This document shows, piece after piece, positions 1 to 64,000 of a stretch of 64,000 nucleotides of DNA. The position numbers and the translations under genes are program-made. Each line of letters starts with the position of its first letter. The stretch's first letter is position 1. The notes beneath the pieces were generated by a model. The model ran no database searches and was not told the origin of the DNA. It worked only from the letters and a program-made list of their open reading frames with translations. The stretch is from Nitratireductor indicus C115 (GTDB lineage: Bacteria; Pseudomonadota; Alphaproteobacteria; Rhizobiales; Rhizobiaceae), in the NCBI RefSeq assembly GCF_000300515.1, contig NZ_AMSI01000009.1, positions 124,001 to 188,000 on the forward strand, in the 5' to 3' direction.

Positions 1-70
1 CATCGGCGGCGAAGGGAGCGGCCAGAAGCCCGAGGATCAGAAGGGCGTTGACGAGGGTCTCACGGTTCAT
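1..70 (-). CDS. Branched-chain amino acid-type ABC transporter permease, LivM-like (N-terminal fragment)
   Basis: Only the first 23 codons lie in the window, starting at the ATG at 68-70 and running off the left edge. The visible peptide begins MNRETLVNALLILGLLA, a short polar start followed by the first hydrophobic helix, as expected for a LivM-type inner-membrane permease. The start lies 9 bp beyond the stop of the livH-like gene on the same strand, the usual LivH-LivM order. The assignment rests mainly on that context because no diagnostic motif is visible. Confidence 0.6.
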   Translation of the reverse strand, partial: MNRETLVNALLILGLLAAPFAAD

Positions 71-79
71 CGCGTCGCC

Positions 80-1000
80 TCACGTGCTCGCGGCAAAGAG
101 GCCGCGCGGCCTGAAGGCGAGGATCAGGGCCATGAGAATATAGATCAGCATCGAGGCAAGCGCCGCCCCCATGCCCGCGGCTTCGGAGGCGGGAAGGATC
201 AGGGCGAAGAGATGCGGCAGGAGAAAGCGGCCGAGCGTCTCCGTCAGACCCACGAGGATAGAACCCAGAAGCGCACCCTTGATGGAGCCGATGCCGCCGA
301 TCACGATGACCACGAAGGCAAGGATGAGCACGGGTTCACCCATGCCCACCTGCACGGATTGCAATGCACCTACCATGGCACCGGCAAGCCCTGCCAATGC
401 TGCACCAAGTGCAAAGACGAGCGTGTAGAGCGTGCCGATATCGACGCCGAGCGCGCCGATCATCTCGCGATCGGATTCACCGGCGCGGATGCGCATGCCG
501 AGCCTCGTTCGGCCTATCAGCACATAAAGGCCGAGCGCCACGGCGATGCCGACCGCGATGACGGCGAGGCGATAGACCGGATATTGCCCGCCGCCCGGCA
601 ATGACGCGGCCCCCGTCAGAAGAGGCGGAATATCGAGATAGAGCGGAAAGGAACCGAACACCCAGCGCGTTCCCTCGGAAAAGATCAGGATCAGCGCGAA
701 GGTCGCCAGCACCTGGTCGAGATGATCGCGCTCATAAAGCCTTCGAATGACGAGGATTTCGATTACTGCGCCGGCCATCGCCGCCGCCGCGAGGCTTGCC
801 GCAAGACCAAGCCAGAAGGAACCGGTTGCCGCTGCCACCGCCGCACAGGCAAACGCGCCCACCATGAACAACGAGCCATGCGCCAGATTGATCAGTCCCA
901 TCACGCCGAAGATCAGGGTTAACCCCGCAGCCATCAGGAACAGCATCACGCCGAACTGCAGACCGTTCAGGATTTGCTCGATGAAGAGGGGAAGGGACAC
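80..1000 (-). CDS. livH: Branched-chain amino acid-type ABC transporter permease, LivH-like
   Basis: This 306-residue inner-membrane protein has about eight hydrophobic helices. It carries the family N-terminal pattern (ILNGLQFGVMLFLMAAGLTL, then NLAHGSLFMVGAF) and the C-terminal GGIGSIKGALLGSILVGL loop typical of LivH permeases. It should pair with LivM to form the channel of a high-affinity importer for amino acids or related carboxylates. The start is a GTG at 998-1000 with a poor ribosome site, so it may be translated from a transcript that also carries the upstream binding-protein gene. The substrate cannot be told from the permease; members of this family also import urea, amides and aromatic acids. 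Confidence 0.9.
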   Translation of the reverse strand: MSLPLFIEQILNGLQFGVMLFLMAAGLTLIFGVMGLINLAHGSLFMVGAFACAAVAAATGSFWLGLAASLAAAAMAGAVIEILVIRRLYERDHLDQVLATFALILIFSEGTRWVFGSFPLYLDIPPLLTGAASLPGGGQYPVYRLAVIAVGIAVALGLYVLIGRTRLGMRIRAGESDREMIGALGVDIGTLYTLVFALGAALAGLAGAMVGALQSVQVGMGEPVLILAFVVIVIGGIGSIKGALLGSILVGLTETLGRFLLPHLFALILPASEAAGMGAALASMLIYILMALILAFRPRGLFAAST

Positions 1001-1164
1001 GGGCCGGCTGTTGGTTTGGTTGAACTGGAAATCTTCACGAGCGCCTCACCTTCGCGGTTCGACATGCTCGGCATTAAGGGAGAGGCAAGCCCAGAATAAG
1101 GGCTGGTTCGGCGACCTCCGTCGCATCTGGCTTGCCGCAATCTCGTTCTGATCGCACGGAGTCC

Positions 1165-1199
1165 CGCCCTCATGGTGAGCATGTCGAGCCATGAGGGCG
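1165..1199. repeat. Perfect 11-bp stem hairpin between binding-protein and permease genes
   Basis: CGCCCTCATGG at 1165-1175 and CCATGAGGGCG at 1189-1199 are exact inverted repeats around a 13-nt loop. The stem begins 18 bp past the binding-protein stop on the minus strand and has no T run. That position suits an mRNA 3'-end stabiliser that raises binding-protein transcript over permease transcript. The words also resemble a palindrome commonly scattered in rhizobial genomes, which is recollection and unchecked. Confidence 0.6.
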
Positions 1200-1217
1200 A
1201 GGTCGTGTCGTCGCCGG

Positions 1218-2354
1218 CTACATCTTGCAGTCGGCCGCGTAGGCATCCTTGTGGTCGGTGAAGGCGGTGCCGACGATCTTGTTGGTCAGCGTGTCGCCGT
1301 CCTTCACCACCTCGCGGACATAGAAGTCCTGGATGGGATGGTTGTTGGTATTGAAGGAGAACTTGCCGCGCACCGACTTGAAGTCGGCAGCCTTGAGGGC
1401 GGCGCGGAAGGCGTCCTTGTCCTTCACGCTTGCCTTGGCGGATGCCGCCAGGATCAGGTTGGCGGTGTCGAAAGCCTGTGCCGCGTAGACGGAGGGCAGG
1501 CGACCATATTCGGCCTTGAAGCTCTCCACGAAGGCCTTGCTGGTCTCATTGTCGAGGTCCGGCGACCAGGATGCCGTGTTCTTGACGCCGAGCGCGGCAT
1601 CACCGATTGCCGGCAGCACGTCCTGGCTAAAGGAGAAGGCAGGGCCGAGCAGGGGCAGGTCCACGCCCGACTGGGCATATTGCTTGGTGAAGGCGATGCC
1701 CATGCCGCCTGGCAGGAAGAAGAACACGGAATCGGCACCGGAAGCGCGAATCTGCGCAATCTCGGCTGCGTAATCGGTCTGGCCGAGCTTGGTATAGACC
1801 TCGCCGGCCAGCTCGCCCTTGTAGTAGCGCTTGAAGCCGGTCAGCGAATCCTTGCCCGCCGGATAGTTGGGCGCCATGACGAAGGTCTTCTTGTAGTCCT
1901 TGTTGGCGGCCTCGCCCATGGCTTCGTGGAAATTGTCGTTCTGGTAGGCAACGTTGAAGTAGTTCGGGCTGCAGCCAGCCCCCGCAAGCGCGGAGGGACC
2001 CGCATTGACCGACAGGTAGATGATGTCCTGGGCCGTCACGGAGGGAACCACGGCCATGGCCAGGTTCGACCAGATGATACCGGTCAGCAGATCGACCTTG
2101 TCGCTCTGCACCATCTTATCGGCGATCTGCACGGCGAGTTCGGGCTTCTGGGCGTCGTCCTCGGTGACGACTTCCACATCCTTGTTGCCCGATTGCTTGA
2201 TCGCCAGCATGAAGCCGTCGCGGGCGTCAATGCCCAGGCCAGCGCCACCGCCGGAAAGGGTGGTGATCATGCCGATCTTGACCGGCTCGGCAAAAGCCTG
2301 GCCGGCAAGGCCGGCCGAAAGCGCCAGAATGCTGGCGGCAAGCAGATTTTTCAT
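1218..2354 (-). CDS. ABC transporter periplasmic substrate-binding protein, LivJ/LivK-like
   Basis: The 378-residue precursor has a classical signal peptide of about 22 residues ending in AFA before EPVKIGMITTLSG, the hallmark start of type I periplasmic binding proteins of the branched-chain amino acid class. Two alpha/beta lobes follow, with the family's usual length. A strong GGGGAGA ribosome site precedes the ATG at 2352-2354. It is the first gene of a minus-strand unit continuing into livH and livM, separated from them by a 217-bp gap holding a stable hairpin. The ligand is unknown; this family also binds amides, aromatic acids and other small carboxylates. The ATPase genes would lie beyond the left edge. 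Confidence 0.9.
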   Translation of the reverse strand: MKNLLAASILALSAGLAGQAFAEPVKIGMITTLSGGGAGLGIDARDGFMLAIKQSGNKDVEVVTEDDAQKPELAVQIADKMVQSDKVDLLTGIIWSNLAMAVVPSVTAQDIIYLSVNAGPSALAGAGCSPNYFNVAYQNDNFHEAMGEAANKDYKKTFVMAPNYPAGKDSLTGFKRYYKGELAGEVYTKLGQTDYAAEIAQIRASGADSVFFFLPGGMGIAFTKQYAQSGVDLPLLGPAFSFSQDVLPAIGDAALGVKNTASWSPDLDNETSKAFVESFKAEYGRLPSVYAAQAFDTANLILAASAKASVKDKDAFRAALKAADFKSVRGKFSFNTNNHPIQDFYVREVVKDGDTLTNKIVGTAFTDHKDAYAADCKM

Positions 2355-2568
2355 GAAATCAAGTCTCCCCTGGTGTTCCCATATGCTGTGCCGCTAAGGG
2401 CGATAATCCCTGCCGAGCAATCAGATGCGGTTCTCACGCGTCTGCCCAAACCCGAATAGTTTCATATCCAGCATCTGACGCAAATAGGAAACACCCCAAT
2501 TGGCCGAAACGGTATGATTGGAAGAACAAATCTGCGGCGCGGGGCTCTTTCGGAGAGGATGGAGCGGC

Positions 2569-3045
2569 TCAGGCGTGGCCTTCCCAACTGTTTTCGAATG
2601 CATTGAGCGTGGAAACGAGCCCTCTGACATCTTCATCCGGAAGGTCGCCCAGAAGCTCGTCGATCCAGTTTCTGTGAGCTTCCACCATTCTGGCGACGAG
2701 GGATTGCCCCGTCTCGGTCAGGCGTATCACGGAGGTTCGCCGGTCGCCTTCGCGCCTTGTCCTGTCGGCAAGTCCCTCGCCGACAAGGCGCTCAACAATT
2801 CCGGTGATGTTGCCGTTGGAGACGAGAAGAGCACGGGAGATGTCACTCATCGTCATGCCGTCAGAGGTTCGCGCGAGAGCCGCCAGAACCTCGAAGCGAG
2901 GAAGCGTGGTGTCGAAACGGGTCTTCAGTCTTTCACGCAGCACGGCTTCAATCAGCCGGGAAGCACGCATGAGCCTGATCCACATCCGTAATCGTTCATG
3001 CGCGGCAGAGCCATGATCACCGGAAATAAGCGAAGCGCTTCCCAT
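2569..3045 (-). CDS. MarR family transcriptional regulator
   Basis: This 158-residue protein has the MarR winged-helix layout: a helical N-terminus (RLMRASRLIEAVLRE), a recognition region (TMSDISRALLVSNGNITGIV) and a beta-wing with the DRRTSVIRLT motif near residue 105. The start at ATG 3043-3045 has an excellent GAGGAGA ribosome site; a longer frame to 3180 exists but has no such site. It reads toward the livJ-like gene on the same strand across a 214-bp gap and may control it, although MarR proteins most often control themselves and divergent neighbours. A 13-bp palindrome lies 45-57 bp upstream. The effector is unknown, often a phenolic or CoA-linked acid in this family. Confidence 0.9.
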   Translation of the reverse strand: MGSASLISGDHGSAAHERLRMWIRLMRASRLIEAVLRERLKTRFDTTLPRFEVLAALARTSDGMTMSDISRALLVSNGNITGIVERLVGEGLADRTRREGDRRTSVIRLTETGQSLVARMVEAHRNWIDELLGDLPDEDVRGLVSTLNAFENSWEGHA

Positions 3046-3089
3046 ATTCGTCTCCTCACAAAAGAGATGCCAGCTGTCCGTGAAGTTCC

Positions 3090-3102
3090 TTTCAAATTGA
3101 AA
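3090..3102. promoter_or_regulatory. Candidate MarR operator (13-bp palindrome)
   Basis: TTTCAA-A-TTGAAA is a perfect palindrome with a one-base centre. It lies 45 bp upstream of the marR start in the 307-bp gap between the divergent marR and hydrolase genes. Its size and AT-rich form fit an autoregulatory MarR site. The rest of the gap holds no gene I can support. Confidence 0.45.
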
Positions 3103-3352
3103 ACCCGTGTGATCAAGGATGACACCAGCCGCTTCCGGTTTCAAGCTTGCGCGGCGCGACAGGTTTTTATGAAATGCCAATATATGCGGAAGCGGTCTTT
3201 TTGCTTCAGTTTGGAAGGCAGGTTATGCGGGCGCAAAAGAATCGCCTGGCGCTTTCGTTGTTCTTATCGTTCCCGCATGACGAGGGTCGATTCCACTCGC
3301 TCGGAAAATGCTCTATGCCAAAATCTTGCAGGGCTTCGATCGAGGAGGGGAA

Positions 3353-4183
3353 ATGCTCTACCGCACCATAACGGACTGGGACGATGCTTACGCCAACGGA
3401 CCCAATATTCCAGGTGGCGAGACATGGCCGCACAGCTGGGTGGAGCCGGCGCGCGCCTATCGCGATGCGATGAGCGGGGCGGGGCGCGCGGAGCTCGATC
3501 TTGTCTATGGCGAGGGGGAGCGCAACCGTTTCGACCTTTTCCTGCCGGATGAAGCACCTGCGGGACTCGTGGTGTTCATCCATGGCGGCTATTGGTTGCG
3601 CTTCGACAAAAGCCTGTGGTCGCACCTGGCGGCAGGCGCGGTCGACAGCGGATATGCGGTGGCTATGCCATCCTACACGCTGTGTCCGCAAAGCTCGATT
3701 TCCGGCATTACTTCTGAAATCGGCCAGGCGGTCGCGGCGGCGGCATCGCGCATCGAGGGACCGCTTTATCTGACCGGCCATTCGGCAGGCGGTCATCTTG
3801 CCTCACGCATGGCCTGCGTCGGCGGGCCGCTTTCTGAACCGTTGCGCGCGCGGCTGCGCCATGTGCTCTCGATTTCGGGCGTTCACGACCTTCGTCCATT
3901 GCTCAGGATCGGTCTCAATCAGACGATCAAGCTTTCGCCGGAAGAGGCTGTTGCGGAGAGCCCGGCGCTGCTTTCGCCCTTGCCGGGGACCAGGCTGACC
4001 TGCTGGGTGGGAGCAGGAGAGCGGGCGGAGTTCATTCGCCAGAATGCGCTGTTGGCAAATCTGTGGACAGGGCTTGGCGCGACGACGGCAACGGTCGAGG
4101 AAGAAGACCGTCATCACTTCAATGTCATTGACGGGCTCGCCGACAAGGACCATCAGATGGTGCGCTGTCTGTTGACACCCTGA
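3353..4183 (+). CDS. Alpha/beta hydrolase, arylformamidase-like
   Basis: This 276-residue protein is probably a cytoplasmic serine hydrolase, since it lacks a signal peptide. HGGYW at residues 77-81 forms the oxyanion hole and GHSAGGHLA at 142-150 carries the nucleophile Ser144; a late DRHHFNVIDG segment supplies the likely catalytic histidine. HGGYW plus GHSAGG is the pattern of the hormone-sensitive-lipase/kynurenine formamidase branch, so N-formylkynurenine or another aryl amide or ester is possible. The start at 3353 follows a strong GAGGAGGGG site; an upstream in-frame ATG at 3308 has none. A RAM-domain gene follows 56 bp downstream. No other kynurenine-pathway gene is in the window, so the substrate stays open. 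Confidence 0.85.
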   Translation: MLYRTITDWDDAYANGPNIPGGETWPHSWVEPARAYRDAMSGAGRAELDLVYGEGERNRFDLFLPDEAPAGLVVFIHGGYWLRFDKSLWSHLAAGAVDSGYAVAMPSYTLCPQSSISGITSEIGQAVAAAASRIEGPLYLTGHSAGGHLASRMACVGGPLSEPLRARLRHVLSISGVHDLRPLLRIGLNQTIKLSPEEAVAESPALLSPLPGTRLTCWVGAGERAEFIRQNALLANLWTGLGATTATVEEEDRHHFNVIDGLADKDHQMVRCLLTP

Positions 4184-4239
4184 TACGAACCGCCAAATCT
4201 GGTATTACCTTCATTGCAATTCCGCTCCATGGAGCCGTC

Positions 4240-4476
4240 ATGAGACCTGTTTTCGTTCAATTGCGCTGCGAGCCCGGCAAGACCTATGAGGTTGCCGAAG
4301 AACTTTATCGCCGCGAGATCGCCTCCGAGCTTTATTCAACAAGCGGTGATTACGATCTCCTGATGAAGGTCTATGTGGACGACGGGATCGATATCGGAAA
4401 ATTCGTCAACGAGAACATCGCCAATGTGGCCGGCATCCGCCGTTCTCTGACGACGCTCACCTTCAAGGCATTCTGA
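4240..4476 (+). CDS. Stand-alone Lrp/AsnC-type RAM domain protein
   Basis: The 78-residue protein is only the ligand-sensing beta-alpha-beta-beta-alpha-beta domain of Lrp/AsnC regulators and has no DNA-binding helix-turn-helix. Features are the opening PVFVQLRCEPG strand, the central SGDYDLLMKVYVDD strand and the closing IRRSLTTLTFKAF. Such single-domain proteins form ring-shaped oligomers that bind amino acids and may modulate full-length Lrp proteins or enzymes. It lies on the same strand as the hydrolase, 56 bp downstream. Its role here is unknown. Confidence 0.85.
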   Translation: MRPVFVQLRCEPGKTYEVAEELYRREIASELYSTSGDYDLLMKVYVDDGIDIGKFVNENIANVAGIRRSLTTLTFKAF

Positions 4477-4502
4477 GATAAAGCGGCAAGACAAGGCGTT
4501 TT

Positions 4503-5708
4503 TTACGCTTCCACCGGTGTGCCGAGCATGACGATTGCCAGCCCTAACAGGGCGAGCGCGGCGAAAGCGGCTGCCTTGAGGGGAGATTTTTCCTTTCGCC
4601 AGGCGATGCTGGCGGCCAGCATCGCCTGAAGAGCGTAGTAGAATGCGAAGGCACGCGAAGCGTAGCTGATGATCTGGAACACATTTGCAGACCATGTCAG
4701 CGTGATGCCGACAGCAGCCAGAAGCGCATAGGCCTTCCTGGGGGTAAGGCGGTTTCGTGTGAGTTCGGCAAACAGACCGCCGGAACCGCTGGTATCTGCT
4801 ACGGCTGCGCTGAACTGCGCGGCCAGGGCGGCCCCAACCAGAAGCACCGAAAGTATTGGGGCGACAATCGCCATCATATCGACAATCGCCGTTTCGGTGA
4901 GCTTCATGCCGTGGAGATCGAACACGTAGGCGATCAAGAGGATGTAGGCCATGTAGATGGCGCTGGACACCCATTGGGCAAGCCGCATGGAGCGGATCAG
5001 TGTGGGCGTGTCGTAATCCCGGCCAAGATAGCGGGAGGTCTCGAAGCCTTGCACGGTTACGATGAGGCCGAAGGCCAGGGTGACGGCCGACCAGCCCCTC
5101 TGCTCCGGCGGATTGAAGATCAGCCCGCCGTCAGCCACGCGTCCGTAGAAATAGACGCCAAGCCCCAGGAGAAGACCCGCGATGATGGCGAGCTTGGCGG
5201 TGACGGAAGCATATTCCATGGCCTCCAACGCCTTGAAGCCGCGTGTCCAGCCAACGAAGACGATGATCATGTAGACGGCCGTAGTCACGAGGCGGGCGTG
5301 ATCTGTGTCGTTCACCGCGGTGAGGCTGACGCCGAAGGCGCCGAACAGGTTCAGATAATAGGCGACTGAAATGATGTAGGCGAAGCCGAGACTGGCGGCG
5401 GCGGCGTGTTCGACCAGCCTGTCAAAGCGGGTCTCGTGCTCGCCATCGGCATTTTCCAGCGCGCGCATGTTATAGCGGATCGCGGCACCAAACAGATACG
5501 CGCCGGCGCACAGCGCAAGCATTACCAGCGGTGCGTGGATGCCATAGGAAAAATCCAGTACCGGGCCGAGAACGAGAAAGCCGCTGCCGATGATCGAGGC
5601 AAGGGGTGTCGTCATTGCCCGCCACACCTTCGTGGCGTAAAGCCGGGGTGACCAAAGCACCAGGGCAACAACCAAAACCACAACAAGAATTGCGACGTTC
5701 AGAAACAT
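4503..5708 (-). CDS. Multi-pass membrane transporter, APC-superfamily-like
   Basis: The protein has 401 residues and about eleven hydrophobic helices. Near its start the segment TTPLASIIGSGFLVLGPVL resembles the unwound first helix of LeuT-fold amino acid/polyamine/cation transporters (GSG motif). I do not recognise the exact family, so amino-acid transport is inference from that motif alone. The ATG at 5706-5708 has a GGAG site; the frame remains open upstream to 6053, but that stretch is antisense to the next gene and looks non-native. It converges with the RAM gene (26 bp apart) and diverges from the lyxose isomerase-family gene. Confidence 0.7.
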   Translation of the reverse strand: MFLNVAILVVVLVVALVLWSPRLYATKVWRAMTTPLASIIGSGFLVLGPVLDFSYGIHAPLVMLALCAGAYLFGAAIRYNMRALENADGEHETRFDRLVEHAAAASLGFAYIISVAYYLNLFGAFGVSLTAVNDTDHARLVTTAVYMIIVFVGWTRGFKALEAMEYASVTAKLAIIAGLLLGLGVYFYGRVADGGLIFNPPEQRGWSAVTLAFGLIVTVQGFETSRYLGRDYDTPTLIRSMRLAQWVSSAIYMAYILLIAYVFDLHGMKLTETAIVDMMAIVAPILSVLLVGAALAAQFSAAVADTSGSGGLFAELTRNRLTPRKAYALLAAVGITLTWSANVFQIISYASRAFAFYYALQAMLAASIAWRKEKSPLKAAAFAALALLGLAIVMLGTPVEA

Positions 5709-5892
5709 CTGTTGCTCCGGCGGAAGACGAGAGGCGGGCGGGGTTTGGGAGCGAAAGTACTCGGTTTGCCGGTGATGCATGCGCGCTGCAAGCAGCATGC
5801 GCAAGAGCGAAGCGCTGAAAACGCCTTGGCGACGGCCTGCGCTTGGGCTACGAACCGACGATCCAGAGGGTGATAACGACCAGGGAGGCAGG

Positions 5893-6576
5893 ATGAAGCG
5901 CTCAAGGGTCAACGAGATCTTGCGGGAGGGCGAGGCCTTTATCCGTTCGTTCGGATATGCCTTGCCGCCCTTTGCGGACTGGACACCGGATGAGATGAAG
6001 CGCCGTCGCGGCGACATTGACGGTATTGTCGATGCGCGCCTAGGCTGGGACATTACGGATTATGGCGCAGGTGATTTTGTCAGGCGCGGCCTCTTTCTCT
6101 TCACCGTGCGCAATGGCGATCCCGCTGATCTCGCAAGCGGCCGGGGCATGCTCTACGCAGAAAAGATCATGATATCCCGCCGGGAGCAGGTGGCCCCGAT
6201 GCACAAGCATGCTGTCAAGGCGGAAGACATCATCAATCGCGGCGGAGGCACGCTCTGCATCGAACTGTTCGCCTCCGCGCCCGACGGCGGCATTGATCGT
6301 GAAGCGCCCCTCGTCGTTCCGACGGACGGGGTGATGAGGCGTGTCGATGCGGGAGGCATTCTTCGTCTTGCACCCGGGGAGAGCGTCACGCTTCTGCCGG
6401 GCGTCTGGCATGCCTTCTGGGGAGAAGGGAAAGATGTGCTGATCGGCGAAGTCTCTACCGTGAACGATGATCTGAGCGATAATATATTCGCAGATCCTAT
6501 CGCGCGTTTTTCGCAGATCGAGGAAGATGAAATGCCCCATCGCCTGCTGGTGTCCGATTATCCGGCTTGGCTTTGA
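5893..6576 (+). CDS. D-lyxose/D-mannose ketol-isomerase family protein
   Basis: This 227-residue cupin-fold protein resembles D-lyxose isomerases (former DUF1498), which interconvert D-lyxose with D-xylulose and D-mannose with D-fructose using a divalent metal. The metal-site region is MHKHAVKAEDIINRGGGTL near residues 101-119, with a second histidine in LLPGVWHAFWGEG near residue 178. The start at 5893 follows AGGGAGG. No sugar kinase or sugar transporter lies nearby, so the physiological sugar cannot be inferred from context. Its divergent neighbour is the APC-like transporter, with 184 bp between the two starts. Confidence 0.8.
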   Translation: MKRSRVNEILREGEAFIRSFGYALPPFADWTPDEMKRRRGDIDGIVDARLGWDITDYGAGDFVRRGLFLFTVRNGDPADLASGRGMLYAEKIMISRREQVAPMHKHAVKAEDIINRGGGTLCIELFASAPDGGIDREAPLVVPTDGVMRRVDAGGILRLAPGESVTLLPGVWHAFWGEGKDVLIGEVSTVNDDLSDNIFADPIARFSQIEEDEMPHRLLVSDYPAWL

Positions 6577-6646
6577 GGGAACCGTGCGGCCCGGCGGCCG
6601 TTCTCGGGTGGGAATGCATATTCGCACGAATGCACAGGATGGACTT

Positions 6647-7159
6647 ATGATTTTTTCTCCCGGACGCCGGTTTTTGCGGCCGGAACTCGATTTCCAATGG
6701 GTTTCGGCGCTTGCGCTTGCCTCGGCACTCGCCCTGCAGACACCGCTGCTTGCACAGGGGCTCAAGCGGGAAGAGGCCATTGAGGCGATCATCGGTTCGG
6801 ACGTGGAAACGGAAGAGGCCGATGCGCAGGCCGCTACCGACCGCATTGTGGCGGCCATAGGAAATGCGGCTGCCAATGCTGAATCCGTGCGCAAGACGTT
6901 TTCGCTCGACAAGCTCGACATCACTTTCGTGCCTGATCTGGATGAGAGCCAAGGGCCGGTTGCAGAAGCAATCGCGCAGCACAAGCGCGACATCGTGCTT
7001 CTTCGTGAGGCGATCGAAGGCAGCGCGCTTTTCTACCACGCGGTCGATTCCCGATCGATCCTGTTGCGCGATGTCGTGGCTTTGGAATATGCCGACAATG
7101 GCGCCGTTACGATTTTCGTGAAGGGCAAGCCGAACGGGACCGGATCGGCCGGGCAATAA
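6647..7159 (+). CDS. Secreted or membrane-anchored protein of unknown function
   Basis: I do not recognise a family for this 170-residue protein. Residues 18-37 form a hydrophobic segment ending in LLAQG, consistent with a signal peptide cut after Ala. The mature part is charged and mostly helical, followed by VALEYADNGAVTIFVKG, which looks like two short strands. The start chosen at 6647 has an AGGATGGA site; an in-frame ATG at 6614 is an alternative. The carrier-protein/ketosynthase pair follows 147 bp downstream on the same strand, so a shared role in modifying an envelope lipid is possible but unproven. Confidence 0.6.
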   Translation: MIFSPGRRFLRPELDFQWVSALALASALALQTPLLAQGLKREEAIEAIIGSDVETEEADAQAATDRIVAAIGNAAANAESVRKTFSLDKLDITFVPDLDESQGPVAEAIAQHKRDIVLLREAIEGSALFYHAVDSRSILLRDVVALEYADNGAVTIFVKGKPNGTGSAGQ

Positions 7160-7306
7160 GCGTTGCGGCAGAGGCGATTATCCTCTCTACGCACTTGCCG
7201 CCAGAGCTGGTTTGGTTTCTTATGTTCGGCGATTTTATATGGCTGAGTGCGGGTCTCCGGCCTTGTGGCATCCTGCCAGCGCGTTGTGGACCGAGGAGAG
7301 ACTTTG

Positions 7307-7579
7307 ATGAATGCTGAGAGCCACGTGGCAGACGACGTCGGACAGAAGATCTTGGAGAAGATCAAGACCCACGCCCCTGAAGATGCGTCGAACATCACGT
7401 TGGACACGCCTCTGGCGGATCTCGGCATTCACTCGCTTGAGCTGACAGAGATCATCTTTGATGTCGAGGACGAGTTCGACATCGAGGTGGAGATGAACAC
7501 CGCCGAAGCGTGGGAAAACCTCTCGACGGTCAATGACATCGTTGCCGCCGTACGTGAACTGGTGGAAGCCAAAAGCTAA
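7307..7579 (+). CDS. Specialised acyl carrier protein
   Basis: This 90-residue acidic protein has the four-helix carrier fold. The phosphopantetheine serine is Ser43 in LADLGIHSLELTEIIFDVED. The residue before it, almost always Asp in the DSL signature, is His here, which is unusual. Length and sequence differ from housekeeping AcpP and from what I recall of AcpXL, and recall NodF-type dedicated carriers. The ATG at 7307 has a GAGGAGA site. The stop codon directly abuts the start of the ketosynthase gene, indicating coupled translation and a dedicated partnership in making a special acyl chain. Confidence 0.85.
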   Translation: MNAESHVADDVGQKILEKIKTHAPEDASNITLDTPLADLGIHSLELTEIIFDVEDEFDIEVEMNTAEAWENLSTVNDIVAAVRELVEAKS

Positions 7580-8800
7580 ATGACGGCACCACGGATCGTT
7601 ATAACCGGGCTCGGCGGCATCTGTGCCCTCGGCACGAACACGCCGGCCATCTGGGAGGGTATGCGCGAGGGCCGTTCGGCTATCGGCCCCATCGACAATC
7701 CCGATCTGCACGATGTGAAAGTGCGTGTCGGCGCTCAGATCGATCAGCTTCCCGATCATGGAATAGACCATCGCCGTCTTGTGACGATGGATCGCTTCAG
7801 CCTGCTTGCCGTGATCGCGGCAAAGGAAGCGCTGGCCCAGTCGGGCTATGCGGTCTCTCAGGAGAATACCGGACGCATCGGTGCGGTGGTCGGCGTAGGC
7901 GTGTGCGGATGGGAAGCCATCGAGCACAGCTACCGTTCCATCCTGCTGGAAGGCAAGCCGCGCGCGAACATCTTCTCCGTGCCGCGCGCCATGCCGGGTG
8001 CGGCGGCGGGGCAGGTCAGCATGAATCTTGGCCTGCGCGGCCCCGTTTTCGGTGCGACCTCAGCCTGCTCCTCCTCGAATCACGCCATTCTGGCGGCTGC
8101 GGACCAGATTCGGCTCGGCCGGGCCGACATGATGCTGGCGGGCGGAACAGACGCGCCGCTGATTTACGGCATTCTCAAGGGGTGGGAAGCATTGCGCGTT
8201 CTCGCCTCGGAAACCTGCCGGCCCTTCTCTGCGGATCGCCAGGGCCTTGTGCTCGGCGAAGGGGCGGGGATGGTGGTGCTCGAAACGTTCGAACATGCGC
8301 AGGCCCGGGGCGCGACCATTCTGGCGGAGCTCGCAGGCGGCGGCATGACGGCGGATGCCTCGGATATTGTTGCGCCGACCGTCGAGGGGCCGACCGCCGC
8401 CATGCAGGCCTGTCTGGCCGAAGCGGGTCTTTCGCCCGAGGACGTGGATTACATCAACGCCCACGGCACAGGCACCAAGGCAAATGACAAGATCGAGACG
8501 GAGGCGATCCGCCGGGTCTTCGGCAAGGCCGCCGACAAGCTTTCGGTGTCCTCCACCAAATCGGTGCACGCTCATTGTCTCGGCGCGTCCGGTGCGCTGG
8601 AAATGATCGCGTGCGTGATGGCGATCCGGGAGGGGATCGTGCCCCCCACCGCCGGATATCGGCAGGCCGATCCCGATTGCGATCTGGACATCACGCCCAA
8701 TGTGGCGCGCAGGCGGCCGGTTCGTGTGGCGCTCAGCAACGGCTTTGCGTTCGGCGGAACCAATGCTGTCCTCGCGGTGAAGGCTGTCGAAAAAGGTTGA
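7580..8800 (+). CDS. Beta-ketoacyl-ACP synthase II family (FabF/NodE-like)
   Basis: The 406-residue decarboxylating condensing enzyme elongates an acyl chain with malonyl-ACP. The catalytic triad is intact: Cys163 in [13 protein letters not shown], His295 in [11 protein letters not shown] and His332 in [14 protein letters not shown], with Lys327 also present. The usual K-S-x-T-G-H box reads K-S-V-H-A-H, a variation outside the catalytic residues. The ATG immediately follows the carrier-protein stop with no spacer. No other fatty-acid genes adjoin, so the pair probably supplies an unusual chain using FabG, FabZ and FabI from elsewhere. Confidence 0.9.
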
Positions 8801-8816
8801 GGCGGCGCAGGCCGCC
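8801..8816 (+). terminator. Weak hairpin after the ketosynthase gene
   Basis: GGCGGC-GCAG-GCCGCC forms a 6-bp GC stem directly after the stop, followed only by TTAC. It may end or stabilise the transcript, but the T run is missing. The remaining 129 bp to the next start holds an AT-rich stretch around 8828-8860 that could carry the imelysin promoter. Confidence 0.3.
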
Positions 8817-8945
8817 TTACCCTTGCCTTATTAAACCTGATCTTTTAAATCCACTATTTAGCGGCACGGCAGCTTGCGTGCCGGATAGACCGGGTTTGAT
8901 CCCAGGATGCATCTGTATCGGGGATTGCAGGAGAGGGGATTTCTC

Positions 8946-10205
8946 ATGAAACGCATTTTATTTGTCACTGCCGCACTAATGGCGGGAACGGCGATGCCGG
9001 CTTTCGCTGCTGCTGCGCCTGAGGCCATCGTCTCCAATTATGCGGACATCGCGCTGGCGACCTATGAGGACAGCCTGACGACCGCGCAGGCGTTGCGCGA
9101 GGCCATTGACAAGCTCGTGGCCGAACCTTCCGAGCAAACGCTCGTTGCCGCGCGTACAGCCTGGCTGGCGGCGCGCGTGCCCTATCAGCAAAGTGAGGCT
9201 TTCCGGTTCGGCAATCCGATTGTCGATGATTGGGAGGGCCGCGTGAATGCCTGGCCGCTGGATGAGGGCCTGATCGATTATGTGGATGCAGGCTACGGCA
9301 CGGAATCGGACACCAACCAGTTCTACGTGGCCAATATCATCGCCAATGACAAGGTCAGCGCCGGCGGAACCGAGATCGACGCCGCGACGATCACTCCGGA
9401 AGTGCTGGAATCGCTTCACGAGGTGGGCGGTATCGAGGCGAATGTCGCCACGGGTTATCATGCCATCGAGTTTCTTCTCTGGGGTCAGGACCTGAACGGA
9501 ACCGATGCGGGTGCGGGCAACCGTCCCTATACGGATTTCGATCCGGCGAACTGCACTGGCGGCCATTGCGATCGCCGTATCCAGTATCTGACCGCGGCGG
9601 CCGATCTTCTGATTTCCGACCTTGAGGAAATGGTCGCCAACTGGCAGACGGATGGCGAGGCGCGCGCCGAGGTCTCGAATGACCCGACGGCCGGGCTGAC
9701 GGCTATCCTCACGGGGCTCGGCTCTCTGTCCTATGGCGAGCTTGCGGGCGAGCGCATGAAGCTCGGCCTGCTTCTCAACGATCCCGAGGAGGAGCATGAT
9801 TGCTTCTCCGACAACACGCATAACAGCCATTATTACGATCTGGTGGGCATTCGGAACGTCTATTTCGGTGCGTATGAGCGTGTCGACGGTTCCAAGGTCG
9901 AGGGCGCGAGCCTTGCAGAACTGGTCTCCGAAAAGGACCCGGCCCTTGCCGAGGAAATGAAGGCGAAGCTCGATGCGACGCTCGCTGCCATGACGGCGCT
10001 GAAGGAACGTGCCGAGGGCGGCGAGGCCTATGATCAGATGATCGGGCAGGGCAATGAAGAGGGCAATGCGGTGGTGCAGGCAGCCATCGACGGCCTCGTC
10101 GACCAGACCCGCTCGCTGGAACGCGTCATTACCGCTCTCGACCTTGGTGGGATCGAGCTCGAAGGATCCGACAGCCTCGACAATCCGAACGCCGTTTTCG
10201 AGTAA
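8946..10205 (+). CDS. Imelysin-family periplasmic protein (IrpA-like)
   Basis: A 419-residue exported protein with a signal peptide of about 20 residues (ALMAGTAMPAFAAAA). GYHAIEFLLWGQ near residue 170 contains the family's GxHxxE signature. Imelysin proteins are all-helical two-repeat proteins linked to iron acquisition in several bacteria; the peptidase M75 activity is disputed. The ATG at 8946 follows an AGGAGAGGGG site. The gene sits 57 bp before a di-heme c-type protein on the same strand, a pairing I recall from other proteobacteria. No obvious iron-responsive operator was recognised upstream. Confidence 0.88.
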   Translation: MKRILFVTAALMAGTAMPAFAAAAPEAIVSNYADIALATYEDSLTTAQALREAIDKLVAEPSEQTLVAARTAWLAARVPYQQSEAFRFGNPIVDDWEGRVNAWPLDEGLIDYVDAGYGTESDTNQFYVANIIANDKVSAGGTEIDAATITPEVLESLHEVGGIEANVATGYHAIEFLLWGQDLNGTDAGAGNRPYTDFDPANCTGGHCDRRIQYLTAAADLLISDLEEMVANWQTDGEARAEVSNDPTAGLTAILTGLGSLSYGELAGERMKLGLLLNDPEEEHDCFSDNTHNSHYYDLVGIRNVYFGAYERVDGSKVEGASLAELVSEKDPALAEEMKAKLDATLAAMTALKERAEGGEAYDQMIGQGNEEGNAVVQAAIDGLVDQTRSLERVITALDLGGIELEGSDSLDNPNAVFE

Positions 10206-10217
10206 GGCAAAGTTTTG

Positions 10218-10238
10218 CCGGGCCGCTTGCCGGCCCGG
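10218..10238 (+). repeat. Intercistronic GC hairpin between imelysin and di-heme genes
   Basis: CCGGGCCG (10218-10225) and CGGCCCGG (10231-10238) form a perfect 8-bp stem with a 5-nt loop and no T run. It lies 12 bp after the imelysin stop, so it probably protects or trims the upstream message rather than ending transcription. Confidence 0.5.
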
Positions 10239-10262
10239 CCCTTGCAAGTGTAAATCCCCACC

Positions 10263-11780
10263 ATGAAAAGACCTGTCCTGGCCGCGACGGCCGTCGGCCT
10301 CTTTGCCTGCCTGTTCCTGCCAGCTTCGTATGCGGATGACGCGACGGCGCGCGACGATCTTACGGCGGAGCAGCGGACAAGGGTGGAAGAGGTGACGCGG
10401 CCGACCGCCGCCTTTGACAAGCCGGAGCGCTTCGAGCGCATGTCGGCGGGGTCGGCCACCTTCACCAAGCGCATCAACGCCAATGTCTTTTCGCATGCCT
10501 CCAGCAATCTGGAATTCGCGGAATTGCAGCGGTTTCTTCTGGGCAACGGATTGTTCCGCAAGGACTGGGTGTCGTCACCCTCTTCCACGCTGGCTTCCGA
10601 TGGGCTGGGGCCGCTCTTCAATGCCCGCGCTTGCCAGTCCTGCCATATCAAGGACGGACGGGGGCATGCGCCTGCCCGGATAGGCGATCCGGCGATCTCG
10701 CTTCTGGTGAGGCTCTCGGTGCCGCCGAGCGAAGAACAGGCAAAGGCCATCGCTGACGGTCGGCTGGCTGCGGCGCCGGATCCCGTCTACGGGCTTCAGC
10801 TTCAGGATGCTGCCGTTGCGGGCCTTAGTCCGGAAGGGCGGGTCGAGATCGCCTATGAAGATGTACCGGTCGCCCTATCCGGCGGCGAAACGGTGACATT
10901 GCGCAAGCCGACGCTCGCGATCCGGGACCCCGGCTTCGGTCCGCTCGATCCGGACGTCATGATGTCTGCCCGGGTTGCGCCGCCGATGATCGGGCTCGGA
11001 CTGCTCGAAAGCGTGGCGGAAAGCGATATCCTCGCCTGGGCCGATCCCGAAGACAGGAATGGCGACGGCATTTCGGGGCGCCCCGCGCGGGTTCGCGACG
11101 CCAGCGGCGCCTGGAAGCTGGGGCGCTTCGGCTGGAAGGGCATCGCTCCGTCGATCATCGAGCAATCCGCAGGTGCCTTTTCCGGAGATATGGGACTTTC
11201 CACCCCCATTGCGCCGGATCATTGGGGCGATTGCACCGTTGCGCAGGAAGCCTGCCGTGCGCTGCCGCATGGCGCGCAGGAACGCTTCGGTGCCGAGGAG
11301 GTGCCGGGCGACCTGCTCGATCTGGTTTCCTTCTACTCGCATCATCTGGCTGTTCCGGCGCGCCGCAAGGTCAACGACAAGGCGGTCCTGGCGGGAAAGA
11401 AGGTCTTCTACGAGGCGGGTTGCGCCTCATGCCATCGGCCCAAATATGTTACGCGCAACGATGTGGCGGACCCCGCGCTGCGCTTCCAGCTGATCTGGCC
11501 CTATACGGATATGCTTCTGCACGACATGGGCGAGGATCTGGCCGACCATCGCAGCGAGGGCAGCGCGGATGGCTATGAATGGCGAACCCCGCCATTGTGG
11601 GGCATCGGCCTCAGCAAGGTGGTGAACGATGAAGCCGCTTTCCTCCATGACGGGCGGGCGCGGACCCTCCTGGAGGCGGTGCTGTGGCATGGTGGCGAGG
11701 CGCAGGCCGCACGCGACCGCGTCGTCGAAATGGACAAGCAGGACCGGGATAATCTGATCCGTTTCCTGGAATCGCTTTGA
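10263..11780 (+). CDS. Di-heme c-type oxidoreductase family protein (DUF1111)
   Basis: This 505-residue protein has an N-terminal signal peptide and two covalent heme c sites: CQSCH at residues 124-128 and CASCH at 387-391. Length and layout fit the di-heme 'thiol oxidoreductase' family, related to bacterial cytochrome c peroxidases. Both hemes would be attached in the periplasm by the Ccm system, several components of which are encoded at 28.6-31.5 kb. Its partner is the imelysin protein upstream, and the two may act in periplasmic iron or redox handling; the exact reaction is unknown. Confidence 0.87.
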   Translation: MKRPVLAATAVGLFACLFLPASYADDATARDDLTAEQRTRVEEVTRPTAAFDKPERFERMSAGSATFTKRINANVFSHASSNLEFAELQRFLLGNGLFRKDWVSSPSSTLASDGLGPLFNARACQSCHIKDGRGHAPARIGDPAISLLVRLSVPPSEEQAKAIADGRLAAAPDPVYGLQLQDAAVAGLSPEGRVEIAYEDVPVALSGGETVTLRKPTLAIRDPGFGPLDPDVMMSARVAPPMIGLGLLESVAESDILAWADPEDRNGDGISGRPARVRDASGAWKLGRFGWKGIAPSIIEQSAGAFSGDMGLSTPIAPDHWGDCTVAQEACRALPHGAQERFGAEEVPGDLLDLVSFYSHHLAVPARRKVNDKAVLAGKKVFYEAGCASCHRPKYVTRNDVADPALRFQLIWPYTDMLLHDMGEDLADHRSEGSADGYEWRTPPLWGIGLSKVVNDEAAFLHDGRARTLLEAVLWHGGEAQAARDRVVEMDKQDRDNLIRFLESL

Positions 11781-11971
11781 AGCGGTTATCGAGTCCCAAA
11801 ATATAATACCAATCTCAACCGGACTTTAGGCGCGCGGTCAGGCTGTGATGCAGCCTGATAGAGATTTCTTGCCTCCATGACACAGAAATGCGATGAATCC
11901 GGTGCATTCTACAGCAGTGCCTCGTGATTTCGGGACGATAGCGCCGGAAATTTGAAGAGACTACATAGGAA

Positions 11972-11996
11972 TTTTGGTATTTAATTGGTCTCTTAT
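11972..11996 (+). promoter_or_regulatory. Candidate GntR-type operator with tandem TTGGT half-sites over a -10-like box
   Basis: TTTTGGTAT at 11972-11980 and AATTGGTCT at 11983-11991 are direct repeats 11 bp apart, one helical turn. TTATAT follows as a possible -10 element about 40 bp before the SIS gene start. A third copy, ATTGGTAT, lies on the opposite strand at 11806-11813. This resembles operators recalled for NagQ-type regulators of amino-sugar genes. The rest of the 256-bp gap (11781-12036) shows no gene. Confidence 0.4.
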
Positions 11997-12036
11997 ATGG
12001 ACCCTGAACGCCGCCAGAAGCCGGCCTCGGAAGATC

Positions 12037-13071
12037 ATGATGACCGAAGCGCCCTCGCTTATGTTTCAGGAAACCGCTGAAGCGGCCGATGCCGTGGAAC
12101 GGTTGTTCGAGCGTGAGGCAGAAACCTTTGCCGAGCTTGGACGGGTGATTGCTGACCGCCAGCCGGCGGTCGTCAGCACCTCGGCGCGGGGGTCCTCCGA
12201 TCACGCGGCGAGCTTCTTCAAATATCTGTTCGAGATTCATGCCGGTATTCCGGTTGCATCCATCGGACCTTCGGTGGCCTCCGTCTACGATGCATCGCTC
12301 AAGCTCGAGCGGGCGTTGCACATCACCATTTCGCAGTCGGGGGCAAGTCCGGATATCGTTGCCGCGCAAAGTTCCGCCAAAAAGGGTGGGGCGGTGACCG
12401 TGGCGGTTGTCAATGTGCCCGACAGCCCGCTCGGGCGTGCCGCCGATATCGTTCTGCCGATCCATGCCGGCCCGGAGCGCAGTGTCGCGGCGACCAAGAG
12501 TTTCGTGGCCTCGGCGTCGGCGCTGGCCGGGATCGCTCAGGCCGCATCCGGTGACGCAGCGCTTGGCGATGCGCTTAAACGCCTGCCGCAAGCCTTGCGG
12601 CAGGCCTGTTCGGTGGATTGGGAGCCGCTTTTGCCGCTGCTGCGCGATGCGGCGTCGCTCTATACCGCGGGCAGGGGCCCCGCTTTCGCCATTTCGCTGG
12701 AGGCGGCGCTCAAGGCCAAGGAGACAGCGCAGCTGCATGCGGAAGCCTTTTCACTGGCCGAGCTGATGCACGGGCCGATGCAACTGGTCGATAAAGGCTT
12801 TCCCGTGATCGCCTTCGTGCCGGAGGATGCGGCACTCGAATCCAGTTCGCAGGCTCTTGTGAAATTGCGCGGTCTCGGGGCTGAAGTCGCTGCTTTCTCC
12901 TCGCGCGATCTTGGGCCTCTCACCGTGGAAACGCCGTCCACGGGGCATGGCCATCTCGATCCGCTGGTGGCGCTGGTCGGCTATTACCGGCTGATCGAGC
13001 GCGTCGCACGGGCGCGGGGGCTCAATCCCGATACGCCGGACAAACTGAAGAAAGTCACCGAAACGATCTGA
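12037..13071 (+). CDS. SIS-domain protein, NagB-II-like glucosamine-6-phosphate deaminase/isomerase
   Basis: The 344-residue protein contains two sugar-isomerase (SIS) domains like the isomerase half of GlmS but no glutaminase domain. Family features are STSARGSSDHAASFFKYLF near residue 46, ITISQSGASPDIV near 98, and EAALKAKETAQLHAEAFSL followed by ELMHGPM. Such proteins (NagB-II/AgaS type) convert glucosamine-6-phosphate to fructose-6-phosphate with release of ammonia. Adjacent ATGs at 12037 and 12040 follow a GGAAGA site. No nagA, kinase or GntR gene adjoins, so this is an orphan member; tandem operator-like repeats upstream suggest control by a distant regulator. Confidence 0.8.
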   Translation: MMTEAPSLMFQETAEAADAVERLFEREAETFAELGRVIADRQPAVVSTSARGSSDHAASFFKYLFEIHAGIPVASIGPSVASVYDASLKLERALHITISQSGASPDIVAAQSSAKKGGAVTVAVVNVPDSPLGRAADIVLPIHAGPERSVAATKSFVASASALAGIAQAASGDAALGDALKRLPQALRQACSVDWEPLLPLLRDAASLYTAGRGPAFAISLEAALKAKETAQLHAEAFSLAELMHGPMQLVDKGFPVIAFVPEDAALESSSQALVKLRGLGAEVAAFSSRDLGPLTVETPSTGHGHLDPLVALVGYYRLIERVARARGLNPDTPDKLKKVTETI

Positions 13072-13140
13072 TGGCGAGAGCCAAGCGGATGTTGCGACCG
13101 CGCAGGCGGATAGCAGAGGATGAGAGGCCAATCTCTTTTC

Positions 13141-13186
13141 CGCATTTATACGGGCGTCAGGTAATTCCACCCGACAGCGAAATGCG
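13141..13186. repeat. Palindromic intergenic repeat, copy A
   Basis: A 46-bp element opens with CGCATTT and closes with AAATGCG as exact inverted arms. Inside, GTCAGGT and ACCCGAC form a second stem. A related element lies at 25457-25502, with about 36 of 46 positions matching by eye. The inner stem keeps pairing between copies although its closing pair differs (T-A here, C-G there). It sits in the 153-bp gap before the lysE gene. Confidence 0.65.
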
Positions 13187-13224
13187 TTAGCTTCCGCCGT
13201 CGCACTCCTTTTCCGGGCACAGCC

Positions 13225-13866
13225 ATGGATTTCATTCCGGACACTGCCATCATCCTTCAGTTCGCGATTGCCACCTTCGTGCTGGCGATCACGCCGGGGC
13301 CCGACATGACGCTTTTCGTCGGGAGGGCGCTCAGCGAAGGCCGCGCGGCAGGCTTTGCCTGCATGTTCGGCGCCATGACCGGCATTCTCATTCACACCGC
13401 GCTGGTGGCGCTCGGATTGTCGGCGCTGATAGTCGCCTCTCCCGAAGCGTTTCTCGTGCTCAAGGTGTTCGGTGCGGGCTACCTGATCTGGCTTGCCGTG
13501 CAGGCGATTCGCAAAGGCTCGGCCTTTTCGCCAGAGAAGCGTGCCGTGCGCAGCCGCTCCCTGTTCCGCAACTGGGCGACCGGGCTTGGCATCAACCTGC
13601 TCAACCCGAAGATCATCCTGTTCTTCATGACCTTCCTGCCGCAGTTCGTTTCAACGAGCGATCCTCACGCGCCGGGGAAGCTGTTCTTTCTCGGGTTGAT
13701 GTTCATTCCGCTGTCGTTTCCAGTGACGGCGCCGATGGTGATCGCGGCTGACGGGTTTTCAAAGCTCCTGAACAAGAGCCCGCGCGTGACACGGATGATC
13801 GATTATCTGTTTGCAGGCGTGTTCTCAGCCTTCGCGCTCAAGATCATCACCGCGCAGGCCCGCTGA
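13225..13866 (+). CDS. LysE/RhtB family amino acid exporter
   Basis: This 213-residue inner-membrane protein has about six helices. The family signature is ATFVLAITPGPDMTLFVGRA near residues 16-35, with the later pair GLGINLLNPKIILFF and ADGFSKLL. LysE/RhtB proteins export amino acids such as lysine, threonine or homoserine, and the specific substrate cannot be read from sequence. It stands alone between the SIS gene and the convergent rlmN gene and ends in a shared hairpin. Two further LysE paralogues lie at 32.7-34.0 kb. Confidence 0.9.
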   Translation: MDFIPDTAIILQFAIATFVLAITPGPDMTLFVGRALSEGRAAGFACMFGAMTGILIHTALVALGLSALIVASPEAFLVLKVFGAGYLIWLAVQAIRKGSAFSPEKRAVRSRSLFRNWATGLGINLLNPKIILFFMTFLPQFVSTSDPHAPGKLFFLGLMFIPLSFPVTAPMVIAADGFSKLLNKSPRVTRMIDYLFAGVFSAFALKIITAQAR

Positions 13867-13886
13867 GGGGCCGACAGCAGCCCCTC
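13865..13886. terminator. Hairpin between convergent lysE and rlmN
   Basis: GAGGGGC (13865-13871) pairs with GCCCCTC (13880-13886), starting inside the lysE stop codon. It sits in the 37-bp gap between convergent genes and could stop transcription from both sides, though neither side has a long T run. Confidence 0.45.
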
Positions 13887-13903
13887 CCCCGAAGAAAACG
13901 CTC

Positions 13904-15130
13904 TTACTCGCCGTGGCCGGCGATCATCATGGCCTCAAGCGCCAGCCGCTCGGTTTTCTTCATGCGCTCGGATGCGGATTTGAGCTGGCCGCAGGCGGCC
14001 AGGATATCGCGGCCGCGCGGGGTACGGATAGGTGAAGCATAGCCGGCACGGTTGACCACGTCGGCGAACTCCTCGATCTGTTCCCAATCCGAGCATTCAT
14101 AAGCGCTGCCCGGCCAGGGATTGAACGGGATCAGGTTGATCTTGGCGGGAATGCCTTTCAGAAGCCGCACGAGCTCGCGGGCATCTTCCAGCGAATCGTT
14201 GACGCCCTTCAGCATCACATATTCGAAGGTGATACGGCGGGCGTTGGAAAGGCCGGGATAGGCGCGGCAGGCGTCGAGAAGCTCCTTCAGCGGATACTTC
14301 TTGTTGATCGGAACGAGCTCATTGCGCAGGTCGTCGCGCACTGCATGCAGAGAAATCGCCAGCATGACGCCGATTTCCTCGCCGGTGCGGTAGATCTCCG
14401 GAACGACGCCGGACGTGGAAAGGGTGATGCGGCGCTTGGAGAGCGACAAACCATCGCCATCTGAGGCGACGAGCAGCGCCTTCTTCACATTCTCGAAATT
14501 ATAGAGGGGCTCGCCCATGCCCATCATCACGATGTTGGTGACCTTGCGGCCTTCCGCGGGCACGATTGCGCCGTCCGGCGTGTCGGCATCGGGAAAATCG
14601 CCGAGCCGGTCGCGGGCCACGAGAAGCTGGTCGAGGATTTCTCCCGAAGTCAGGTTGCGCACCATCTTCTGCGTGCCAGTGTGGCAGAAGGAGCAGGTGA
14701 GCGTGCAGCCGACCTGGCTTGAAATGCACAGCGTGCCGCGCCCCTCCTCGGGGATGTAGACGGTTTCCACCTCGACGGGACGGCCAGCGCCGCGCGGAGG
14801 AAAGCGCATCAGCCATTTGCGGGTGCCGTCCTCGGAAATCTGCTCCTCGACAATCTCGGGCCGTGCGATGGTGAAAGTCTCATCGAGAGCGGCGCGCAAA
14901 TCCTTCGAGATATTGAACATCTGCGTGAAGTCCGAAACGCCGCGCACATAAAGCCAGTGCCACAGCTGGCGCACGCGCATGCGGGCCTGCCGTTCCGGCA
15001 CGCCGACGGTGAGCAGCGCCTCGGCGAGCTCTTCGCGGGTCAGGCCGATAAGCGGCTTCTTTTCCGGTACGGCCGCAGGGCTCAATGCTGCGCGGCTCTC
15101 GGGCGTCGATAGGTCGAGTGTCAGTGCCAT
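13904..15130 (-). CDS. rlmN: Dual-specificity 23S rRNA/tRNA adenine-C2 methyltransferase RlmN
   Basis: This 408-residue radical-SAM enzyme methylates C2 of A2503 in 23S rRNA and of A37 in some tRNAs. The iron-sulfur motif is CTLTCSFC in the segment [18 protein letters not shown]. The family's GMGEPLYN motif and the terminal segment [15 protein letters not shown], with the cysteine that receives the methyl intermediate, are both present. The N-terminal extension before the RlmN core is somewhat long, which is common in Rhizobiales. It is a conserved housekeeping enzyme that tunes translation accuracy. Confidence 0.97.
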
Positions 15131-15237
15131 GGCGTTCTTGAAACAGCTACGGGCGGATCATGCCGCAAAGTGCGGGGCCACCCTTCATTTGGCGCGCTCA
15201 TAGCACGCTCCGCCGCCCGCGTCACCTGCGGCGTCGG

Positions 15238-15307
15238 AGGCTGACGGCGTGGCTGTCAGCCTGTTGTCCCATCGGGCATGCTTGCGAAGGCCGGGTGTCC
15301 GGCCTTC
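15238..15307 (-). terminator. Two successive hairpins downstream of the IalB-family gene
   Basis: Reading the minus strand from the ialB-like stop, GAAGGCCGG/CCGGCCTTC (15286-15307, 4-nt loop) comes first, then AGGCTGAC/GTCAGCCT (15238-15262). Neither has a T tail, so this is a stabilising or factor-assisted end rather than a textbook terminator. The gap 15131-15327 also has to hold the rlmN promoter. Confidence 0.4.
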
Positions 15308-15327
15308 GATCGTTCGGACGAAGCGTC

Positions 15328-15834
15328 CTATTTGCAGTTACGTGTCGCGTCGATTGCGGCGCTGACGCCGCTCAGCGAGAAAACGTAGCCTGTATCGTTG
15401 CCACGACCGGATTTGGCCGCGATCTTCATGTCGGAGCCTCCGCGCATGGCAGCGATCAGCTGGGGTTCCTGAGCCGCGTTCTCTAACCAGGCCGATTTGC
15501 CCTGGGTGAACATGGTGAAGCTCTTGTCGCCCACCGTCACGATGACCTTGGAACCCTGCTGGAAATTGTAGGCAGCAATGAACTGCGGCTCGGAAGCCAC
15601 GTTCTGTCCGGGTTTCTGACTCACGAAGAAGAAGATATCCCCGTGGTCAAGGCTTGCCGGCTGCTTCTGCTTCGGCACGCTCATGGCGTAGCAAACCTTG
15701 CTGTTTCCTGATTGGTAGCTGTAAACGCCCCAGTCCTTGTGCTGGCCGACCGCAGTGGCCTGCGCCATGGCTGGCCCAGCTACCGCCAGCCCGCAAATGA
15801 ACATGAGTGTCGAAATCAGTACGCGCATCGTCAT
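15328..15834 (-). CDS. Invasion-associated locus B (IalB) family periplasmic protein
   Basis: The 168-residue exported protein has a signal peptide ending near AMAQ at residue 25. The mature chain carries the family's layout: an opening DWGVYSYQSGNSKVCYAMS segment, a central beta-rich domain, and a terminal TRNCK whose cysteine can pair with the first one. IalB was named for a Bartonella erythrocyte-invasion protein, but homologues occur throughout free-living Hyphomicrobiales and their usual role is unknown. A second in-frame ATG two codons later is an alternative start. The 208-bp gap upstream to the YkvA-family gene shows no further gene. Confidence 0.85.
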   Translation of the reverse strand: MTMRVLISTLMFICGLAVAGPAMAQATAVGQHKDWGVYSYQSGNSKVCYAMSVPKQKQPASLDHGDIFFFVSQKPGQNVASEPQFIAAYNFQQGSKVIVTVGDKSFTMFTQGKSAWLENAAQEPQLIAAMRGGSDMKIAAKSGRGNDTGYVFSLSGVSAAIDATRNCK

Positions 15835-16042
15835 GACCGTCTTTTTTTGCCAGTGTTTTGAAGCCGATCAGCCACAGCCTCGATCACTTCATTTTTACTT
15901 AATCTGGGTTACCAAAGCGTGAAGCGAATCAAGAGATCTTCATGCGCTGAACCCCGAATTTCGCCTTGGCCGAAAGCGGGCCAATAACGAATACCCCTTC
16001 ATATCTGTTTGAAACGAACGAAAAAGGCGAGATTTTGACTGT

Positions 16043-16423
16043 TCAGAGGTCGATTTCGGCTTCTGCAAGCGCCCTGCGCGCGGCCAGACGGTGAGCCGGA
16101 GTGATGTTGTTGCGTACTGCATTGAGCGCCGCAGCGATTACGGCCATGTCGTCGGTGAAGCCGAATCCGAGCAGGAAATCCGGAACGAGATCGATAGGCA
16201 AAACGAAATAAGCAAGCGCGGCCAACAGGATACCACGCACGCGGGACGGCGTGTTGCTGTCGAGAGCGCAGTAATATCCTGCGACGAGTTCTTCGATGAA
16301 CGGGACCTGTCGCGCGGCCTTTTTCAGGGTGCGCCAGAACTTTTCGCGCACGCGCTCCTCGCGTCGCCTGTTTTCTCCGGCTCCAACCGGTTCGAGGATT
16401 TCGCCGATTTTCACGTCGTCCAT
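16043..16423 (-). CDS. YkvA family (DUF1232) protein
   Basis: This 126-residue protein has the compact DUF1232 core, seen as ILLAALAYFVLPIDLVPDFL followed by GFTDDMAVIAAAL, a short hydrophobic hairpin with a conserved PID-x-x-PD motif. The family is widespread, probably membrane-associated, and has no established function. It lies 68 bp downstream of the pterin dehydratase gene on the same strand. Confidence 0.85.
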   Translation of the reverse strand: MDDVKIGEILEPVGAGENRRREERVREKFWRTLKKAARQVPFIEELVAGYYCALDSNTPSRVRGILLAALAYFVLPIDLVPDFLLGFGFTDDMAVIAAALNAVRNNITPAHRLAARRALAEAEIDL

Positions 16424-16491
16424 CGCAATCTCCAGTTCAGCGAAAATGTGGGAGGTGGATGGACCGAATGCAAGAATTCGCGGCGGAATCG

Positions 16492-16785
16492 TTATTCCAG
16501 AAATCCATTCATCGCTTCCGCCAGCTTGAAATCGAGCTCGGTCAGGCCGTCGGCATCGTGGGTGGAAAGGGTGACGTCGACGGTCTTGTAGACATTCGAC
16601 CAGTCGGGATGATGGTTCAGTTTCTCGGCGGCCAGTGCCGAGCGGGTCATGAAGGCGAAAGCTTCGGAGAAATCGCGGAACACGAAACGGCGGCGAATGG
16701 AGCCGCCATCATCGGATAGTTTCCAGCCTTCAAGACCGGAGAGTGCCTTCATCGCAGTTTCGGGGTCGAGCTTTTGTCTTGCCAT
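16492..16785 (-). CDS. phhB: 4a-hydroxytetrahydrobiopterin dehydratase (pterin carbinolamine dehydratase)
   Basis: A 97-residue protein of the usual family length carrying the signature EKLNHHPDW near residues 54-62 and a closing [15 protein letters not shown] segment. It dehydrates the 4a-hydroxy-pterin formed by aromatic amino acid hydroxylases so that the cofactor can be recycled. No phenylalanine hydroxylase gene is in the window; in bacteria without one the protein may act on other pterins, such as molybdopterin precursors. It is the first gene of a minus-strand pair with the YkvA-family gene. Confidence 0.92.
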
Positions 16786-16858
16786 CGTGCCTCTCCATGA
16801 TACGCCTCAAGGGCCGGAGCAAAAATCCAGCTTTACCGTGAAAGATAACGCCCTGATC

Positions 16859-17332
16859 ATGAACGCAAAGCCCGAAACTGCCATTCTTTTCGTCTGTCTC
16901 GGCAATATCTGCCGGTCCCCGCTGGCTGAGGGTGTGTTTCGCAGCGTTGTCGCCGACCATGGGCACGCAGCGTCATTTCAGGTGGATTCAGCCGGTACGG
17001 GGGCCTGGCATGTGGGTGAGGCCCCCGATCCCCGCTCAGTTTCCATTGCAAAGCGCCACGGCGTGGACATTTCGGCCCAGCGGGCACGGCAGGTGGCGGC
17101 TGGCGATTTCGGCCGCTTCGACCTGATCCTCGGTATGGATCGGAACAATGTGGAGACCTTGCGCATGCGTGCGCCGGAAGCCGCACAGGGCAAGATCCAC
17201 CTTTTTCTCGATTATGCGGGTGGCGGGGCGCTCGACATACCGGATCCTTACTATGGTGGAGAGGACGGTTTCGCTTCAGTCTACCACATGATCCGTGAGG
17301 CTTCGGAAGCGCTATTGGCAAAGCTCGACTGA
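16859..17332 (+). CDS. Low-molecular-weight protein tyrosine phosphatase
   Basis: This 157-residue protein opens with ILFVCLGNICRSPLAEGVF, containing the C-x5-R-S catalytic loop, and later carries the general-acid aspartate in DIPDPYYGGEDGF. It is the full length of the LMW-PTP family, which removes phosphate from tyrosines or from small phosphoesters. The ATG at 16859 lacks a clear ribosome site, so the start is less certain than the protein. Its 3' end overlaps the convergent ThpR gene by 52 bp. Confidence 0.92.
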   Translation: MNAKPETAILFVCLGNICRSPLAEGVFRSVVADHGHAASFQVDSAGTGAWHVGEAPDPRSVSIAKRHGVDISAQRARQVAAGDFGRFDLILGMDRNNVETLRMRAPEAAQGKIHLFLDYAGGGALDIPDPYYGGEDGFASVYHMIREASEALLAKLD

Positions 17333-17880
17333 CGGTCGCTTTCGCCGCCGACCAGCGGCCAGGCCTCCTCGACGATATAGGGACCGCCGCCCACCGAGGC
17401 ACGGGACGACAGAAGTACGAAACGGCCGACGGTGAAGGGCACGGAGGCGAAATTGCCGCGTGCGGACAGATAGGTCGCTACATCGTGCGGATTGGCGTTC
17501 TTCAAGCGCGCCAGCGTTACATGCGGGGTGAACTTGCGGGGATCGGGGGGCAGCCGCAAGCGTCTGCAAATGCTCTCGATCTCGCCCTGAAGGGCATAGA
17601 GATCGGGCGAGGCGGAGACGCCGGCCCAGATACTGTGCGGCTTTTTCTGCCCGAAAGCCCCGACGCCGGAAAGCTTGAGGGTGAAAGACGGACGCCGCAC
17701 CCGATCTAACGCATTGGCGATCTCGTCAGCCGTGTGGCCTTCGATATCTCCGAAGAAACGCAAGGTCAGGTGATAATTCTCGACGTCGATCCAACGAGCT
17801 CCTTGGAGGCCCCCGCGTAGAAGTGACAACGACAAAGCGGCGTCACGCGGGATCTCGAGGGCGGTGAAAAGTCGCGGCAT
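17281..17880 (-). CDS. thpR: RNA 2',3'-cyclic phosphodiesterase (2'-5' RNA ligase family, ThpR)
   Basis: This 199-residue protein has the two HxT motifs of the 2H phosphoesterase fold, NYHLTLRFFG near residue 38 and TPHVTLARL near residue 120. It hydrolyses 2',3'-cyclic phosphate RNA ends; the old name reflects an in vitro ligase activity. The ATG at 17878-17880 is preceded by an excellent GAGGAGG site, while an upstream in-frame extension to 18045 is not. Its last 17 codons are antisense to the end of the phosphatase gene. It follows the TesA-like gene by 79 bp on the same strand. Confidence 0.92.
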   Translation of the reverse strand: MPRLFTALEIPRDAALSLSLLRGGLQGARWIDVENYHLTLRFFGDIEGHTADEIANALDRVRRPSFTLKLSGVGAFGQKKPHSIWAGVSASPDLYALQGEIESICRRLRLPPDPRKFTPHVTLARLKNANPHDVATYLSARGNFASVPFTVGRFVLLSSRASVGGGPYIVEEAWPLVGGESDRQSSFANSASEASRIMW

Positions 17881-17959
17881 GGCAACCTCCTCGAATCGCA
17901 CTGTCAAGGACAGCGAATCATCGATTGCCCCGGCGGGCAAGCGGTTTCTTATGAAAGAT

Positions 17960-18628
17960 TTAAGTGTCCTTCTGCGTGTGCCCGGCGAGCACTTTCTCGA
18001 AGACCGGCAGTATGCGCTCGACCATAAGGTCCACGCCACCGGCATTGGGATGCATCCCGTCTTCCAGGAGAAGATCGGGCTCGGCTGCCACGCCGTCCAG
18101 GAAGAATGGGATGAGCGTCAATCCATATTTCTGTGCGAGGCGCGGATAGATCGGGTTGAAGGCTGCGGCATAATCGGCGCCGAGATTGGGGGCGGCCATC
18201 ATGCCTGCCAGAACCACGGTTTGCCCGCGCTCGGTGAGCTTGCCGATCATGGCATCCAGATTTTCCTCACTCGAAGCCGGTGCGATGCCGCGCAACATGT
18301 CGTTGGCGCCGAGCTCCAGGAGAACGATGTCGGCATCTTCGGGGACCGACCATTCGAGCCGCGCCAGACCGCCGCTCGTCGTATCGCCCGAGACCCCTGC
18401 ATTGGTTATCGTGACGTCGAGGCCCTTATCCTTCAGCGCCGCTTCCAGCTTGTCGGGAAAGCTTTCGCCGGGACCCAGGCCATATCCGGCCATGAGGCTG
18501 TCGCCGAAACCGACAATGGTGACCGGCTGGGCCTGAACCGCACCGGCTGCGGCAAACAGCATCAGGCCAAGAAGAAACGATGAAATCTTTGTGAAGTGGG
18601 CGAAACGCGGAAGGGATTTGAATGCCAT
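17960..18628 (-). CDS. tesA: SGNH-hydrolase arylesterase/lysophospholipase (TesA-like)
   Basis: The 222-residue exported esterase has a signal peptide ending near VQAQ at residue 34. The four SGNH blocks are present: GFGDSLMAGYG (Ser nucleophile), VSGDTTSGG, LLELGANDMLRG and DGMHPNAGG (Asp and His). It hydrolyses acyl esters and thioesters in the periplasm. It is divergent from an ABC transporter pair, the same tesA / ybbA-ybbP arrangement found in E. coli, with 79 bp between starts. Confidence 0.93.
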   Translation of the reverse strand: MAFKSLPRFAHFTKISSFLLGLMLFAAAGAVQAQPVTIVGFGDSLMAGYGLGPGESFPDKLEAALKDKGLDVTITNAGVSGDTTSGGLARLEWSVPEDADIVLLELGANDMLRGIAPASSEENLDAMIGKLTERGQTVVLAGMMAAPNLGADYAAAFNPIYPRLAQKYGLTLIPFFLDGVAAEPDLLLEDGMHPNAGGVDLMVERILPVFEKVLAGHTQKDT

Positions 18629-18707
18629 TCGGGATAACCCATATTTGCCGAAGCCTCCGGTTGTCCGGTCTCAGCGTTGTTTTCTTTCAATATAGGATGT
18701 CTTTTCC

Positions 18708-19409
18708 GTGACAGAACCCGTGATCGAGCTGGACAACGTTTCCCTGACCCTTGGCGAAGGGGCATCGTCGGTCCATGTTCTCAAGGGTGTCAGCCTTGCG
18801 GTCGAGCGCGGGCAATCGACTGCCATCGTGGGACCTTCGGGTTCTGGCAAGTCAACGCTGCTGATGGTCGTGGCAGGGCTTGAGCGGGTCGATAGCGGGA
18901 CGGTCAGCATAAACGGCAAGACGTTGACCGGGCTCAGCGAAGACGCGATTGCGGCCTTTCGCGGCCGCACGATCGGCATTGTCTTCCAATCCTTTCACCT
19001 CATTCCGAACATGACCGCGCTGGAAAATGTCGCGGTGCCGCTCGAGCTCGCCGGCCATGCGGATCCGTTCGGCGTTGCCGAGCAGGAACTGACGGCGGTC
19101 GGGCTTCGCGAGCGGCTGACCCATTATCCCGGTGAGCTTTCAGGCGGCGAGCAGCAGCGCGTGGCGATTGCCCGAGCGCTTGCGCCAGGACCGGCAATCC
19201 TGATTGCCGACGAGCCGACGGGCAATCTCGACCAGGCGACTGGCCGGCAGATCGCCGACATGCTGTTCGCCAAGGCCGGGGAGCGCGGTACATCGCTCGT
19301 GCTCGTTACGCATGATCCTGCGCTGGCGGATCGCTGCGCGCGGCAGGTCGCCATGCGCTCCGGGCGCATCGAGGCCGCGGCTCAGGAACACGAGGCAGTG
19401 CGCGCATGA
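18708..19409 (+). CDS. ybbA: ABC transporter ATP-binding protein (YbbA-like, MacB/LolD class)
   Basis: This 233-residue ATPase shows Walker A (GPSGSGKST near residue 43), the signature LSGGEQQRVAIARAL, Walker B (ILIADEPTGNLD) and a switch histidine in LVTHD. The class drives lipoprotein- or substrate-extracting permeases of the FtsX type rather than importers. It begins with GTG at 18708, with AGGA eight bases before, and overlaps the permease gene by 4 bp (ATGA), so the two are translationally coupled. Confidence 0.93.
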   Translation: MTEPVIELDNVSLTLGEGASSVHVLKGVSLAVERGQSTAIVGPSGSGKSTLLMVVAGLERVDSGTVSINGKTLTGLSEDAIAAFRGRTIGIVFQSFHLIPNMTALENVAVPLELAGHADPFGVAEQELTAVGLRERLTHYPGELSGGEQQRVAIARALAPGPAILIADEPTGNLDQATGRQIADMLFAKAGERGTSLVLVTHDPALADRCARQVAMRSGRIEAAAQEHEAVRA

Positions 19410-21955
19410 GCCTCTCGCGAACGCTGCGCCTTGCCGTCCGGTTTTCGTTGCGCGAGATGCGCGGCGGTCTTGCGGGGTTTTTCGTCTTCATTGCCTGTAT
19501 CGCACTTGGCGTCGGGGCAATCGGCGGAGTCAATTCCGTTGCGCGCGCCATCGGCGATGCGGTGGAAACGCAGGGACAGTCGCTGCTTGCAGGAGATCTG
19601 CGGTTCTCGCTGACACAGCGACGCGTGAGCGATGACGAGCGCGCCTTCCTTTCGAGCCTTGGCGATGTTTCGGAAAGTGCCGCCATGCGATCCATGGCCC
19701 GTCTGCCCGATGGTTCGGACCAGACGCTGGTGGAGGTAAAGGCCGTTGACGGGCTCTATCCGCTGTATGGGGCACTGGAGACCGTGCCGCAGCTTTCCCA
19801 TGACGATCTCTTTGCGGCGCAGAACGGTGTGTTTGGCGCGGCGGCGCCCGACCTGCTTTTCGAGCGGCTTGGCATCAAGCCCGGAGACCGCATCATGCTT
19901 GGCACGCAGGAGATCGAACTGCGCGCCGTTCTTGCGAGCGAGCCCGATGCGGTTTCGGACGGCTTCGGCTTTGCGCCGCGTCTTCTCATCTCATTACCGG
20001 CACTGGAGGCCTCGGGTCTCGTGCAGCCGGGCAGCCTGATCCGCAATATCTACAAGGTGCGGCTTGCGGGGAGAGCGGATGAGGCGGCTCTGGAGGCAGC
20101 GCGCGAACGTGCCGGAACGGCATTTCCCGATGCGGGCTGGAGCATACGCAGCCGCAGCAATGCGGCGCCCTCGCTATCGAGCAATGTCGAGCGGTTCTCG
20201 CAGTTCCTTACGCTGGTCGGCCTCACGGCGCTGGTGGTCGGCGGCGTCGGCGTGGCGAACGCGGTCCGCGCCTATCTCGACAGCAAACGATCGGTGATTG
20301 CCACCTTCAAGAGCCTTGGGGCATCGGGCGGCTTCGTCTTCACCGTCTATCTCGTGCAAATCCTTCTGATTTCCGGCATCGGCATTGCAGCCGGCCTAGT
20401 GCTCGCCGCCCTGATGCCCTTTGCGGCTTCGGCCATGCTTTCGACCGTGCTGCCCGTGCCGGCGAATGGGGGTTTCTACCCCTCCGCCCTGGCGATCGCG
20501 ACGCTGTTCGGCCTGATGATCACGCTGATCTTTGCCCTGATGCCTCTGGGGCGGGCGCGGGATGTGCCGGCCACCGCGCTCTTCCGGGAAATGGGCATCG
20601 AAGGGCGGGGCTGGCCGCGGCCGGTCTATGTGGTGCTTTCGGTGGCAATCGCCGGAGGACTTGCCGGGCTCGCGGTATGGTTTTCCGACGACCGCCGCAT
20701 GGCGGCCATCTTCGTGGGCGCGACGGTTTTAGCCTTCGTGATCCTGCGCGCGGTGGCGCTGGCGGTGGAATGGCTGGCGCGACGCAGCCCGCGCGTTTCC
20801 TCCACGCCGCTCCGACTGGCGCTCGGCAACATCCATCGACCCGGTGCGCTCACCCCTTCCGTGGTGTTGTCGCTCGGGCTCGGCCTGACGCTGCTGGCCA
20901 CGCTGGCGCTGATCGATGGCAATCTGCGTCGGCAGATCACGGGCAATTTGCCGGAGGTGGCGCCGAACTTCTTCTTCGTCGATATCCAGAGCAATTCGGT
21001 CGACGATTTTACCGCGCTGATCGGGAAAGAGGCGCCGGATGGCAAGCTGATGAAGGTGCCGATGCTGCGCGGGCGTATCACGGCACTCAATGGCGTGAAT
21101 GTGCGCGATCTGAATATCCCGCCGGAAGGCGGTTGGGTGTTGCGGGGAGACCGGGGCATTACCTATGCTGCCGATGTCCCCGAAAACGCGACCTTGACCG
21201 AGGGAGAGTGGTGGCCCGCCGATTATAAGGGCGAGCCGCTCGTTTCCTTTTCGGCTGAGGAAGCCGCCGAACTTGGCCTGAAGATCGGCGACACCATCAC
21301 CGTCAATGTGCTCGGCCGCAGCATTTCTGCGAAAATCGCCAGTTTCAGGCGGGTGGAGTGGGAAACGCTGGCAATCAATTTCGTGATGGTGTTTTCGCCG
21401 AACACGTTTGCCGGTGCACCGCATGCGTGGCTGGCAACGCTGACGGACGCAAACGCTGCTCCGGCTGACGAATCCAGGATTCTCAACGCTGTCACGCGCA
21501 GTTTTCCGACCGTCACGACGGTGAGGGTGAAGGATGCGCTCGATGTGGTGAACGGATTGCTCGGCCAACTCGCCACGGCCATCCGTGCCGCTGCCGCCGT
21601 TGCGCTGATCGCGTCCGTTCTGGTGCTTTCGGGGGCGCTTGCAGCCGGCAACAGGGCTCGCATTCACGATGCGGTGGTGCTGAAGACGCTGGGTGCCACG
21701 CGGCGGACCCTGATCGCGGCCTTCTCGCTCGAATATATGCTTATCGGCCTTGCAACGGCAGTGTTCGCGCTTCTGGCGGGGGGAATTGCGGCTTGGTTCG
21801 TAGTTTCGCAGGTGATGAACCTGCCGTCGAGCTTCCTGCCCGAGGTGGCGCTTTCGACGGTGGTTCTGGCGCTGGTTCTGACCGTGGGATTCGGGCTGAT
21901 CGGCACCTGGCGGGTGCTTGGACATAAAGCCGCGCCGGTGTTGCGGAACCTGTGA
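19406..21955 (+). CDS. ybbP: FtsX-domain ABC transporter permease (YbbP-like)
   Basis: The 849-residue membrane protein carries two FtsX domains, one around residues 265-390 and one at the C-terminus, separated by further helices and a large periplasmic region. The N-terminal motif FSLREMRGGLAGFFVFIACI and the linker TPLRLALGNIHRPGALTPSV match the YbbP group. With the upstream ATPase it should form a mechanotransmitting complex, possibly serving the neighbouring TesA-like esterase or envelope lipids; the substrate is unknown. The 215 bp after it show no gene. Confidence 0.92.
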   Translation: MSLSRTLRLAVRFSLREMRGGLAGFFVFIACIALGVGAIGGVNSVARAIGDAVETQGQSLLAGDLRFSLTQRRVSDDERAFLSSLGDVSESAAMRSMARLPDGSDQTLVEVKAVDGLYPLYGALETVPQLSHDDLFAAQNGVFGAAAPDLLFERLGIKPGDRIMLGTQEIELRAVLASEPDAVSDGFGFAPRLLISLPALEASGLVQPGSLIRNIYKVRLAGRADEAALEAARERAGTAFPDAGWSIRSRSNAAPSLSSNVERFSQFLTLVGLTALVVGGVGVANAVRAYLDSKRSVIATFKSLGASGGFVFTVYLVQILLISGIGIAAGLVLAALMPFAASAMLSTVLPVPANGGFYPSALAIATLFGLMITLIFALMPLGRARDVPATALFREMGIEGRGWPRPVYVVLSVAIAGGLAGLAVWFSDDRRMAAIFVGATVLAFVILRAVALAVEWLARRSPRVSSTPLRLALGNIHRPGALTPSVVLSLGLGLTLLATLALIDGNLRRQITGNLPEVAPNFFFVDIQSNSVDDFTALIGKEAPDGKLMKVPMLRGRITALNGVNVRDLNIPPEGGWVLRGDRGITYAADVPENATLTEGEWWPADYKGEPLVSFSAEEAAELGLKIGDTITVNVLGRSISAKIASFRRVEWETLAINFVMVFSPNTFAGAPHAWLATLTDANAAPADESRILNAVTRSFPTVTTVRVKDALDVVNGLLGQLATAIRAAAAVALIASVLVLSGALAAGNRARIHDAVVLKTLGATRRTLIAAFSLEYMLIGLATAVFALLAGGIAAWFVVSQVMNLPSSFLPEVALSTVVLALVLTVGFGLIGTWRVLGHKAAPVLRNL

Positions 21956-22170
21956 GCACGGGCCGTGGGGACGAAATTCGTTTACCACGATGCGTAACCG
22001 CAGGGTCCGGAGGGGCGCGAAGTGTTGCCGCACCTGCGATTCCGGGCGTTTCGGGCCTTGTCGCGAACACAAACTGACATCATATTTGGAAGACGCATGC
22101 TGGACTCCCGCCAGCGGCGCACGGCCTGACGGCCGTCACCGGACGGGAATTGAGCCAGAAAGGGGTAATT

Positions 22171-22911
22171 ATGGCTGACCTTCGTAACTATCAGGCCCGC
22201 GTAACGCCCGGCGTCCGCGCCGACGCGGCTATCGACGAGGGCCTGCGCGCCTACATGATCCGCGTCTACAACCTCATGGCGCTCGGCCTGGCCATCACCG
22301 GCCTTGCAGCCTTTGGGGCCTTCAATCTTGCCGTTGCCGACGGACAGCTCACAGGTTTCGGCCAGCTGATCTATGCGAGTGCCTTCCGCTGGGTGGTGAT
22401 CTTTGCACCGCTGGCGCTGGTGTTCTTCCTCAGCTTCCGCATCCAGTCGATGAGCGTTGCTGCCGCGCAGACGACCTTCTGGGTCTATGCCGGCCTTGTC
22501 GGTCTCTCCCTGTCGACGATCTTCCTCGTCTATACGGGACAGAGCATCGTGCGCACCTTCTTCATCACGGCTGCCTCGTTCGGGGCGCTGTCGCTGTGGG
22601 GCTACACGACCAAGCGTGACCTGTCAGGCATGGGTTCGTTCCTGTTCATGGGCTTGATCGGTATCATCATCGCTTCGCTCGTGAACCTGTTCCTTGGCTC
22701 CACTGCCCTGCAGTTCGCGATCTCCGTGATCGGTGTGCTCGTGTTTGCCGGCCTCACCGCCTATGACACGCAGCAGATCAAGGAAATGTACTATGAGGGT
22801 GACGATGACGCCGTGTCCGGCCGCAAGGCCATCATGGGCGCGCTGCGCCTGTATCTCGACTTCATCAACCTTTTCATGTTCCTGCTGCAGTTCCTCGGCA
22901 ATCGCGAGTAA
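22171..22911 (+). CDS. Bax inhibitor-1 family membrane protein (YbhL/YccA-like)
   Basis: The 246-residue protein has seven hydrophobic helices and the BI-1 family segments RAYMIRVYNLMALGLAITG near the start and FAGLTAYDTQQIKEMYYEG near the end. Bacterial members are pH-sensitive calcium-leak channels or modulators of the FtsH protease. The ATG at 22171 follows AGAAAGGGG; the frame reaches upstream to 22150 without a better site. A strong intrinsic terminator lies 26 bp past its stop. Confidence 0.93.
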   Translation: MADLRNYQARVTPGVRADAAIDEGLRAYMIRVYNLMALGLAITGLAAFGAFNLAVADGQLTGFGQLIYASAFRWVVIFAPLALVFFLSFRIQSMSVAAAQTTFWVYAGLVGLSLSTIFLVYTGQSIVRTFFITAASFGALSLWGYTTKRDLSGMGSFLFMGLIGIIIASLVNLFLGSTALQFAISVIGVLVFAGLTAYDTQQIKEMYYEGDDDAVSGRKAIMGALRLYLDFINLFMFLLQFLGNRE

Positions 22912-22937
22912 CAACGGCGACGGATATGTGTAAGATC

Positions 22938-22966
22938 GAGGCGGCTTTCGAGCCGCCTCTTTTTTT
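22938..22966 (+). terminator. Rho-independent terminator of the BI-1 gene
   Basis: GAGGCGGC and GCCGCCTC form an 8-bp stem around a 6-nt loop, followed by seven T residues. This is the clearest plus-strand terminator in the first half of the window. Confidence 0.9.
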
Positions 22967-22997
22967 GCCGAAATCATTCCCAGCGAGAGTTTTTACA

Positions 22998-23573
22998 TTG
23001 ACCACCGCGCTCGTTTTTCGAACTGCCACGCCGGACGATTTACCCAGCATCACGCGCATCTATGCCCATGCGGTTGACCATGGAACGGCAACCTACGAAC
23101 TCGAGGCCCCCGACGAAAAGGAAATGCTGGCGCGAATGCAGAGCCTTGTCGGCCAGGGTTATCCCTATCTGGTGGCTCTACAGGGAGAGGATGTTCTAGG
23201 CTACGCCTATGCCGGCCCGTTTCGTGCCCGGCCAGCCTATCGGTTCATGGTGGAAGATTCCGTCTATCTGGCGCCCGAGGCGCAAGGCAAAGGGGTCGGT
23301 CGCCGCCTTCTGGGCGCGCTGGTCGAGGCCTGCCGCGCAAGTGGTTTTCGCCAGATCGTGGCCGTGATCGGCGATGGAACCAACCATCGCGCATCGGTTG
23401 GCGTGCATGCCGCGCTCGGCTTCGAACATGCGGGCGTTTTGAAGGGCAGTGGCTACAAGTTCGAGCGCTGGCTGGACACCGTGTTCATGCAGCTGGAACT
23501 GAACGGAGGAGCTGGGACGCCGCCCGATCCTGCGTCTGTGCCGGAAAAAATGTATCGCAAGAGTGCATCTTGA
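22998..23573 (+). CDS. GNAT N-acetyltransferase (phosphinothricin acetyltransferase-like)
   Basis: This 191-residue protein has the GNAT fold with the acetyl-CoA loop VYLAPEAQGKGVGRRLLGAL near residues 92-111 and the opening FRTATPDDLPSITRIYAHAV. It resembles the Pat/Bar group that acetylates glutamate analogues such as phosphinothricin or methionine sulfone. The best start is a TTG at 22998, because the only upstream in-frame ATG (22926) would place the preceding terminator inside the coding region. The ribosome site (GAGAG) is modest, and the true substrate is unknown. Confidence 0.85.
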   Translation: MTTALVFRTATPDDLPSITRIYAHAVDHGTATYELEAPDEKEMLARMQSLVGQGYPYLVALQGEDVLGYAYAGPFRARPAYRFMVEDSVYLAPEAQGKGVGRRLLGALVEACRASGFRQIVAVIGDGTNHRASVGVHAALGFEHAGVLKGSGYKFERWLDTVFMQLELNGGAGTPPDPASVPEKMYRKSAS

Positions 23574-23673
23574 GGCTTCTGGGGTTGGGCGTTTTTGCCC
23601 TATGCCAGGAGGAAGTAATCCTCTTTGCTGATGTATGCGGACCTCAGGTGACGCCGGTTGGCTGCAAAATGCT

Positions 23674-24060
23674 CTAACCGGAAACCAGGCGAAGCTTCTT
23701 GTCGAAGACCGTAAGAACGCGAGGCAGTTCATGTCCGCGCTTCAATATGGCACCGGTGGCGGCGATCACGCTGTAGGCACCCTGTTTGCGTGTCAGTTTC
23801 GGATCCTTGACAATCTGGAAGAGCGGAACTTCGCTGGTGCGGCGGAAAACGGAGAAAACAGCGCGGTCCTTCAGGTGATCGATGGCGTAGTCGCGCCATT
23901 CCCCCGCAGCGACCATGCGGCCGTAAAGGCGCAATATGTGGTCGAGTTCCCGCCGCTCGAAAGTGACAGGCATATCCGCTCGCGCGCTGCGCGCCTCGTG
24001 CAGCGGGATCAATATCCCGGACCCGTCCTTCCCCTCCGCGTTGCTGCCATCCTCGCTCAT
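23674..24060 (-). CDS. DUF2794 domain protein
   Basis: The 128-residue cytoplasmic protein has the whole DUF2794 domain, with PVTFERRELDHILRLYGRMV near residue 31 and LPRVLTVFDKKLRLV at the end. I know the family only from alphaproteobacteria and it has no known function. The ATG at 24058-24060 stands at the edge of the 516-bp gap that holds half-site repeats and two large palindromes, so its promoter should lie there. Confidence 0.85.
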   Translation of the reverse strand: MSEDGSNAEGKDGSGILIPLHEARSARADMPVTFERRELDHILRLYGRMVAAGEWRDYAIDHLKDRAVFSVFRRTSEVPLFQIVKDPKLTRKQGAYSVIAATGAILKRGHELPRVLTVFDKKLRLVSG

Positions 24061-24222
24061 TCATTTCACCTCAATGACGGTTTGGTGACAGAGAAGGTTC
24101 GCCCGCCCGTATCCATTTTGCAAGCCTGGAAACAGTTTCCTTAAGAAACAATGGGTTGGAGAAAGATAGCCGGCATTCAAAAAAAGCGATTCGCAACCCA
24201 CGAAATGGCCGGTAACGGTAAC

Positions 24223-24250
24223 AATTGGGCACCAATTGAATGAATTGGTG
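24223..24250. promoter_or_regulatory. Array of three alternating AATTGG half-sites
   Basis: AATTGG (24223-24228), CCAATT (24232-24237) and AATTGG (24243-24248) alternate in orientation. They give the palindrome AATTGG-GCA-CCAATT and an overlapping perfect inverted repeat CACCAATT-GAATG-AATTGGTG (24230-24250). The array lies in a locally AT-rich stretch about 165 bp upstream of the DUF2794 start and looks like a dimer- or tetramer-binding operator. No regulator gene adjoins. Confidence 0.5.
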
Positions 24251-24317
24251 ATGCCGCACCACATTCTCGCCGCATTTTGTCCAAGCTCACGCCCCATTGT
24301 GCCGCGAGCATCCACCT

Positions 24318-24410
24318 GTTGCCTGAGACGGTTCGGTCCGGACAGAAATCCCGAAAACCCCAAGCCCCCCCGCCCTCGGGATCATGGCCGGATCGAACCA
24401 ACTCGGCAAC
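24318..24410. repeat. Large imperfect palindrome 1 (possible structured RNA or MITE-like element)
   Basis: Nested arms pair in order. GTTGCC (24318-24323) pairs with GGCAAC (24405-24410), GAG with CTC, a 14-bp arm at 24330-24343 with 24386-24399 (one G-T wobble, one mismatch), and ATCCCGA (24348-24354) with TCGGGAT (24376-24382). A C-rich 21-nt loop remains. Neither strand shows a credible gene. The nested design resembles the palindromic intergenic elements described in Rhizobium and Brucella. Confidence 0.6.
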
Positions 24411-24423
24411 GAACAGCTGGTGT

Positions 24424-24526
24424 AGCCAGCTCAGTCTTCCCGACAGCAATCATGGGCATCCGCCGCACTCGAAAGAGCGGTGGATGCTTTGCGTGTCGGG
24501 AAGCGGCACTGTTCCGCTTCCTGGCT
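24424..24526. repeat. Large imperfect palindrome 2 (possible structured RNA or MITE-like element)
   Basis: AGCCAG (24424-24429) pairs with CTGGCT (24521-24526) as a closing stem. Inside it CTTCCCGACA (24436-24445) pairs with TGTCGGGAAG (24494-24503), GCAA with TTGC, and GCATCCGCCGC (24456-24466) with GCGGTGGATGC (24477-24487, one wobble). A side hairpin GAAGCGG/CCGCTTC (24500-24520) competes with part of the middle stem. It follows palindrome 1 after only 13 bp. Palindrome or RNA gene cannot be decided from one copy. Confidence 0.6.
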
Positions 24527-24576
24527 CTCATATCTTGCTGAAAATCGGCAGCTGGCTTGCCTGGTTCTACTGTGCC

Positions 24577-25350
24577 TCAGGGCCTGGTCATGGCTGCACC
24601 GAGGATCGGTCCAAGACGTCCCTTCTTGTCGACGGCTTGCAACAGGACGGCGCAACCGTCCCCTTTCTTCATCATCTCGCTTTTGGGCAGCTCAATGCTC
24701 TTGGCCTGGCCGTTCCACATGCCGACGGTCTGAATGCGCTTCACGGCATTGCGGTATTCAAACGTCTTGCCGCCGTTCTCGCCGGAGCGGATCGCTACGG
24801 ACTGGCGTGCGGTAAAATCGATCAGCAGCACATGAGCGTTGAGGGAGGCCGTGCCGTTCGCAGCGGGCATGTCCCCGGCATCGATCACGATGCTGTCGCC
24901 GGTATCGTGCAGGGCCATCGTTACGGGAAGGCCGCCCGTTCCGCCCGACAATCCATCCAGCGTCGACAGAACGGTGTCGCGGCGCGCGCCGTTCACGTCG
25001 CGCTGGCCGTTGATGATCGCCTGCGGTGTGTAGACGGAGGCCCTTTCAAGAGAGTGGGCGTAGGTCTGCTGGCGCTCGGTGTTGTCCGGGCTTGCCATGC
25101 CGTCCTTCCAGCCAAGATAGTCCCAATAGTCGACGTGATAGGACAGGGCGATGACATCATCACGATCGGCAAGTTCGCTCAGCACCTTGTCGGCCGGAGG
25201 GCAGGAATTGCAGCCCTGGCTCGTGAACAATTCGACAACGCCAAGCGGCCTTGCGGTTTCTTGCGCGTGACCGAAGCCGGCCATGCCGAAGGCAAGGCCA
25301 AATCCCAATAATGCGGCAGCCGGAAGGCGCCGTTTGCCCGTCATGATCAT
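24577..25350 (-). CDS. DUF1223 family exported thioredoxin-like protein
   Basis: This 257-residue protein has a signal peptide ending near GHAQE and then VVELFTSQGCNSCPPADKVL, the DUF1223 start with a CxxC motif in a thioredoxin-like fold. The segment ALSYHVDYWDYLGWKDGMAS is another family hallmark. It is probably a periplasmic redox protein, but no function is established. Two ATGs at 25350 and 25344 are nearly equivalent; the longer frame to 25461 overlaps a repeat element and is unlikely. Confidence 0.85.
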   Translation of the reverse strand: MIMTGKRRLPAAALLGFGLAFGMAGFGHAQETARPLGVVELFTSQGCNSCPPADKVLSELADRDDVIALSYHVDYWDYLGWKDGMASPDNTERQQTYAHSLERASVYTPQAIINGQRDVNGARRDTVLSTLDGLSGGTGGLPVTMALHDTGDSIVIDAGDMPAANGTASLNAHVLLIDFTARQSVAIRSGENGGKTFEYRNAVKRIQTVGMWNGQAKSIELPKSEMMKKGDGCAVLLQAVDKKGRLGPILGAAMTRP

Positions 25351-25456
25351 TTTCCGTTCCGTCCGAAGTCGGTCGAAGGTGCGTTTTGTGGCAGCAATAT
25401 AGGGGCTTGAGAAGCTCAAGCTGAAGTCACGTTCCGGTGAGAGCGCCGAGCACTTT

Positions 25457-25502
25457 CGCATTTATGCGAGCGTCAGGCGATTGCGCCCGACTGCAAAAGG
25501 GC
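25457..25502. repeat. Palindromic intergenic repeat, copy B
   Basis: This copy begins CGCATTTAT and contains the inner stem GTCAGGCG-ATTG-CGCCCGAC. Its outer right arm is degenerate compared with copy A at 13141-13186. It sits between the acnA terminator and the DUF1223 gene, again outside any coding region. Confidence 0.65.
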
Positions 25503-25533
25503 TTCAAGGGGCGGACCTCCAACCCAATGGCAC

Positions 25534-25563
25534 AAAAAAGGCCGCCGGATCGCTCCGGCGGCC
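25534..25563 (-). terminator. Rho-independent terminator of acnA
   Basis: On the minus strand GGCCGCCGGA and TCCGGCGGCC form a perfect 10-bp stem with a 4-nt loop, followed by a TTTTTT tail. It lies 24 bp past the acnA stop. Confidence 0.92.
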
Positions 25564-25586
25564 TTTCAATGAAGATGTCAGTCGGC

Positions 25587-28280
<2,694 letters not shown>

Positions 28281-28467
28281 GAGCGATCCTATCCTGGTCT
28301 GTTCATCCGAAACGGGAACGGACTCCTCTAGGCATCACGCGCAAAAGGTGCGGGTACGGTCATTTCCGCTGTCCGCCCCCAAGCGTCCCGGGCCGTTAAA
28401 GGCGGCGCGCGCGCGGGTATCGGCACAAAGAATTACACGCCGACCGCTGGCGTGGTTGTCCGGCATA

Positions 28468-28480
28468 TAGAGAATTTCTA
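28468..28480. promoter_or_regulatory. Imperfect palindrome in the acnA-ccmA divergent region
   Basis: TAGAGAATTTCTA is a 13-bp palindrome with one mismatched pair, sitting 188 bp upstream of acnA and 84 bp upstream of ccmA. It shares the TTTAGAA-like half of Irr/ICE boxes on the minus strand, but the second half is missing. Iron control of acnA or ccm genes would make sense; the call is weak. Confidence 0.25.
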
Positions 28481-28563
28481 AAAAGAGTTCCATACCGATA
28501 TTGAGCAAAACTGCCTCATCGAGCAGATTCAGGATCATAGCCTTGCCGGAACCACAGGACGAA

Positions 28564-29175
28564 ATGCGGCTGATCGCCGAGGAATTGAGCGGTGAGCGGG
28601 GGGGAGAAACCGTGTTTTCGGGGGTTTCCTTCGCGCTCGGCAGCGGCGAGGCACTGATGGTGACGGGGCCGAACGGCGCCGGAAAATCCACGCTTCTGCG
28701 GGTGCTCTGCGGCCTTTTGCCTCCGGCGGAGGGGCAGGTATCGTTCAGTGGAGGGGGGGAAGACTGGCCCGACTCCGCCGCTGCCTGCCATTATCTGGGC
28801 CATCGCAACGCCATGAAGGCGGCGCTCAGCGTGATGGAGAATCTCGCCTTCTGGCAGCGGTTCCTCGGCAATCCCCATCTCGACCCGCATGAAGCGCTGG
28901 AGATGGTCGGGCTCGACGGGATCGGTCATTTGCCGTTCGGCTATCTGTCCACCGGCCAGAGACGACGCGCGGCGATTGCCCGGTTGCTGGTGAGTTACCG
29001 GCCCGTATGGCTGCTCGATGAGCCGACATCCGGGCTTGACAGGGCCTCGGAGAAGCAGTTCGCCGAACTCATGGGCGTGCATCTCGAGGACGGAGGCCTG
29101 ATCGTCGCCGCCACGCATCTGCCATTGGGCCTGAATGGCGCTCGCGAACTTGCCATGCGGGGGGCGGAACTATGA
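28564..29175 (+). CDS. ccmA: Cytochrome c biogenesis heme-exporter ATPase CcmA
   Basis: This 203-residue ABC ATPase has Walker A GPNGAGKST, a signature region degenerated to LSTGQRRRAAIARLL as usual in CcmA, and Walker B VWLLDEPTSGLD. With CcmB and CcmC it releases holo-CcmE during system I cytochrome c maturation. The start at 28564 is preferred over the track beginning at 28501, because homology begins at MRLIAEEL. It is the first gene of a ccmABCDG run. Confidence 0.95.
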   Translation: MRLIAEELSGERGGETVFSGVSFALGSGEALMVTGPNGAGKSTLLRVLCGLLPPAEGQVSFSGGGEDWPDSAAACHYLGHRNAMKAALSVMENLAFWQRFLGNPHLDPHEALEMVGLDGIGHLPFGYLSTGQRRRAAIARLLVSYRPVWLLDEPTSGLDRASEKQFAELMGVHLEDGGLIVAATHLPLGLNGARELAMRGAEL

Positions 29176-29260
29176 CTTCGGAGTTTTTTCGCCGGGCGGT
29201 GGGGACATCGAGCCAGTACTTTTTTCGTGAATGCGCTGCCACGGATGCTGGAGAATTCGC

Positions 29261-29926
29261 ATGCTAGCCCTGTTCCTGCGTGAAACGCGCCTTGGCGTGC
29301 GGGCGGGCAGCGGGGCCTTGACCGGCGTGCTCTTCTTCCTTGCCGTGGTGGCGGTTATTCCGTTCGGCGTCGGGCCGGACCTCAACCTTCTCGCACGCAT
29401 CGGGCCAGCCATATTGTGGATCGGCGCGCTTCTGGCGAGCCTGCTCGGGCTGGAGCGCCTGTTTCAGGCGGACCGCGAGGATGGATCGCTCGATCTCCTG
29501 CTTCTGACCGGCCATCGTCACATGACCGCGTTGACCGTTTTCGTGAAATGTCTCGCGCATTGGACAGTGAATGTGCTGCCCCTCGTGGTCGTCACGCCGC
29601 TTCTGGGGCTCTTCATGAATTTGGAGCCATTGGGCATTGCCGCCGCAACCGCAACGCTGGCGGTGGGAACGCCGGCAATTACCTTCATCGGCGCGGTGGG
29701 GGCGGCGCTGGCGGTTGCCCTGCCGCGCGGCGGGCTGCTGGTTTCCGTCCTGATCCTGCCGCTCACCATTCCCGTGCTCATTTTCGGGGTGGCGGCGGCG
29801 CGGGGGGCGGTGGCCGATCCCGACCCGTTCCTGCCGCCCTTCCTCATTCTTGCCGCCCTTATGCTGTTCTTTGCGGTGATTGGGCCGCTGGCCGCCGCGC
29901 TGGCCTTGCGCTGGAGCGGCGATTGA
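29261..29926 (+). CDS. ccmB: Heme exporter protein CcmB
   Basis: The 221-residue protein has six hydrophobic helices and the CcmB segments LALFLRETRLGVRAGS at the start and LERLFQADREDGSLDLLLL near residue 63. It is the membrane partner of CcmA. The ATG at 29261 has a GGAGAA site. The 85 bp separating it from ccmA is longer than usual for this operon but contains no gene. Confidence 0.95.
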   Translation: MLALFLRETRLGVRAGSGALTGVLFFLAVVAVIPFGVGPDLNLLARIGPAILWIGALLASLLGLERLFQADREDGSLDLLLLTGHRHMTALTVFVKCLAHWTVNVLPLVVVTPLLGLFMNLEPLGIAAATATLAVGTPAITFIGAVGAALAVALPRGGLLVSVLILPLTIPVLIFGVAAARGAVADPDPFLPPFLILAALMLFFAVIGPLAAALALRWSGD

Positions 29927-29969
29927 TGTGCGGCAATCGAGTCGATTGCGGAACAGGGCAGGCAACGCT

Positions 29970-30758
29970 ATGGGTGCAGGCATGACAGACGCCAACCCGC
30001 AAGCCACAACGCTTTCCGGCCGCCTCACGGCGCTTGCCAATCCGACGCGTTTCATCGCGCTGGCGGATCGGCTTGTGCCATGGCTTGGCCTGCTTGCGCT
30101 GGCGATCCTGGCTGCCGGGCTATATCTGGCTTTCGCGGCACCGGAGGATTACCAGCAGGGCAGCACGGTGCGGATCATGTATATCCACGTGCCCTTCGCC
30201 TGGCTTGCCATGTTCTGCTATTCGCTCATGGCGGCGGCTGCGCTCGGAACGCTGGTGTGGAAACATCCGCTCGCCGATGTGGCGCTGAAATCGGCAGCCC
30301 CCATCGGAGCGGCTTTCACCGCGCTCGCTCTTCTGACCGGTTCCATCTGGGGCAAGCCCATGTGGGGCACCTGGTGGGTGTGGGATGCGCGGCTGACGTC
30401 CGTGTTCGTGCTGTTCCTCATGTATCTCGGCATCATCGCGCTCACACGAGCAATGGACGATCCCGGCCGCTCTGCGCGGGCGGCGGCGATCCTAACGCTG
30501 GTCGGCTTCATCAACATTCCGATCATCAAGTTTTCGGTCGACTGGTGGAACACGCTGCACCAGCCGGCTTCCGTGTTTCGCCTCGACGGGCCTACGATCC
30601 ATCCCTCGTTGTTATGGCCGCTGCTCATCTGTGCAGTGGGCTTCACCTTCCTGTTCCTGACGCTGCATCTCATGGCCATGCGGGCGGAAATCTGGCGGCG
30701 GCGGGTGATTGCCATGCGCCGGTTGTCGGCGCGTGCGGCGGAAAGGGCGGCGCGATGA
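29970..30758 (+). CDS. ccmC: Heme exporter/heme-handling protein CcmC
   Basis: This 262-residue six-helix membrane protein contains the tryptophan-rich heme-handling motif GTWWVWDARLTS and flanking conserved histidines (MYIHVPFAWLA, HQPASV). It loads heme onto CcmE. The ATG at 29970 has an AGGGCAGG site at good spacing; 29982 is an alternative. It overlaps ccmD by 4 bp. Confidence 0.96.
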   Translation: MGAGMTDANPQATTLSGRLTALANPTRFIALADRLVPWLGLLALAILAAGLYLAFAAPEDYQQGSTVRIMYIHVPFAWLAMFCYSLMAAAALGTLVWKHPLADVALKSAAPIGAAFTALALLTGSIWGKPMWGTWWVWDARLTSVFVLFLMYLGIIALTRAMDDPGRSARAAAILTLVGFINIPIIKFSVDWWNTLHQPASVFRLDGPTIHPSLLWPLLICAVGFTFLFLTLHLMAMRAEIWRRRVIAMRRLSARAAERAAR

Positions 30759-30934
30759 CCCATGCGGCTTATGTCTTCGCAGCCTACGGCGTTTCAGCGC
30801 TGGTAATCGCGGCCCTGGGCATCTGGATCCTCCTGGATCAGGCAGCCCGCCGGCGCGAGCTGAAGGAGCTGGAACAACGCGGCATCCGTCGCCGGTCCGA
30901 TCGCCAAGGGGCGGGCAAGGAAGCGAACAAGTGA
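30755..30934 (+). CDS. ccmD: Heme exporter protein CcmD
   Basis: The 59-residue protein has one transmembrane helix (YGVSALVIAALGIWILLDQ) followed by a basic, arginine-rich tail, the typical CcmD layout. It stabilises the CcmABC-CcmE complex. It overlaps ccmC by 4 bp and ccmG by 4 bp, so translation of the three is coupled. Confidence 0.92.
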   Translation: MTHAAYVFAAYGVSALVIAALGIWILLDQAARRRELKELEQRGIRRRSDRQGAGKEANK

Positions 30935-31539
30935 GCGCTGCCGGCGAAAAATCCACCGAAAAATCCCCAGACAGACCGGCGCGGTCACGACGGATACTTT
31001 TCCTTCTCCCGCTTGCGGTGTTCCTGGCGCTGTCGGCGGTCTTTCTGATGCAACTCGTCTCTGGGCGCGACACGTCGCTCGTGCCTTCGGCGCTGATCGG
31101 CAAACCTGCTCCCCAGACTGAGCTCGCGGCTCTGGAGGGCAGCGGCCTGCCGGGTCTTTCAACGGCGGATTTCACCGGCAAGGTGACGTTGGTGAATGTG
31201 TGGGGATCGTGGTGCGTGCCGTGCCGGCAGGAACACCCGCTTCTGATGCAGCTCGCACAGGATGGACGTTTTGAACTCGCCGGGCTCAATTACAAGGACA
31301 AGCCGGAGAATGCGCGGCGCTTCCTCGGCGATCTCGGCAACCCTTTCGACCGGATCGGGGTCGATGCGAGTGGACGTACCGCTATCGATTGGGGCGTTTA
31401 TGGCGTCCCCGAGACTTTCCTCGTCGGACCGGACGGCACGATCCGCTACAAGCATGTGGGGCCGTTCACGCCGGAAAGTATCCGCGACGATCTGATGCCT
31501 GCAGTGGAAAAGGCGCTGTACGGGGTGCCGGCGGGCTGA
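30931..31539 (+). CDS. ccmG: Thiol:disulfide interchange protein CcmG (DsbE)
   Basis: This 202-residue membrane-anchored thioredoxin has an N-terminal helix at about residues 22-40 and the active site GSWCVPCRQEHP. It reduces apocytochrome cysteines before heme attachment. The start is GTG at 30931, overlapping the ccmD stop. The operon ends here; ccmE, ccmF and ccmH are not in the window, as is common where they form a separate cycHJKL-type cluster. Confidence 0.95.
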   Translation: MSAAGEKSTEKSPDRPARSRRILFLLPLAVFLALSAVFLMQLVSGRDTSLVPSALIGKPAPQTELAALEGSGLPGLSTADFTGKVTLVNVWGSWCVPCRQEHPLLMQLAQDGRFELAGLNYKDKPENARRFLGDLGNPFDRIGVDASGRTAIDWGVYGVPETFLVGPDGTIRYKHVGPFTPESIRDDLMPAVEKALYGVPAG

Positions 31540-31623
31540 GGCTCAGGCGAAAAATCTTCCTGTCGCAAAATCACGATTTTGCCTGTGCTAGACATAAGCT
31601 CACACGGAAGGAGAGATCTTGCC

Positions 31624-32661
31624 ATGGCTGTGAGCATTGTTGAGCATTTCGAAAAACAGGCTGAGTCGTGCGACCGTATGGGGTCGCCATTCACGGCGGA
31701 ACTATGCCGCCTGCTGCCCTCGCTGATCGACGAGACAACGCAAACGGGCAGGCGAATCGCGAACTGGCCGGGCGACTTCCACGACGATGCCTTGGCTTTG
31801 CGGCTCTGCGGCGGGCTGCATGCGCTGGTTCTGGCTGGGCGCGACGAGATGCTTGCGGCTGCCTATCCTCCGAACGCGTTATCTGTATCCAAGCTTGCGG
31901 ATGCCGTCAGGGGGGCTCTCGCGCGCCACGATGCGGCTCTGGCCGCCACGCTCGACAGCGCCCCGCAAACAAACGAGATTGCCCGTTCGGCAATGCTTCT
32001 GCCCGGGTTTTTGACGATTGCACGGGAAACTGGCCTGCCGCTCGATCTTCATGAGATCGGGTCGAGCGCGGGTTTGAACCTGCTCTTCGACCATTTCCAT
32101 TATCGTTATGGAGATGCCGAATGGGGTGATGCCGCTTGCCCCGTGCGGCTTTCACCTGAAGTGCGGGGCGATGCGCCGCCGCTTGACGGAGCGCTTTCGG
32201 TCGTCGCGCGCCGGGGGAGCGACATTGCACCCATCGATGTTGCCCAGACCGATGAGCGGTTACGGCTCACCTCCTATGTTTGGGCCGATCAAACGGCCCG
32301 CCTTGAGCGGCTCGCTGCCGCCATCGAGCTTGCGGGACGCTATCCCTTCCAGCTGGAAAAGGCAGATGCGGCGCCTTTTGTGGAAGCGGCAATCGCCAAA
32401 CGCAGGCCTGACAGCGTGTTCGTGCTCTTCCATTCGGTCATGTGGCAATATTTGCCGCTGGTCACGCGGGCGCGCATCGAGAGGGCGCTGGCTGCGGCAG
32501 GCCAGAACAACAAGGCGCCGCTCGCATGGTTGCGCATGGAGCAGGCGAGCGCCAGGGAGCCCTATGCGCAGGTCCAGCTTACCATGTGGCCCGGCGGAGA
32601 GACGCGGCAGATCGCGCGCTGCGATTTTCACGGTCGCTGGATCGAATGGGTGGGCGAATAG
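31624..32661 (+). CDS. DUF2332 family protein
   Basis: The 345-residue cytoplasmic protein matches the DUF2332 pattern, with LHEIGSSAGLNLLFDHFHYRYG near residue 143 and DSVFVLFHSVMWQYL near 265. The first of these recalls a class I methyltransferase glycine loop, but activity is unknown. The ATG at 31624 has a GGAGAGA site. It follows ccmG by 84 bp and may simply be co-transcribed. Confidence 0.8.
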   Translation: MAVSIVEHFEKQAESCDRMGSPFTAELCRLLPSLIDETTQTGRRIANWPGDFHDDALALRLCGGLHALVLAGRDEMLAAAYPPNALSVSKLADAVRGALARHDAALAATLDSAPQTNEIARSAMLLPGFLTIARETGLPLDLHEIGSSAGLNLLFDHFHYRYGDAEWGDAACPVRLSPEVRGDAPPLDGALSVVARRGSDIAPIDVAQTDERLRLTSYVWADQTARLERLAAAIELAGRYPFQLEKADAAPFVEAAIAKRRPDSVFVLFHSVMWQYLPLVTRARIERALAAAGQNNKAPLAWLRMEQASAREPYAQVQLTMWPGGETRQIARCDFHGRWIEWVGE

Positions 32662-32745
32662 CGCACCTCACTCCGCATCAGGGTTTGGAAAACAGAAGGA
32701 GAGGGCGTCTTTTGTGCGTCCAAAAGGACGCACGGGACCCGAGAG

Positions 32746-33357
32746 TCAGCGTGTGGCGATCGCTGCCGCCGCGCCTGCCATCATGGAGGCGCTGGTGCGG
32801 TTGGCGATGCGCATGGCCCGGCTGCTTTTCAGGAGGCGGCGAGCCTGTGTGGCAGCGACCATCCAGGCAGCGTCGACCGCGATCAGAACCAGCACCATTG
32901 TGACGGTGAGTTCGGCCCAGCCAAGCAGGGTGACGGACGTCAAGTCAATGAGGGTGGGCAGAAGCGCCAGATAGAACATCATGATCTTGGGGTTGCCAAG
33001 GGTGACGGCCATGCCGGCGAGAAACAGGCGCAGGCGTGAATCCGCTGCGGGCATTTCTCCGGTTCCGGTTTCCACAGGTGCTGTCCACATTCTCCAGGCG
33101 AGATAGAGCAGATAAGCGACGCCCGCATATTTGATGGCGACGAAAAGGTGATGGAAGGTCTCGGCCACATAGGCCAGCCCGAAGATCGCGAAGGACAGCC
33201 AGATTGCCTCGCCGATCCACATTGCCAGCAGGAATGGCAGAACATCCCGCCAGCCGCGGGTGATCACACGGGCAACGAGTGCTGCAATGCTGGGTCCGGG
33301 GGAACCGGCCGCGACCAGCAGCGTGACCCCGAAAATGAGAAGGGCGGAAAAATCCAT
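32746..33357 (-). CDS. LysE/RhtB family exporter
   Basis: This 203-residue six-helix protein has the LysE signature AAGSPGPSIAALVARV near residues 16-31 and the later AVTLGNPKIMMFY segment. The first motif has S for the usual T before PGP. It is preceded by another LysE gene 10 bp upstream on the same strand, so both are co-transcribed. It shares little sequence with that neighbour, suggesting different substrates rather than a recent duplication. Confidence 0.9.
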   Translation of the reverse strand: MDFSALLIFGVTLLVAAGSPGPSIAALVARVITRGWRDVLPFLLAMWIGEAIWLSFAIFGLAYVAETFHHLFVAIKYAGVAYLLYLAWRMWTAPVETGTGEMPAADSRLRLFLAGMAVTLGNPKIMMFYLALLPTLIDLTSVTLLGWAELTVTMVLVLIAVDAAWMVAATQARRLLKSSRAMRIANRTSASMMAGAAAAIATR

Positions 33358-33367
33358 CGGTCTGCGT

Positions 33368-33979
33368 CTATCGTGCCGAGAAGGCGAGCTTCAGGCCGAG
33401 CGCGGCGAAAGCGGCGGCAAAGGAACGGCGCAGCCACTTCATGATGACCGGGCTCGAAAGCACCTTGCCCCGCACGAGCGCGGCCATTTGGCCGTAAATC
33501 ACGAAGACGACGAATGTCATCGCCATGAAGATGAAGCCGAGCCAGGCCATATGAACGGCAGGCACGGTCGCATCCACCGGCACGAATTGCGGCAGGAAAG
33601 CGAGAAAGAAGATGGAAAGCTTCGGGTTGAGGATGTTGAGCAGGAGACCGCGAAGCACAATGCGCCAATGGGGCTGTTCGGCACGATCCGGCTCCGCCTC
33701 GATGAGGCCCTTGTCTCCGAGGGCGCTCCAGGCCATCCACAGGAGATAGACCACGCCGACGATCTTCACGACCTGGAAGAGCAGCGCGCTGGCATGCAGC
33801 AGGGCCGCCAGACCGAGGATCGCTGCCATGATGTGCGGAAGGATGCCGAGGGTGCAGCCGAAGGCGGCCGAGACCGAGGCCATTCCGCCGCGCCCGAGCG
33901 CTACGGCGAGCGTGTAGATCACGCCCGTGCCCGGTATGAGCACCACCACGAGGGCTGTCAGTAGAAATGCCGGATCCAT
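33368..33979 (-). CDS. LysE/RhtB family exporter
   Basis: The 203-residue protein has the signature LIPGTGVIYTLAVALGRGG near residue 16, where the PGP of most family members reads PGT, and the later LLLNILNPKLSIFF segment. About six helices are visible. It lies between the MFS exporter gene (82 bp upstream) and a second LysE gene (10 bp downstream), all on the minus strand. The substrate is unknown. Confidence 0.9.
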   Translation of the reverse strand: MDPAFLLTALVVVLIPGTGVIYTLAVALGRGGMASVSAAFGCTLGILPHIMAAILGLAALLHASALLFQVVKIVGVVYLLWMAWSALGDKGLIEAEPDRAEQPHWRIVLRGLLLNILNPKLSIFFLAFLPQFVPVDATVPAVHMAWLGFIFMAMTFVVFVIYGQMAALVRGKVLSSPVIMKWLRRSFAAAFAALGLKLAFSAR

Positions 33980-34061
33980 GATGACCTGCCTTCAGCCTGG
34001 GAAAGCCGGGAGTTTGCATTGGCCCCACTGCTTGTCAAGCAAACGAAGATGCATGGCGGGT

Positions 34062-35318
34062 TCAAAGCGGGCCGGGTGGATTGGGCCGCATGGCGGTGGC
34101 CAGGTCCGGTTCGGGCAGGCGATGCCAGATCACCCATGACACGATCGCTATCAGGCCGAAGCAGGGAACGACGATGGTCATGCCACGCACGGGGTCGCCG
34201 ATGGCTGCTGTCAGCGCTCCACCGATCATGCCGGCGCTCATCTGCAGGAAGCCCATCATGGAGGAAGCGGAGCCGGCCATGCGGGGGAAGGGAGCGAGCG
34301 ATGCGGTCATCATCGCCGGCATGACGAAGGCGACGCCGAAGGCATAGAGGCCGACCGGACCCATGACGCTGATGAAGCCGGGCTCCACGAAATGGAGCGA
34401 CACGGCCACCGCCACGCTTCCAATGCCGATGAACACGAGGCCGAAGGGAACCAGCGCGGCTGCATTGAAACGCTGCATCAGGAACCGTGCCGCGACCGAG
34501 CCCGAAAAATACATGCCGCTCTGGGCGAGCATGCCGAGGCCGAATTGCGAGGGCGTCAATCCAGCGCGGTTCATCAGGATGAAGGGGAGGACGGTCGCCA
34601 GCGTGTAGAGCGTACCGACCGATCCCGCCACCACGAGGCTCGACAGCATGAAATAGGCGCTGCGGGTAAGCGTGACGTAGGAGTGGATCAACGCTGCCGG
34701 CTTGATGCGGGAAATGTCGCGTTCCACGGTTTCACGCATGCAGAAATGCACGACGATGATGATCGCTATGCCCGCAATCAGCATCAGCATGAAGATCGCA
34801 TGCCATCCGGCGACCTCCATCGTGAGGCCGCCCAGCGTTGGGGCTATCGCCGGTCCGAGCGCCAGAATGATGCCCATCAGATTCATGATGCGCGCGGACC
34901 GTTCATGGGTGAAAAGGTCACGCACGATGGCGCGTGAAACAGCAACGCCCACGGCTGCGCCGACACCCTGGAGGAAACGGGCGAAGATCAGGATCTCGAT
35001 GTTCGGCGACAGAAGCGCGATCAGGCTCGCCAGAACATAGATGCTCATGAACACGAAGGTGACCGGTTTGCGCCCCAACCCGTCGGACAGGGGGCCGCAG
35101 ACAAGCTGCGTGAATGCAAATCCCGCGAAATAAAAGGAGAGCGTCATCTTCACCGCCGCTTCCGTGGTGCCGAAAGCATCCACGATTTGCGGCATGGCAG
35201 GGGTGAAGGAGGCGAGCGAGACGGGACCGATGGCTACGAGCATGGCGCCGATAATGCTCGTGCGCCTTTCGCTCATTAAGGGGGCGTCGGGAGCAGGCGA
35301 TTTGGGCTCGACGTTCAT
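34062..35318 (-). CDS. Bcr/CflA family multidrug efflux MFS transporter
   Basis: This 418-residue protein has 12 predicted helices and the Bcr/CflA marks AFTQLVCGPLSDGLGRKPV (motif A, loop 2-3) and RFLQGVGAAVGVAVSRAIVRD (motif C region). The family exports bicyclomycin, chloramphenicol, sulfonamides or small peptides. The ATG at 35316-35318 follows GGAGG and overlaps the marR stop by 4 bp (ATGA), so regulator and pump are coupled. Its substrate cannot be read directly. Confidence 0.92.
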   Translation of the reverse strand: MNVEPKSPAPDAPLMSERRTSIIGAMLVAIGPVSLASFTPAMPQIVDAFGTTEAAVKMTLSFYFAGFAFTQLVCGPLSDGLGRKPVTFVFMSIYVLASLIALLSPNIEILIFARFLQGVGAAVGVAVSRAIVRDLFTHERSARIMNLMGIILALGPAIAPTLGGLTMEVAGWHAIFMLMLIAGIAIIIVVHFCMRETVERDISRIKPAALIHSYVTLTRSAYFMLSSLVVAGSVGTLYTLATVLPFILMNRAGLTPSQFGLGMLAQSGMYFSGSVAARFLMQRFNAAALVPFGLVFIGIGSVAVAVSLHFVEPGFISVMGPVGLYAFGVAFVMPAMMTASLAPFPRMAGSASSMMGFLQMSAGMIGGALTAAIGDPVRGMTIVVPCFGLIAIVSWVIWHRLPEPDLATAMRPNPPGPL

Positions 35319-35776
35319 GTGCGCGCCTCCGGTTCCGGCGCTGCGGAAAGATTGTCGCGTACGAGCTTGAGCTTTTCCAGGAAGCGTTCCCATTCAGGCA
35401 GGGGCATGTCGCCGGCTGCCTTGCGCCGCACCCGGGCGGCGACTTCCGCAACGGTGTTCAGAACCTCATCGGCCGCATCGGTCAGCTCCACCAGCTTGGC
35501 GCGGCGATCCGTCGGGTCGTTCAGGCGGGCAACGAGGCCGCGGGCTTCCAGCCTGTCGAGATAGCCGCTCAGCGTCATCGCTTCCACGCCCATGCGTTCT
35601 GCAAGCACGTTCTGGCGCACGGTTCCGGCGCGGGCGGCGTGGGAAAGCGTTCGCGCCTCGCCTGCTGTCACGCCAATGCCCGCTTCTGCGATGGCACGGT
35701 CCATTTCAGCGCGGATCAGGCGGTAGAGATCGGTAAGCAGGAACCCGAAAGATTCGGGATTGACGTTGCGGGGCAT
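35315..35776 (-). CDS. MarR family transcriptional regulator of the adjacent efflux genes
   Basis: The 153-residue protein has a winged helix with QNVLAERMGVEAMTLSGYLDRLE as recognition region and the DRRAKLVELT wing. It is the first gene of a minus-strand unit with an MFS efflux gene, overlapping it by 4 bp, and so is very probably its repressor. An 11-bp palindrome lies 26 bp upstream. The divergent neighbour is an M3 peptidase gene. Confidence 0.92.
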   Translation of the reverse strand: MPRNVNPESFGFLLTDLYRLIRAEMDRAIAEAGIGVTAGEARTLSHAARAGTVRQNVLAERMGVEAMTLSGYLDRLEARGLVARLNDPTDRRAKLVELTDAADEVLNTVAEVAARVRRKAAGDMPLPEWERFLEKLKLVRDNLSAAPEPEART

Positions 35777-35801
35777 GGTTGCACGCTGGTACTAAGGGAT
35801 A

Positions 35802-35812
35802 CTTATTATAAG
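35802..35812. promoter_or_regulatory. Candidate operator of the MarR-MFS unit
   Basis: CTTAT-T-ATAAG is a perfect palindrome in an AT-rich stretch (35798-35828) between the divergent marR and peptidase genes. It overlaps plausible -10 sequences on the minus strand, as expected for an autorepressor site. Confidence 0.5.
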
Positions 35813-35956
35813 CTATACATATATTTTCATGCCGCTTCCGTCAATGCGCTCCCGGCGGTGGCTTCGTTCGGGAAAGCGGCGAGGTGTAGCCATTGCGCGC
35901 TTCGGTTCGCGCGCCTACATCGACAGGGAACCTCTTTCTCCGATCCGGAACCCGTC

Positions 35957-38008
35957 ATGCAGAACATAAAAGTCGACCTTTCCACCCATCCGCTCGTGAA
36001 CTGGAACGGACCGCTCGGGCTGCCCGATTTCCGCGCCTTCGGCGATGCGGATTTCGCCCCGGTCTTCGATGCCGCGCTCGCCGCGCATGAGGCAGAGGTG
36101 GAGGCGATAGCGGAAAGCCTGGAACCGGCGACGGTGGAGAACACACTGGCGGCGCTGGAACTTGCCGGGGATGCGCTCTCGAAAGTATCCGCCATCTTCT
36201 GGTGCCGTGCAGGCGCTCATACCAACGACACGATCCGGGCGCTGGAGCGGGATATTTCGCCGCGCATGGCCCGCCATGTTTCGGCGATCTTCATGAATGC
36301 GGAGCTGTTTGCACGGATCGACGCGCTCTATGAGAAGCGTGCTTCTCTGGGTCTCGATGCCGAGAGTGACAGGGTTCTGGAGAAGACCTGGAAGCGCTTC
36401 GTGCGCGGCGGTGCGAAACTCGGCCCCGATGCCAAGGAAAGGCTGGCGAAGATCAACGAGGAACTGGCAGGTCTTGGCGCGACGTTCGGCCAGAATGTGC
36501 TGGCTGATGAAAGCAGCTGGGCGCTCTTCCTTGACGAGGCAGACCTTGCGGGCCTTTCCGACGCCCTCAAAAGCGCCATGGCGGAGGCCGCGGAAGGGCG
36601 CGGCGAGGCAGGGCGTTATGCCGCCACGCTTTCGCGTTCCATCGTTGAACCGTTCCTTTCGTCATCGGAGCGGCGTGATCTCCGTGAGAAGGTGTTCGAA
36701 GCCTTCACGCGCCGGGGCGAGAATGGCGGCGAGACAGACAATGGAGATGTGGTGCGCCGCACGCTCGAACTGCGCACCGAGAAGGCCAGACTTCTGGGCT
36801 ATGACACCTTCGCCGCGCTCAAGCTCGACGATACCATGGCCAAGACCCCGCAGGCCGTGCAGGAACTTCTCCAGCCGGTCTGGCGCAAGGCGCGCGAGAA
36901 AGCCGCCGAGGACGAGAAGGAGCTTGCCCGTCTTGCTGCCGCAGAGGGCCATAACCATGCCATCGCGCCATGGGATTGGCGTTATTATGCCGAAAAGCGC
37001 CGCGCCGAGCGCTTTGCCTTCGATGAAAGTGCGCTGAAACCTTATCTGGCGCTCGAGAACGTCGTTGCTGCCTGCTTCGATGTGGCGAACCGCCTGTTCG
37101 GCCTCACCTTCGAGGAACAGGTGGGTATTGCGGCCTGGCATGAGGATGTTCGCACCTTTCTGGTGCGCAATGCCGAGGGGTCGTCGCGGGGTGTTTTCCT
37201 GGCCGATTATTTCAACCGTCCTTCCAAACGGTCGGGCGCCTGGATGAGCGCCCTGCAGTCGGGCTACAAGCTTGGCGCCGGCAAGTCGCCGATCATCTAC
37301 AATGTGATGAACTTCGCCAAGCCGCCGAAGGGTCGACCGGCGCTTCTGTCCATGGACGAGGCGCGTACGCTGTTTCATGAATTCGGCCATGCGCTGCATG
37401 GGCTTCTGAGCGATGTGACATGGCCTTCCATCGCCGGAACGGCGGTGTCGCGCGATTTCGTTGAGTTGCCATCGCAGCTTTATGAGCATTGGTTCACCGT
37501 GCCGCAGGTTCTGGAGAAATTCGCGGTGCATGTGGATACCGGAGAACCGATGCCGAAGGAGCTGCTGGAGAAGATGCTCGCCGCTCGCACCTTCGATGCC
37601 GGTTTCGCAACGGTCGAGTTCACGGCTTCCGCCCTTGTGGACATGGCGTTTCACAGCCAGAGCGAAGCCCCCGAGGATCCGCTCGGCTTCGAGGCCCAGA
37701 CACTTGCCGAACTGGAGATGCCGGACGCTATCGCGATGCGTCACCGCACACCGCAATTCCTGCATGTCTTTGCGGGAGACGGATATTCAGCCGGCTACTA
37801 TTCATACATGTGGTCGGAGGTGCTCGACGCGGATGCCTTCCGCGCTTTCGAGGAAGCGGGCGATCCGTTCGATCCCGAGACTGCGGAAAAGCTGCGCCGG
37901 CACATCTATTCGGCGGGCGGGTCGGCCGATCCGGAAGAACTCTACACGGCTTTTCGCGGCAGGCTGCCCACGCCGGAAGCGATGATGGAGAAGAAGGGCC
38001 TGGCTTGA
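35957..38008 (+). CDS. M3 family zinc oligopeptidase (Dcp/PrlC-like)
   Basis: This 683-residue cytoplasmic metallopeptidase carries the zinc motif HEFGH at residues 474-478, with the third ligand in RDFVELPSQLYEHW about 25 residues later. Length and the opening PLGLPDFRAF fit the Dcp/oligopeptidase A group, which trims short peptides and degraded signal peptides. The ATG at 35957 is chosen because homology starts there; the longer frame to 35639 crosses the marR gene. PrlC-type oligopeptidase or peptidyl-dipeptidase cannot be separated by eye. Confidence 0.92.
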   Translation: MQNIKVDLSTHPLVNWNGPLGLPDFRAFGDADFAPVFDAALAAHEAEVEAIAESLEPATVENTLAALELAGDALSKVSAIFWCRAGAHTNDTIRALERDISPRMARHVSAIFMNAELFARIDALYEKRASLGLDAESDRVLEKTWKRFVRGGAKLGPDAKERLAKINEELAGLGATFGQNVLADESSWALFLDEADLAGLSDALKSAMAEAAEGRGEAGRYAATLSRSIVEPFLSSSERRDLREKVFEAFTRRGENGGETDNGDVVRRTLELRTEKARLLGYDTFAALKLDDTMAKTPQAVQELLQPVWRKAREKAAEDEKELARLAAAEGHNHAIAPWDWRYYAEKRRAERFAFDESALKPYLALENVVAACFDVANRLFGLTFEEQVGIAAWHEDVRTFLVRNAEGSSRGVFLADYFNRPSKRSGAWMSALQSGYKLGAGKSPIIYNVMNFAKPPKGRPALLSMDEARTLFHEFGHALHGLLSDVTWPSIAGTAVSRDFVELPSQLYEHWFTVPQVLEKFAVHVDTGEPMPKELLEKMLAARTFDAGFATVEFTASALVDMAFHSQSEAPEDPLGFEAQTLAELEMPDAIAMRHRTPQFLHVFAGDGYSAGYYSYMWSEVLDADAFRAFEEAGDPFDPETAEKLRRHIYSAGGSADPEELYTAFRGRLPTPEAMMEKKGLA

Positions 38009-38109
38009 TGCTCGAAACATCGGGCATGAAGCTGCGGCTCCAGTGTTTGCTCCTGTGTTTGCAGGGGACAGCAAGGTCTTCAGCCGGCTGTCTTCGAAAC
38101 TTCAGATAG

Positions 38110-38116
38110 CTGTCAT
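38110..38116 (+). promoter_or_regulatory. Possible PHO half-box upstream of phoD
   Basis: CTGTCAT matches the half-site of PhoB boxes and lies 75 bp upstream of the phoD start; the expected second half 11 bp downstream reads imperfectly. The 182-bp gap holds nothing else I can name. Confidence 0.3.
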
Positions 38117-38190
38117 CCAGCCGATAAGCGGCTGCAACATTCGGCGACGAGAGTGCCTCCCACGAATCAACCGTTTCGAGGGAGACTGGC

Positions 38191-39759
38191 ATGACGTCCT
38201 TTACAGTGAGTACCCGCCGCAAATTTCTGATCGGCACCGGGGTGACGGCTCTGGCATCGGCCTTTGGCGGGCTTGCGATGCCCGCCATTTCGCGTGCCGG
38301 GGCGCGCCCGCTCTTTACGCATGGCGTGCAGTCGGGCGATGTTGACACCACCACCGGCATGATCTGGACGCGCACCGACCGTCCGGCACGGGTCCAGTTC
38401 GAGATTTCGAACACCGAAAGCTTCAAGGACGCGACGCGCCTCACCAGCATGGACGTGCTGCCGGACAGCGATTTCACGGTGAAGCGTCTTCTGGAAAACC
38501 TCACACCTGATCAGGACATCTTCTACCGCATGACGGCGGTGGACCTCGACGATGTTTCGGCCTCTTCCGAGCCGATCGTCGGCCGCTTCCGCACTGCGCC
38601 TTCCGCGCGCCGGAACATCCGTTTCGCCTGGTCCGGCGATACGGCCGGCCAGGGCTGGGGTATCGACGAGGTCGGCATGAAGACCTATGCCACCATGGGT
38701 CGCCACGAGCCTGACTTCTTCCTGCACTCGGGCGATACGATCTATGCGGACGGCGCGATCCAGAAGGAAGTCGACCTGAAGGACGGTACCAAATGGGTCA
38801 ACAAGGTCGTTACGGAAGAAAAGAGCAAGGTCGCGGAGACGCTCGATGAGTTCCGCGGTCAGTGGAAGTACAACATGATGGACGAGCATGTGCGCGCGCT
38901 GAACGCGGTTTGCCCGACCTTCTTCCAGTGGGACGATCACGAGGTCATCAACAACTGGTCGGCCTCCAAGGACCTGACCGCCGACGATCGCTACAAGGTG
39001 AAGTCCGTGCCGCTTCTCCAAGCGCGTGCTGCCCGCGCTTTCCATGAGATGACGCCTATCCGCTATACGCCGGCCGAGCCCGGTCGGGTCTATCGCAAGA
39101 TCGCCTATGGACCGATGCTCGATGTGTTCTTCCTCGACATGCGTTCCTACCGCGGCCCCAACAGCGATTCCATGCAGGAAACGCTGACGGATGAGGCCCG
39201 CATCCTGGGCGATCAGCAGGTGCAGTGGCTGAAGCGCGAGCTTGCCAATTCCCGCGCTACCTGGAAGGTGATTGCCGCCGACATGCCGATCGGACTCGTC
39301 GTGCCCGATGGCGAGAAAATCGAGGCGGTTGCCAATGGCGACAATGGCGCTGCGCGTGGCCGCGAACTGGAAATCGCCGATCTCCTGCGCTTCATCAAGA
39401 ATGCAGGCATCGAAAACACCGTGTGGCTGACGGCGGACGTTCATTACACTGCCGCGCACTACTACAATCCCGACAAGGCGCAGTTTCAGGACTTCAAGCC
39501 CTTCTGGGAATTCGTTTCCGGCCCATTGCACGCCGGCACGTTCGGTCCGAACGATCTCGACCAGACCTTCGGGCCGGAGCTGAAATATGTGAAGGCCCCG
39601 AGTGCGGAGCAGGGCGCCAACCTGCCGCCTTCGGCCGGGTTCCAGTTCTTCGGTCTCGTGGATATCGATGCGGCTACCGAGCAGATGACGGTGCGCCTCA
39701 TGGATCGCGACGACGTGGAACTCTACAAGGTGACGCTCGACCCGGTTCGCTCGGCTTGA
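38191..39759 (+). CDS. phoD: PhoD-type alkaline phosphatase/phosphodiesterase
   Basis: The 522-residue precursor starts with a twin-arginine signal (STRRKFLIGTG, then a hydrophobic stretch ending near SRAGA). The PhoD metallophosphatase core follows: FAWSGDTAGQGW, FLHSGDTIYADG, QWDDHEVINNW and WLTADVHYTAAHYY supply iron and calcium ligands. It is exported folded and releases phosphate from mono- and diesters. A GAGGGAGA site precedes the ATG. It is a single gene with its own hairpin terminator. Confidence 0.94.
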   Translation: MTSFTVSTRRKFLIGTGVTALASAFGGLAMPAISRAGARPLFTHGVQSGDVDTTTGMIWTRTDRPARVQFEISNTESFKDATRLTSMDVLPDSDFTVKRLLENLTPDQDIFYRMTAVDLDDVSASSEPIVGRFRTAPSARRNIRFAWSGDTAGQGWGIDEVGMKTYATMGRHEPDFFLHSGDTIYADGAIQKEVDLKDGTKWVNKVVTEEKSKVAETLDEFRGQWKYNMMDEHVRALNAVCPTFFQWDDHEVINNWSASKDLTADDRYKVKSVPLLQARAARAFHEMTPIRYTPAEPGRVYRKIAYGPMLDVFFLDMRSYRGPNSDSMQETLTDEARILGDQQVQWLKRELANSRATWKVIAADMPIGLVVPDGEKIEAVANGDNGAARGRELEIADLLRFIKNAGIENTVWLTADVHYTAAHYYNPDKAQFQDFKPFWEFVSGPLHAGTFGPNDLDQTFGPELKYVKAPSAEQGANLPPSAGFQFFGLVDIDAATEQMTVRLMDRDDVELYKVTLDPVRSA

Positions 39760-39770
39760 GACCGGAAACA

Positions 39771-39798
39771 GGAGGCGGATGCATTCGCATCTGCCTCC
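39771..39798 (+). terminator. Terminator-like hairpin after phoD
   Basis: GGAGGCGGATGC (39771-39782) pairs with GCATCTGCCTCC (39787-39798) with one G-T wobble and a 4-nt loop, followed by CTTTA. A short T run makes it moderate. Confidence 0.6.
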
Positions 39799-39928
39799 CT
39801 TTACGCCGGAATGTCGGCTTCAAAAACGCTGCGCTCTTTCGCATTTGCAAAAAAAGCTGTATGAGCGCGGCGATAGAAACTGGCTGCGCCTGCCTTCTGC
39901 GCGCCCGCCGACCCCAAAAAGAGCACAC

Positions 39929-41752
39929 ATGAAACTGCGCAACATTGCGATCATCGCCCATGTCGACCATGGGAAAACGACTCTTGTCGATCAGCTTCTG
40001 AAGCAGTCCGGCGCTTTCCGTGAAAACCAGCGCATTGCCGAACGCGCCATGGATTCGAACGACATCGAAAAGGAACGCGGCATCACGATCCTTGCCAAGG
40101 CCACCTCGGTGGAATGGAAGGACACCCGCATCAACATCGTCGACACACCCGGCCACGCCGATTTCGGCGGCGAGGTGGAGCGTATCCTGTCGATGGTGGA
40201 TGGCGCCGTGCTTCTCGTGGATGCAGCCGAAGGCCCGATGCCCCAGACGAAGTTCGTCGTCGGCAAGGCGCTGAAGGTCGGCCTGAAGCCGATCGTCGCC
40301 ATCAACAAGATCGATCGCCCGGACGCCCGCGCCGATGAGGTCATCAATGAGGTGTTCGATCTGTTTGCGGCTCTCGATGCGACGGACGAGCAGCTCGACT
40401 TCCCGATCCTTTACGGCTCGGGCCGCGATGGCTGGATGAACCATAACCCCGAGGGGCCGAAGGATCAGGAGCTCGCTCCGCTTTTCGATCTGGTTCTGGA
40501 ACACGTGCCGGAGCCGGCCACGGAAGCCGGCCCGTTCCGCATGATCGGGACGATCCTTGAGGCAAACCCCTTCCTGGGCCGCATCATCACTGGCCGCGTC
40601 GCGGCCGGTTCGGTGAAGCCGAACCAGGCGGTGAAGGTGTTGCATCACGACGGTTCGCTTCTGGAAAGCGGCCGTGTGTCGAAGATTCTCGCTTTCCGCG
40701 GTCTTGAGCGCCAGCCCATCGAGGAAGCGCAGGCGGGCGATATCGTCGCCATTGCGGGCCTTTCCAAGGGTACTGTCGCCGATACGTTCTGCGATCCGTC
40801 CATCGACGCACCGATGGCTGCACAGCCCATCGATCCGCCGACCGTGACCATGAGCTTCATCGTCAACGATTCCCCGCTTGCCGGTACCGAGGGTGACAAG
40901 GTGACGAGCCGTGTCATCCGCGACCGCCTCCTGAAGGAGGCCGAGGGCAATGTGGCGCTGAAGATCGAGGAAGCGGAGGACAAGGATTCCTTCTACGTCT
41001 CCGGTCGTGGCGAACTGCAGCTCGCAGTGCTTATCGAGACCATGCGCCGCGAAGGCTTCGAACTTGCCGTGTCGCGTCCACGCGTCGTCATGCAGAAGGA
41101 CGAGAGCGGCCAGCTTCTGGAGCCCATCGAAGAGGTGGTCATCGACGTGGACGAGGAGCACTCGGGCATCGTCGTGCAGAAGATGTCGGAGCGCAAGGCC
41201 GAGATGGTCGAGCTGCGCCCCTCGGGCGGCGACCGTCAGCGCCTCGTCTTCCACGCGCCGACGCGCGGCCTGATCGGCTATCAGTCGGAGCTGCTTACGG
41301 ACACGCGCGGCACGGCCATCATGAACCGGCTGTTCCACGAATATCAGCCTTATAAGGGTGAGATCGCCGGCCGTATCAACGGCGTGCTTATCTCGAACGA
41401 CAATGGCGAGGCGGCAGCCTACGCCCTGTTCAACCTGGAAGATCGCGGCCCGATGGTCATCGACGCGGGCACCAAGGTCTATCAGGGCATGATCATCGGC
41501 ATTCACAGCCGCGACAACGACCTCGAAGTCAATGTGCTGAAGGGCAAGAAGCTCACCAACATCCGCGCCGCCGGCAAGGATGAGGCGGTGAAGCTTACAC
41601 CGCCGATCCGCATGACGCTGGAGCGTGCTCTGTCGTGGATCCAGGACGATGAGCTGGTCGAGGTGACGCCGAAGTCGATACGCCTGCGCAAGCTCTATCT
41701 CGATCCGCATGAGCGCAAGCGGTTCGAAAAGCAGAAGGCCGGCGCGGCCTGA
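39929..41752 (+). CDS. typA: Ribosome-associated GTPase TypA/BipA
   Basis: This 607-residue translational GTPase has G1 AHVDHGKTT near residue 11, G3 [12 protein letters not shown]4 NKIDRPDAR, and the TypA-specific C-terminal [21 protein letters not shown]. It binds the ribosome under cold or stress and helps 50S assembly. The start at 39929 is set by homology; upstream in-frame codons to 39779 run through the phoD terminator. A strong terminator follows. Confidence 0.97.
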
Positions 41753-41773
41753 CGGCAGAACCGTTCAAATCAG

Positions 41774-41805
41774 ACAGCCGGATCTTTTGATCCGGCTGTT
41801 TTTTT
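41774..41805 (+). terminator. Rho-independent terminator of typA
   Basis: ACAGCCGGATC and GATCCGGCTGT form a perfect 11-bp stem with a TTTT loop and a T-rich tail. Beyond it, 41806-41904 contains a further hairpin TGGATGC/GCATCCA (41833-41856) that may serve the convergent carbonic anhydrase gene. Confidence 0.93.
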
Positions 41806-41904
41806 GTGCGAAAGGATGAGGATGGGGCAGCGTGGATGCCTTTGCTGGAGCATCCAGTCTTGCGCATTTCCGCCTGACGCGAAACGCTGCTCGCCAGCAC
41901 TGCC

Positions 41905-42549
41905 TCAGTCGAGGATGGGGCGCTCGAAATCGCCGGTCTTGGGGTCCATGACCCACAATTCTCCGCTGGAGATGTCGAACCAGGCGCCATGCAGGGTCAG
42001 GCGGCCTTTCTCCTCGAGAATCTTGACGCAGGGAAAGCTGCGCAGATTGTTGACCTGGTAACGGATGGAGATGCGCTCCAGCGCCGTCTGGCGTTCCGCG
42101 GGCGTCATCATCGCGTTGCCGGAAATCGCCTCGGCGGCGGGCGCCACAAGGTTCATCCACTTGCCGATGAAATCGCCCGGCGACAGCGGTTCTGCCGATG
42201 GGTTCAGTGCCGCGCCGATGCCGCCGCAACGGCCATGGCCCATCACGATGATATGCTGCACCTTGAGGCTCTGCACGGCGAATTCCAGAGCGGCGGATGT
42301 GCCGTGATGCTGGTCATCGGGTGCATAAGGCGGCACGAGATTGGCAACATTGCGCACGACAAAAAGCTCGCCGGGGCCACAATCGAAGATCGTCTCCGGT
42401 GCGGCGCGGGAATCGCAGCAGGCAATGACCATTGTTTTCGGGGATTGGCCTTGCTTGGCCAATGAACGGTAACGATCGCTTTCGGCGGCATAGCGCCCGG
42501 CCATGAAGTTGCGATAGCCGGCGAGCAGCCTTTCTGGCAGATGGGTCAT
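41905..42549 (-). CDS. Beta-class carbonic anhydrase
   Basis: The 214-residue enzyme hydrates CO2 to bicarbonate. Zinc ligands are in ACCDSRAAPE (Cys, Asp) near residue 46 and GHGRCGGIGAA (His, Cys) near residue 106, the beta-class pattern. The ATG at 42547-42549 is preferred; a TTG at 42585 would extend it by 12 residues. It is the last gene of a minus-strand group after pdxY (54 bp upstream). Confidence 0.94.
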   Translation of the reverse strand: MTHLPERLLAGYRNFMAGRYAAESDRYRSLAKQGQSPKTMVIACCDSRAAPETIFDCGPGELFVVRNVANLVPPYAPDDQHHGTSAALEFAVQSLKVQHIIVMGHGRCGGIGAALNPSAEPLSPGDFIGKWMNLVAPAAEAISGNAMMTPAERQTALERISIRYQVNNLRSFPCVKILEEKGRLTLHGAWFDISSGELWVMDPKTGDFERPILD

Positions 42550-42603
42550 GGGAAGCCGAATAGCCGGAAACGCGTCGTCAGGCAATGCGATTTTGCATGC
42601 CGG

Positions 42604-43488
42604 TCACGCCGCATGCGAGGCGCCGTCATCAACCGCGCTTGCATTTATCGGGACAAGCGGCTGGGTCAGGCTCGAACGATCCGTTTCAAGCATTAGTTCG
42701 TCTGCGCCCCGGGCGGCCGCCTTGCCGAGAAGCTCGATCACAGACCCGGTGGCAAGAGCCAGCGCCTCGGCCGGTTTTTCCCCAGAGAGAAGGCGGGCCA
42801 GATAAAGCGCCGCGGTAAGATCGCCGGTGCCGTTCGGCGCATTGGCGACCGTTTCATGCTCCGCGCGCAACGCGTCTTTTCCGGTAACGAGCAGGTTGGC
42901 CTGCCTCGCTTCGTTCTCGGTGGGCGCGGAGGTGACCAGCACGCAATCGGGACCCGCCACGCGTGCTGCCGCGATTGCCGCCTGCGTCGTGCCTGCGTTC
43001 CTTCCCGTCAGCCACTCGAGCTCGAAACGATTGGGGGTGGCGATATCGGCGAGCGGCATCAGCCGGTCGCGCATGGCGGCGGCCGTTGCCTCCGGCACGT
43101 AGAGGCCCTGCCTGTCGCCCAGTACCGGATCGCAGACATACAAAGCATCGGGATTGCGCTGGCGCAGCTCGTTCACGAGGCTTGCCACCGCATCGGCCTG
43201 GCTCGCATGGCCGAGATAGCCGCTCAGAACAGCCTGGACCTCACCCAGCCATGGCGCGTTTTCCAGATCGTGCATGAAGCTGGCAAATGTTTCCGCTTCC
43301 GGAACGATGCGGGTGGCAGGTCCGTGACCGGGGTGCCATGGAAGCAGGATCGTGGGGACGGCCCATACGGGAAACCCAAGCGATTCCAATGCAAAAACGG
43401 CGGCGCGATTGCCTACGGTGCCGCGCGCCACATGGCTTGAAACAACGATCACGGCGCGCTTGGCGCCCTTCAATTCCTGATCCTGCAT
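42604..43488 (-). CDS. pdxY: Pyridoxal kinase PdxY
   Basis: This 294-residue PfkB-like kinase phosphorylates pyridoxal to PLP in the B6 salvage pathway. It shows SSHVARGTVGNRAAVFALES at the start, VCDPVLGDRQGLYV at the phosphate-binding region and the catalytic NGTGDLTAALYLA. It follows a small membrane-protein gene by 6 bp on the same strand. Confidence 0.93.
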   Translation of the reverse strand: MQDQELKGAKRAVIVVSSHVARGTVGNRAAVFALESLGFPVWAVPTILLPWHPGHGPATRIVPEAETFASFMHDLENAPWLGEVQAVLSGYLGHASQADAVASLVNELRQRNPDALYVCDPVLGDRQGLYVPEATAAAMRDRLMPLADIATPNRFELEWLTGRNAGTTQAAIAAARVAGPDCVLVTSAPTENEARQANLLVTGKDALRAEHETVANAPNGTGDLTAALYLARLLSGEKPAEALALATGSVIELLGKAAARGADELMLETDRSSLTQPLVPINASAVDDGASHAA

Positions 43489-43494
43489 ATGCTG

Positions 43495-43791
43495 CTATCC
43501 GCCCAGAACGTAGAACAAAAGCCAGAGAATGAAGATGACGAGAACACTCACAGCAATGAAGCGACCGATGCGGGTTCCCCAAAGTTCGACCGGGTCCTTG
43601 TCATCCACGTCGCGTGCGGCGACGTGATCGCGCACACGGGTCATCACGGAAGCATCGCTCTCGCGCCCGATGCGGGCGAGGATGCGGCGGGATTCCGACA
43701 TCGCCTCGTCCCGGCCGCCGCTTCCGGCTTTATCGGGGGCACTGTTGCGGGCTTCATTCCGAGCCGCGTCGTTTTCCGGTCGTGGAGCCAT
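43495..43791 (-). CDS. Small single-span membrane protein, unknown function
   Basis: The 98-residue protein has a long polar, charged N-terminal region and one C-terminal helix, RFIAVSVLVIFILWLLFYVL, as in tail-anchored proteins. I recognise no family. The 6-bp spacing to pdxY indicates co-transcription. It diverges from the lemA gene across 124 bp. Confidence 0.7.
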   Translation of the reverse strand: MAPRPENDAARNEARNSAPDKAGSGGRDEAMSESRRILARIGRESDASVMTRVRDHVAARDVDDKDPVELWGTRIGRFIAVSVLVIFILWLLFYVLGG

Positions 43792-43915
43792 GCGACAATA
43801 CCTGGTGAAAAGCTTCCATTGAACCTATAGCATGGGGTCGACATTCGGAATTGGTTTCCTATCACTGGACCAAATCCTATCGTTACGAGACTTAATGCAG
43901 ATGAAGGAATGCTCC

Positions 43916-44554
43916 ATGTCTGTCGCAAAGCCGCTGGGCGCGGGTGTTCCGCGCGGAATTCTTGCCATTGTCGCTCTCTTTCTCATGTTGCCGCTTCTAT
44001 CCGCATGCGGGTTCAACACGATCCCGACGCGGGAAGAGCAGGCGAAAGCCGCCTGGAGCGAAGTCCTCAACCAATACCAGCGCCGGGCCGACCTGATCCC
44101 CAATCTTGTGGAGACGGTCAAAGGCTATGCGGCGCAGGAGCGTGAGGTTCTGCAGGGTGTCGTGGAAGCGCGCGCCAAGGCAACGCAGGTGCAGGTGTCG
44201 CCCGAGATGCTCACCAATCCCGATGCCTTCAAGGCGTTTCAGGAAGGGCAGTCGGGCCTGACGGGCGCCTTGTCGCGCCTTCTGGCGGTTGTCGAAAACT
44301 ATCCTGACCTGAAGTCCAACCAGAATTTCCTGGCGCTGCAAGCCCAGCTTGAGGGCACGGAAAACCGCATTGCGGTGGCACGGCGTGACTATATCGAGGC
44401 GGTGCGCCTTTACAACACGTCGCTTCGCACGCTGCCGAGCATGCTGTGGGCGAAATTCTGGTTCACCGACGCCAAGCCTTTCGAAACCTTCACCATTGCG
44501 GAAGACAAGATGGAAGTGCCGTCGGTGAATTTCGGCACGCAGAACGGCGGGTAA
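43916..44554 (+). CDS. lemA: LemA family lipoprotein
   Basis: The 212-residue protein has a lipobox LLSAC near residue 22-26, so it is probably a lipid-anchored protein, and then the LemA coiled helical domain: VLNQYQRRADLIPNLVETVKG and NRIAVARRDYIEAVRLYN. The family is often encoded with TPM-domain proteins, as here, and its function is unsettled. The ATG at 43916 follows AAGGA; the upstream frame to 43832 is not needed. Confidence 0.92.
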   Translation: MSVAKPLGAGVPRGILAIVALFLMLPLLSACGFNTIPTREEQAKAAWSEVLNQYQRRADLIPNLVETVKGYAAQEREVLQGVVEARAKATQVQVSPEMLTNPDAFKAFQEGQSGLTGALSRLLAVVENYPDLKSNQNFLALQAQLEGTENRIAVARRDYIEAVRLYNTSLRTLPSMLWAKFWFTDAKPFETFTIAEDKMEVPSVNFGTQNGG

Positions 44555-44570
44555 GCGGGGCCATCCGGTG

Positions 44571-45407
44571 ATGTTCCATGCGTTCTGGCGCGGCTTGCCG
44601 CGCCGCATGTGGATCGGGCGAGGGCTGCTCCGCCTGTCTTTCCTTGCTTCGATGCTGCTTGCCCTCTTCGCGCTGCCGGTCATGGCGGCCGAAATACCGG
44701 CGCTTACGGGCCGGGTGGTCGACAATGCCGGGATTATCGACGAAGCGAGCGAAGGCTCGCTTACGGATCGGCTCGCGGCCTTCGAGCAGAAATCCTCCGA
44801 TCAGATCGTGGTCGCCACCATCAAGAGCCTCGATGGCGAAGCACTGGAACCTTACGCGAACCGAATGTTTCGCACCTGGGGCTTGGGGCAGGCGGGCGAG
44901 AACAACGGCGTGCTTCTTCTGGTGGCGCTCGACGACCGCAAGATGCGGATCGAAGTGGGGTATGGGCTCGAAGGTACGCTGACGGACCTGCATTCCAAGC
45001 TGATCATCGAGAACACCATGGTGCCGGCGTTTCGCGCAGGCGATTTCTCCGGCGGCATCAGCCGCGCAGTGGATGACATCATCGCTGTTCTGGAGGGCAA
45101 TGGCGCCGAACTTGAAGCGCGCGCCAAGCGCAACGAGACGAGCATTTCCGGCGAGGACATTGTCGGCGGCATTTTCGTCGTGATCTGGGCAACGATCTTC
45201 TTCGGCACGTTCGGCGTGATGTTTTTCGCACGCATTTTCGGAAAGAAGGTGGGGCGCGGGCGTTACCGCTGGCTTGGCATGACGGTGGACTACAACAGCT
45301 CGTCGGGTGGCGGGCGTTCTTCCGGCGGCGGCTTTTCGAGCGGAGGCGGCGGCTTCTCCGGCGGGGGCGGTTCGTCGGGCGGCGGCGGCGCTTCGGGGAG
45401 CTGGTGA
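44571..45407 (+). CDS. TPM-domain membrane protein with glycine-rich tail (YgcG-like)
   Basis: This 278-residue protein has a signal segment, a TPM domain (LTGRVVDNAGIIDEASEGSL to the VLLLVALDDRKMRIEVGYGLEG strand), one transmembrane helix near residue 205 and a long Gly/Ser tail. TPM domains resemble thylakoid Psb32/TLP18.3 and some have phosphatase activity. It follows lemA by 16 bp. GTG at 44568 and ATG at 44571 are both possible starts. Confidence 0.9.
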   Translation: MFHAFWRGLPRRMWIGRGLLRLSFLASMLLALFALPVMAAEIPALTGRVVDNAGIIDEASEGSLTDRLAAFEQKSSDQIVVATIKSLDGEALEPYANRMFRTWGLGQAGENNGVLLLVALDDRKMRIEVGYGLEGTLTDLHSKLIIENTMVPAFRAGDFSGGISRAVDDIIAVLEGNGAELEARAKRNETSISGEDIVGGIFVVIWATIFFGTFGVMFFARIFGKKVGRGRYRWLGMTVDYNSSSGGGRSSGGGFSSGGGGFSGGGGSSGGGGASGSW

Positions 45408-45408
45408 G

Positions 45409-46053
45409 ATGAAGAGAGTGAAGCATATGCTTTCCGCCGCCGATCATGATCGGGTCGCGAAGGCCATCGGCGCTGCCGAAAAGCGGACCAGCGGTGAGAT
45501 CTATTGCGTGCTCGCGCATCGGAGCGATGCCTATTTCTATCCCGCGGCCCTGATGGCGGCGGCGATTGTCCTTGTGCTCGGGTTCCTTGCCGCAGTTGTT
45601 TTGAAGGCGCTCTGGATTACGGTCGACCCGCTGACCATTCCGGCAGCCCAGATCATGACCTTCCTACTTATTGCGGTGCTCTTTGCCTGCTATCCGGCGC
45701 TGCGGGTTTCCCTGATGCCGTGGCCGCTGCGCTACCGGCGGGCGCACGACAATGCGCAAAAGCAGTTTCTTGCCCACAACATCCACATGACGCAGAACCG
45801 CACGGGCGTTCTCATCTTCGTTTCGCTTGCCGAGCGTTATGTGGAGGTGGTGGCAGACAACGAGATCAACGCGAAGGTCGAGCAGGCCGTCTGGGACAAG
45901 ACGGTCGATATCCTGCTCGATCATGCCGGGCGCGGGGCGCTTGCAGAGGGCTTCGTATGTGCGGTGGAGCAGGTTGGCGAAGTTCTCACAAAGCATTTTC
46001 CGGCGGGCAGCAGCAACCCCAATGAGATCGAAGATCGCCTGACGGAAATCTGA
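45409..46053 (+). CDS. TPM-domain membrane protein
   Basis: The 214-residue protein begins with a TPM motif (AEKRTSGEIYCVLAHRSDAY), then has two hydrophobic helices near residues 45-65 and 75-95, then the second half of the TPM domain (NRTGVLIFVSLAERYVEVVADN). The start at 45409 is 1 bp past the previous stop with a GGGGAG site. With lemA and the YgcG-like gene it forms a three-gene envelope operon of unknown purpose. Confidence 0.9.
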   Translation: MKRVKHMLSAADHDRVAKAIGAAEKRTSGEIYCVLAHRSDAYFYPAALMAAAIVLVLGFLAAVVLKALWITVDPLTIPAAQIMTFLLIAVLFACYPALRVSLMPWPLRYRRAHDNAQKQFLAHNIHMTQNRTGVLIFVSLAERYVEVVADNEINAKVEQAVWDKTVDILLDHAGRGALAEGFVCAVEQVGEVLTKHFPAGSSNPNEIEDRLTEI

Positions 46054-46138
46054 TTTTCCACCGGGCGAGAAACAATTCAAAAGCGGAGGTGCATCGCGCT
46101 TGCGCATCGCCCGCCGACGCAGCTATGGTTAAGAAACC

Positions 46139-46645
46139 ATGAACACGCTGACGATCGACATCAGACGGGCAGAACCTGCGGACGCGGAAGCGGTCGCCGA
46201 GGTGCATGATACCGCATGGCGGGGAGCCTATACGGGCATTATTCCCTACAGCGCCCTCAACCGCATGGTCGGGCGGCGCGGGCCGCGCTGGTGGGCGAAT
46301 GCGATCCGCCGTTCGGCCACGGTGCTGGTGCTGGAGATTGGCGGAGAAATAGCCGGCTACGCCACCCTGGGCCGGAATCGGGCCCGGGAATTGCCGCAGG
46401 AAGGCGAAATCTACGAGCTTTACCTGCGCCCCGAATATCAGGGCGTCGGACTCGGCAAACGTCTTTTCACGGCGGCTCGGGAAATGCTCGTTGCGCATGG
46501 GCTGGACGGGCTCGTGGTCTGGGCGCTGGAGGACAACGATCCGGCACTTTCCTTCTATGCCGGTGCGGGCGGCCGCGATGTCGCCGAGGGTGTCGAGGTT
46601 TTCGACAACAAGGCCCTGCGCAAGCTTGCCTTCGTCTGGGACTGA
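46139..46645 (+). CDS. GNAT family N-acetyltransferase
   Basis: The 168-residue protein has the GNAT motif IYELYLRPEYQGVGLGKRLF near residue 91, containing the Q-G-x-G-K acetyl-CoA loop, and the opening IRRAEPADAEAVAEVHDTAW. The acceptor is unknown. No clear ribosome site precedes the ATG. It lies alone between the TPM operon and ppa. Confidence 0.88.
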   Translation: MNTLTIDIRRAEPADAEAVAEVHDTAWRGAYTGIIPYSALNRMVGRRGPRWWANAIRRSATVLVLEIGGEIAGYATLGRNRARELPQEGEIYELYLRPEYQGVGLGKRLFTAAREMLVAHGLDGLVVWALEDNDPALSFYAGAGGRDVAEGVEVFDNKALRKLAFVWD

Positions 46646-46831
46646 AAGACAGGCCGATTTCCTTTTCTGTCGCCTGAAATTGCCGCAGCGCAACATGAGT
46701 TGCATTGCCTTGGCGCGCGTGACGCGATAAAGCCCTTCCCATTCCTCCCAGGCTGTGTGTCCGGCAGGCCTCATGACGGTCGCGCCGGTCCTTCGCAGCC
46801 CTTACCAGCAGTATGAAGGACTTCACCGCCC

Positions 46832-47371
46832 ATGCGCATCGACGCCATCAGCACCGGCGACAATCCCCCGGAAGACGTCAACGTCATCATCGAAGTTCCG
46901 GTCGGCGGCCAGCCGATCAAGTATGAGATGGACAAGAAATCCGGCACGCTGGTCGTAGACCGCTTCCTCTATACGCCGATGACCTATCCCGGCAATTACG
47001 GCTTCGTGCCGCATACGCTGTCCGACGATGGCGACCCCATCGACGTGCTCGTGTGCAATACGCGCCAGCTCATTCCCGGTTGCGTCATCAATGTGCGCCC
47101 CATCGGCGTTCTGGTGATGGAAGACAATTCCGGCCAGGACGAGAAGATCATCGCCGTACCTTCTCCGCATCTCACTCGCCGCTATGAGAATGTGAAGGAC
47201 TACAAGGATCTGCCGGAAATCACCCTGCAGCAGATTCAGCATTTCTTCGAGCACTACAAGGATCTGGAGCCCGGCAAGTGGGTCAAGATCGGCGACTGGA
47301 TGGATGCTTCGGCGGCACGCCGCCTCATCGTCGAAGCCATCGATCGCGCCAAGGCGAACCCGACCGACTGA
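46832..47371 (+). CDS. ppa: Inorganic pyrophosphatase, family I
   Basis: The 179-residue soluble enzyme hydrolyses pyrophosphate with Mg2+. The active-site aspartates lie in [19 protein letters not shown], and [16 protein letters not shown] and [16 protein letters not shown] are family blocks. It has the standard length of the bacterial hexameric form and is a housekeeping gene. Confidence 0.97.
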
Positions 47372-47410
47372 GGTTCGACCTGCGGGTTCTGCACCCGCGA
47401 GACTTGAAAA

Positions 47411-47454
47411 CAGGCGGTGCATGCAGGGAGCTTTGTCCCGGCATGCACCACCTG
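47411..47454. terminator. Long hairpin between convergent ppa and the unknown secreted-protein gene
   Basis: CAGGCGGTGCATGC (47411-47424) pairs with GCATGCACCACCTG (47441-47454), 13 of 14 positions, and an inner GGGA/TCCC extends it. On the minus strand TTTTC follows, so it best terminates the gene at 47500-48111; ppa may use it from the other side. Confidence 0.7.
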
Positions 47455-47499
47455 TTCGCGTTTGTACGGAAGCCTGGCGGGGTTTTACCTGGCCAACTT

Positions 47500-48111
47500 C
47501 TATTCGCTGCCGTCCCCTGTCGCTGGTGCGGGGAGAGGCACGGTCCCGGCATCGATCACCGGCTGATCGGCGCCGCAGGCAAAATCGAAAACCTGCTCAT
47601 CGGCGATATGGCGGGCCTTTTCATTGGCGTTCTCGTTTCCGGTCGCCACTACATAGCCCAGAACGCAGCCGTCGCGCTCGGTGAGCTGGCCAACCTTCTC
47701 CACCACCAGAACTTCTATGTCCTTGTCACCTTCCTCGCCCTGGCTGACAAACCAGCGATGAATGGTCGTGAGCGGAACCTGTCGGGTTTCTTCCTTCAGA
47801 ATGCGCCATTCCACAGTTGGCCCGGTCCTGTTGAAGGCTGAGAAGGATTCCCATGCGGGCGCGAGATCGCCGGTCGGGGGGAAGCCGTAAAAAAGCGATT
47901 CCCGAAGATCGCCGTAATAGACGAGCACGGGATAGCCGCGCCATCCCGGGCAAACGAAATTGGCCCAATCGGCGGGCTCGTCGGCGGGTGGTCCGGAAAA
48001 CCGGGCGCAGTCCTTCTCAATGTCGAATTCGGTGTAGGCGCTTTCGATCTCGGCCGCCTGGGCAAGGCCCATCAAGCCGGCGAGAAAGAGAATCGAGAGT
48101 GGCAGCCGCAT
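47500..48111 (-). CDS. Exported protein of unknown function
   Basis: A 203-residue protein with an 18-residue signal peptide (LFLAGLMGLAQAAE). The mature part has three cysteines in its first two thirds (KDCARF, NFVCPGWRGY, DGCVLGYV) and a fourth near the end (FDFACGA), suggesting two disulfides, plus a proline-rich C-terminus. I recognise no named family. It precedes the ppa convergent hairpin and stands alone. Confidence 0.7.
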   Translation of the reverse strand: MRLPLSILFLAGLMGLAQAAEIESAYTEFDIEKDCARFSGPPADEPADWANFVCPGWRGYPVLVYYGDLRESLFYGFPPTGDLAPAWESFSAFNRTGPTVEWRILKEETRQVPLTTIHRWFVSQGEEGDKDIEVLVVEKVGQLTERDGCVLGYVVATGNENANEKARHIADEQVFDFACGADQPVIDAGTVPLPAPATGDGSE

Positions 48112-48186
48112 CTTCGTCGCTCCGGTGCATTCGGTTCGGCGGAGCTTAACCCAAGGGTGCCGGGACCGAAATCGCTTTTCGGGCTC

Positions 48187-48507
48187 TCAGGCGAGGAGCC
48201 GTTTCAGGGCTTCGTGCAGCGCTGTCGGATCGCCCTTCAGCTCGACCGTTTTCAGACGCGCCGTCGCGCCGGAGACTACGGAGACGGCGCTTGCGGGAAT
48301 GCCGAACCCTTTCGCGACCAGTTTCTCCAGCGCGGTATTGGCCTTGCCGTTTTCAGGAACGGCCCGCACCCGCGCCTTCATGTGGCTGCGGCCGTCATCG
48401 GTTTCACCCAGACCCTCCAGCGCATCGCGTGACGCCTTCGGGGTGAGCCGTACGAACAGCACCAACCCCGCATCGGTCAGGCGGAAGCAGGCGGGCGTTT
48501 CCGCCAT
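48187..48507 (-). CDS. YggU family (DUF167) protein
   Basis: The 106-residue protein shows the DUF167 core RLTPKASRDALEG, KARVRAVPENGKANTALEKL and the closing SGATARLKTVELKG. The family is universal in bacteria, with no fixed role. The start at 48507 is 2 bp past the yggT stop, the usual yggT-yggU coupling. Confidence 0.9.
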   Translation of the reverse strand: MAETPACFRLTDAGLVLFVRLTPKASRDALEGLGETDDGRSHMKARVRAVPENGKANTALEKLVAKGFGIPASAVSVVSGATARLKTVELKGDPTALHEALKRLLA

Positions 48508-48509
48508 GT

Positions 48510-48803
48510 TTATGAAAGAAGCGCGGGGGCGATGGTCGTCAGCAGGAACTGACGCAGGAAAAACAGGATCAGGAGCAAAATGATGGGCGAAATATCGATG
48601 CCGCCCAGATCCGGCAGCAGGTTGCGAATGGGACGCAGGGCGGGCTCGGTCACACGGAAAAGGAAATTGCCGATACTGCCCACGAACTGGTTGCGTGGGT
48701 TGACCACGTTGAATGCGTACAGCCAGGAAAAGACGGCCGATGCGATGATGAGCCACCAATAAATGTCGAGCGCCATGACGAGGGTCTGGATAAGCGCGAG
48801 CAT
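48510..48803 (-). CDS. YggT family membrane protein
   Basis: The 97-residue protein has two hydrophobic helices around the family motif [20 protein letters not shown] near residues 35-54. YggT proteins have been linked to membrane or division-site functions. The ATG at 48801-48803 follows CCAGGAGA. It is translationally linked to yggU. Confidence 0.92.
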
Positions 48804-49036
48804 GCCGGTCTCCTGGGCCGTGTTGACTGTGGCGCGGGCTGCCGTTTCCGACCGTGCCGCAATGTTTGCGACATGTAGCCATTGCAGCCCGAAGCGGCAA
48901 GCCTACGCGGTGTTTTTACGGTTTCGGCACTGGTCCGCGTGTCGCCTCAGAAAACGATCTCGGGGACGCTCCAGACGGTAACTCGCTTCTTGACAGGCTG
49001 GCGTGCGCAGACCTAAATGCGGCCCATCGGTGGAAC

Positions 49037-49112
<76 letters not shown>

Positions 49113-49141
49113 AACCCGGCCTGACCGCTGACAGGGTTTTG

Positions 49142-51247
49142 TCATTCCTCGAGAATCATGACGCAGTCGACCACGCTGGGGCCTGCTTCGCCTACCAGAA
49201 CGGGGTTGAGATCAAGCTCCGACAGGCGGGGTTCCATCGCCGCCGCCCAATGCGACAGGCGGAACAGCAACAGGGATATCGCTTCGCGGTCGACGGCGGG
49301 TTTGCCACGAACGCCGTCGAGAATCCTGCTCATGCGCAGGTCGTCCAGCATGGAGTACGCCTCGCTCCGATCGAACGGTGCGCGGCGGAAGGTGACATCC
49401 TTGAGAACCTCCACCAGTATGCCTCCAAAGCCCACCATGACGATCATGCCGAAGACCGGATCGCGCTGCACACCGATCACGAGCTCGACATGCCCCTCCG
49501 CCATTTCCTGGACGAGCACACCCGACAATCGGGCATCGGGCATCGCAGTGCGGGCCCGTTCGATCAAAGCGCGATATCCGGATCGGATGCCTGCCTCGTC
49601 ATCGATGTTCAAAATGACGCCATCGATCTCGGTCTTGTGAGGAATATCCGGGGACTCGATCTTCAAGGCCACGGGGCGAGCGCTGTCGCGCCACAGGGCA
49701 ACTGCGTGGTCCTCGCTCTCGGCGAGCCTGGCATGTGCCATGGGAATGCCTGCTTCGCGCAGCCAGGACGATGCCTCCACGGTGGGCTGCATGCCGGAGC
49801 CAGTGGTACCGGGACAGGCAGGGGACCCTGATGGGCTGACGGCATCTTCGCTGGTCTTGCGTTGCATTCCGTAACGCGCAAGCGCGGCTGCGGCTTCGAC
49901 GGCGCGTTCCCCCGCCGTATAGACGGGGATGTCTGCGGCGCGCAGCCCCTTTATGGCGGCGTCGGGAGCTGCGACCCAGCAAACAAGAAAGGGTTTGACG
50001 GTGCGTTGCTGGATTTCGCGGAAAATACCGAGCAAGGGTTCGACATGGGCCGTCATCAGCTGCAGCCAGACGATCGCGACGTCGATGTCCGGATCATCGA
50101 GAAGGCTAACGACGGATTCTGTCAGCAGCTCGGGCCGGGCGACGAACTGACCGGTGACATCCACCGGATTGCCGGCTGCGCCGAAGGCAGGCATGACAGC
50201 GGCAAGTCTTGCCTGCGTTGCCGCGCCCAGTTCAGGTACTGTGAGGCCGACTTCCTCGGCGCGGTCCGCCATCATGACGCCCGCACCGCCAGACTGGGTT
50301 GCGATGCCAAGCCCGCTTCCGCAGGCGCGGCGCGGCTGGCAAAAGACTTCCAGCATGTCGAGCATCTGTTCTTCGTTGCGAGCGCGCAGGACGCCATATT
50401 GCCTTACCACAGCGTCGAACACCGCGTCGGACACGGCGAGCGCGCCGGTGTGCGACGCAGCGGCACGGGCACCTGAGGACATGCGGCCGACCTTTGTCAG
50501 AATCAGCGGCTTTCCGAGTTCCTGGCATTTGCGCGCAAGACGAACGAGAGCATCCCCATCGGTAATACCTTCGAGATAACCGGCTGCGACCTTGATGCGC
50601 GGGTCTTCGACAATTGCCATCATCAGCTCGGCAAAACTCAAATCCGCCTGATTGCCGGTGTTCAGGAAGTATCCGAGACCCAATCCCCTCTGGCGCACGA
50701 GGGCCGCTATCGCCGTGCCGAAGGCGCCTGACTGCGTGACGAAAGCGATCGGGCCGGCGCCGGTTTCGCCATCGGCATACTGGCTGAAGGTCGCGTAGAC
50801 ATTGTCGAATGCATTGACGAAACCGAGACAGTTGGGCCCGAGGAGAATGACCCGCGCCGCCTTTGCCGTTTCCGCCAGCCGTTTCTCCAGCACCTTGCCT
50901 TCATCACCCATCTCACCAAAGCCTGAGGAGAAGATGACGGCGGTGCGGATACCCTTCCTGCCGAGTTTCTCGACGCAATCGCACACATGGGCGGCGGGCA
51001 GGGCGATGATCGCCAGGTCGGCGGCTTCGGGAAGCGCCTCGATGCTCGGATAGCAGACAAGGCCCGCTATCTCCTCGTATTTGGGATTAACCGGCAGGAT
51101 GCGCCCGGCATAACCTTTTTCGATCAGATGCTTCAGGGGGCGTCCGTTGACCTTGCCGAAGTCTGAGGAGGCGCCGATGACGGCTATCGATTTCGGATTT
51201 AAAAGCCGGCTAATAGTCTCGCGGCGGTCGGGGTTTGCATAGGTCAT
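49142..51247 (-). CDS. ADP-forming acyl-CoA synthetase (acetate-CoA ligase family, fused subunits)
   Basis: The 701-residue protein joins the CoA-binding domain (residues 10-140, with PKSIAVIGASSDFGKVNGRP), two ligase domains (about 150-440) and a C-terminal ATP-grasp domain (about 480-700). The phosphohistidine loop RAAASHTGALA places His266 at the active site. It forms acyl-CoA from a carboxylic acid, ATP and CoA with release of ADP and phosphate. It is the last gene of the minus-strand arm, 10 bp after the dehydrogenase gene. I infer that it activates the substrate of the whole cluster; family members accept acetate, pimelate and many others. Confidence 0.9.
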   Translation of the reverse strand: MTYANPDRRETISRLLNPKSIAVIGASSDFGKVNGRPLKHLIEKGYAGRILPVNPKYEEIAGLVCYPSIEALPEAADLAIIALPAAHVCDCVEKLGRKGIRTAVIFSSGFGEMGDEGKVLEKRLAETAKAARVILLGPNCLGFVNAFDNVYATFSQYADGETGAGPIAFVTQSGAFGTAIAALVRQRGLGLGYFLNTGNQADLSFAELMMAIVEDPRIKVAAGYLEGITDGDALVRLARKCQELGKPLILTKVGRMSSGARAAASHTGALAVSDAVFDAVVRQYGVLRARNEEQMLDMLEVFCQPRRACGSGLGIATQSGGAGVMMADRAEEVGLTVPELGAATQARLAAVMPAFGAAGNPVDVTGQFVARPELLTESVVSLLDDPDIDVAIVWLQLMTAHVEPLLGIFREIQQRTVKPFLVCWVAAPDAAIKGLRAADIPVYTAGERAVEAAAALARYGMQRKTSEDAVSPSGSPACPGTTGSGMQPTVEASSWLREAGIPMAHARLAESEDHAVALWRDSARPVALKIESPDIPHKTEIDGVILNIDDEAGIRSGYRALIERARTAMPDARLSGVLVQEMAEGHVELVIGVQRDPVFGMIVMVGFGGILVEVLKDVTFRRAPFDRSEAYSMLDDLRMSRILDGVRGKPAVDREAISLLLFRLSHWAAAMEPRLSELDLNPVLVGEAGPSVVDCVMILEE

Positions 51248-51257
51248 TGGCGCGGCC

Positions 51258-52475
51258 CTAGAATGACGAGATATTGGTCTGGGCGCGCCCGAGAACGAGC
51301 GCGTGGATGTCGTGCGTGCCTTCGAGCGTGTTGACGGTTTCCATGTTCATCAGGTGGCGGATGACGTGGTATTCGTCGGAAATGCCGTTGCCGCCATGAA
51401 TGTCGCGCGCCATGCGCGTTATCTCCAGAGCCTTTCCGGCATTGTTTCTCTTCAACAGGGAAACCATCTCGGGGCTTGCCTTTCCCTCATCGCGCAGGCG
51501 GCTCAGATGGATACATGACAACAGGGCGAGCGTGATTTCGGTCTGCATGTCTGCGAGCTTTTTCTGGACCAACTGGTTCGCTGCCAGCGGTTTTCCAAAC
51601 TGCTTTCGATCCATCGCGTATTGCCGCGAGGTCTGCCAACAGAATTCCGCCGCACCGACAGCTCCCCAGCAAATGCCGAAACGGGCATTGTTTAGACAGC
51701 CGAATGGTGCCCCGATGCCTTTTGCACCGGGCAACAAATTCTCATCGGGAACGAAGACATTGTCCATGTGGATCTGTCCCGTGGGAGAAGCGCGGACGGA
51801 AAACTTGCCTTCGATCTTGCTTGTGCCGAGACCTTCCATGCCGCGCTCAAGAATGAAGCCGCGGACGGTTCCTTCGTCGTCTTTCGCCCAGACAATCATG
51901 ATGTCGGCTATGGGTGCATGGGTGATCCATGTCTTGTTTCCGGTAAGGCGATAACCCCCGTCGACCTTGCGGGCGCGGGAATGCATGCCTCCGGGGTCGG
52001 AACCGTGATCGGGTTCCGTCAGACCGAAGCATCCCAGCATTTCCGCACGCGCCATGGCGGGCAGAAATCTCTCGCGTTGCTCTTGCGAGCCGTAGAGATA
52101 AATCGGCAGCATGCTGAGTGTGCTCTGCACGCCTAGCGCCGAGCGGAAGCTCGTGTCCACCCGTTCGAACTCGCGAGCGATCAATCCATAGGCGACATAG
52201 CTGATGCCTGCGCAACCGAAGCCTTCAATCGTTGCCCCGAGGAAACCAAGGTCGGCTATTTCCCGCATGACCTCGATGTCGAAGGTCTCATTGCGGTTCG
52301 ATTCCAGAATACGCGGCATCAGCTTGTCCTGCGCGTAGCTGCGCGCAGTGTCGCGGATCATGATTTCTTCCTGCGTCAGCAGGTCTTCGATGCGAAAGGG
52401 ATCCTCCCAGGAGAACTGGGCCCCCTTCATCCGTGCCCGGTCGAGGATATGCTGCGCCGGTTCAGGATTTTCCAT
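51258..52475 (-). CDS. Acyl-CoA dehydrogenase, glutaryl-CoA dehydrogenase-like
   Basis: This 405-residue flavoprotein aligns along its length with glutaryl-CoA dehydrogenase as I remember it ([69 protein letters not shown]). The catalytic base is Glu385. Two distal-pocket positions differ from decarboxylating enzymes: the residue before Glu385 is Leu rather than Tyr, and the position equivalent to human Ser98 is Gly115. The Arg (111) and upstream Glu (104) are kept. It should oxidise a C4/C5 acyl-CoA with an anionic tail without decarboxylation. The start at 52475 has a GGAGGAG site. It lies 22 bp after the hydratase gene. Confidence 0.9.
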
Positions 52476-52497
52476 GGGTTCTCCTCCCGAGATGCAA

Positions 52498-53298
52498 TCA
52501 GAAACGATCTCTATTGTCCGCCCTGCCGAAATCCGGCGTGCGCTTCTGGAGAAAGGCGTCGACGCCTTCCTGCTTGTCGGCTGAGCCGAGGCAGATCTGG
52601 AACCAGCGATGTTCGTAGTCGATAGCGTGGTCAATCGTCATGTCCGCGCTGCGCGAGACGGTGTCGATGATCGCCCGTGCGGAAACCGGCGCGAGCTTTG
52701 CGAGCCTGTGCGCGATGCTGGAAACCTCCTCGTCAAATATCTCTGGCGCTACGACCCAGTCGACGATGCCCAGCTGTTCCGCCTGCATCGCATCGACATG
52801 CTCGGCGAGGAGGATCATCCGCAGGGCGCGTCCCCGGCCGACCAGCCGGGTCAGGCGCGCGGTTCCGCCATTGGCGGGCAGGATGCCGATTCGCGTTTCG
52901 GGCAGACCGACCTTCGCGGTGGCGCTTGCGATTCTCAGATGGCAGGCAAGCGCGAGTTCCAGCCCGCCGCCAAGCGCATATCCATTGATTGCCGCAAGGG
53001 TCGGAAAGGGCGCTGTCTCGAGCCTGCGGGCGAGTTCGCGCCGGGCGCCGAAGTCGATCTCGTTCCAGGGGGTGCGTCGCTGCATCTCCTCCAGATCGGC
53101 TCCTGCGGCAAAGGCCTTGTCGCCCGTGCCGCGCACCACCAGCACGCGCGTGCCGGAGGGAAGATTGCGGACGGCATCGAGAGCCTCCGCGATCATCTGA
53201 TTGTTCAGCGCGTTCAGCACGTCGGGCCTGTCGAAGGTCAGAAATGCCTTGGCCCCTTCCTGGTGAAACCTGATCGTCTGATAGTCGGACATAGTCAT
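52498..53298 (-). CDS. Enoyl-CoA hydratase/isomerase family protein
   Basis: This 266-residue crotonase-fold enzyme keeps both catalytic glutamates: Glu114 in [14 protein letters not shown] and Glu134 in [21 protein letters not shown]. Hydratase activity, water addition to a trans-2-enoyl-CoA, is therefore expected. It is the first gene of the minus-strand arm, followed closely by the dehydrogenase and CoA synthetase genes. ATGs at 53298 and 53292 are both possible starts, with GGGA before them. Its product would be a 3-hydroxyacyl-CoA, and no dehydrogenase for that is encoded nearby. Confidence 0.92.
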
Positions 53299-53369
53299 CA
53301 AAATCCCGGTGAGGCCCACCTAGCTAGTAAGACGAGCTTTTCTGGTCCAATTTATTTTGATGACAATGA

Positions 53370-53388
53370 TTATTCAGAACCTGAATAA
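53370..53388. promoter_or_regulatory. Perfect 19-bp palindrome between the hydratase and lysR genes
   Basis: TTATTCAG-AAC-CTGAATAA lies 72 bp upstream of the hydratase start in the 148-bp gap to the lysR stop. It could be an operator for the left arm or a weak lysR 3' hairpin, but the stem is AT-rich and has no T run, which favours an operator. Confidence 0.5.
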
Positions 53389-53446
53389 AACATGCGGTGG
53401 CGATGTACCGCTTTGTCCAAAGCAGGACCTGACTTTCGCGCACAGG

Positions 53447-54352
53447 CTAGAGATTTTCGCACAGGGCGATGAGGTGATTGCGCAGCCAGCGGTGGGCAGG
53501 ATCGGCATCGTGCGTGTCATGCCAGATGAGAAACACCGGAAACTCGGGCGTGCGCACAGGAACCGTATAGGTCTTCAGGCGGAAATGATCCGCGTAGATG
53601 AAGGCCATTCTGCGCGGCAGCGTTGCAAGGAGGTTGGAGCGCTGAACCACTGCCGGCATGGAGAGGAAATGCGGAACGGTGAGCGCGATGTCCCGCTTCA
53701 ATCCCCGCTTGTTGAGCGCGAGATCGATCATGGGTCGGGATTTTCGTCGTGGGGTTATGACAACGTGCTGGAGATCGAGATAGCTGTCGAGGGTGAGTTG
53801 CTCCCCGAGCTTCGGATGATCGATGCGGGAAAGCGTCACCAGACCTTCGGTGAGAACGCATTTGCTGACGAAGCCCTCGCCCTGCAGGGCGAAATAATCC
53901 AGTGCGAGGTCAACTGTTCCTTCGCGAAGTTCGCGCGTCAACAATGAACTCGGCTCAGGCCGGATCTGGATGTGGATGCCGGGCGCGGCCTCCGCCAGCC
54001 AGTCGATGAAGCGTGGAATCAGTACGGTTTCGCCATAATCCTCGACGGCTATGACGAATTCGCGGTTGGATTTGGAATAGTCGAACTCCTCATCGCCACG
54101 GAAACCCCGCTCCAGGAGTTCCAGAGCCTGGCGAATGGGATCGCGCAGTGACTTGGCGCGCGGCGTCGGCACCATGCCACTCCCTTCGCGCTTGAATAGC
54201 GGGTCGTCGACGGTGTGGCGCAGACGCGCCAATGCATTCGACACTGCCGGCTGGGAAAGGTTGAGGCGTAACGCCGCCCTTGAGATGCTGCGCTCGGAAT
54301 AGACCGCGTCGAAAACCAATAACAGGTTGAGGTCCATCGATCTGAGATTCAT
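53447..54352 (-). CDS. LysR family transcriptional regulator
   Basis: The 301-residue protein has an N-terminal helix-turn-helix (SERSISRAALRLNLSQPAVSNALARLR, residues about 20-46) and a periplasmic-binding-like effector domain. The start region MNLRSMDLNLLLVFDAVYSE is of the NodD/SyrM type. The ATG at 54350-54352 follows CGAGGAGGAG. It lies between the divergent catabolic arms and probably controls both; an imperfect 22-bp palindrome lies 50 bp upstream in the 153-bp divergent region. The coinducer is presumably the substrate or a CoA intermediate. Confidence 0.9.
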   Translation of the reverse strand: MNLRSMDLNLLLVFDAVYSERSISRAALRLNLSQPAVSNALARLRHTVDDPLFKREGSGMVPTPRAKSLRDPIRQALELLERGFRGDEEFDYSKSNREFVIAVEDYGETVLIPRFIDWLAEAAPGIHIQIRPEPSSLLTRELREGTVDLALDYFALQGEGFVSKCVLTEGLVTLSRIDHPKLGEQLTLDSYLDLQHVVITPRRKSRPMIDLALNKRGLKRDIALTVPHFLSMPAVVQRSNLLATLPRRMAFIYADHFRLKTYTVPVRTPEFPVFLIWHDTHDADPAHRWLRNHLIALCENL

Positions 54353-54401
54353 GAAAGCTCCTCCTCGTGGCACGATCACAATATTTAGCCTGTCAATAAA
54401 A

Positions 54402-54423
54402 TCTATTCCCTATAGAAATTAGA
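54402..54423. promoter_or_regulatory. Candidate LysR binding site (22-bp imperfect palindrome)
   Basis: The arms TCTA and TAGA enclose CTATAG at the centre, with 8 of 11 possible pairs formed. It lies between the divergent lysR and thiolase-like starts, 83 bp before the latter, where LysR activators normally bind. Confidence 0.5.
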
Positions 54424-54505
54424 CAAATAATCCTCTCCTGCACATCCTTGGCTCGGATAATGAAGGGCCGGCATGCATTCGTTGCCCGCCCAGGGAGGAG
54501 AATTC

Positions 54506-55714
54506 ATGCGAGGAAAGGTAGCCATTGTCGGCTATGGCCGGACGCCCTATAGCCGGCTGAAGCCGGGCGAGCCCGTGCTTACGGTGGATGAGTACATCGC
54601 CTGGGCGGCTGAACTGGCGCTTGAACGGGCGGGTATGTCGAAATCCGATTTCGATGGTCAAGGGCTTGGCGTTTCGCATGCCGAAGTGGCTCATACCGTC
54701 AACTGGTCGGCGGCGACGGCGGAAAATCTGGGCATCAGTCCGAACGCCCTGATCCGTGGCGATCAGGGAGGGTGTTCGGCCACATCGATGCTCATCCGCG
54801 CTGCGACATTGATCGAGGCCGGCGTGATTGACAGGGCCCTGATCGTGGGAGCGGACACGCCCCTCAGCATGCCTTCTCTTGCACCGGGTCTGCCATTGTC
54901 GCCAGAGCGGACGCGCGGCGTCTTCTGGGATTTCCAGGGGCCATTCGGGGTCATGGGAGCGACGGCCCAGTTCGCGCTGATATTGCGCCGCTACATGCAT
55001 GAACATCAGGTGACGCCCGAGCAGCTCGGCAAGGTGGCGGTCACCAACCGGTATCATGCGTCGTTGAATCCCGGTGCAATCTACCGGAAGCCGTTCACGC
55101 TGCAGGAATATCTGGATTCGCGGATGCTATCGGATCCGATCCGGCTCTTCGATTGCGTGCCGATCGTGAATGGCGGGCTGGCCTATATCGTGACCTCGGC
55201 CGAATCCGCCAAGGCCATCACGGACAGGCCTGTCTATGTGCTCGGCTTCGGCGAAACCAACAATTTCTATTCCGGGTCGCGGGTCTTTCCCGATGTGACC
55301 GTTACCGGTTTTTCGGAGTCGGCGCCGCGTGCCATGGAAATGGCGGGCGTCGGGCACGACGATATCGATTTCCTTCAGCCCTATGACGACTACCCCTTCA
55401 TTTCCATGAAAACCATCGAGGATTGGGGGTTCTGCAAGAAAGGCGAGGGCGGCAAATTCCTTGAGGAACACGACCTGCGGTTCGACGGCGATTTTCCGAT
55501 GTCCACCGACGGCGGGCAACTCTCCGGCGGGCAGCCCGGCGGTGCCAATGGCGGTTTCATGCCGCTCGTGGAAGGCGTGACGCAATTGCGGGGTGAGGCC
55601 GAGGGGCGGCAGGTCCCGAATGCCGGCATCGGTGCCGTCTGCGGTTTTGGCGGCATCCCCTATGGGCGTCCGGGGCGGAGCTGCATTTCAGTCATTCTCG
55701 GATCGGAGGCGTGA
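54506..55714 (+). CDS. Thiolase-fold protein of the SCP-x/Ltp2 group, possible retro-aldolase
   Basis: This 402-residue protein has the thiolase fold. Cys90 in RGDQGGCSATSML and Cys379 in GAVCGFGGIP match the cysteine positions, but the loop that normally reads G-H-P-x-G reads G-Q-P-G-G at residues 342-346, so the thiolytic histidine is Gln343. The segment LQPYDDYPFISMKTIEDWGFCKKGEG resembles the Tyr-bearing loop of Ltp2 aldolases, which cleave 3-hydroxyacyl-CoA esters together with a DUF35 partner, and such a partner is the next gene. I infer retro-aldol cleavage. The start at 54506 has GGAGGAGAA. Confidence 0.8.
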   Translation: MRGKVAIVGYGRTPYSRLKPGEPVLTVDEYIAWAAELALERAGMSKSDFDGQGLGVSHAEVAHTVNWSAATAENLGISPNALIRGDQGGCSATSMLIRAATLIEAGVIDRALIVGADTPLSMPSLAPGLPLSPERTRGVFWDFQGPFGVMGATAQFALILRRYMHEHQVTPEQLGKVAVTNRYHASLNPGAIYRKPFTLQEYLDSRMLSDPIRLFDCVPIVNGGLAYIVTSAESAKAITDRPVYVLGFGETNNFYSGSRVFPDVTVTGFSESAPRAMEMAGVGHDDIDFLQPYDDYPFISMKTIEDWGFCKKGEGGKFLEEHDLRFDGDFPMSTDGGQLSGGQPGGANGGFMPLVEGVTQLRGEAEGRQVPNAGIGAVCGFGGIPYGRPGRSCISVILGSEA

Positions 55715-55716
55715 AG

Positions 55717-56133
55717 ATGGAAAGCATAGCGGCCAAACCCCTGCCGGACATTACCGACCTGACGCGCCCGTTCTGGACTGCGGCGCGCGAAGGGCGGCTC
55801 GTGATGCAAAAGTGCCCCAGCTGCGGCACGGTGAATTTCCATCCGAAGCCCTGGTGCATCGAATGCGGGGATCGTGGGCTGGAATGGACCGAAATGCAGA
55901 CTGGCGGAACGGTCTATTCCTACACGGTCTCCCACTCCGTTGCGATGAATCATCTGGGCTGGCAGGCGGAGCTGCCCGTCATCATGTGCCTGATCGATAT
56001 CGATGGCGGCGCAAGGATGTATGCGCAGGTCACCGACGTGGCCGCGGAGGATATGCAAATCGGCATGAGGGTGAAGGCCTATTTCGAGCCGATCAGTGAA
56101 GAAGCGGGCATCCCGAAATTCCGGCCTGCATGA
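55717..56133 (+). CDS. Zn-ribbon/OB-fold DUF35 partner protein
   Basis: The 138-residue protein has a rubredoxin-like zinc ribbon with Cys33, Cys36, Cys47 and Cys50 (QKCPSCGTVNFHPKPWCIEC), then an OB-fold (GGTVYSYTVSHSVAMN to YFEPI). DUF35 proteins bind acyl-CoA and form obligate complexes with thiolase-fold enzymes. It starts 2 bp after the thiolase-like stop with a GGAGG site inside that gene, so the two are coupled and very likely form one complex. Confidence 0.9.
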   Translation: MESIAAKPLPDITDLTRPFWTAAREGRLVMQKCPSCGTVNFHPKPWCIECGDRGLEWTEMQTGGTVYSYTVSHSVAMNHLGWQAELPVIMCLIDIDGGARMYAQVTDVAAEDMQIGMRVKAYFEPISEEAGIPKFRPA

Positions 56134-56211
56134 GCTTTCCGAAGGGGGGCGCCAAGAGCGGCTCCACCCTTTGGACTGGAGAAGCACGCATTTTCTGGGA
56201 GGAGAATTGCT

Positions 56212-57234
56212 ATGAAAATCGCATCGAACTCGATAAAACGCGGCCTCGCCATCGGCGCGATTGCACTGGCCGCAGCATCCCTGTCGCAGGGCAGTGCCCT
56301 GTCGCAGGAAACGACACAGATCAATCTTATCAGCGCTCCGTTCGGCACCGGCTCCTATGTAATGGGATCGGCGCTTGAGGAGATTTCCAAGAAGAGCGAT
56401 ATCGGTGTCACGATCACGCATTCGGAAAGCCCCGGCTTCGTATTCAACATCAAGAAGCTGGACAATGAGCCGGAGTTGAAAACCAACACGATCGTGGGGT
56501 CGGGCGGTGGCGTGCAGGGTCTTGCGAAAGCAGGCGTCGAACCCTTCGACAAGAAGTATCCGGGCTTCAAGCTCATCGCCAACTACAATCTGAATTCCAG
56601 CTGGCTGGCGACGCTCGACAAGAACATCAAGACGATCGAGGACCTGAAGGGAAAGAAGGTCGCGGTCGGACGGCGGGCGCAGATCAACTGGGCCATTCAG
56701 CCGGTCGCAATCCTGAGGGATGGCTGGGGTCTCAGCGACAAGGACGTCAATATTCAATATGTCGGAACGAAGGAATCGGTGGACGCGCTGCTCGACGGCA
56801 CGGCCGACGCAGCGATCGTCGGCGGCTACATCGATCCGGTCAGCGACAGGATGATGCTGAGCCCGCAAACCATCGAGTTTCTGGCATCGGGGCGCAATCC
56901 GCATCATCTCGACTGGGGTGCGGACATGGTCACGAAGGCGCGTGAGGCCGGTGTAAGCATGGCCAATGTGACGATACCGGCCGGTGTCGATCCCACCATC
57001 ACCGAGCCCATGGCGGGCTTCGCCGACAGCGTTGCCTGGATGGTCGCACCGGAGTTTCCCGAAGAGGTCGCCTACAAGGTGACCAAGCTGATTCTCGATA
57101 ACATTGAGAAGTTCGGCGAATACCAGGCGACAGGCAAGCTGATGTCTCCCAAGGGCATGATCTACGGATGGGATCCAGAGGACATTCATCCGGGAGCGCT
57201 GCGCGCCTATCGGGAAGCCGGCCTCATCGATTAG
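56212..57234 (+). CDS. TAXI family TRAP transporter substrate-binding protein
   Basis: The 340-residue exported protein has a signal peptide ending near ALSQE at residue 31, followed by TQINLISAPFGTGSYVMGSALE, the TAXI-family opening. The rest, including VAVGRRAQINWAIQPVAIL, fits the two-lobe solute-binding fold. TAXI proteins deliver organic anions to a fused TRAP permease. The ATG follows GGAGGAG. The substrate is unknown; context points to an organosulfonate. Confidence 0.92.
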   Translation: MKIASNSIKRGLAIGAIALAAASLSQGSALSQETTQINLISAPFGTGSYVMGSALEEISKKSDIGVTITHSESPGFVFNIKKLDNEPELKTNTIVGSGGGVQGLAKAGVEPFDKKYPGFKLIANYNLNSSWLATLDKNIKTIEDLKGKKVAVGRRAQINWAIQPVAILRDGWGLSDKDVNIQYVGTKESVDALLDGTADAAIVGGYIDPVSDRMMLSPQTIEFLASGRNPHHLDWGADMVTKAREAGVSMANVTIPAGVDPTITEPMAGFADSVAWMVAPEFPEEVAYKVTKLILDNIEKFGEYQATGKLMSPKGMIYGWDPEDIHPGALRAYREAGLID

Positions 57235-57252
57235 CCGGCATCAGCATATTGG

Positions 57253-57283
57253 GGAGCCGCTCGAATGTACTCGAAGCGGCTCC
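57253..57283 (+). repeat. Hairpin between TAXI binding-protein and TRAP permease genes
   Basis: GGAGCCGC-TCGA (57253-57264) pairs with TCGA-A-GCGGCTCC (57271-57283), with one bulged A and a 6-nt loop. It lies 18 bp past the stop, suiting differential mRNA stability that keeps binding protein in excess. Confidence 0.6.
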
Positions 57284-57344
57284 TCCCGAGTTTTCAAGAA
57301 ACAACTCACTGCGCTTTGCCCGCGCCTAACGGAGCATCGAAGCC

Positions 57345-59246
57345 ATGCAGATCAGATTGTTGGACGGCGCCATTCTTGCGGTCGGGCTGATGATGGTCGC
57401 ATATCAGATGGTATCGACCCAGTACCTGTTTCTCGGTTCCTACGAACACCAAGCCGTGCATCTCGGCTTCATCTTCGTCTTGCTGTTCCTGAACCAGGCG
57501 CGCAATGCGCGGGGCGCGTTCGGAACCATATGCAATATCGGGCTGGCCGTGCTTGGCGTAGTTGCGGCCGGTTATGTGTTTGTGAACATCGTCCATCTGG
57601 AAGAAGTCTTCGGCTATCCCGAAGGGATAGACGTGGTGGTGGGCGTTCTCCTGATTGCGCTCGTGGTGATTGCCACCCGGGCCACATGGGGATGGACGCT
57701 GCCCATCGTGTCGGCGATCTTCGTCGGTTACTTTCTGTGGGGCCACCTCATTCCGGGGCACCTGCATCACCGTCCGTTCAATTTCGACTATGTCGTCTCT
57801 TATCTGAGCATCGGGCTGTCGGGCATTTTCGGCACCTTTCTCGGCATTTCCGCCAATCAGGTTTTCCTGTTCGTGGTATTCGGTTCGCTGCTCGGCATCA
57901 TCAAGGTAAATGACTTTTTCCTCGAGGCAGGCAAGATCGCCGGTAAGGCCTTCCGCGGCGGCCCCGGCCAGACTGCAGTGGTTTCAAGCGGCTTCATCGG
58001 CATGATTTCGGGCGCGGCCGTCGCCAATGTCGCGGTCACCGGCGCCTTCACGATCCCTTACATGAAACAGGTCGGCTACAAACCCGAGCATGCGGGAGCC
58101 ATCGAGGCAACGGCATCGACGGGCGGGCAATTGATGCCCCCGGTCATGGGGGCAGCCGCCTTCCTCATGGCATCCTTTCTCGGCGTTTCCTACGATGCGG
58201 TGATGCTGGCGGGCATACTGCCTGCCATCCTGTATTTCTGGGGCGTCATGCTGGGCGTGCAGTTCCTGGCCGTGCGTTGCGACATCCGCCCACCGCTCGA
58301 GCGGATCAACTACCGCGTTCTGCTGCGGCGCCTGCCCCTGTTCGCGCTTCCGCTGGCGGTGCTCGTCACCATGCTGATCCTGCAATACAGCCCGGCGAAC
58401 GCGGCATTCTGGGCGATCATCCTTGCCGTGGCCCTGTCCTATGTCGATCCGCAGACGCGGCCGAAATACCCGCATCTTTGCCGCAGCCTCACCAGTGGGG
58501 CGATCATCGGGGCGCAGATCGGCATTTCCCTGGCTATCGTCGGACTGGTGGCCCAGACGCTGATCACGACCGGCCTTGGCAACAAGATCGCAAGCCTTGT
58601 CGAGCTTCTGAGCGGAGGCAATCTTCTGATCGGGCTCCTGCTGACGATGGTCGTCTCGATCATTCTGGGGTGCGGCGTGCCGACCAGCGCAGCCTATACG
58701 CTGGTTGCCATCGTGGTCATTCCCTCGGTGATCAAGATGGGGGTCGATCCGATGGCCGCGCATTTCTTCTCATTCTACTTCGCCGTCATCTCGTCCCTCA
58801 CGCCGCCGGTGGCGCTTGCGGCCCTGGCGGGTGCGGGGCTTGCCGGGGCGCCCTATTTCAAGACTTCGCTTTCGGCTGCAAAACTGGCCATTTCCGGCTT
58901 CATCATTCCGTTCCTGATCATCTTCAACCCGCTGCTGACCTTTAATCCGGTCAGTTGGGCCTGGGGTATCGGGACCATTGTCGCCGTCCCTCTCGGCATG
59001 ACTGCGCTTACCGCAGCGATCTACGGGTGCGGGTTGACGATGTTCACGGCCCGGGAACGGCTCCTTGCCGCCGTGTCGGCGTTCTGCCTGCTTGGATATT
59101 CGGTGTTCCGACACGTCGATGAACTACCGATCGAATATCCGATGCTGGTGATTGGCTGTGTCGTGTTCGCCTGGGTGCTGATTTCCCAGATCAGGGCCAA
59201 TCAGGAAAGCGGCAAGGCGATGCGTCCGGAATTTCAGAACACATAG
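57345..59246 (+). CDS. TRAP transporter permease, fused DctQ-DctM type (TAXI class)
   Basis: The 633-residue inner-membrane protein fuses the small and large TRAP subunits and has roughly 17 hydrophobic helices. The DctM-like blocks include GFIGMISGAAVANVAVTGAFT, ATASTGGQLMPPVMGAAAFL and ILGCGVPTSAAYTLVAIVVI. It should be a secondary, sodium-coupled importer working with the TAXI protein upstream. The next gene in the unit is xsc, which argues for import of a sulfonate. Confidence 0.93.
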   Translation: MQIRLLDGAILAVGLMMVAYQMVSTQYLFLGSYEHQAVHLGFIFVLLFLNQARNARGAFGTICNIGLAVLGVVAAGYVFVNIVHLEEVFGYPEGIDVVVGVLLIALVVIATRATWGWTLPIVSAIFVGYFLWGHLIPGHLHHRPFNFDYVVSYLSIGLSGIFGTFLGISANQVFLFVVFGSLLGIIKVNDFFLEAGKIAGKAFRGGPGQTAVVSSGFIGMISGAAVANVAVTGAFTIPYMKQVGYKPEHAGAIEATASTGGQLMPPVMGAAAFLMASFLGVSYDAVMLAGILPAILYFWGVMLGVQFLAVRCDIRPPLERINYRVLLRRLPLFALPLAVLVTMLILQYSPANAAFWAIILAVALSYVDPQTRPKYPHLCRSLTSGAIIGAQIGISLAIVGLVAQTLITTGLGNKIASLVELLSGGNLLIGLLLTMVVSIILGCGVPTSAAYTLVAIVVIPSVIKMGVDPMAAHFFSFYFAVISSLTPPVALAALAGAGLAGAPYFKTSLSAAKLAISGFIIPFLIIFNPLLTFNPVSWAWGIGTIVAVPLGMTALTAAIYGCGLTMFTARERLLAAVSAFCLLGYSVFRHVDELPIEYPMLVIGCVVFAWVLISQIRANQESGKAMRPEFQNT

Positions 59247-59261
59247 CGCTTTTATCAAATC

Positions 59262-59294
59262 GCCTTGCCCGCGGTCGCACCGCGGGGGCGAGGC
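59262..59294 (+). repeat. Strong hairpin between TRAP permease and xsc
   Basis: CCCGCGGT (59268-59275) pairs with ACCGCGGG (59279-59286) with a 3-nt loop. After a two-base bulge GCCTTG/CGAGGC lengthens the stem. No T run follows, so transcription probably continues and the stem sets relative mRNA amounts. Confidence 0.6.
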
Positions 59295-59317
59295 CTCGAC
59301 CCAGGAGAATTGTTGCC

Positions 59318-61102
59318 ATGACCAAGATGACGACAGAGGAAGCCTTCGTAAAAGTCCTTCAGATGCATGGTATCGAGCATGCGTTCGGGATCATCGGCTC
59401 GGCCATGATGCCGGTTTCCGACCTGTTTCCGCAGGCGGGGATCACCTTCTGGGATTGTGCGCATGAAACCAATGCGGGGATGATGTGCGACGGTTTCATC
59501 CGTTCCACCGGCAAGATGGCGATGGCCATCGCGCAGAACGGGCCCGGTGTTACCGGCTTTGTGACCGCGGTGAAGACGGCCTACTGGAATCACTCGCCGA
59601 TGTTGCTTGTGACGCCGCAGGCCGCCAACAAGACAATTGGTCAGGGCGGCTTTCAGGAGATGGAGCAGCTCCGGCTATTTGCCGACTGCGTATGCTATCA
59701 GGAGGAGGTTCGCGATCCCTCAAGGGTTGCGGAAGTTCTCAACCGTGTGATCCAGAAGGCCTGGCGGGCCTCCGCGCCGGTGCAGATCAACATCCCCCGG
59801 GATATCTGGACGAGCGTCATCGATGTCGAACTTCCGCAGATCGTGCAGTTCGAGCGGCCCTCGGGCGGCGAAGAGGCCGTGGCGAAAGCCGCGCGTCTTT
59901 TGTCCGAGGCCAGGTTTCCCGTCATTCTATCGGGTGCGGGGGTCGTGCTTTCGGGTGCAATTTCCGATCTCGTTCGACTGGCGGAGCGCCTCGATGCGCC
60001 CGTCTGTTCGAACTATCAGCACAATGACAGCTTTCCCGGTTCGCACCCGCTTGCAATGGGGCCGCTCGGCTACAACGGATCGAAGGCCGCGATGGAGACC
60101 ATCGCGAAGGCGGATGTCGTGCTCGCGCTTGGCACCAGGCTCAATCCGTTTTCGACATTGCCGGGGTATGGCATCGATTACTGGCCGGCCGGTGCAAAGG
60201 TCATTCAGGTCGATATCAACGCCGACAGGATTGGCCTGACCAAGAAGGTCTCCATCGGGATCGAGGGTGATGCGGGCAAGGTTGCGCGCGGAATTCTCTC
60301 GCAGCTTTCTCCGGAGGCTGGCGACGAGGGGCGAATCGAGCGGCGTGATCTCGTCGCCCTGACCAAGTCGCGCTGGGCGCAGGAGCTTTCATCGCTCGAT
60401 CATGAACTCGATGATCCGGGCACCGTGTGGAACGAGGAAGCCCGCCAGCGGGATTCCGATCTGATGAGCCCGCGGCAGGCCTGGCGCGCCATTCAGGTCG
60501 GGCTGCCGAGAGATGCGGTCATCTCGTCGGATATCGGCAACAATTGCGCCATCGGCAATGCCTATCCAATGTTCGACGAAGGGCGCAAATATCTCGCGCC
60601 CGGCCTTTTCGGGCCATGCGGATACGGCTTTCCGTCGATCCTTGGCGCCAAGATCGGCAACCCGGATACACCCGTCGTGGGCTTTGCCGGGGATGGCGCG
60701 TTCGGCATTTCCATGAACGAGATGACAGCGTGCGGCCGCAAGGGGTGGCCGGCCATCACAATGGTCATCTTCCGCAATTATCAATGGGGCGCGGAAAAGC
60801 GGAACACCACGCTCTGGTACGACAATAATTTCGTCGGAACTGAACTGGATCGGGGTACCTCCTATGCCGGCATTGCAAAAGCATGTGGCGCGCATGGTGT
60901 GACGGTTCGCTCGACCGAGCAGCTTACCGAAGCGTTGGCAGATGCTGTCGAACGGCAAATGAAGAAGGGTGAGACCACCTTTATCGAGGTGCTTCTCAAC
61001 CAGGAGCTCGGTGAACCCTTCCGGCGCGATGCAATGAAGAAGCCGGTGGTTGTCGCAGGCATCGACCGGTCCGACATGCAGCCGCAGAAGATGGCGGTCT
61101 GA
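59318..61102 (+). CDS. xsc: Sulfoacetaldehyde acetyltransferase
   Basis: The 594-residue thiamine-diphosphate enzyme splits sulfoacetaldehyde with phosphate into sulfite and acetyl phosphate. The TDP-activating Glu50 is in FWDCAHETNAGMMCDG, the GDG motif is in GFAGDGAFGISMNEMTACG near residue 458, and the closing FRNYQWGAEKRNTTLWYDNN is characteristic of Xsc as I remember it. Its length equals characterised Xsc proteins. The start has an AGGAG site. The pta gene follows 38 bp downstream, the usual xsc-pta pairing in organosulfonate degradation. Confidence 0.94.
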   Translation: MTKMTTEEAFVKVLQMHGIEHAFGIIGSAMMPVSDLFPQAGITFWDCAHETNAGMMCDGFIRSTGKMAMAIAQNGPGVTGFVTAVKTAYWNHSPMLLVTPQAANKTIGQGGFQEMEQLRLFADCVCYQEEVRDPSRVAEVLNRVIQKAWRASAPVQINIPRDIWTSVIDVELPQIVQFERPSGGEEAVAKAARLLSEARFPVILSGAGVVLSGAISDLVRLAERLDAPVCSNYQHNDSFPGSHPLAMGPLGYNGSKAAMETIAKADVVLALGTRLNPFSTLPGYGIDYWPAGAKVIQVDINADRIGLTKKVSIGIEGDAGKVARGILSQLSPEAGDEGRIERRDLVALTKSRWAQELSSLDHELDDPGTVWNEEARQRDSDLMSPRQAWRAIQVGLPRDAVISSDIGNNCAIGNAYPMFDEGRKYLAPGLFGPCGYGFPSILGAKIGNPDTPVVGFAGDGAFGISMNEMTACGRKGWPAITMVIFRNYQWGAEKRNTTLWYDNNFVGTELDRGTSYAGIAKACGAHGVTVRSTEQLTEALADAVERQMKKGETTFIEVLLNQELGEPFRRDAMKKPVVVAGIDRSDMQPQKMAV

Positions 61103-61140
61103 GCCGCGCGAAACCGGAAGCTTCAAGGGCGATATGATCG

Positions 61141-62175
61141 ATGAAGCCGCTTCTTCGAATCTACGATATCGCCCGCACGGCTCAACGGTATATTCTTTTG
61201 CCGGAGGGGGACGACCCGCGTATTCAGCGGGCCGCGGTCCGCGCCGTGCGGGAGGGACTGGCGCGCGTGACGTTGCTCGGGGACCCGTCCGTCCTGAGGC
61301 CGGCGCTGGAAGAGCTGGGTGCGGGCGGTCTCGTCGGGATCATCGATCCCGATCGTGCAGACGATATCGATGAGCTCGTACGGGAATATCACCGCCTGAG
61401 GGCGCACAAGGGGGTGTCCTTGCAGCAGGCGCGGGCCGGCGTTGCTGATCCGATGATACAGGCGGCATTGCGGGTTCGTCTTGGGCAGGCCGACGGCACG
61501 GTTGGTGGAGCAAGCCATACCACCTCGCAGACCCTGCGTGCTGCGTTGCAGCTCATAGGGCCTGCGAGCGGCGTGTCGGTGGTTTCGAGTTTCTTTCTGA
61601 TGCTCTCCTGCGAAACCCGGGCGGCGGTGAAGGGCGGCATGATCTTTGCCGATTGCGGGTTGAACGTTCTGCCAGATGCGGGGGAGCTTGCTTCGATAGC
61701 GAGAGCTTCCGCCGTCACGTGCCGCCAGCTCCTGAACGAGGAACCGCGCGTGGCGATGCTCTCGTTTTCAACAGCGGGTTCGGCGGAGCATGCAAGCCTC
61801 GGCAGGATACGCCAGGCGGTGTCGATGATCCGTGAAGCGGAGCCGGACCTCGAGATCGATGGGGAATTGCAATTCGATGCGGCCATCGACGATGCGGTGC
61901 GCAAGCACAAGGCGCCCATGAGCCGGCTTTCGGCGCGTCCCAATGTCTTCATCTTCCCGGACCTGGCTTCCGGTAATATCGGTTACAAGATCGCCCAGCG
62001 TCTTGGCGGGCTGGACGCCATTGGGCCGATCCTCCAGGGGCTGGCGCTTCCTGCGAACGACCTGTCGCGGGGATGCAGTGTCGATGACGTGCTGGCCGCC
62101 ATCGCGATCACCGCAGTGCAGGCGGCAAGTGCCGGAACGGTTCAGGCCAGAAGGTCCATTTCGAGCCGGATGTAA
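61141..62175 (+). CDS. pta: Phosphate acetyltransferase
   Basis: This 344-residue enzyme of the PTA_PTB family converts acetyl phosphate from Xsc into acetyl-CoA. Family blocks are LPEGDDPRIQRAAVRAVREG near the start, FFLMLSCETRAAVKGGMIFADCGLN in the middle and VFIFPDLASGNIGYKIAQRLG at the end. It is the short single-domain form common in xsc clusters. Its 3' end overlaps the convergent gntR gene by 34 bp, so both transcripts run into each other. Confidence 0.94.
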   Translation: MKPLLRIYDIARTAQRYILLPEGDDPRIQRAAVRAVREGLARVTLLGDPSVLRPALEELGAGGLVGIIDPDRADDIDELVREYHRLRAHKGVSLQQARAGVADPMIQAALRVRLGQADGTVGGASHTTSQTLRAALQLIGPASGVSVVSSFFLMLSCETRAAVKGGMIFADCGLNVLPDAGELASIARASAVTCRQLLNEEPRVAMLSFSTAGSAEHASLGRIRQAVSMIREAEPDLEIDGELQFDAAIDDAVRKHKAPMSRLSARPNVFIFPDLASGNIGYKIAQRLGGLDAIGPILQGLALPANDLSRGCSVDDVLAAIAITAVQAASAGTVQARRSISSRM

Positions 62176-62876
62176 TCGCCGCGATAGATCACGTCTGCCA
62201 GGTAGAGAATCTGTCCGCTGGCATCGCACAGGATGCGCCGCACATTGGCGACCGGGTCGCCGATGGCGAGGCCGAGCAGGCTGGCGGTCTCGTCATCGCT
62301 CTTTCCGATCACAAGCGTCTGGTGCGCCTTGCGGATGTCGATGTCGGGCGAGCGCAAAAGAACCGGCAGGGCCAATTCCTCACGCAACCGTGCGGCATGG
62401 CGCTCGAACACCGGCACCGCGCAATAGATCGCGATGATGCAATAGTGCTGCCCCTCGCGCGAATGCATGCGGCGCAAGAGGTGATAGCCCTCCGGTGCAG
62501 GAGTTCCGATTTCGGGGGAGCCGGGAAGTTCCGCCCGCCGGTCTTCCAGACCGACGAGATCCGGCGTGTCGCCCGAATAGACTTCAAGGAGATCGGCGAG
62601 GCGCGTCTCCACCTTGAGCGGTCTTTGGGCGGGAGCCTGCGGCAGCACCGTCGTGCCGCGCCCCCGGCGTGGTGCCAGAAGACCTTCCTGCTCAAGCAGC
62701 TTGACCGCCTGACGGACCGTGATTTTGGCGACGGAGAACTCATTGGCAAGATCGCTCAGCGTGGGCAATAGATCACCTTCGCGCCATGTCCCGCGCGCAA
62801 TCCTCTGGCGCAGGATTTCCGCGACCTGGAGATAGAGAGGCGCGCGGCTCTGGCGGAGAACATTTTGCGGTGTCAT
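62142..62876 (-). CDS. GntR family regulator with UTRA domain (HutC subfamily)
   Basis: The 244-residue protein has an N-terminal winged helix (PLYLQVAEILRQRIARGTW, LANEFSVAKITVRQAVKLLEQEGLL, residues 12-68) and a C-terminal UTRA effector domain (about 95-240). It is convergent with pta and divergent from a GMC oxidoreductase gene. Two perfectly inverted 11-bp sites lie between it and that gene, so it most likely represses itself and the oxidoreductase, and perhaps responds to a sulfonate or alcohol. Confidence 0.9.
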   Translation of the reverse strand: MTPQNVLRQSRAPLYLQVAEILRQRIARGTWREGDLLPTLSDLANEFSVAKITVRQAVKLLEQEGLLAPRRGRGTTVLPQAPAQRPLKVETRLADLLEVYSGDTPDLVGLEDRRAELPGSPEIGTPAPEGYHLLRRMHSREGQHYCIIAIYCAVPVFERHAARLREELALPVLLRSPDIDIRKAHQTLVIGKSDDETASLLGLAIGDPVANVRRILCDASGQILYLADVIYRGDYIRLEMDLLA

Positions 62877-62941
62877 GTGTCTCGTCGTCTCCTTGCGCGG
62901 CGTCCGGACAAGGGACGGCAGGGCGCCTCAAGCCTTAAATA

Positions 62942-63001
62942 TCTATATTTAGACATTTCGGGTTGCGCGCAAGCCGTGCGGAGATTATGCCTAAATATAG
63001 A
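62942..63001. promoter_or_regulatory. Paired GntR-type operator sites
   Basis: TCTATATTTAG (62942-62952) and CTAAATATAGA (62991-63001) are exact inverted copies with centres 49 bp apart, in the 171-bp gap between divergent gntR and the GMC gene. The spacing allows looping, or the sites may overlap the two divergent promoters. Confidence 0.65.
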
Positions 63002-63047
63002 ACTTTTCCCTAACCCCTGCGGACCGACGCCTGCGGGAAGGAGCAAT

Positions 63048-64000
63048 ATGTCCGGCTACGACTATATAATCGTCGGCTCGGGAACGGCGGGCTCGACCCT
63101 TGCCAACCGGCTTACTGCAGATGGACAAACACGGGTGCTGCTATTGGAGATGGGGGGCCATGACCGGCGCTTCTGGCTCAAGCTGCCGGTGGGTTATTTC
63201 AAGTCGATCTACAACAGCCGCGTTTCTCATCTTTACCGTGGCGAACCGGATGAAGGCATTGCCGGACGGCGGATGGATTGCCCGCGCGGCCGTGTGGTGG
63301 GCGGGTCGAGTTCCATCAATGGATTGATCTTCATCCGTGGGCAGCATCAGGATTTCGACGATTGGGAGGCCATGGGGGCGACCGGTTGGGGGTATCGCGA
63401 TGTGCTGCAGAGCTTTCGCAGCATCGAGCGCTACGATGGCCCGCCTTCACAATATCGCGGCGCGCATGGGCCGCTCGGGGTGTCCGACCTGCGCAACGAC
63501 AATCCGGCCTGCCGGGACTGGCTCGATGCGGCGCGCGGCTACGGTCTGCCCGACAATCCCGATTTCAACGGCGAATCCACCTACGGCATCGGAAGCTATC
63601 AGCTGACGCTTAACGGACGCTGGCGCGACAGCGCGGCTACCGCTTTTCTTCACCCGGTGCGCGATCGCCAGAACCTCACCGTGGCACTGCGGGCAGGGGT
63701 GACGGGCCTTGTCTTCGAGGGCAAGCGGGCGGTCGGCGTCACCTACCTTCAGAACGGCGAACAGAAGAGCGTGCGCGCCGAGCGCGAGGTGATCCTGTGT
63801 GCGGGCTCCGTGCAGACACCGCAGCTTCTCCAGCTCGCCGGCATCGGTCCGGCGGCGCTGTTACGCCAGCACGGCATCAAGGTGCGCCATGACGCGCCGG
63901 AGGTGGGGGCGAACCTGCAGGACCATCTCCAGATGCGCACCATTGTCGAACTCACCGACAAGCGCGATTCCCTCAACGATCACGTCCGCAATCCGTTGAA
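63048..64000 (+). CDS. GMC family flavin-dependent alcohol dehydrogenase (N-terminal part)
   Basis: The frame is open to the right edge, giving 317 residues. The FAD-binding GSGTAGSTLANRL near residue 10 and the GMC signatures GRVVGGSSSINGLIFIRG and CAGSVQTPQLLQLAGIG are intact. The ATG at 63048 has a GGAAGGAG site. GMC enzymes oxidise primary alcohols such as choline or long-chain alcohols. Next to xsc and a GntR regulator, oxidation of a hydroxy-sulfonate (for example isethionate to sulfoacetaldehyde) is an attractive but unproven role; a choline dehydrogenase-like role is the alternative. Confidence 0.88.
   Translation, partial: MSGYDYIIVGSGTAGSTLANRLTADGQTRVLLLEMGGHDRRFWLKLPVGYFKSIYNSRVSHLYRGEPDEGIAGRRMDCPRGRVVGGSSSINGLIFIRGQHQDFDDWEAMGATGWGYRDVLQSFRSIERYDGPPSQYRGAHGPLGVSDLRNDNPACRDWLDAARGYGLPDNPDFNGESTYGIGSYQLTLNGRWRDSAATAFLHPVRDRQNLTVALRAGVTGLVFEGKRAVGVTYLQNGEQKSVRAEREVILCAGSVQTPQLLQLAGIGPAALLRQHGIKVRHDAPEVGANLQDHLQMRTIVELTDKRDSLNDHVRNPL

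Follow-up and report, generated by a model that had tools for sequence, protein, structure and literature searches.

The gene cluster at positions 49142-62175 probably breaks down a C4 omega-sulfo acid, with 4-sulfobutanoate as the likeliest candidate, and we put the probability of this reading at about 0.68. The cluster lies in a window of 64,000 nt from Nitratireductor indicus C115 (GCF_000300515.1, contig NZ_AMSI01000009.1, positions 124,001 to 188,000, forward strand), and all coordinates are window positions. The reading draws on the gene families and their conserved grouping, on patterns of residues, on a motif common to both arms, and on co-occurrence with sulfoacetaldehyde acetyltransferase (Xsc). 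From these we infer the substrate, the chemistry of steps 1-5, and how the cluster is regulated; steps 6-7 are assigned by family membership.

The acid would be imported by a TAXI-TRAP transporter (step 1) and converted to 4-sulfobutanoyl-CoA by an ADP-forming ligase, the proposed 4-sulfobutanoate--CoA ligase (step 2). A relative of glutaryl-CoA dehydrogenase (GCDH), the proposed 4-sulfobutanoyl-CoA dehydrogenase, would form 4-sulfocrotonyl-CoA, with the sulfonate held on Arg94, where GCDH holds the terminal carboxylate (step 3). A crotonase would hydrate this product to 3-hydroxy-4-sulfobutanoyl-CoA (step 4), which a Sal-like thiolase-fold/DUF35 pair may cleave in a retro-aldol reaction to sulfoacetaldehyde and acetyl-CoA, with Tyr304 as the putative base and Asp306 as the putative acid (step 5). 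Xsc would then give sulfite and acetyl phosphate (step 6), and Pta a second acetyl-CoA (step 7). The original prediction had already traced 4-sulfobutanoate to acetyl-CoA and sulfoacetaldehyde for Xsc. The genome comparisons support this course, with some contrary signs; one is a 3-hydroxyacyl-CoA dehydrogenase (3HCDH) gene that adjoins the core in four loci (L012-L014, L052) and has no use in a pure retro-aldol route.

A literature search for such a pathway found none, and the nine papers listed for 4-sulfobutanoate all deal, judging from their titles, with antibody-drug conjugates or protein drugs. The odds slightly favor a widespread, undescribed catabolism of 4-sulfobutanoate or closely related C4 omega-sulfo acids, in which a GCDH paralog was re-tooled from a distal carboxylate to sulfonate and a YDDY thiolase-fold/DUF35 retro-aldolase releases sulfoacetaldehyde. 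If so, it would provide a further route to Xsc, which is known as a hub of desulfonation, would couple beta-oxidation-type chemistry to desulfonation, and would assign a function to a thiolase-fold/DUF35 clade that is so far uncharacterised. Bacteria would then encounter a C4 sulfo acid, of natural or human origin, in sufficient amounts for dedicated genes to be retained, and the presence of the thiolase ortholog in no fewer than 44 proteobacterial genomes would suggest an overlooked pool of such a C4 sulfonate in the environment. The prediction is specific (two dehydrogenase residues, four aldolase residues, one substrate) and cheap to test.

Gene content and regulation

The cluster consists of two divergent arms around a LysR gene:

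49142..51247, minus strand: ADP-forming acyl-CoA synthetase with CoA-binding, succinyl-CoA-ligase-like and ATP-grasp parts on one chain (PF13549/PF13607/PF13380)
51258..52475, minus strand: acyl-CoA dehydrogenase, GCDH relative (closest solved structure 1sir)
52498..53319, minus strand: enoyl-CoA hydratase, crotonase family (PF00378)
53371..53387, no strand: operator-like palindrome TATTCAGGTTCTGAATA in the gap separating LysR from the hydratase arm (motif)
53447..54379, minus strand: LysR regulator (PF00126/PF03466)
54382..54398, plus strand: the same motif again, imperfectly matched, TATTTAGCCTGTCAATA, in the gap separating LysR from the aldolase gene (motif)
54473..55714, plus strand: Sal-like protein with a thiolase fold, the proposed large subunit of a retro-aldolase (family and residues)
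55711..56133, plus strand: DUF35 partner, ChsH2-type zinc ribbon and OB fold (PF12172/PF01796)
56212..57234, plus strand: TAXI-family TRAP solute-binding protein (TIGR02122, 123 bits; cut-off 84)
57345..59246, plus strand: fused TRAP permease (TIGR02123, 510 bits; cut-off 321)
59318..61102, plus strand: Xsc, sulfoacetaldehyde acetyltransferase (TIGR03457, 917.1 bits; cut-off 676.4)
61141..62175, plus strand: Pta, phosphate acetyltransferase (TIGR00651, 337 bits; cut-off 311.2)

Pfam and NCBIfam profiles placed all of the originally named genes where they had been described, and both Xsc and Pta score above the curated NCBIfam cut-offs. The right edge was moved inward: the earlier limit of 62876 took in a minus-strand ORF (62142-62876), by eye a GntR regulator, which lies outside the unit. 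This ORF faces a GMC oxidoreductase gene. The dehydrogenase ORF in its longest form starts at 52634. The hydratase remained below the cut-off for NCBIfam models among the 25 of 73 matches listed, and the models nearest to LysR (BsrA and LeuO) were likewise below cut-off. By eye, LysR more likely starts at an internal ATG near 54352, and the thiolase-fold gene probably starts at ATG 54506, preceded by GGAGGAGAATTC. The DUF35 protein contains a Cys-x2-Cys-x10-Cys-x2-Cys pattern. A GC-rich inverted repeat was seen by eye in the 71-bp gap before Xsc.

The motif TATTYA-N5-TSAATA, a pattern drawn up from the sites themselves, occurs in the whole genome at the two LysR-flanking gaps only. It is present in both gaps of 7/9 divergent loci, in one gap of L061, and in neither gap of L017. 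Both arms would be controlled by a single LysR that acts at the two gaps.

Conservation of the core and co-occurrence with Xsc

The thiolase ortholog was found in 42 public genome loci and one plasmid, and 45 loci carrying it were compared; several are close relatives, and many end at contig ends. DUF35 is present in 43/45 loci, a synthetase homologue in 40/45, and LysR in 34/45. The dehydrogenase and the synthetase are both present in 37/45 loci, and in 28 of these 37 they share one strand with the thiolase ortholog; the two arms are therefore regarded as one unit. The expectations that the unit would recur in other genomes and that its arms belong together, the latter also favored by the shared operator-like motif, were thus borne out. 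A crotonase (≥ 25% identity) was found in only 26/45 loci, frequently not the same enzyme as in the window (about 33%). TAXI and TRAP stand behind the thiolase-DUF35 pair even where Xsc is absent (L012-L017, L034-L036), so they belong with the core. The order thiolase-DUF35-TAXI-TRAP-Xsc is repeated in a genome of another family within the same order (G048, locus L061), where an acetate kinase gene follows. Together, these recurrences exceed what chance would produce.

Xsc (TIGR03457) was over the cut-off in 45/48 records with the thiolase ortholog. After one plasmid record and three records with identical coordinates were dropped, 44 distinct genomes remained; 42 of them contain Xsc, compared with 10-45% of the relatives without the ortholog. 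Genomes with and without the ortholog were then compared within one and the same search. In the family of the window genome, Xsc was found in 6/6 genomes with the ortholog and 102/389 without (Fisher p 3.8e-4). The counts were 4/4 and 29/295 in the family of G430 (Fisher p 1.3e-4), and 6/6 and 43/95 in its genus (p 0.011). The proposed link between the core and Xsc thus agrees with the family and genus comparisons. The placement of xsc beside the core does recur in other genomes, but it is the exception: Xsc lies inside the locus in 5/45 cases (the window, L061, L041, L042, and L043). No Xsc (≥ 45% identity) was found near the core in the other 40/45 loci, usually within ≤ 10 kb on each side, many of them cut by contig ends. 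In G423 and G457, Xsc lies about 0.9 Mb and 2.3 Mb from the core, respectively.

Other sulfonate genes also adjoin some of the loci. A TauE/SafE homologue is present in 7/45 (L012-L016 at 63-100% identity, L046 and L049 at 38-39%); the Pfam check covered L012 alone (78.6 bits, cut-off 32.6). SauS, the acylating sulfoacetaldehyde dehydrogenase, is inside the locus in 2/45 (L022, L043), lies about 7 kb (G445) and 11 kb (G431) from the core, and is over the cut-off in 30/44 genomes with the ortholog, including G451-G453, whose loci L041-L043 contain Xsc. Part of the Xsc link may therefore reflect a general sulfonate-degrading lifestyle.

Taurine, isethionate, sulfoacetate, and DHPS lead to sulfoacetaldehyde for Xsc (in part from PMC11489063). 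The proposed pathway resembles such Xsc-dependent catabolism in its final steps (Xsc and Pta), and in the TauE or SauS genes adjoining some relatives of the core. It differs in the source of sulfoacetaldehyde, which would be a C4 sulfo acid that is dehydrogenated and hydrated in a CoA-dependent manner and then split in a retro-aldol reaction.

Residues of the dehydrogenase and the thiolase-fold protein

GCDH is the closest dehydrogenase family (1sir, 581 bits, E 1e-173). In human GCDH numbering, the catalytic Glu370 and the substrate-end Arg94 are kept in all 38 cluster copies examined; however, Tyr369 is replaced by Leu in 38/38, and Ser98 by Gly in 35/38 (including the window enzyme) or by Asn in 3/38. 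Canonical GCDH, with Arg94, Glu370, and Tyr369 round the substrate, was rejected on the change at Tyr369. Seven second GCDH copies, from 6 of 9 genomes searched, all keep Arg94, Ser98, and Tyr369. The altered pocket beside unaltered paralogs agrees with the changed role foreseen for this enzyme.

The window thiolase-fold protein contains Tyr304-Asp305-Asp306-Tyr307, Gln349, and Gln354, with Gly100 at the thiolase nucleophile position. Tyr304, Asp305, Asp306, and Gly100 are kept in 45/45 loci, and Gln354 in 44/44 readable ones. A thiolase (retro-Claisen) identity was rejected: Gly100 replaces the nucleophile Cys, Tyr304 the HDxF His, and Gln354 the GHP His. HMMER pairs the adjacent Cys101 with the active Cys of BbsB; position 101 is Ala in 36/45 loci and Cys in just 7/45. 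The top-scoring PDB match (4u4e, 195 bits) is named only Thiolase; Sal (9MYR) scores 184 bits and Ltp2 (6OK1), a weaker match, 119 bits. The nearest NCBIfam model, PRK06158, named acetyl-CoA acetyltransferase, was below cut-off.

By its residues, the protein looks like an aldolase. For CtSal of Comamonas testosteroni, a bile-acid aldolase that acts on the steroid side chain, PMC12329534 gives Tyr302, Cys304, a Gly at the nucleophile position, and Gln352 as aldolase residues. The window protein shares with Sal/Shy the thiolase fold, the DUF35 partner, the YDxY base Tyr, the Gln for the GHP His, the missing nucleophile Cys, and the proposed reaction (3-hydroxyacyl-CoA to aldehyde and acetyl-CoA). 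It is called Sal-like rather than Sal proper because Asp306 replaces the essential Cys304 (YDCY) in 45/45 loci. Moreover, Shy is a domain with Cys3His, whereas the DUF35 here is a separate Cys4 protein, and the Sal context is steroid genes, not sulfonate genes. Ltp2-ChsH2 is also a thiolase-fold/DUF35 retro-aldolase with a Tyr base. An Ltp2 identity was rejected, since YDHF and a second catalytic Tyr344 are expected there but YDDY and Gln354 are found. The aldolase-type residues agree with the original assignment as a putative retro-aldolase; its model shifts from Ltp2 to Sal.

Alternative explanations

The 3HCDH gene beside four cores would fit a retro-Claisen route, in which oxidation of 3-hydroxy-4-sulfobutanoyl-CoA by 3HCDH and thiolase-like cleavage of 3-oxo-4-sulfobutanoyl-CoA give sulfoacetyl-CoA and acetyl-CoA, and SauS reduces sulfoacetyl-CoA, forming sulfoacetaldehyde for Xsc. 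The frequency of SauS, inside two loci and near two further cores, points the same way. This route is unlikely, as the thiolase residues are gone, and the same Gly leaves CtSal unable to thiolyse, according to PMC12329534. Furthermore, Pfam identified no 3HCDH among the genes of the window cluster. At E ≤ 1e-100, SauS (NF047625) matched nothing in either the window genome or G048, the pair in which Xsc was seen immediately after TRAP; the sulfoacetate (Sau) pathway was rejected for both, and the thiolytic route would stall in the window genome because of this lack. There was also no match in G422-G424, and only sub-cut-off matches were found in G425 and G426.

The GCDH kinship and the retained Arg94 might instead indicate a dicarboxylate core, for example for glutarate without decarboxylation, which would split 3-hydroxyglutaryl-CoA into acetyl-CoA plus malonate semialdehyde, Xsc-Pta being an unrelated neighbour. 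This seems improbable given the loss of Tyr369, the canonical second GCDH of the window genome (L109), the Xsc enrichment, and the TauE, SauS, and acetate kinase genes adjoining some loci. A different sulfonate, 3-sulfopropanoate, could pass through the ADP-forming ligase, dehydrogenation, and hydration, and lose sulfite from a 3-hydroxy-3-sulfo intermediate. That is very improbable: the aldolase-like pair and Xsc would be left without a role, and a GCDH-type pocket would suit a C5-diacid analogue, that is, a four-carbon sulfo acid.

Two stacked units would separate TAXI-TRAP-Xsc-Pta, serving sulfoacetaldehyde from another sulfonate (such as isethionate with the neighbouring GMC oxidoreductase), from a beta-oxidation-like core for another omega-substituted acid, and their co-occurrence would reflect versatile organisms. 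The gap and inverted repeat before Xsc are consistent with this, as are the nearest relatives L012-L016, which have the core through TRAP but no Xsc there, and the relatives whose Xsc context was examined, where Xsc belongs to other operons. The GMC gene on the far side of GntR also shares 48% identity with one adjoining Xsc in L114. Such stacking is nevertheless unlikely, because TAXI and TRAP accompany the core even without Xsc, the window genome has another Xsc-Pta operon besides the cluster, and Xsc stands behind TRAP again in G048.

Gene content and recurrence of the cluster

The window (C9:124001-188000 of a 4.99 Mb genome) contains every gene named in the original prediction. The minus strand encodes an ADP-forming acyl-CoA synthetase, an acyl-CoA dehydrogenase resembling glutaryl-CoA dehydrogenase (GCDH), a crotonase, and a LysR regulator. 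The plus strand encodes a thiolase-fold protein, a DUF35 protein, a TAXI SBP, a fused TRAP permease, Xsc, and Pta. The TAXI, TRAP permease, Xsc, and Pta proteins pass curated NCBIfam cut-offs; among the matches listed, the other six cluster proteins pass none (the best 25 of 73 for the hydratase, and the best 25 of 36 for LysR).

Scanning genome contigs with the window thiolase-fold protein identified 44 loci. Of these, 42 (L012-L053, 68-92% identity) were taken as orthologs, including L013 of Pararhizobium sp. ih9 and L015 of Martelella lutilitoris, members of the window's own family (probably Rhizobiaceae), as well as loci of Flavimaribacter and Variovorax strains; the other two (L054 and L055) are distant paralogs at 33-36% and were removed ahead of all counts. 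Together with the window, the Cupriavidus necator NH9 plasmid (L009), and L061 of genome G048, the set comprises 45 loci, some of them close kin and many truncated at contig ends. Neighbouring genes detected by direct tblastn were DUF35 (43 loci), the synthetase (40), the dehydrogenase (38), LysR (34), and a crotonase (26). Transporter genes were TAXI (12), TRAP (12), and a TTT (Bug-type) binding protein (19). Thiolase, dehydrogenase, and synthetase genes occur together in 37 loci. All three lie on the same strand in 28 of these, and not in the remaining nine, which include the window. The two arms around LysR are one unit.

An operator-like palindrome, TATTCAGGTTCTGAATA, is present between the LysR and hydratase genes, and an imperfect copy, TATTTAGCCTGTCAATA, between LysR and the thiolase-fold gene. 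The whole genome holds just these two occurrences of TATTYA-N5-TSAATA and none of the reversed control; this rarity is suggestive only, because the pattern was derived from the sites themselves. The exact motif was found in both gaps of 7/9 divergent loci (window, L012-L016, and L052), in one gap of L061, and in neither gap of L017. In single-strand loci, it was present in one of four corresponding gaps beside the thiolase-fold gene (L018; absent from L038, L039, and L047).

The thiolase-fold protein and the dehydrogenase

The proposed pathway would convert 4-sulfobutanoate via its CoA ester to 4-sulfocrotonyl-CoA and 3-hydroxy-4-sulfobutanoyl-CoA; cleavage would give acetyl-CoA and sulfoacetaldehyde, the latter passing to Xsc and Pta. 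The thiolase-fold protein, paired with DUF35, had been described as Ltp2-type; it is better described as Sal-like. Its highest-scoring PDB matches were 4u4e, named only Thiolase (195 bits), the bile-acid aldolase CtSal (9MYR, 184 bits), and the acetyl-CoA acetyltransferase 7yvy (145 bits), followed by 4yzo (129 bits), BbsB (7pxp, 125 bits), Ltp2 (6OK1, 119 bits), and 6ESQ (98 bits). In the CtSal report (PMC12329534), Tyr302 of the YDCY motif is the base and Cys304 the acid, Gln352 occupies the position of Ltp2 Tyr344, and a Gly that replaces the thiolase nucleophile is said to preclude thiolysis. The equivalent Tyr304, Asp306, and Gly100 are each conserved in 45/45 orthologs, and Gln354 in 44/44, as one of the 45 alignment rows ends too early. 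The acid position differs, with Cys304 in CtSal and Asp306 in the window protein; Asp306 is a plausible general acid in place of Cys. The thiolase-fold protein thus looks aldolase-like from its residues, on which thiolase activity was ruled out.

Cys101 of the window protein was considered as a thiolase nucleophile. The HMMER alignment sets it opposite the BbsB Cys, one residue off the MAFFT alignment, which places the nucleophile column at Gly100. It was rejected because residue 101 is Ala in 36 and Ser in two of the 45 loci (Cys in seven), because of the MAFFT placement, and because CtSal has Ala there. YDDY was also rejected as a hallmark unique to the clade, since YDD[YF] occurs in four of eight paralogs at 35-38% identity (L118, L119, L124, and L125).

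In human GCDH, Ser98 contacts the substrate carboxylate that is lost as CO2. The equivalent of Tyr369 contacts the same carboxylate and forms a hydrogen bond to Arg94, according to PMC3169403. Among the cluster dehydrogenases (n = 38), Arg94 and Glu370 are invariant, Tyr369 is replaced by Leu in all 38, and Ser98 by Gly in 35 and Asn in three. Nine genomes were searched with the dehydrogenase for second GCDH copies (E <= 1e-80). All nine cluster copies have the changed pattern (eight Gly and one Asn at position 98). Seven second copies, in six of the nine genomes including that of the window, keep Ser98 and Tyr369; the other three genomes have no second copy at this threshold. By these residues, the cluster dehydrogenase is a GCDH relative with its substrate end changed. 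4-Sulfobutanoyl-CoA is the sulfonate analogue of glutaryl-CoA; therefore, the proposal predicts that Arg94 is kept and the pocket changed.

4-Sulfobutanoate is the putative substrate, as no simpler acid would both occupy every enzyme and lead to sulfoacetaldehyde; all of the enzyme reactions are predicted. The imported compound may instead be 4-sulfocrotonate or 3-hydroxy-4-sulfobutanoate. ADP-forming CoA ligases for sulfo acids, HpfYZ and SqwKL, have been reported (PMC11489063). Among the open-licence papers listed, none concerned 4-sulfobutanoate degradation or an aldolase feeding Xsc. If correct, the proposal would add a new pathway feeding the known hub of desulfonation, in which a re-tooled GCDH relative works together with a Sal-like aldolase whose acid residue differs. 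The observation behind the original prediction is confirmed, and its interpretation is supported at the level of genome evidence.

Proposed release of sulfoacetaldehyde and association with Xsc

Retro-aldol cleavage might be replaced by thiolysis. Thiolysis would yield sulfoacetyl-CoA, and therefore requires SauS, the acylating sulfoacetaldehyde dehydrogenase. SauS scored over the cut-off in 30/44 genomes, including G451-G453, which have Xsc inside their loci, and is encoded inside L022 and L043. A 3-hydroxyacyl-CoA dehydrogenase gene, which speaks against the retro-aldol reading, adjoins the core in four loci:

L012:14840-15838, 3-hydroxyacyl-CoA dehydrogenase (PF02737/PF00725, checked in L012)
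L013 and L014, homologues
L052:842-1819, homologue

This enzyme may handle a by-product or the other enantiomer. However, SauS was not matched at E <= 1e-100 in the window genome, in G048, or in any of G422-G424; the only matches in G425 and G426 are sub-cut-off. Direct release of sulfoacetaldehyde would therefore close the pathway in the window genome using known enzymes, and thiolysis followed by SauS is improbable. Retro-aldol cleavage is the preferred reading.

The core was expected to recur together with xsc. The core does recur in dozens of loci, but Xsc lies within only 5/45 (window, L061, and L041-L043); in L061 it is followed by acetate kinase. L012-L016 have a TauE/SafE homologue next to the synthetase, and L046 and L049 each have one inside the locus (Pfam scan in L012 only). 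In the genome-wide search, Xsc scored over the cut-off in 45/48 records, or 42/44 distinct genomes, as three handles duplicate the coordinates of others and a further record consists of a plasmid only. Two genomes fell short: G460 (2.4 Mb) gave no match, and the G447 match reached 630.9 bits against a cut-off of 676.4. Xsc was found in 6/6 genomes with the thiolase ortholog vs 102/389 without in the window's own family (p = 3.8e-4), 4/4 vs 29/295 in the family of G430 (p = 1.3e-4), and 6/6 vs 43/95 in the genus of G430 (p = 0.011), by Fisher tests that ignore phylogeny, the two G430 samples overlapping. These searches scored only the top 3, 4, and 11 candidates per genome, respectively, whether or not the genome has the ortholog; the 48-record search scored up to 27. 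In most genomes with the core, Xsc encoded elsewhere would serve the pathway.

In G848, which belongs to the same genus as Variovorax sp. JS1663, a GMC/IclR pair borders the core on one side and a SauS homologue (64%, tblastn) on the other. Xsc is about 34 kb from this core; the distance is 31-32 kb in G847 and G850 and 2.3 Mb in G457. In the G848 region (L126:2665-13229 and L127:544-2103), the GMC/IclR side also includes MFS, and the SauS homologue is accompanied by pieces of an AMP-binding ligase (by eye); a large molybdoenzyme-like ORF (by eye) lies past Xsc (L128). The stretch around this core looks like a sulfonate region.

Neighbouring genes and other observations

The window genome has another Xsc, 78% identical to that of the window (G000:C1, about 460000-472000; L112:3-11514). 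Its gene row contains a TRAP permease piece, a fused E1-like 2-oxo acid dehydrogenase, an E2 lipoyl acyltransferase (TIGR01349 over cut-off), SDR, VOC, and Pta (51%), several of them named by eye. This row is possibly another route into Xsc.

At window 62142-63998 and beyond (L010:16865-18676 and L011:606-2102), a GntR-like gene is divergent from a choline-dehydrogenase-like GMC oxidoreductase gene, followed by an aldehyde dehydrogenase gene (by eye). This group appears to be a separate unit adjoining pta. The GMC gene (62865 onward) was not adopted as a member of the cluster; it lies beyond GntR and matches choline dehydrogenase only below the cut-off. The 71 bp TRAP-xsc gap (59247-59317) contains an inverted repeat that is GC-rich and lacks a T run (by eye), a possible attenuator.

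Upstream of the core on the C. necator NH9 plasmid pENH92 (L009:2068-9671) are genes for an LLM flavin-dependent oxidoreductase, a flavin reductase, MFS, an aldehyde dehydrogenase, and an acyl-CoA ligase. They might start from a larger compound, or from one with two sulfonates, and produce a 4-sulfo acid. A TPP enzyme is encoded behind the TTT binding protein of the core in L038 (15014-17854), L049 (16200-17837), and L046 (near 16226). In the scan of L038 and L049, its nearest models were 2-hydroxyacyl-CoA lyase and acetolactate synthase, both below their cut-offs; an enzyme of this kind could split an aldehyde off a 2-hydroxyacyl-CoA.
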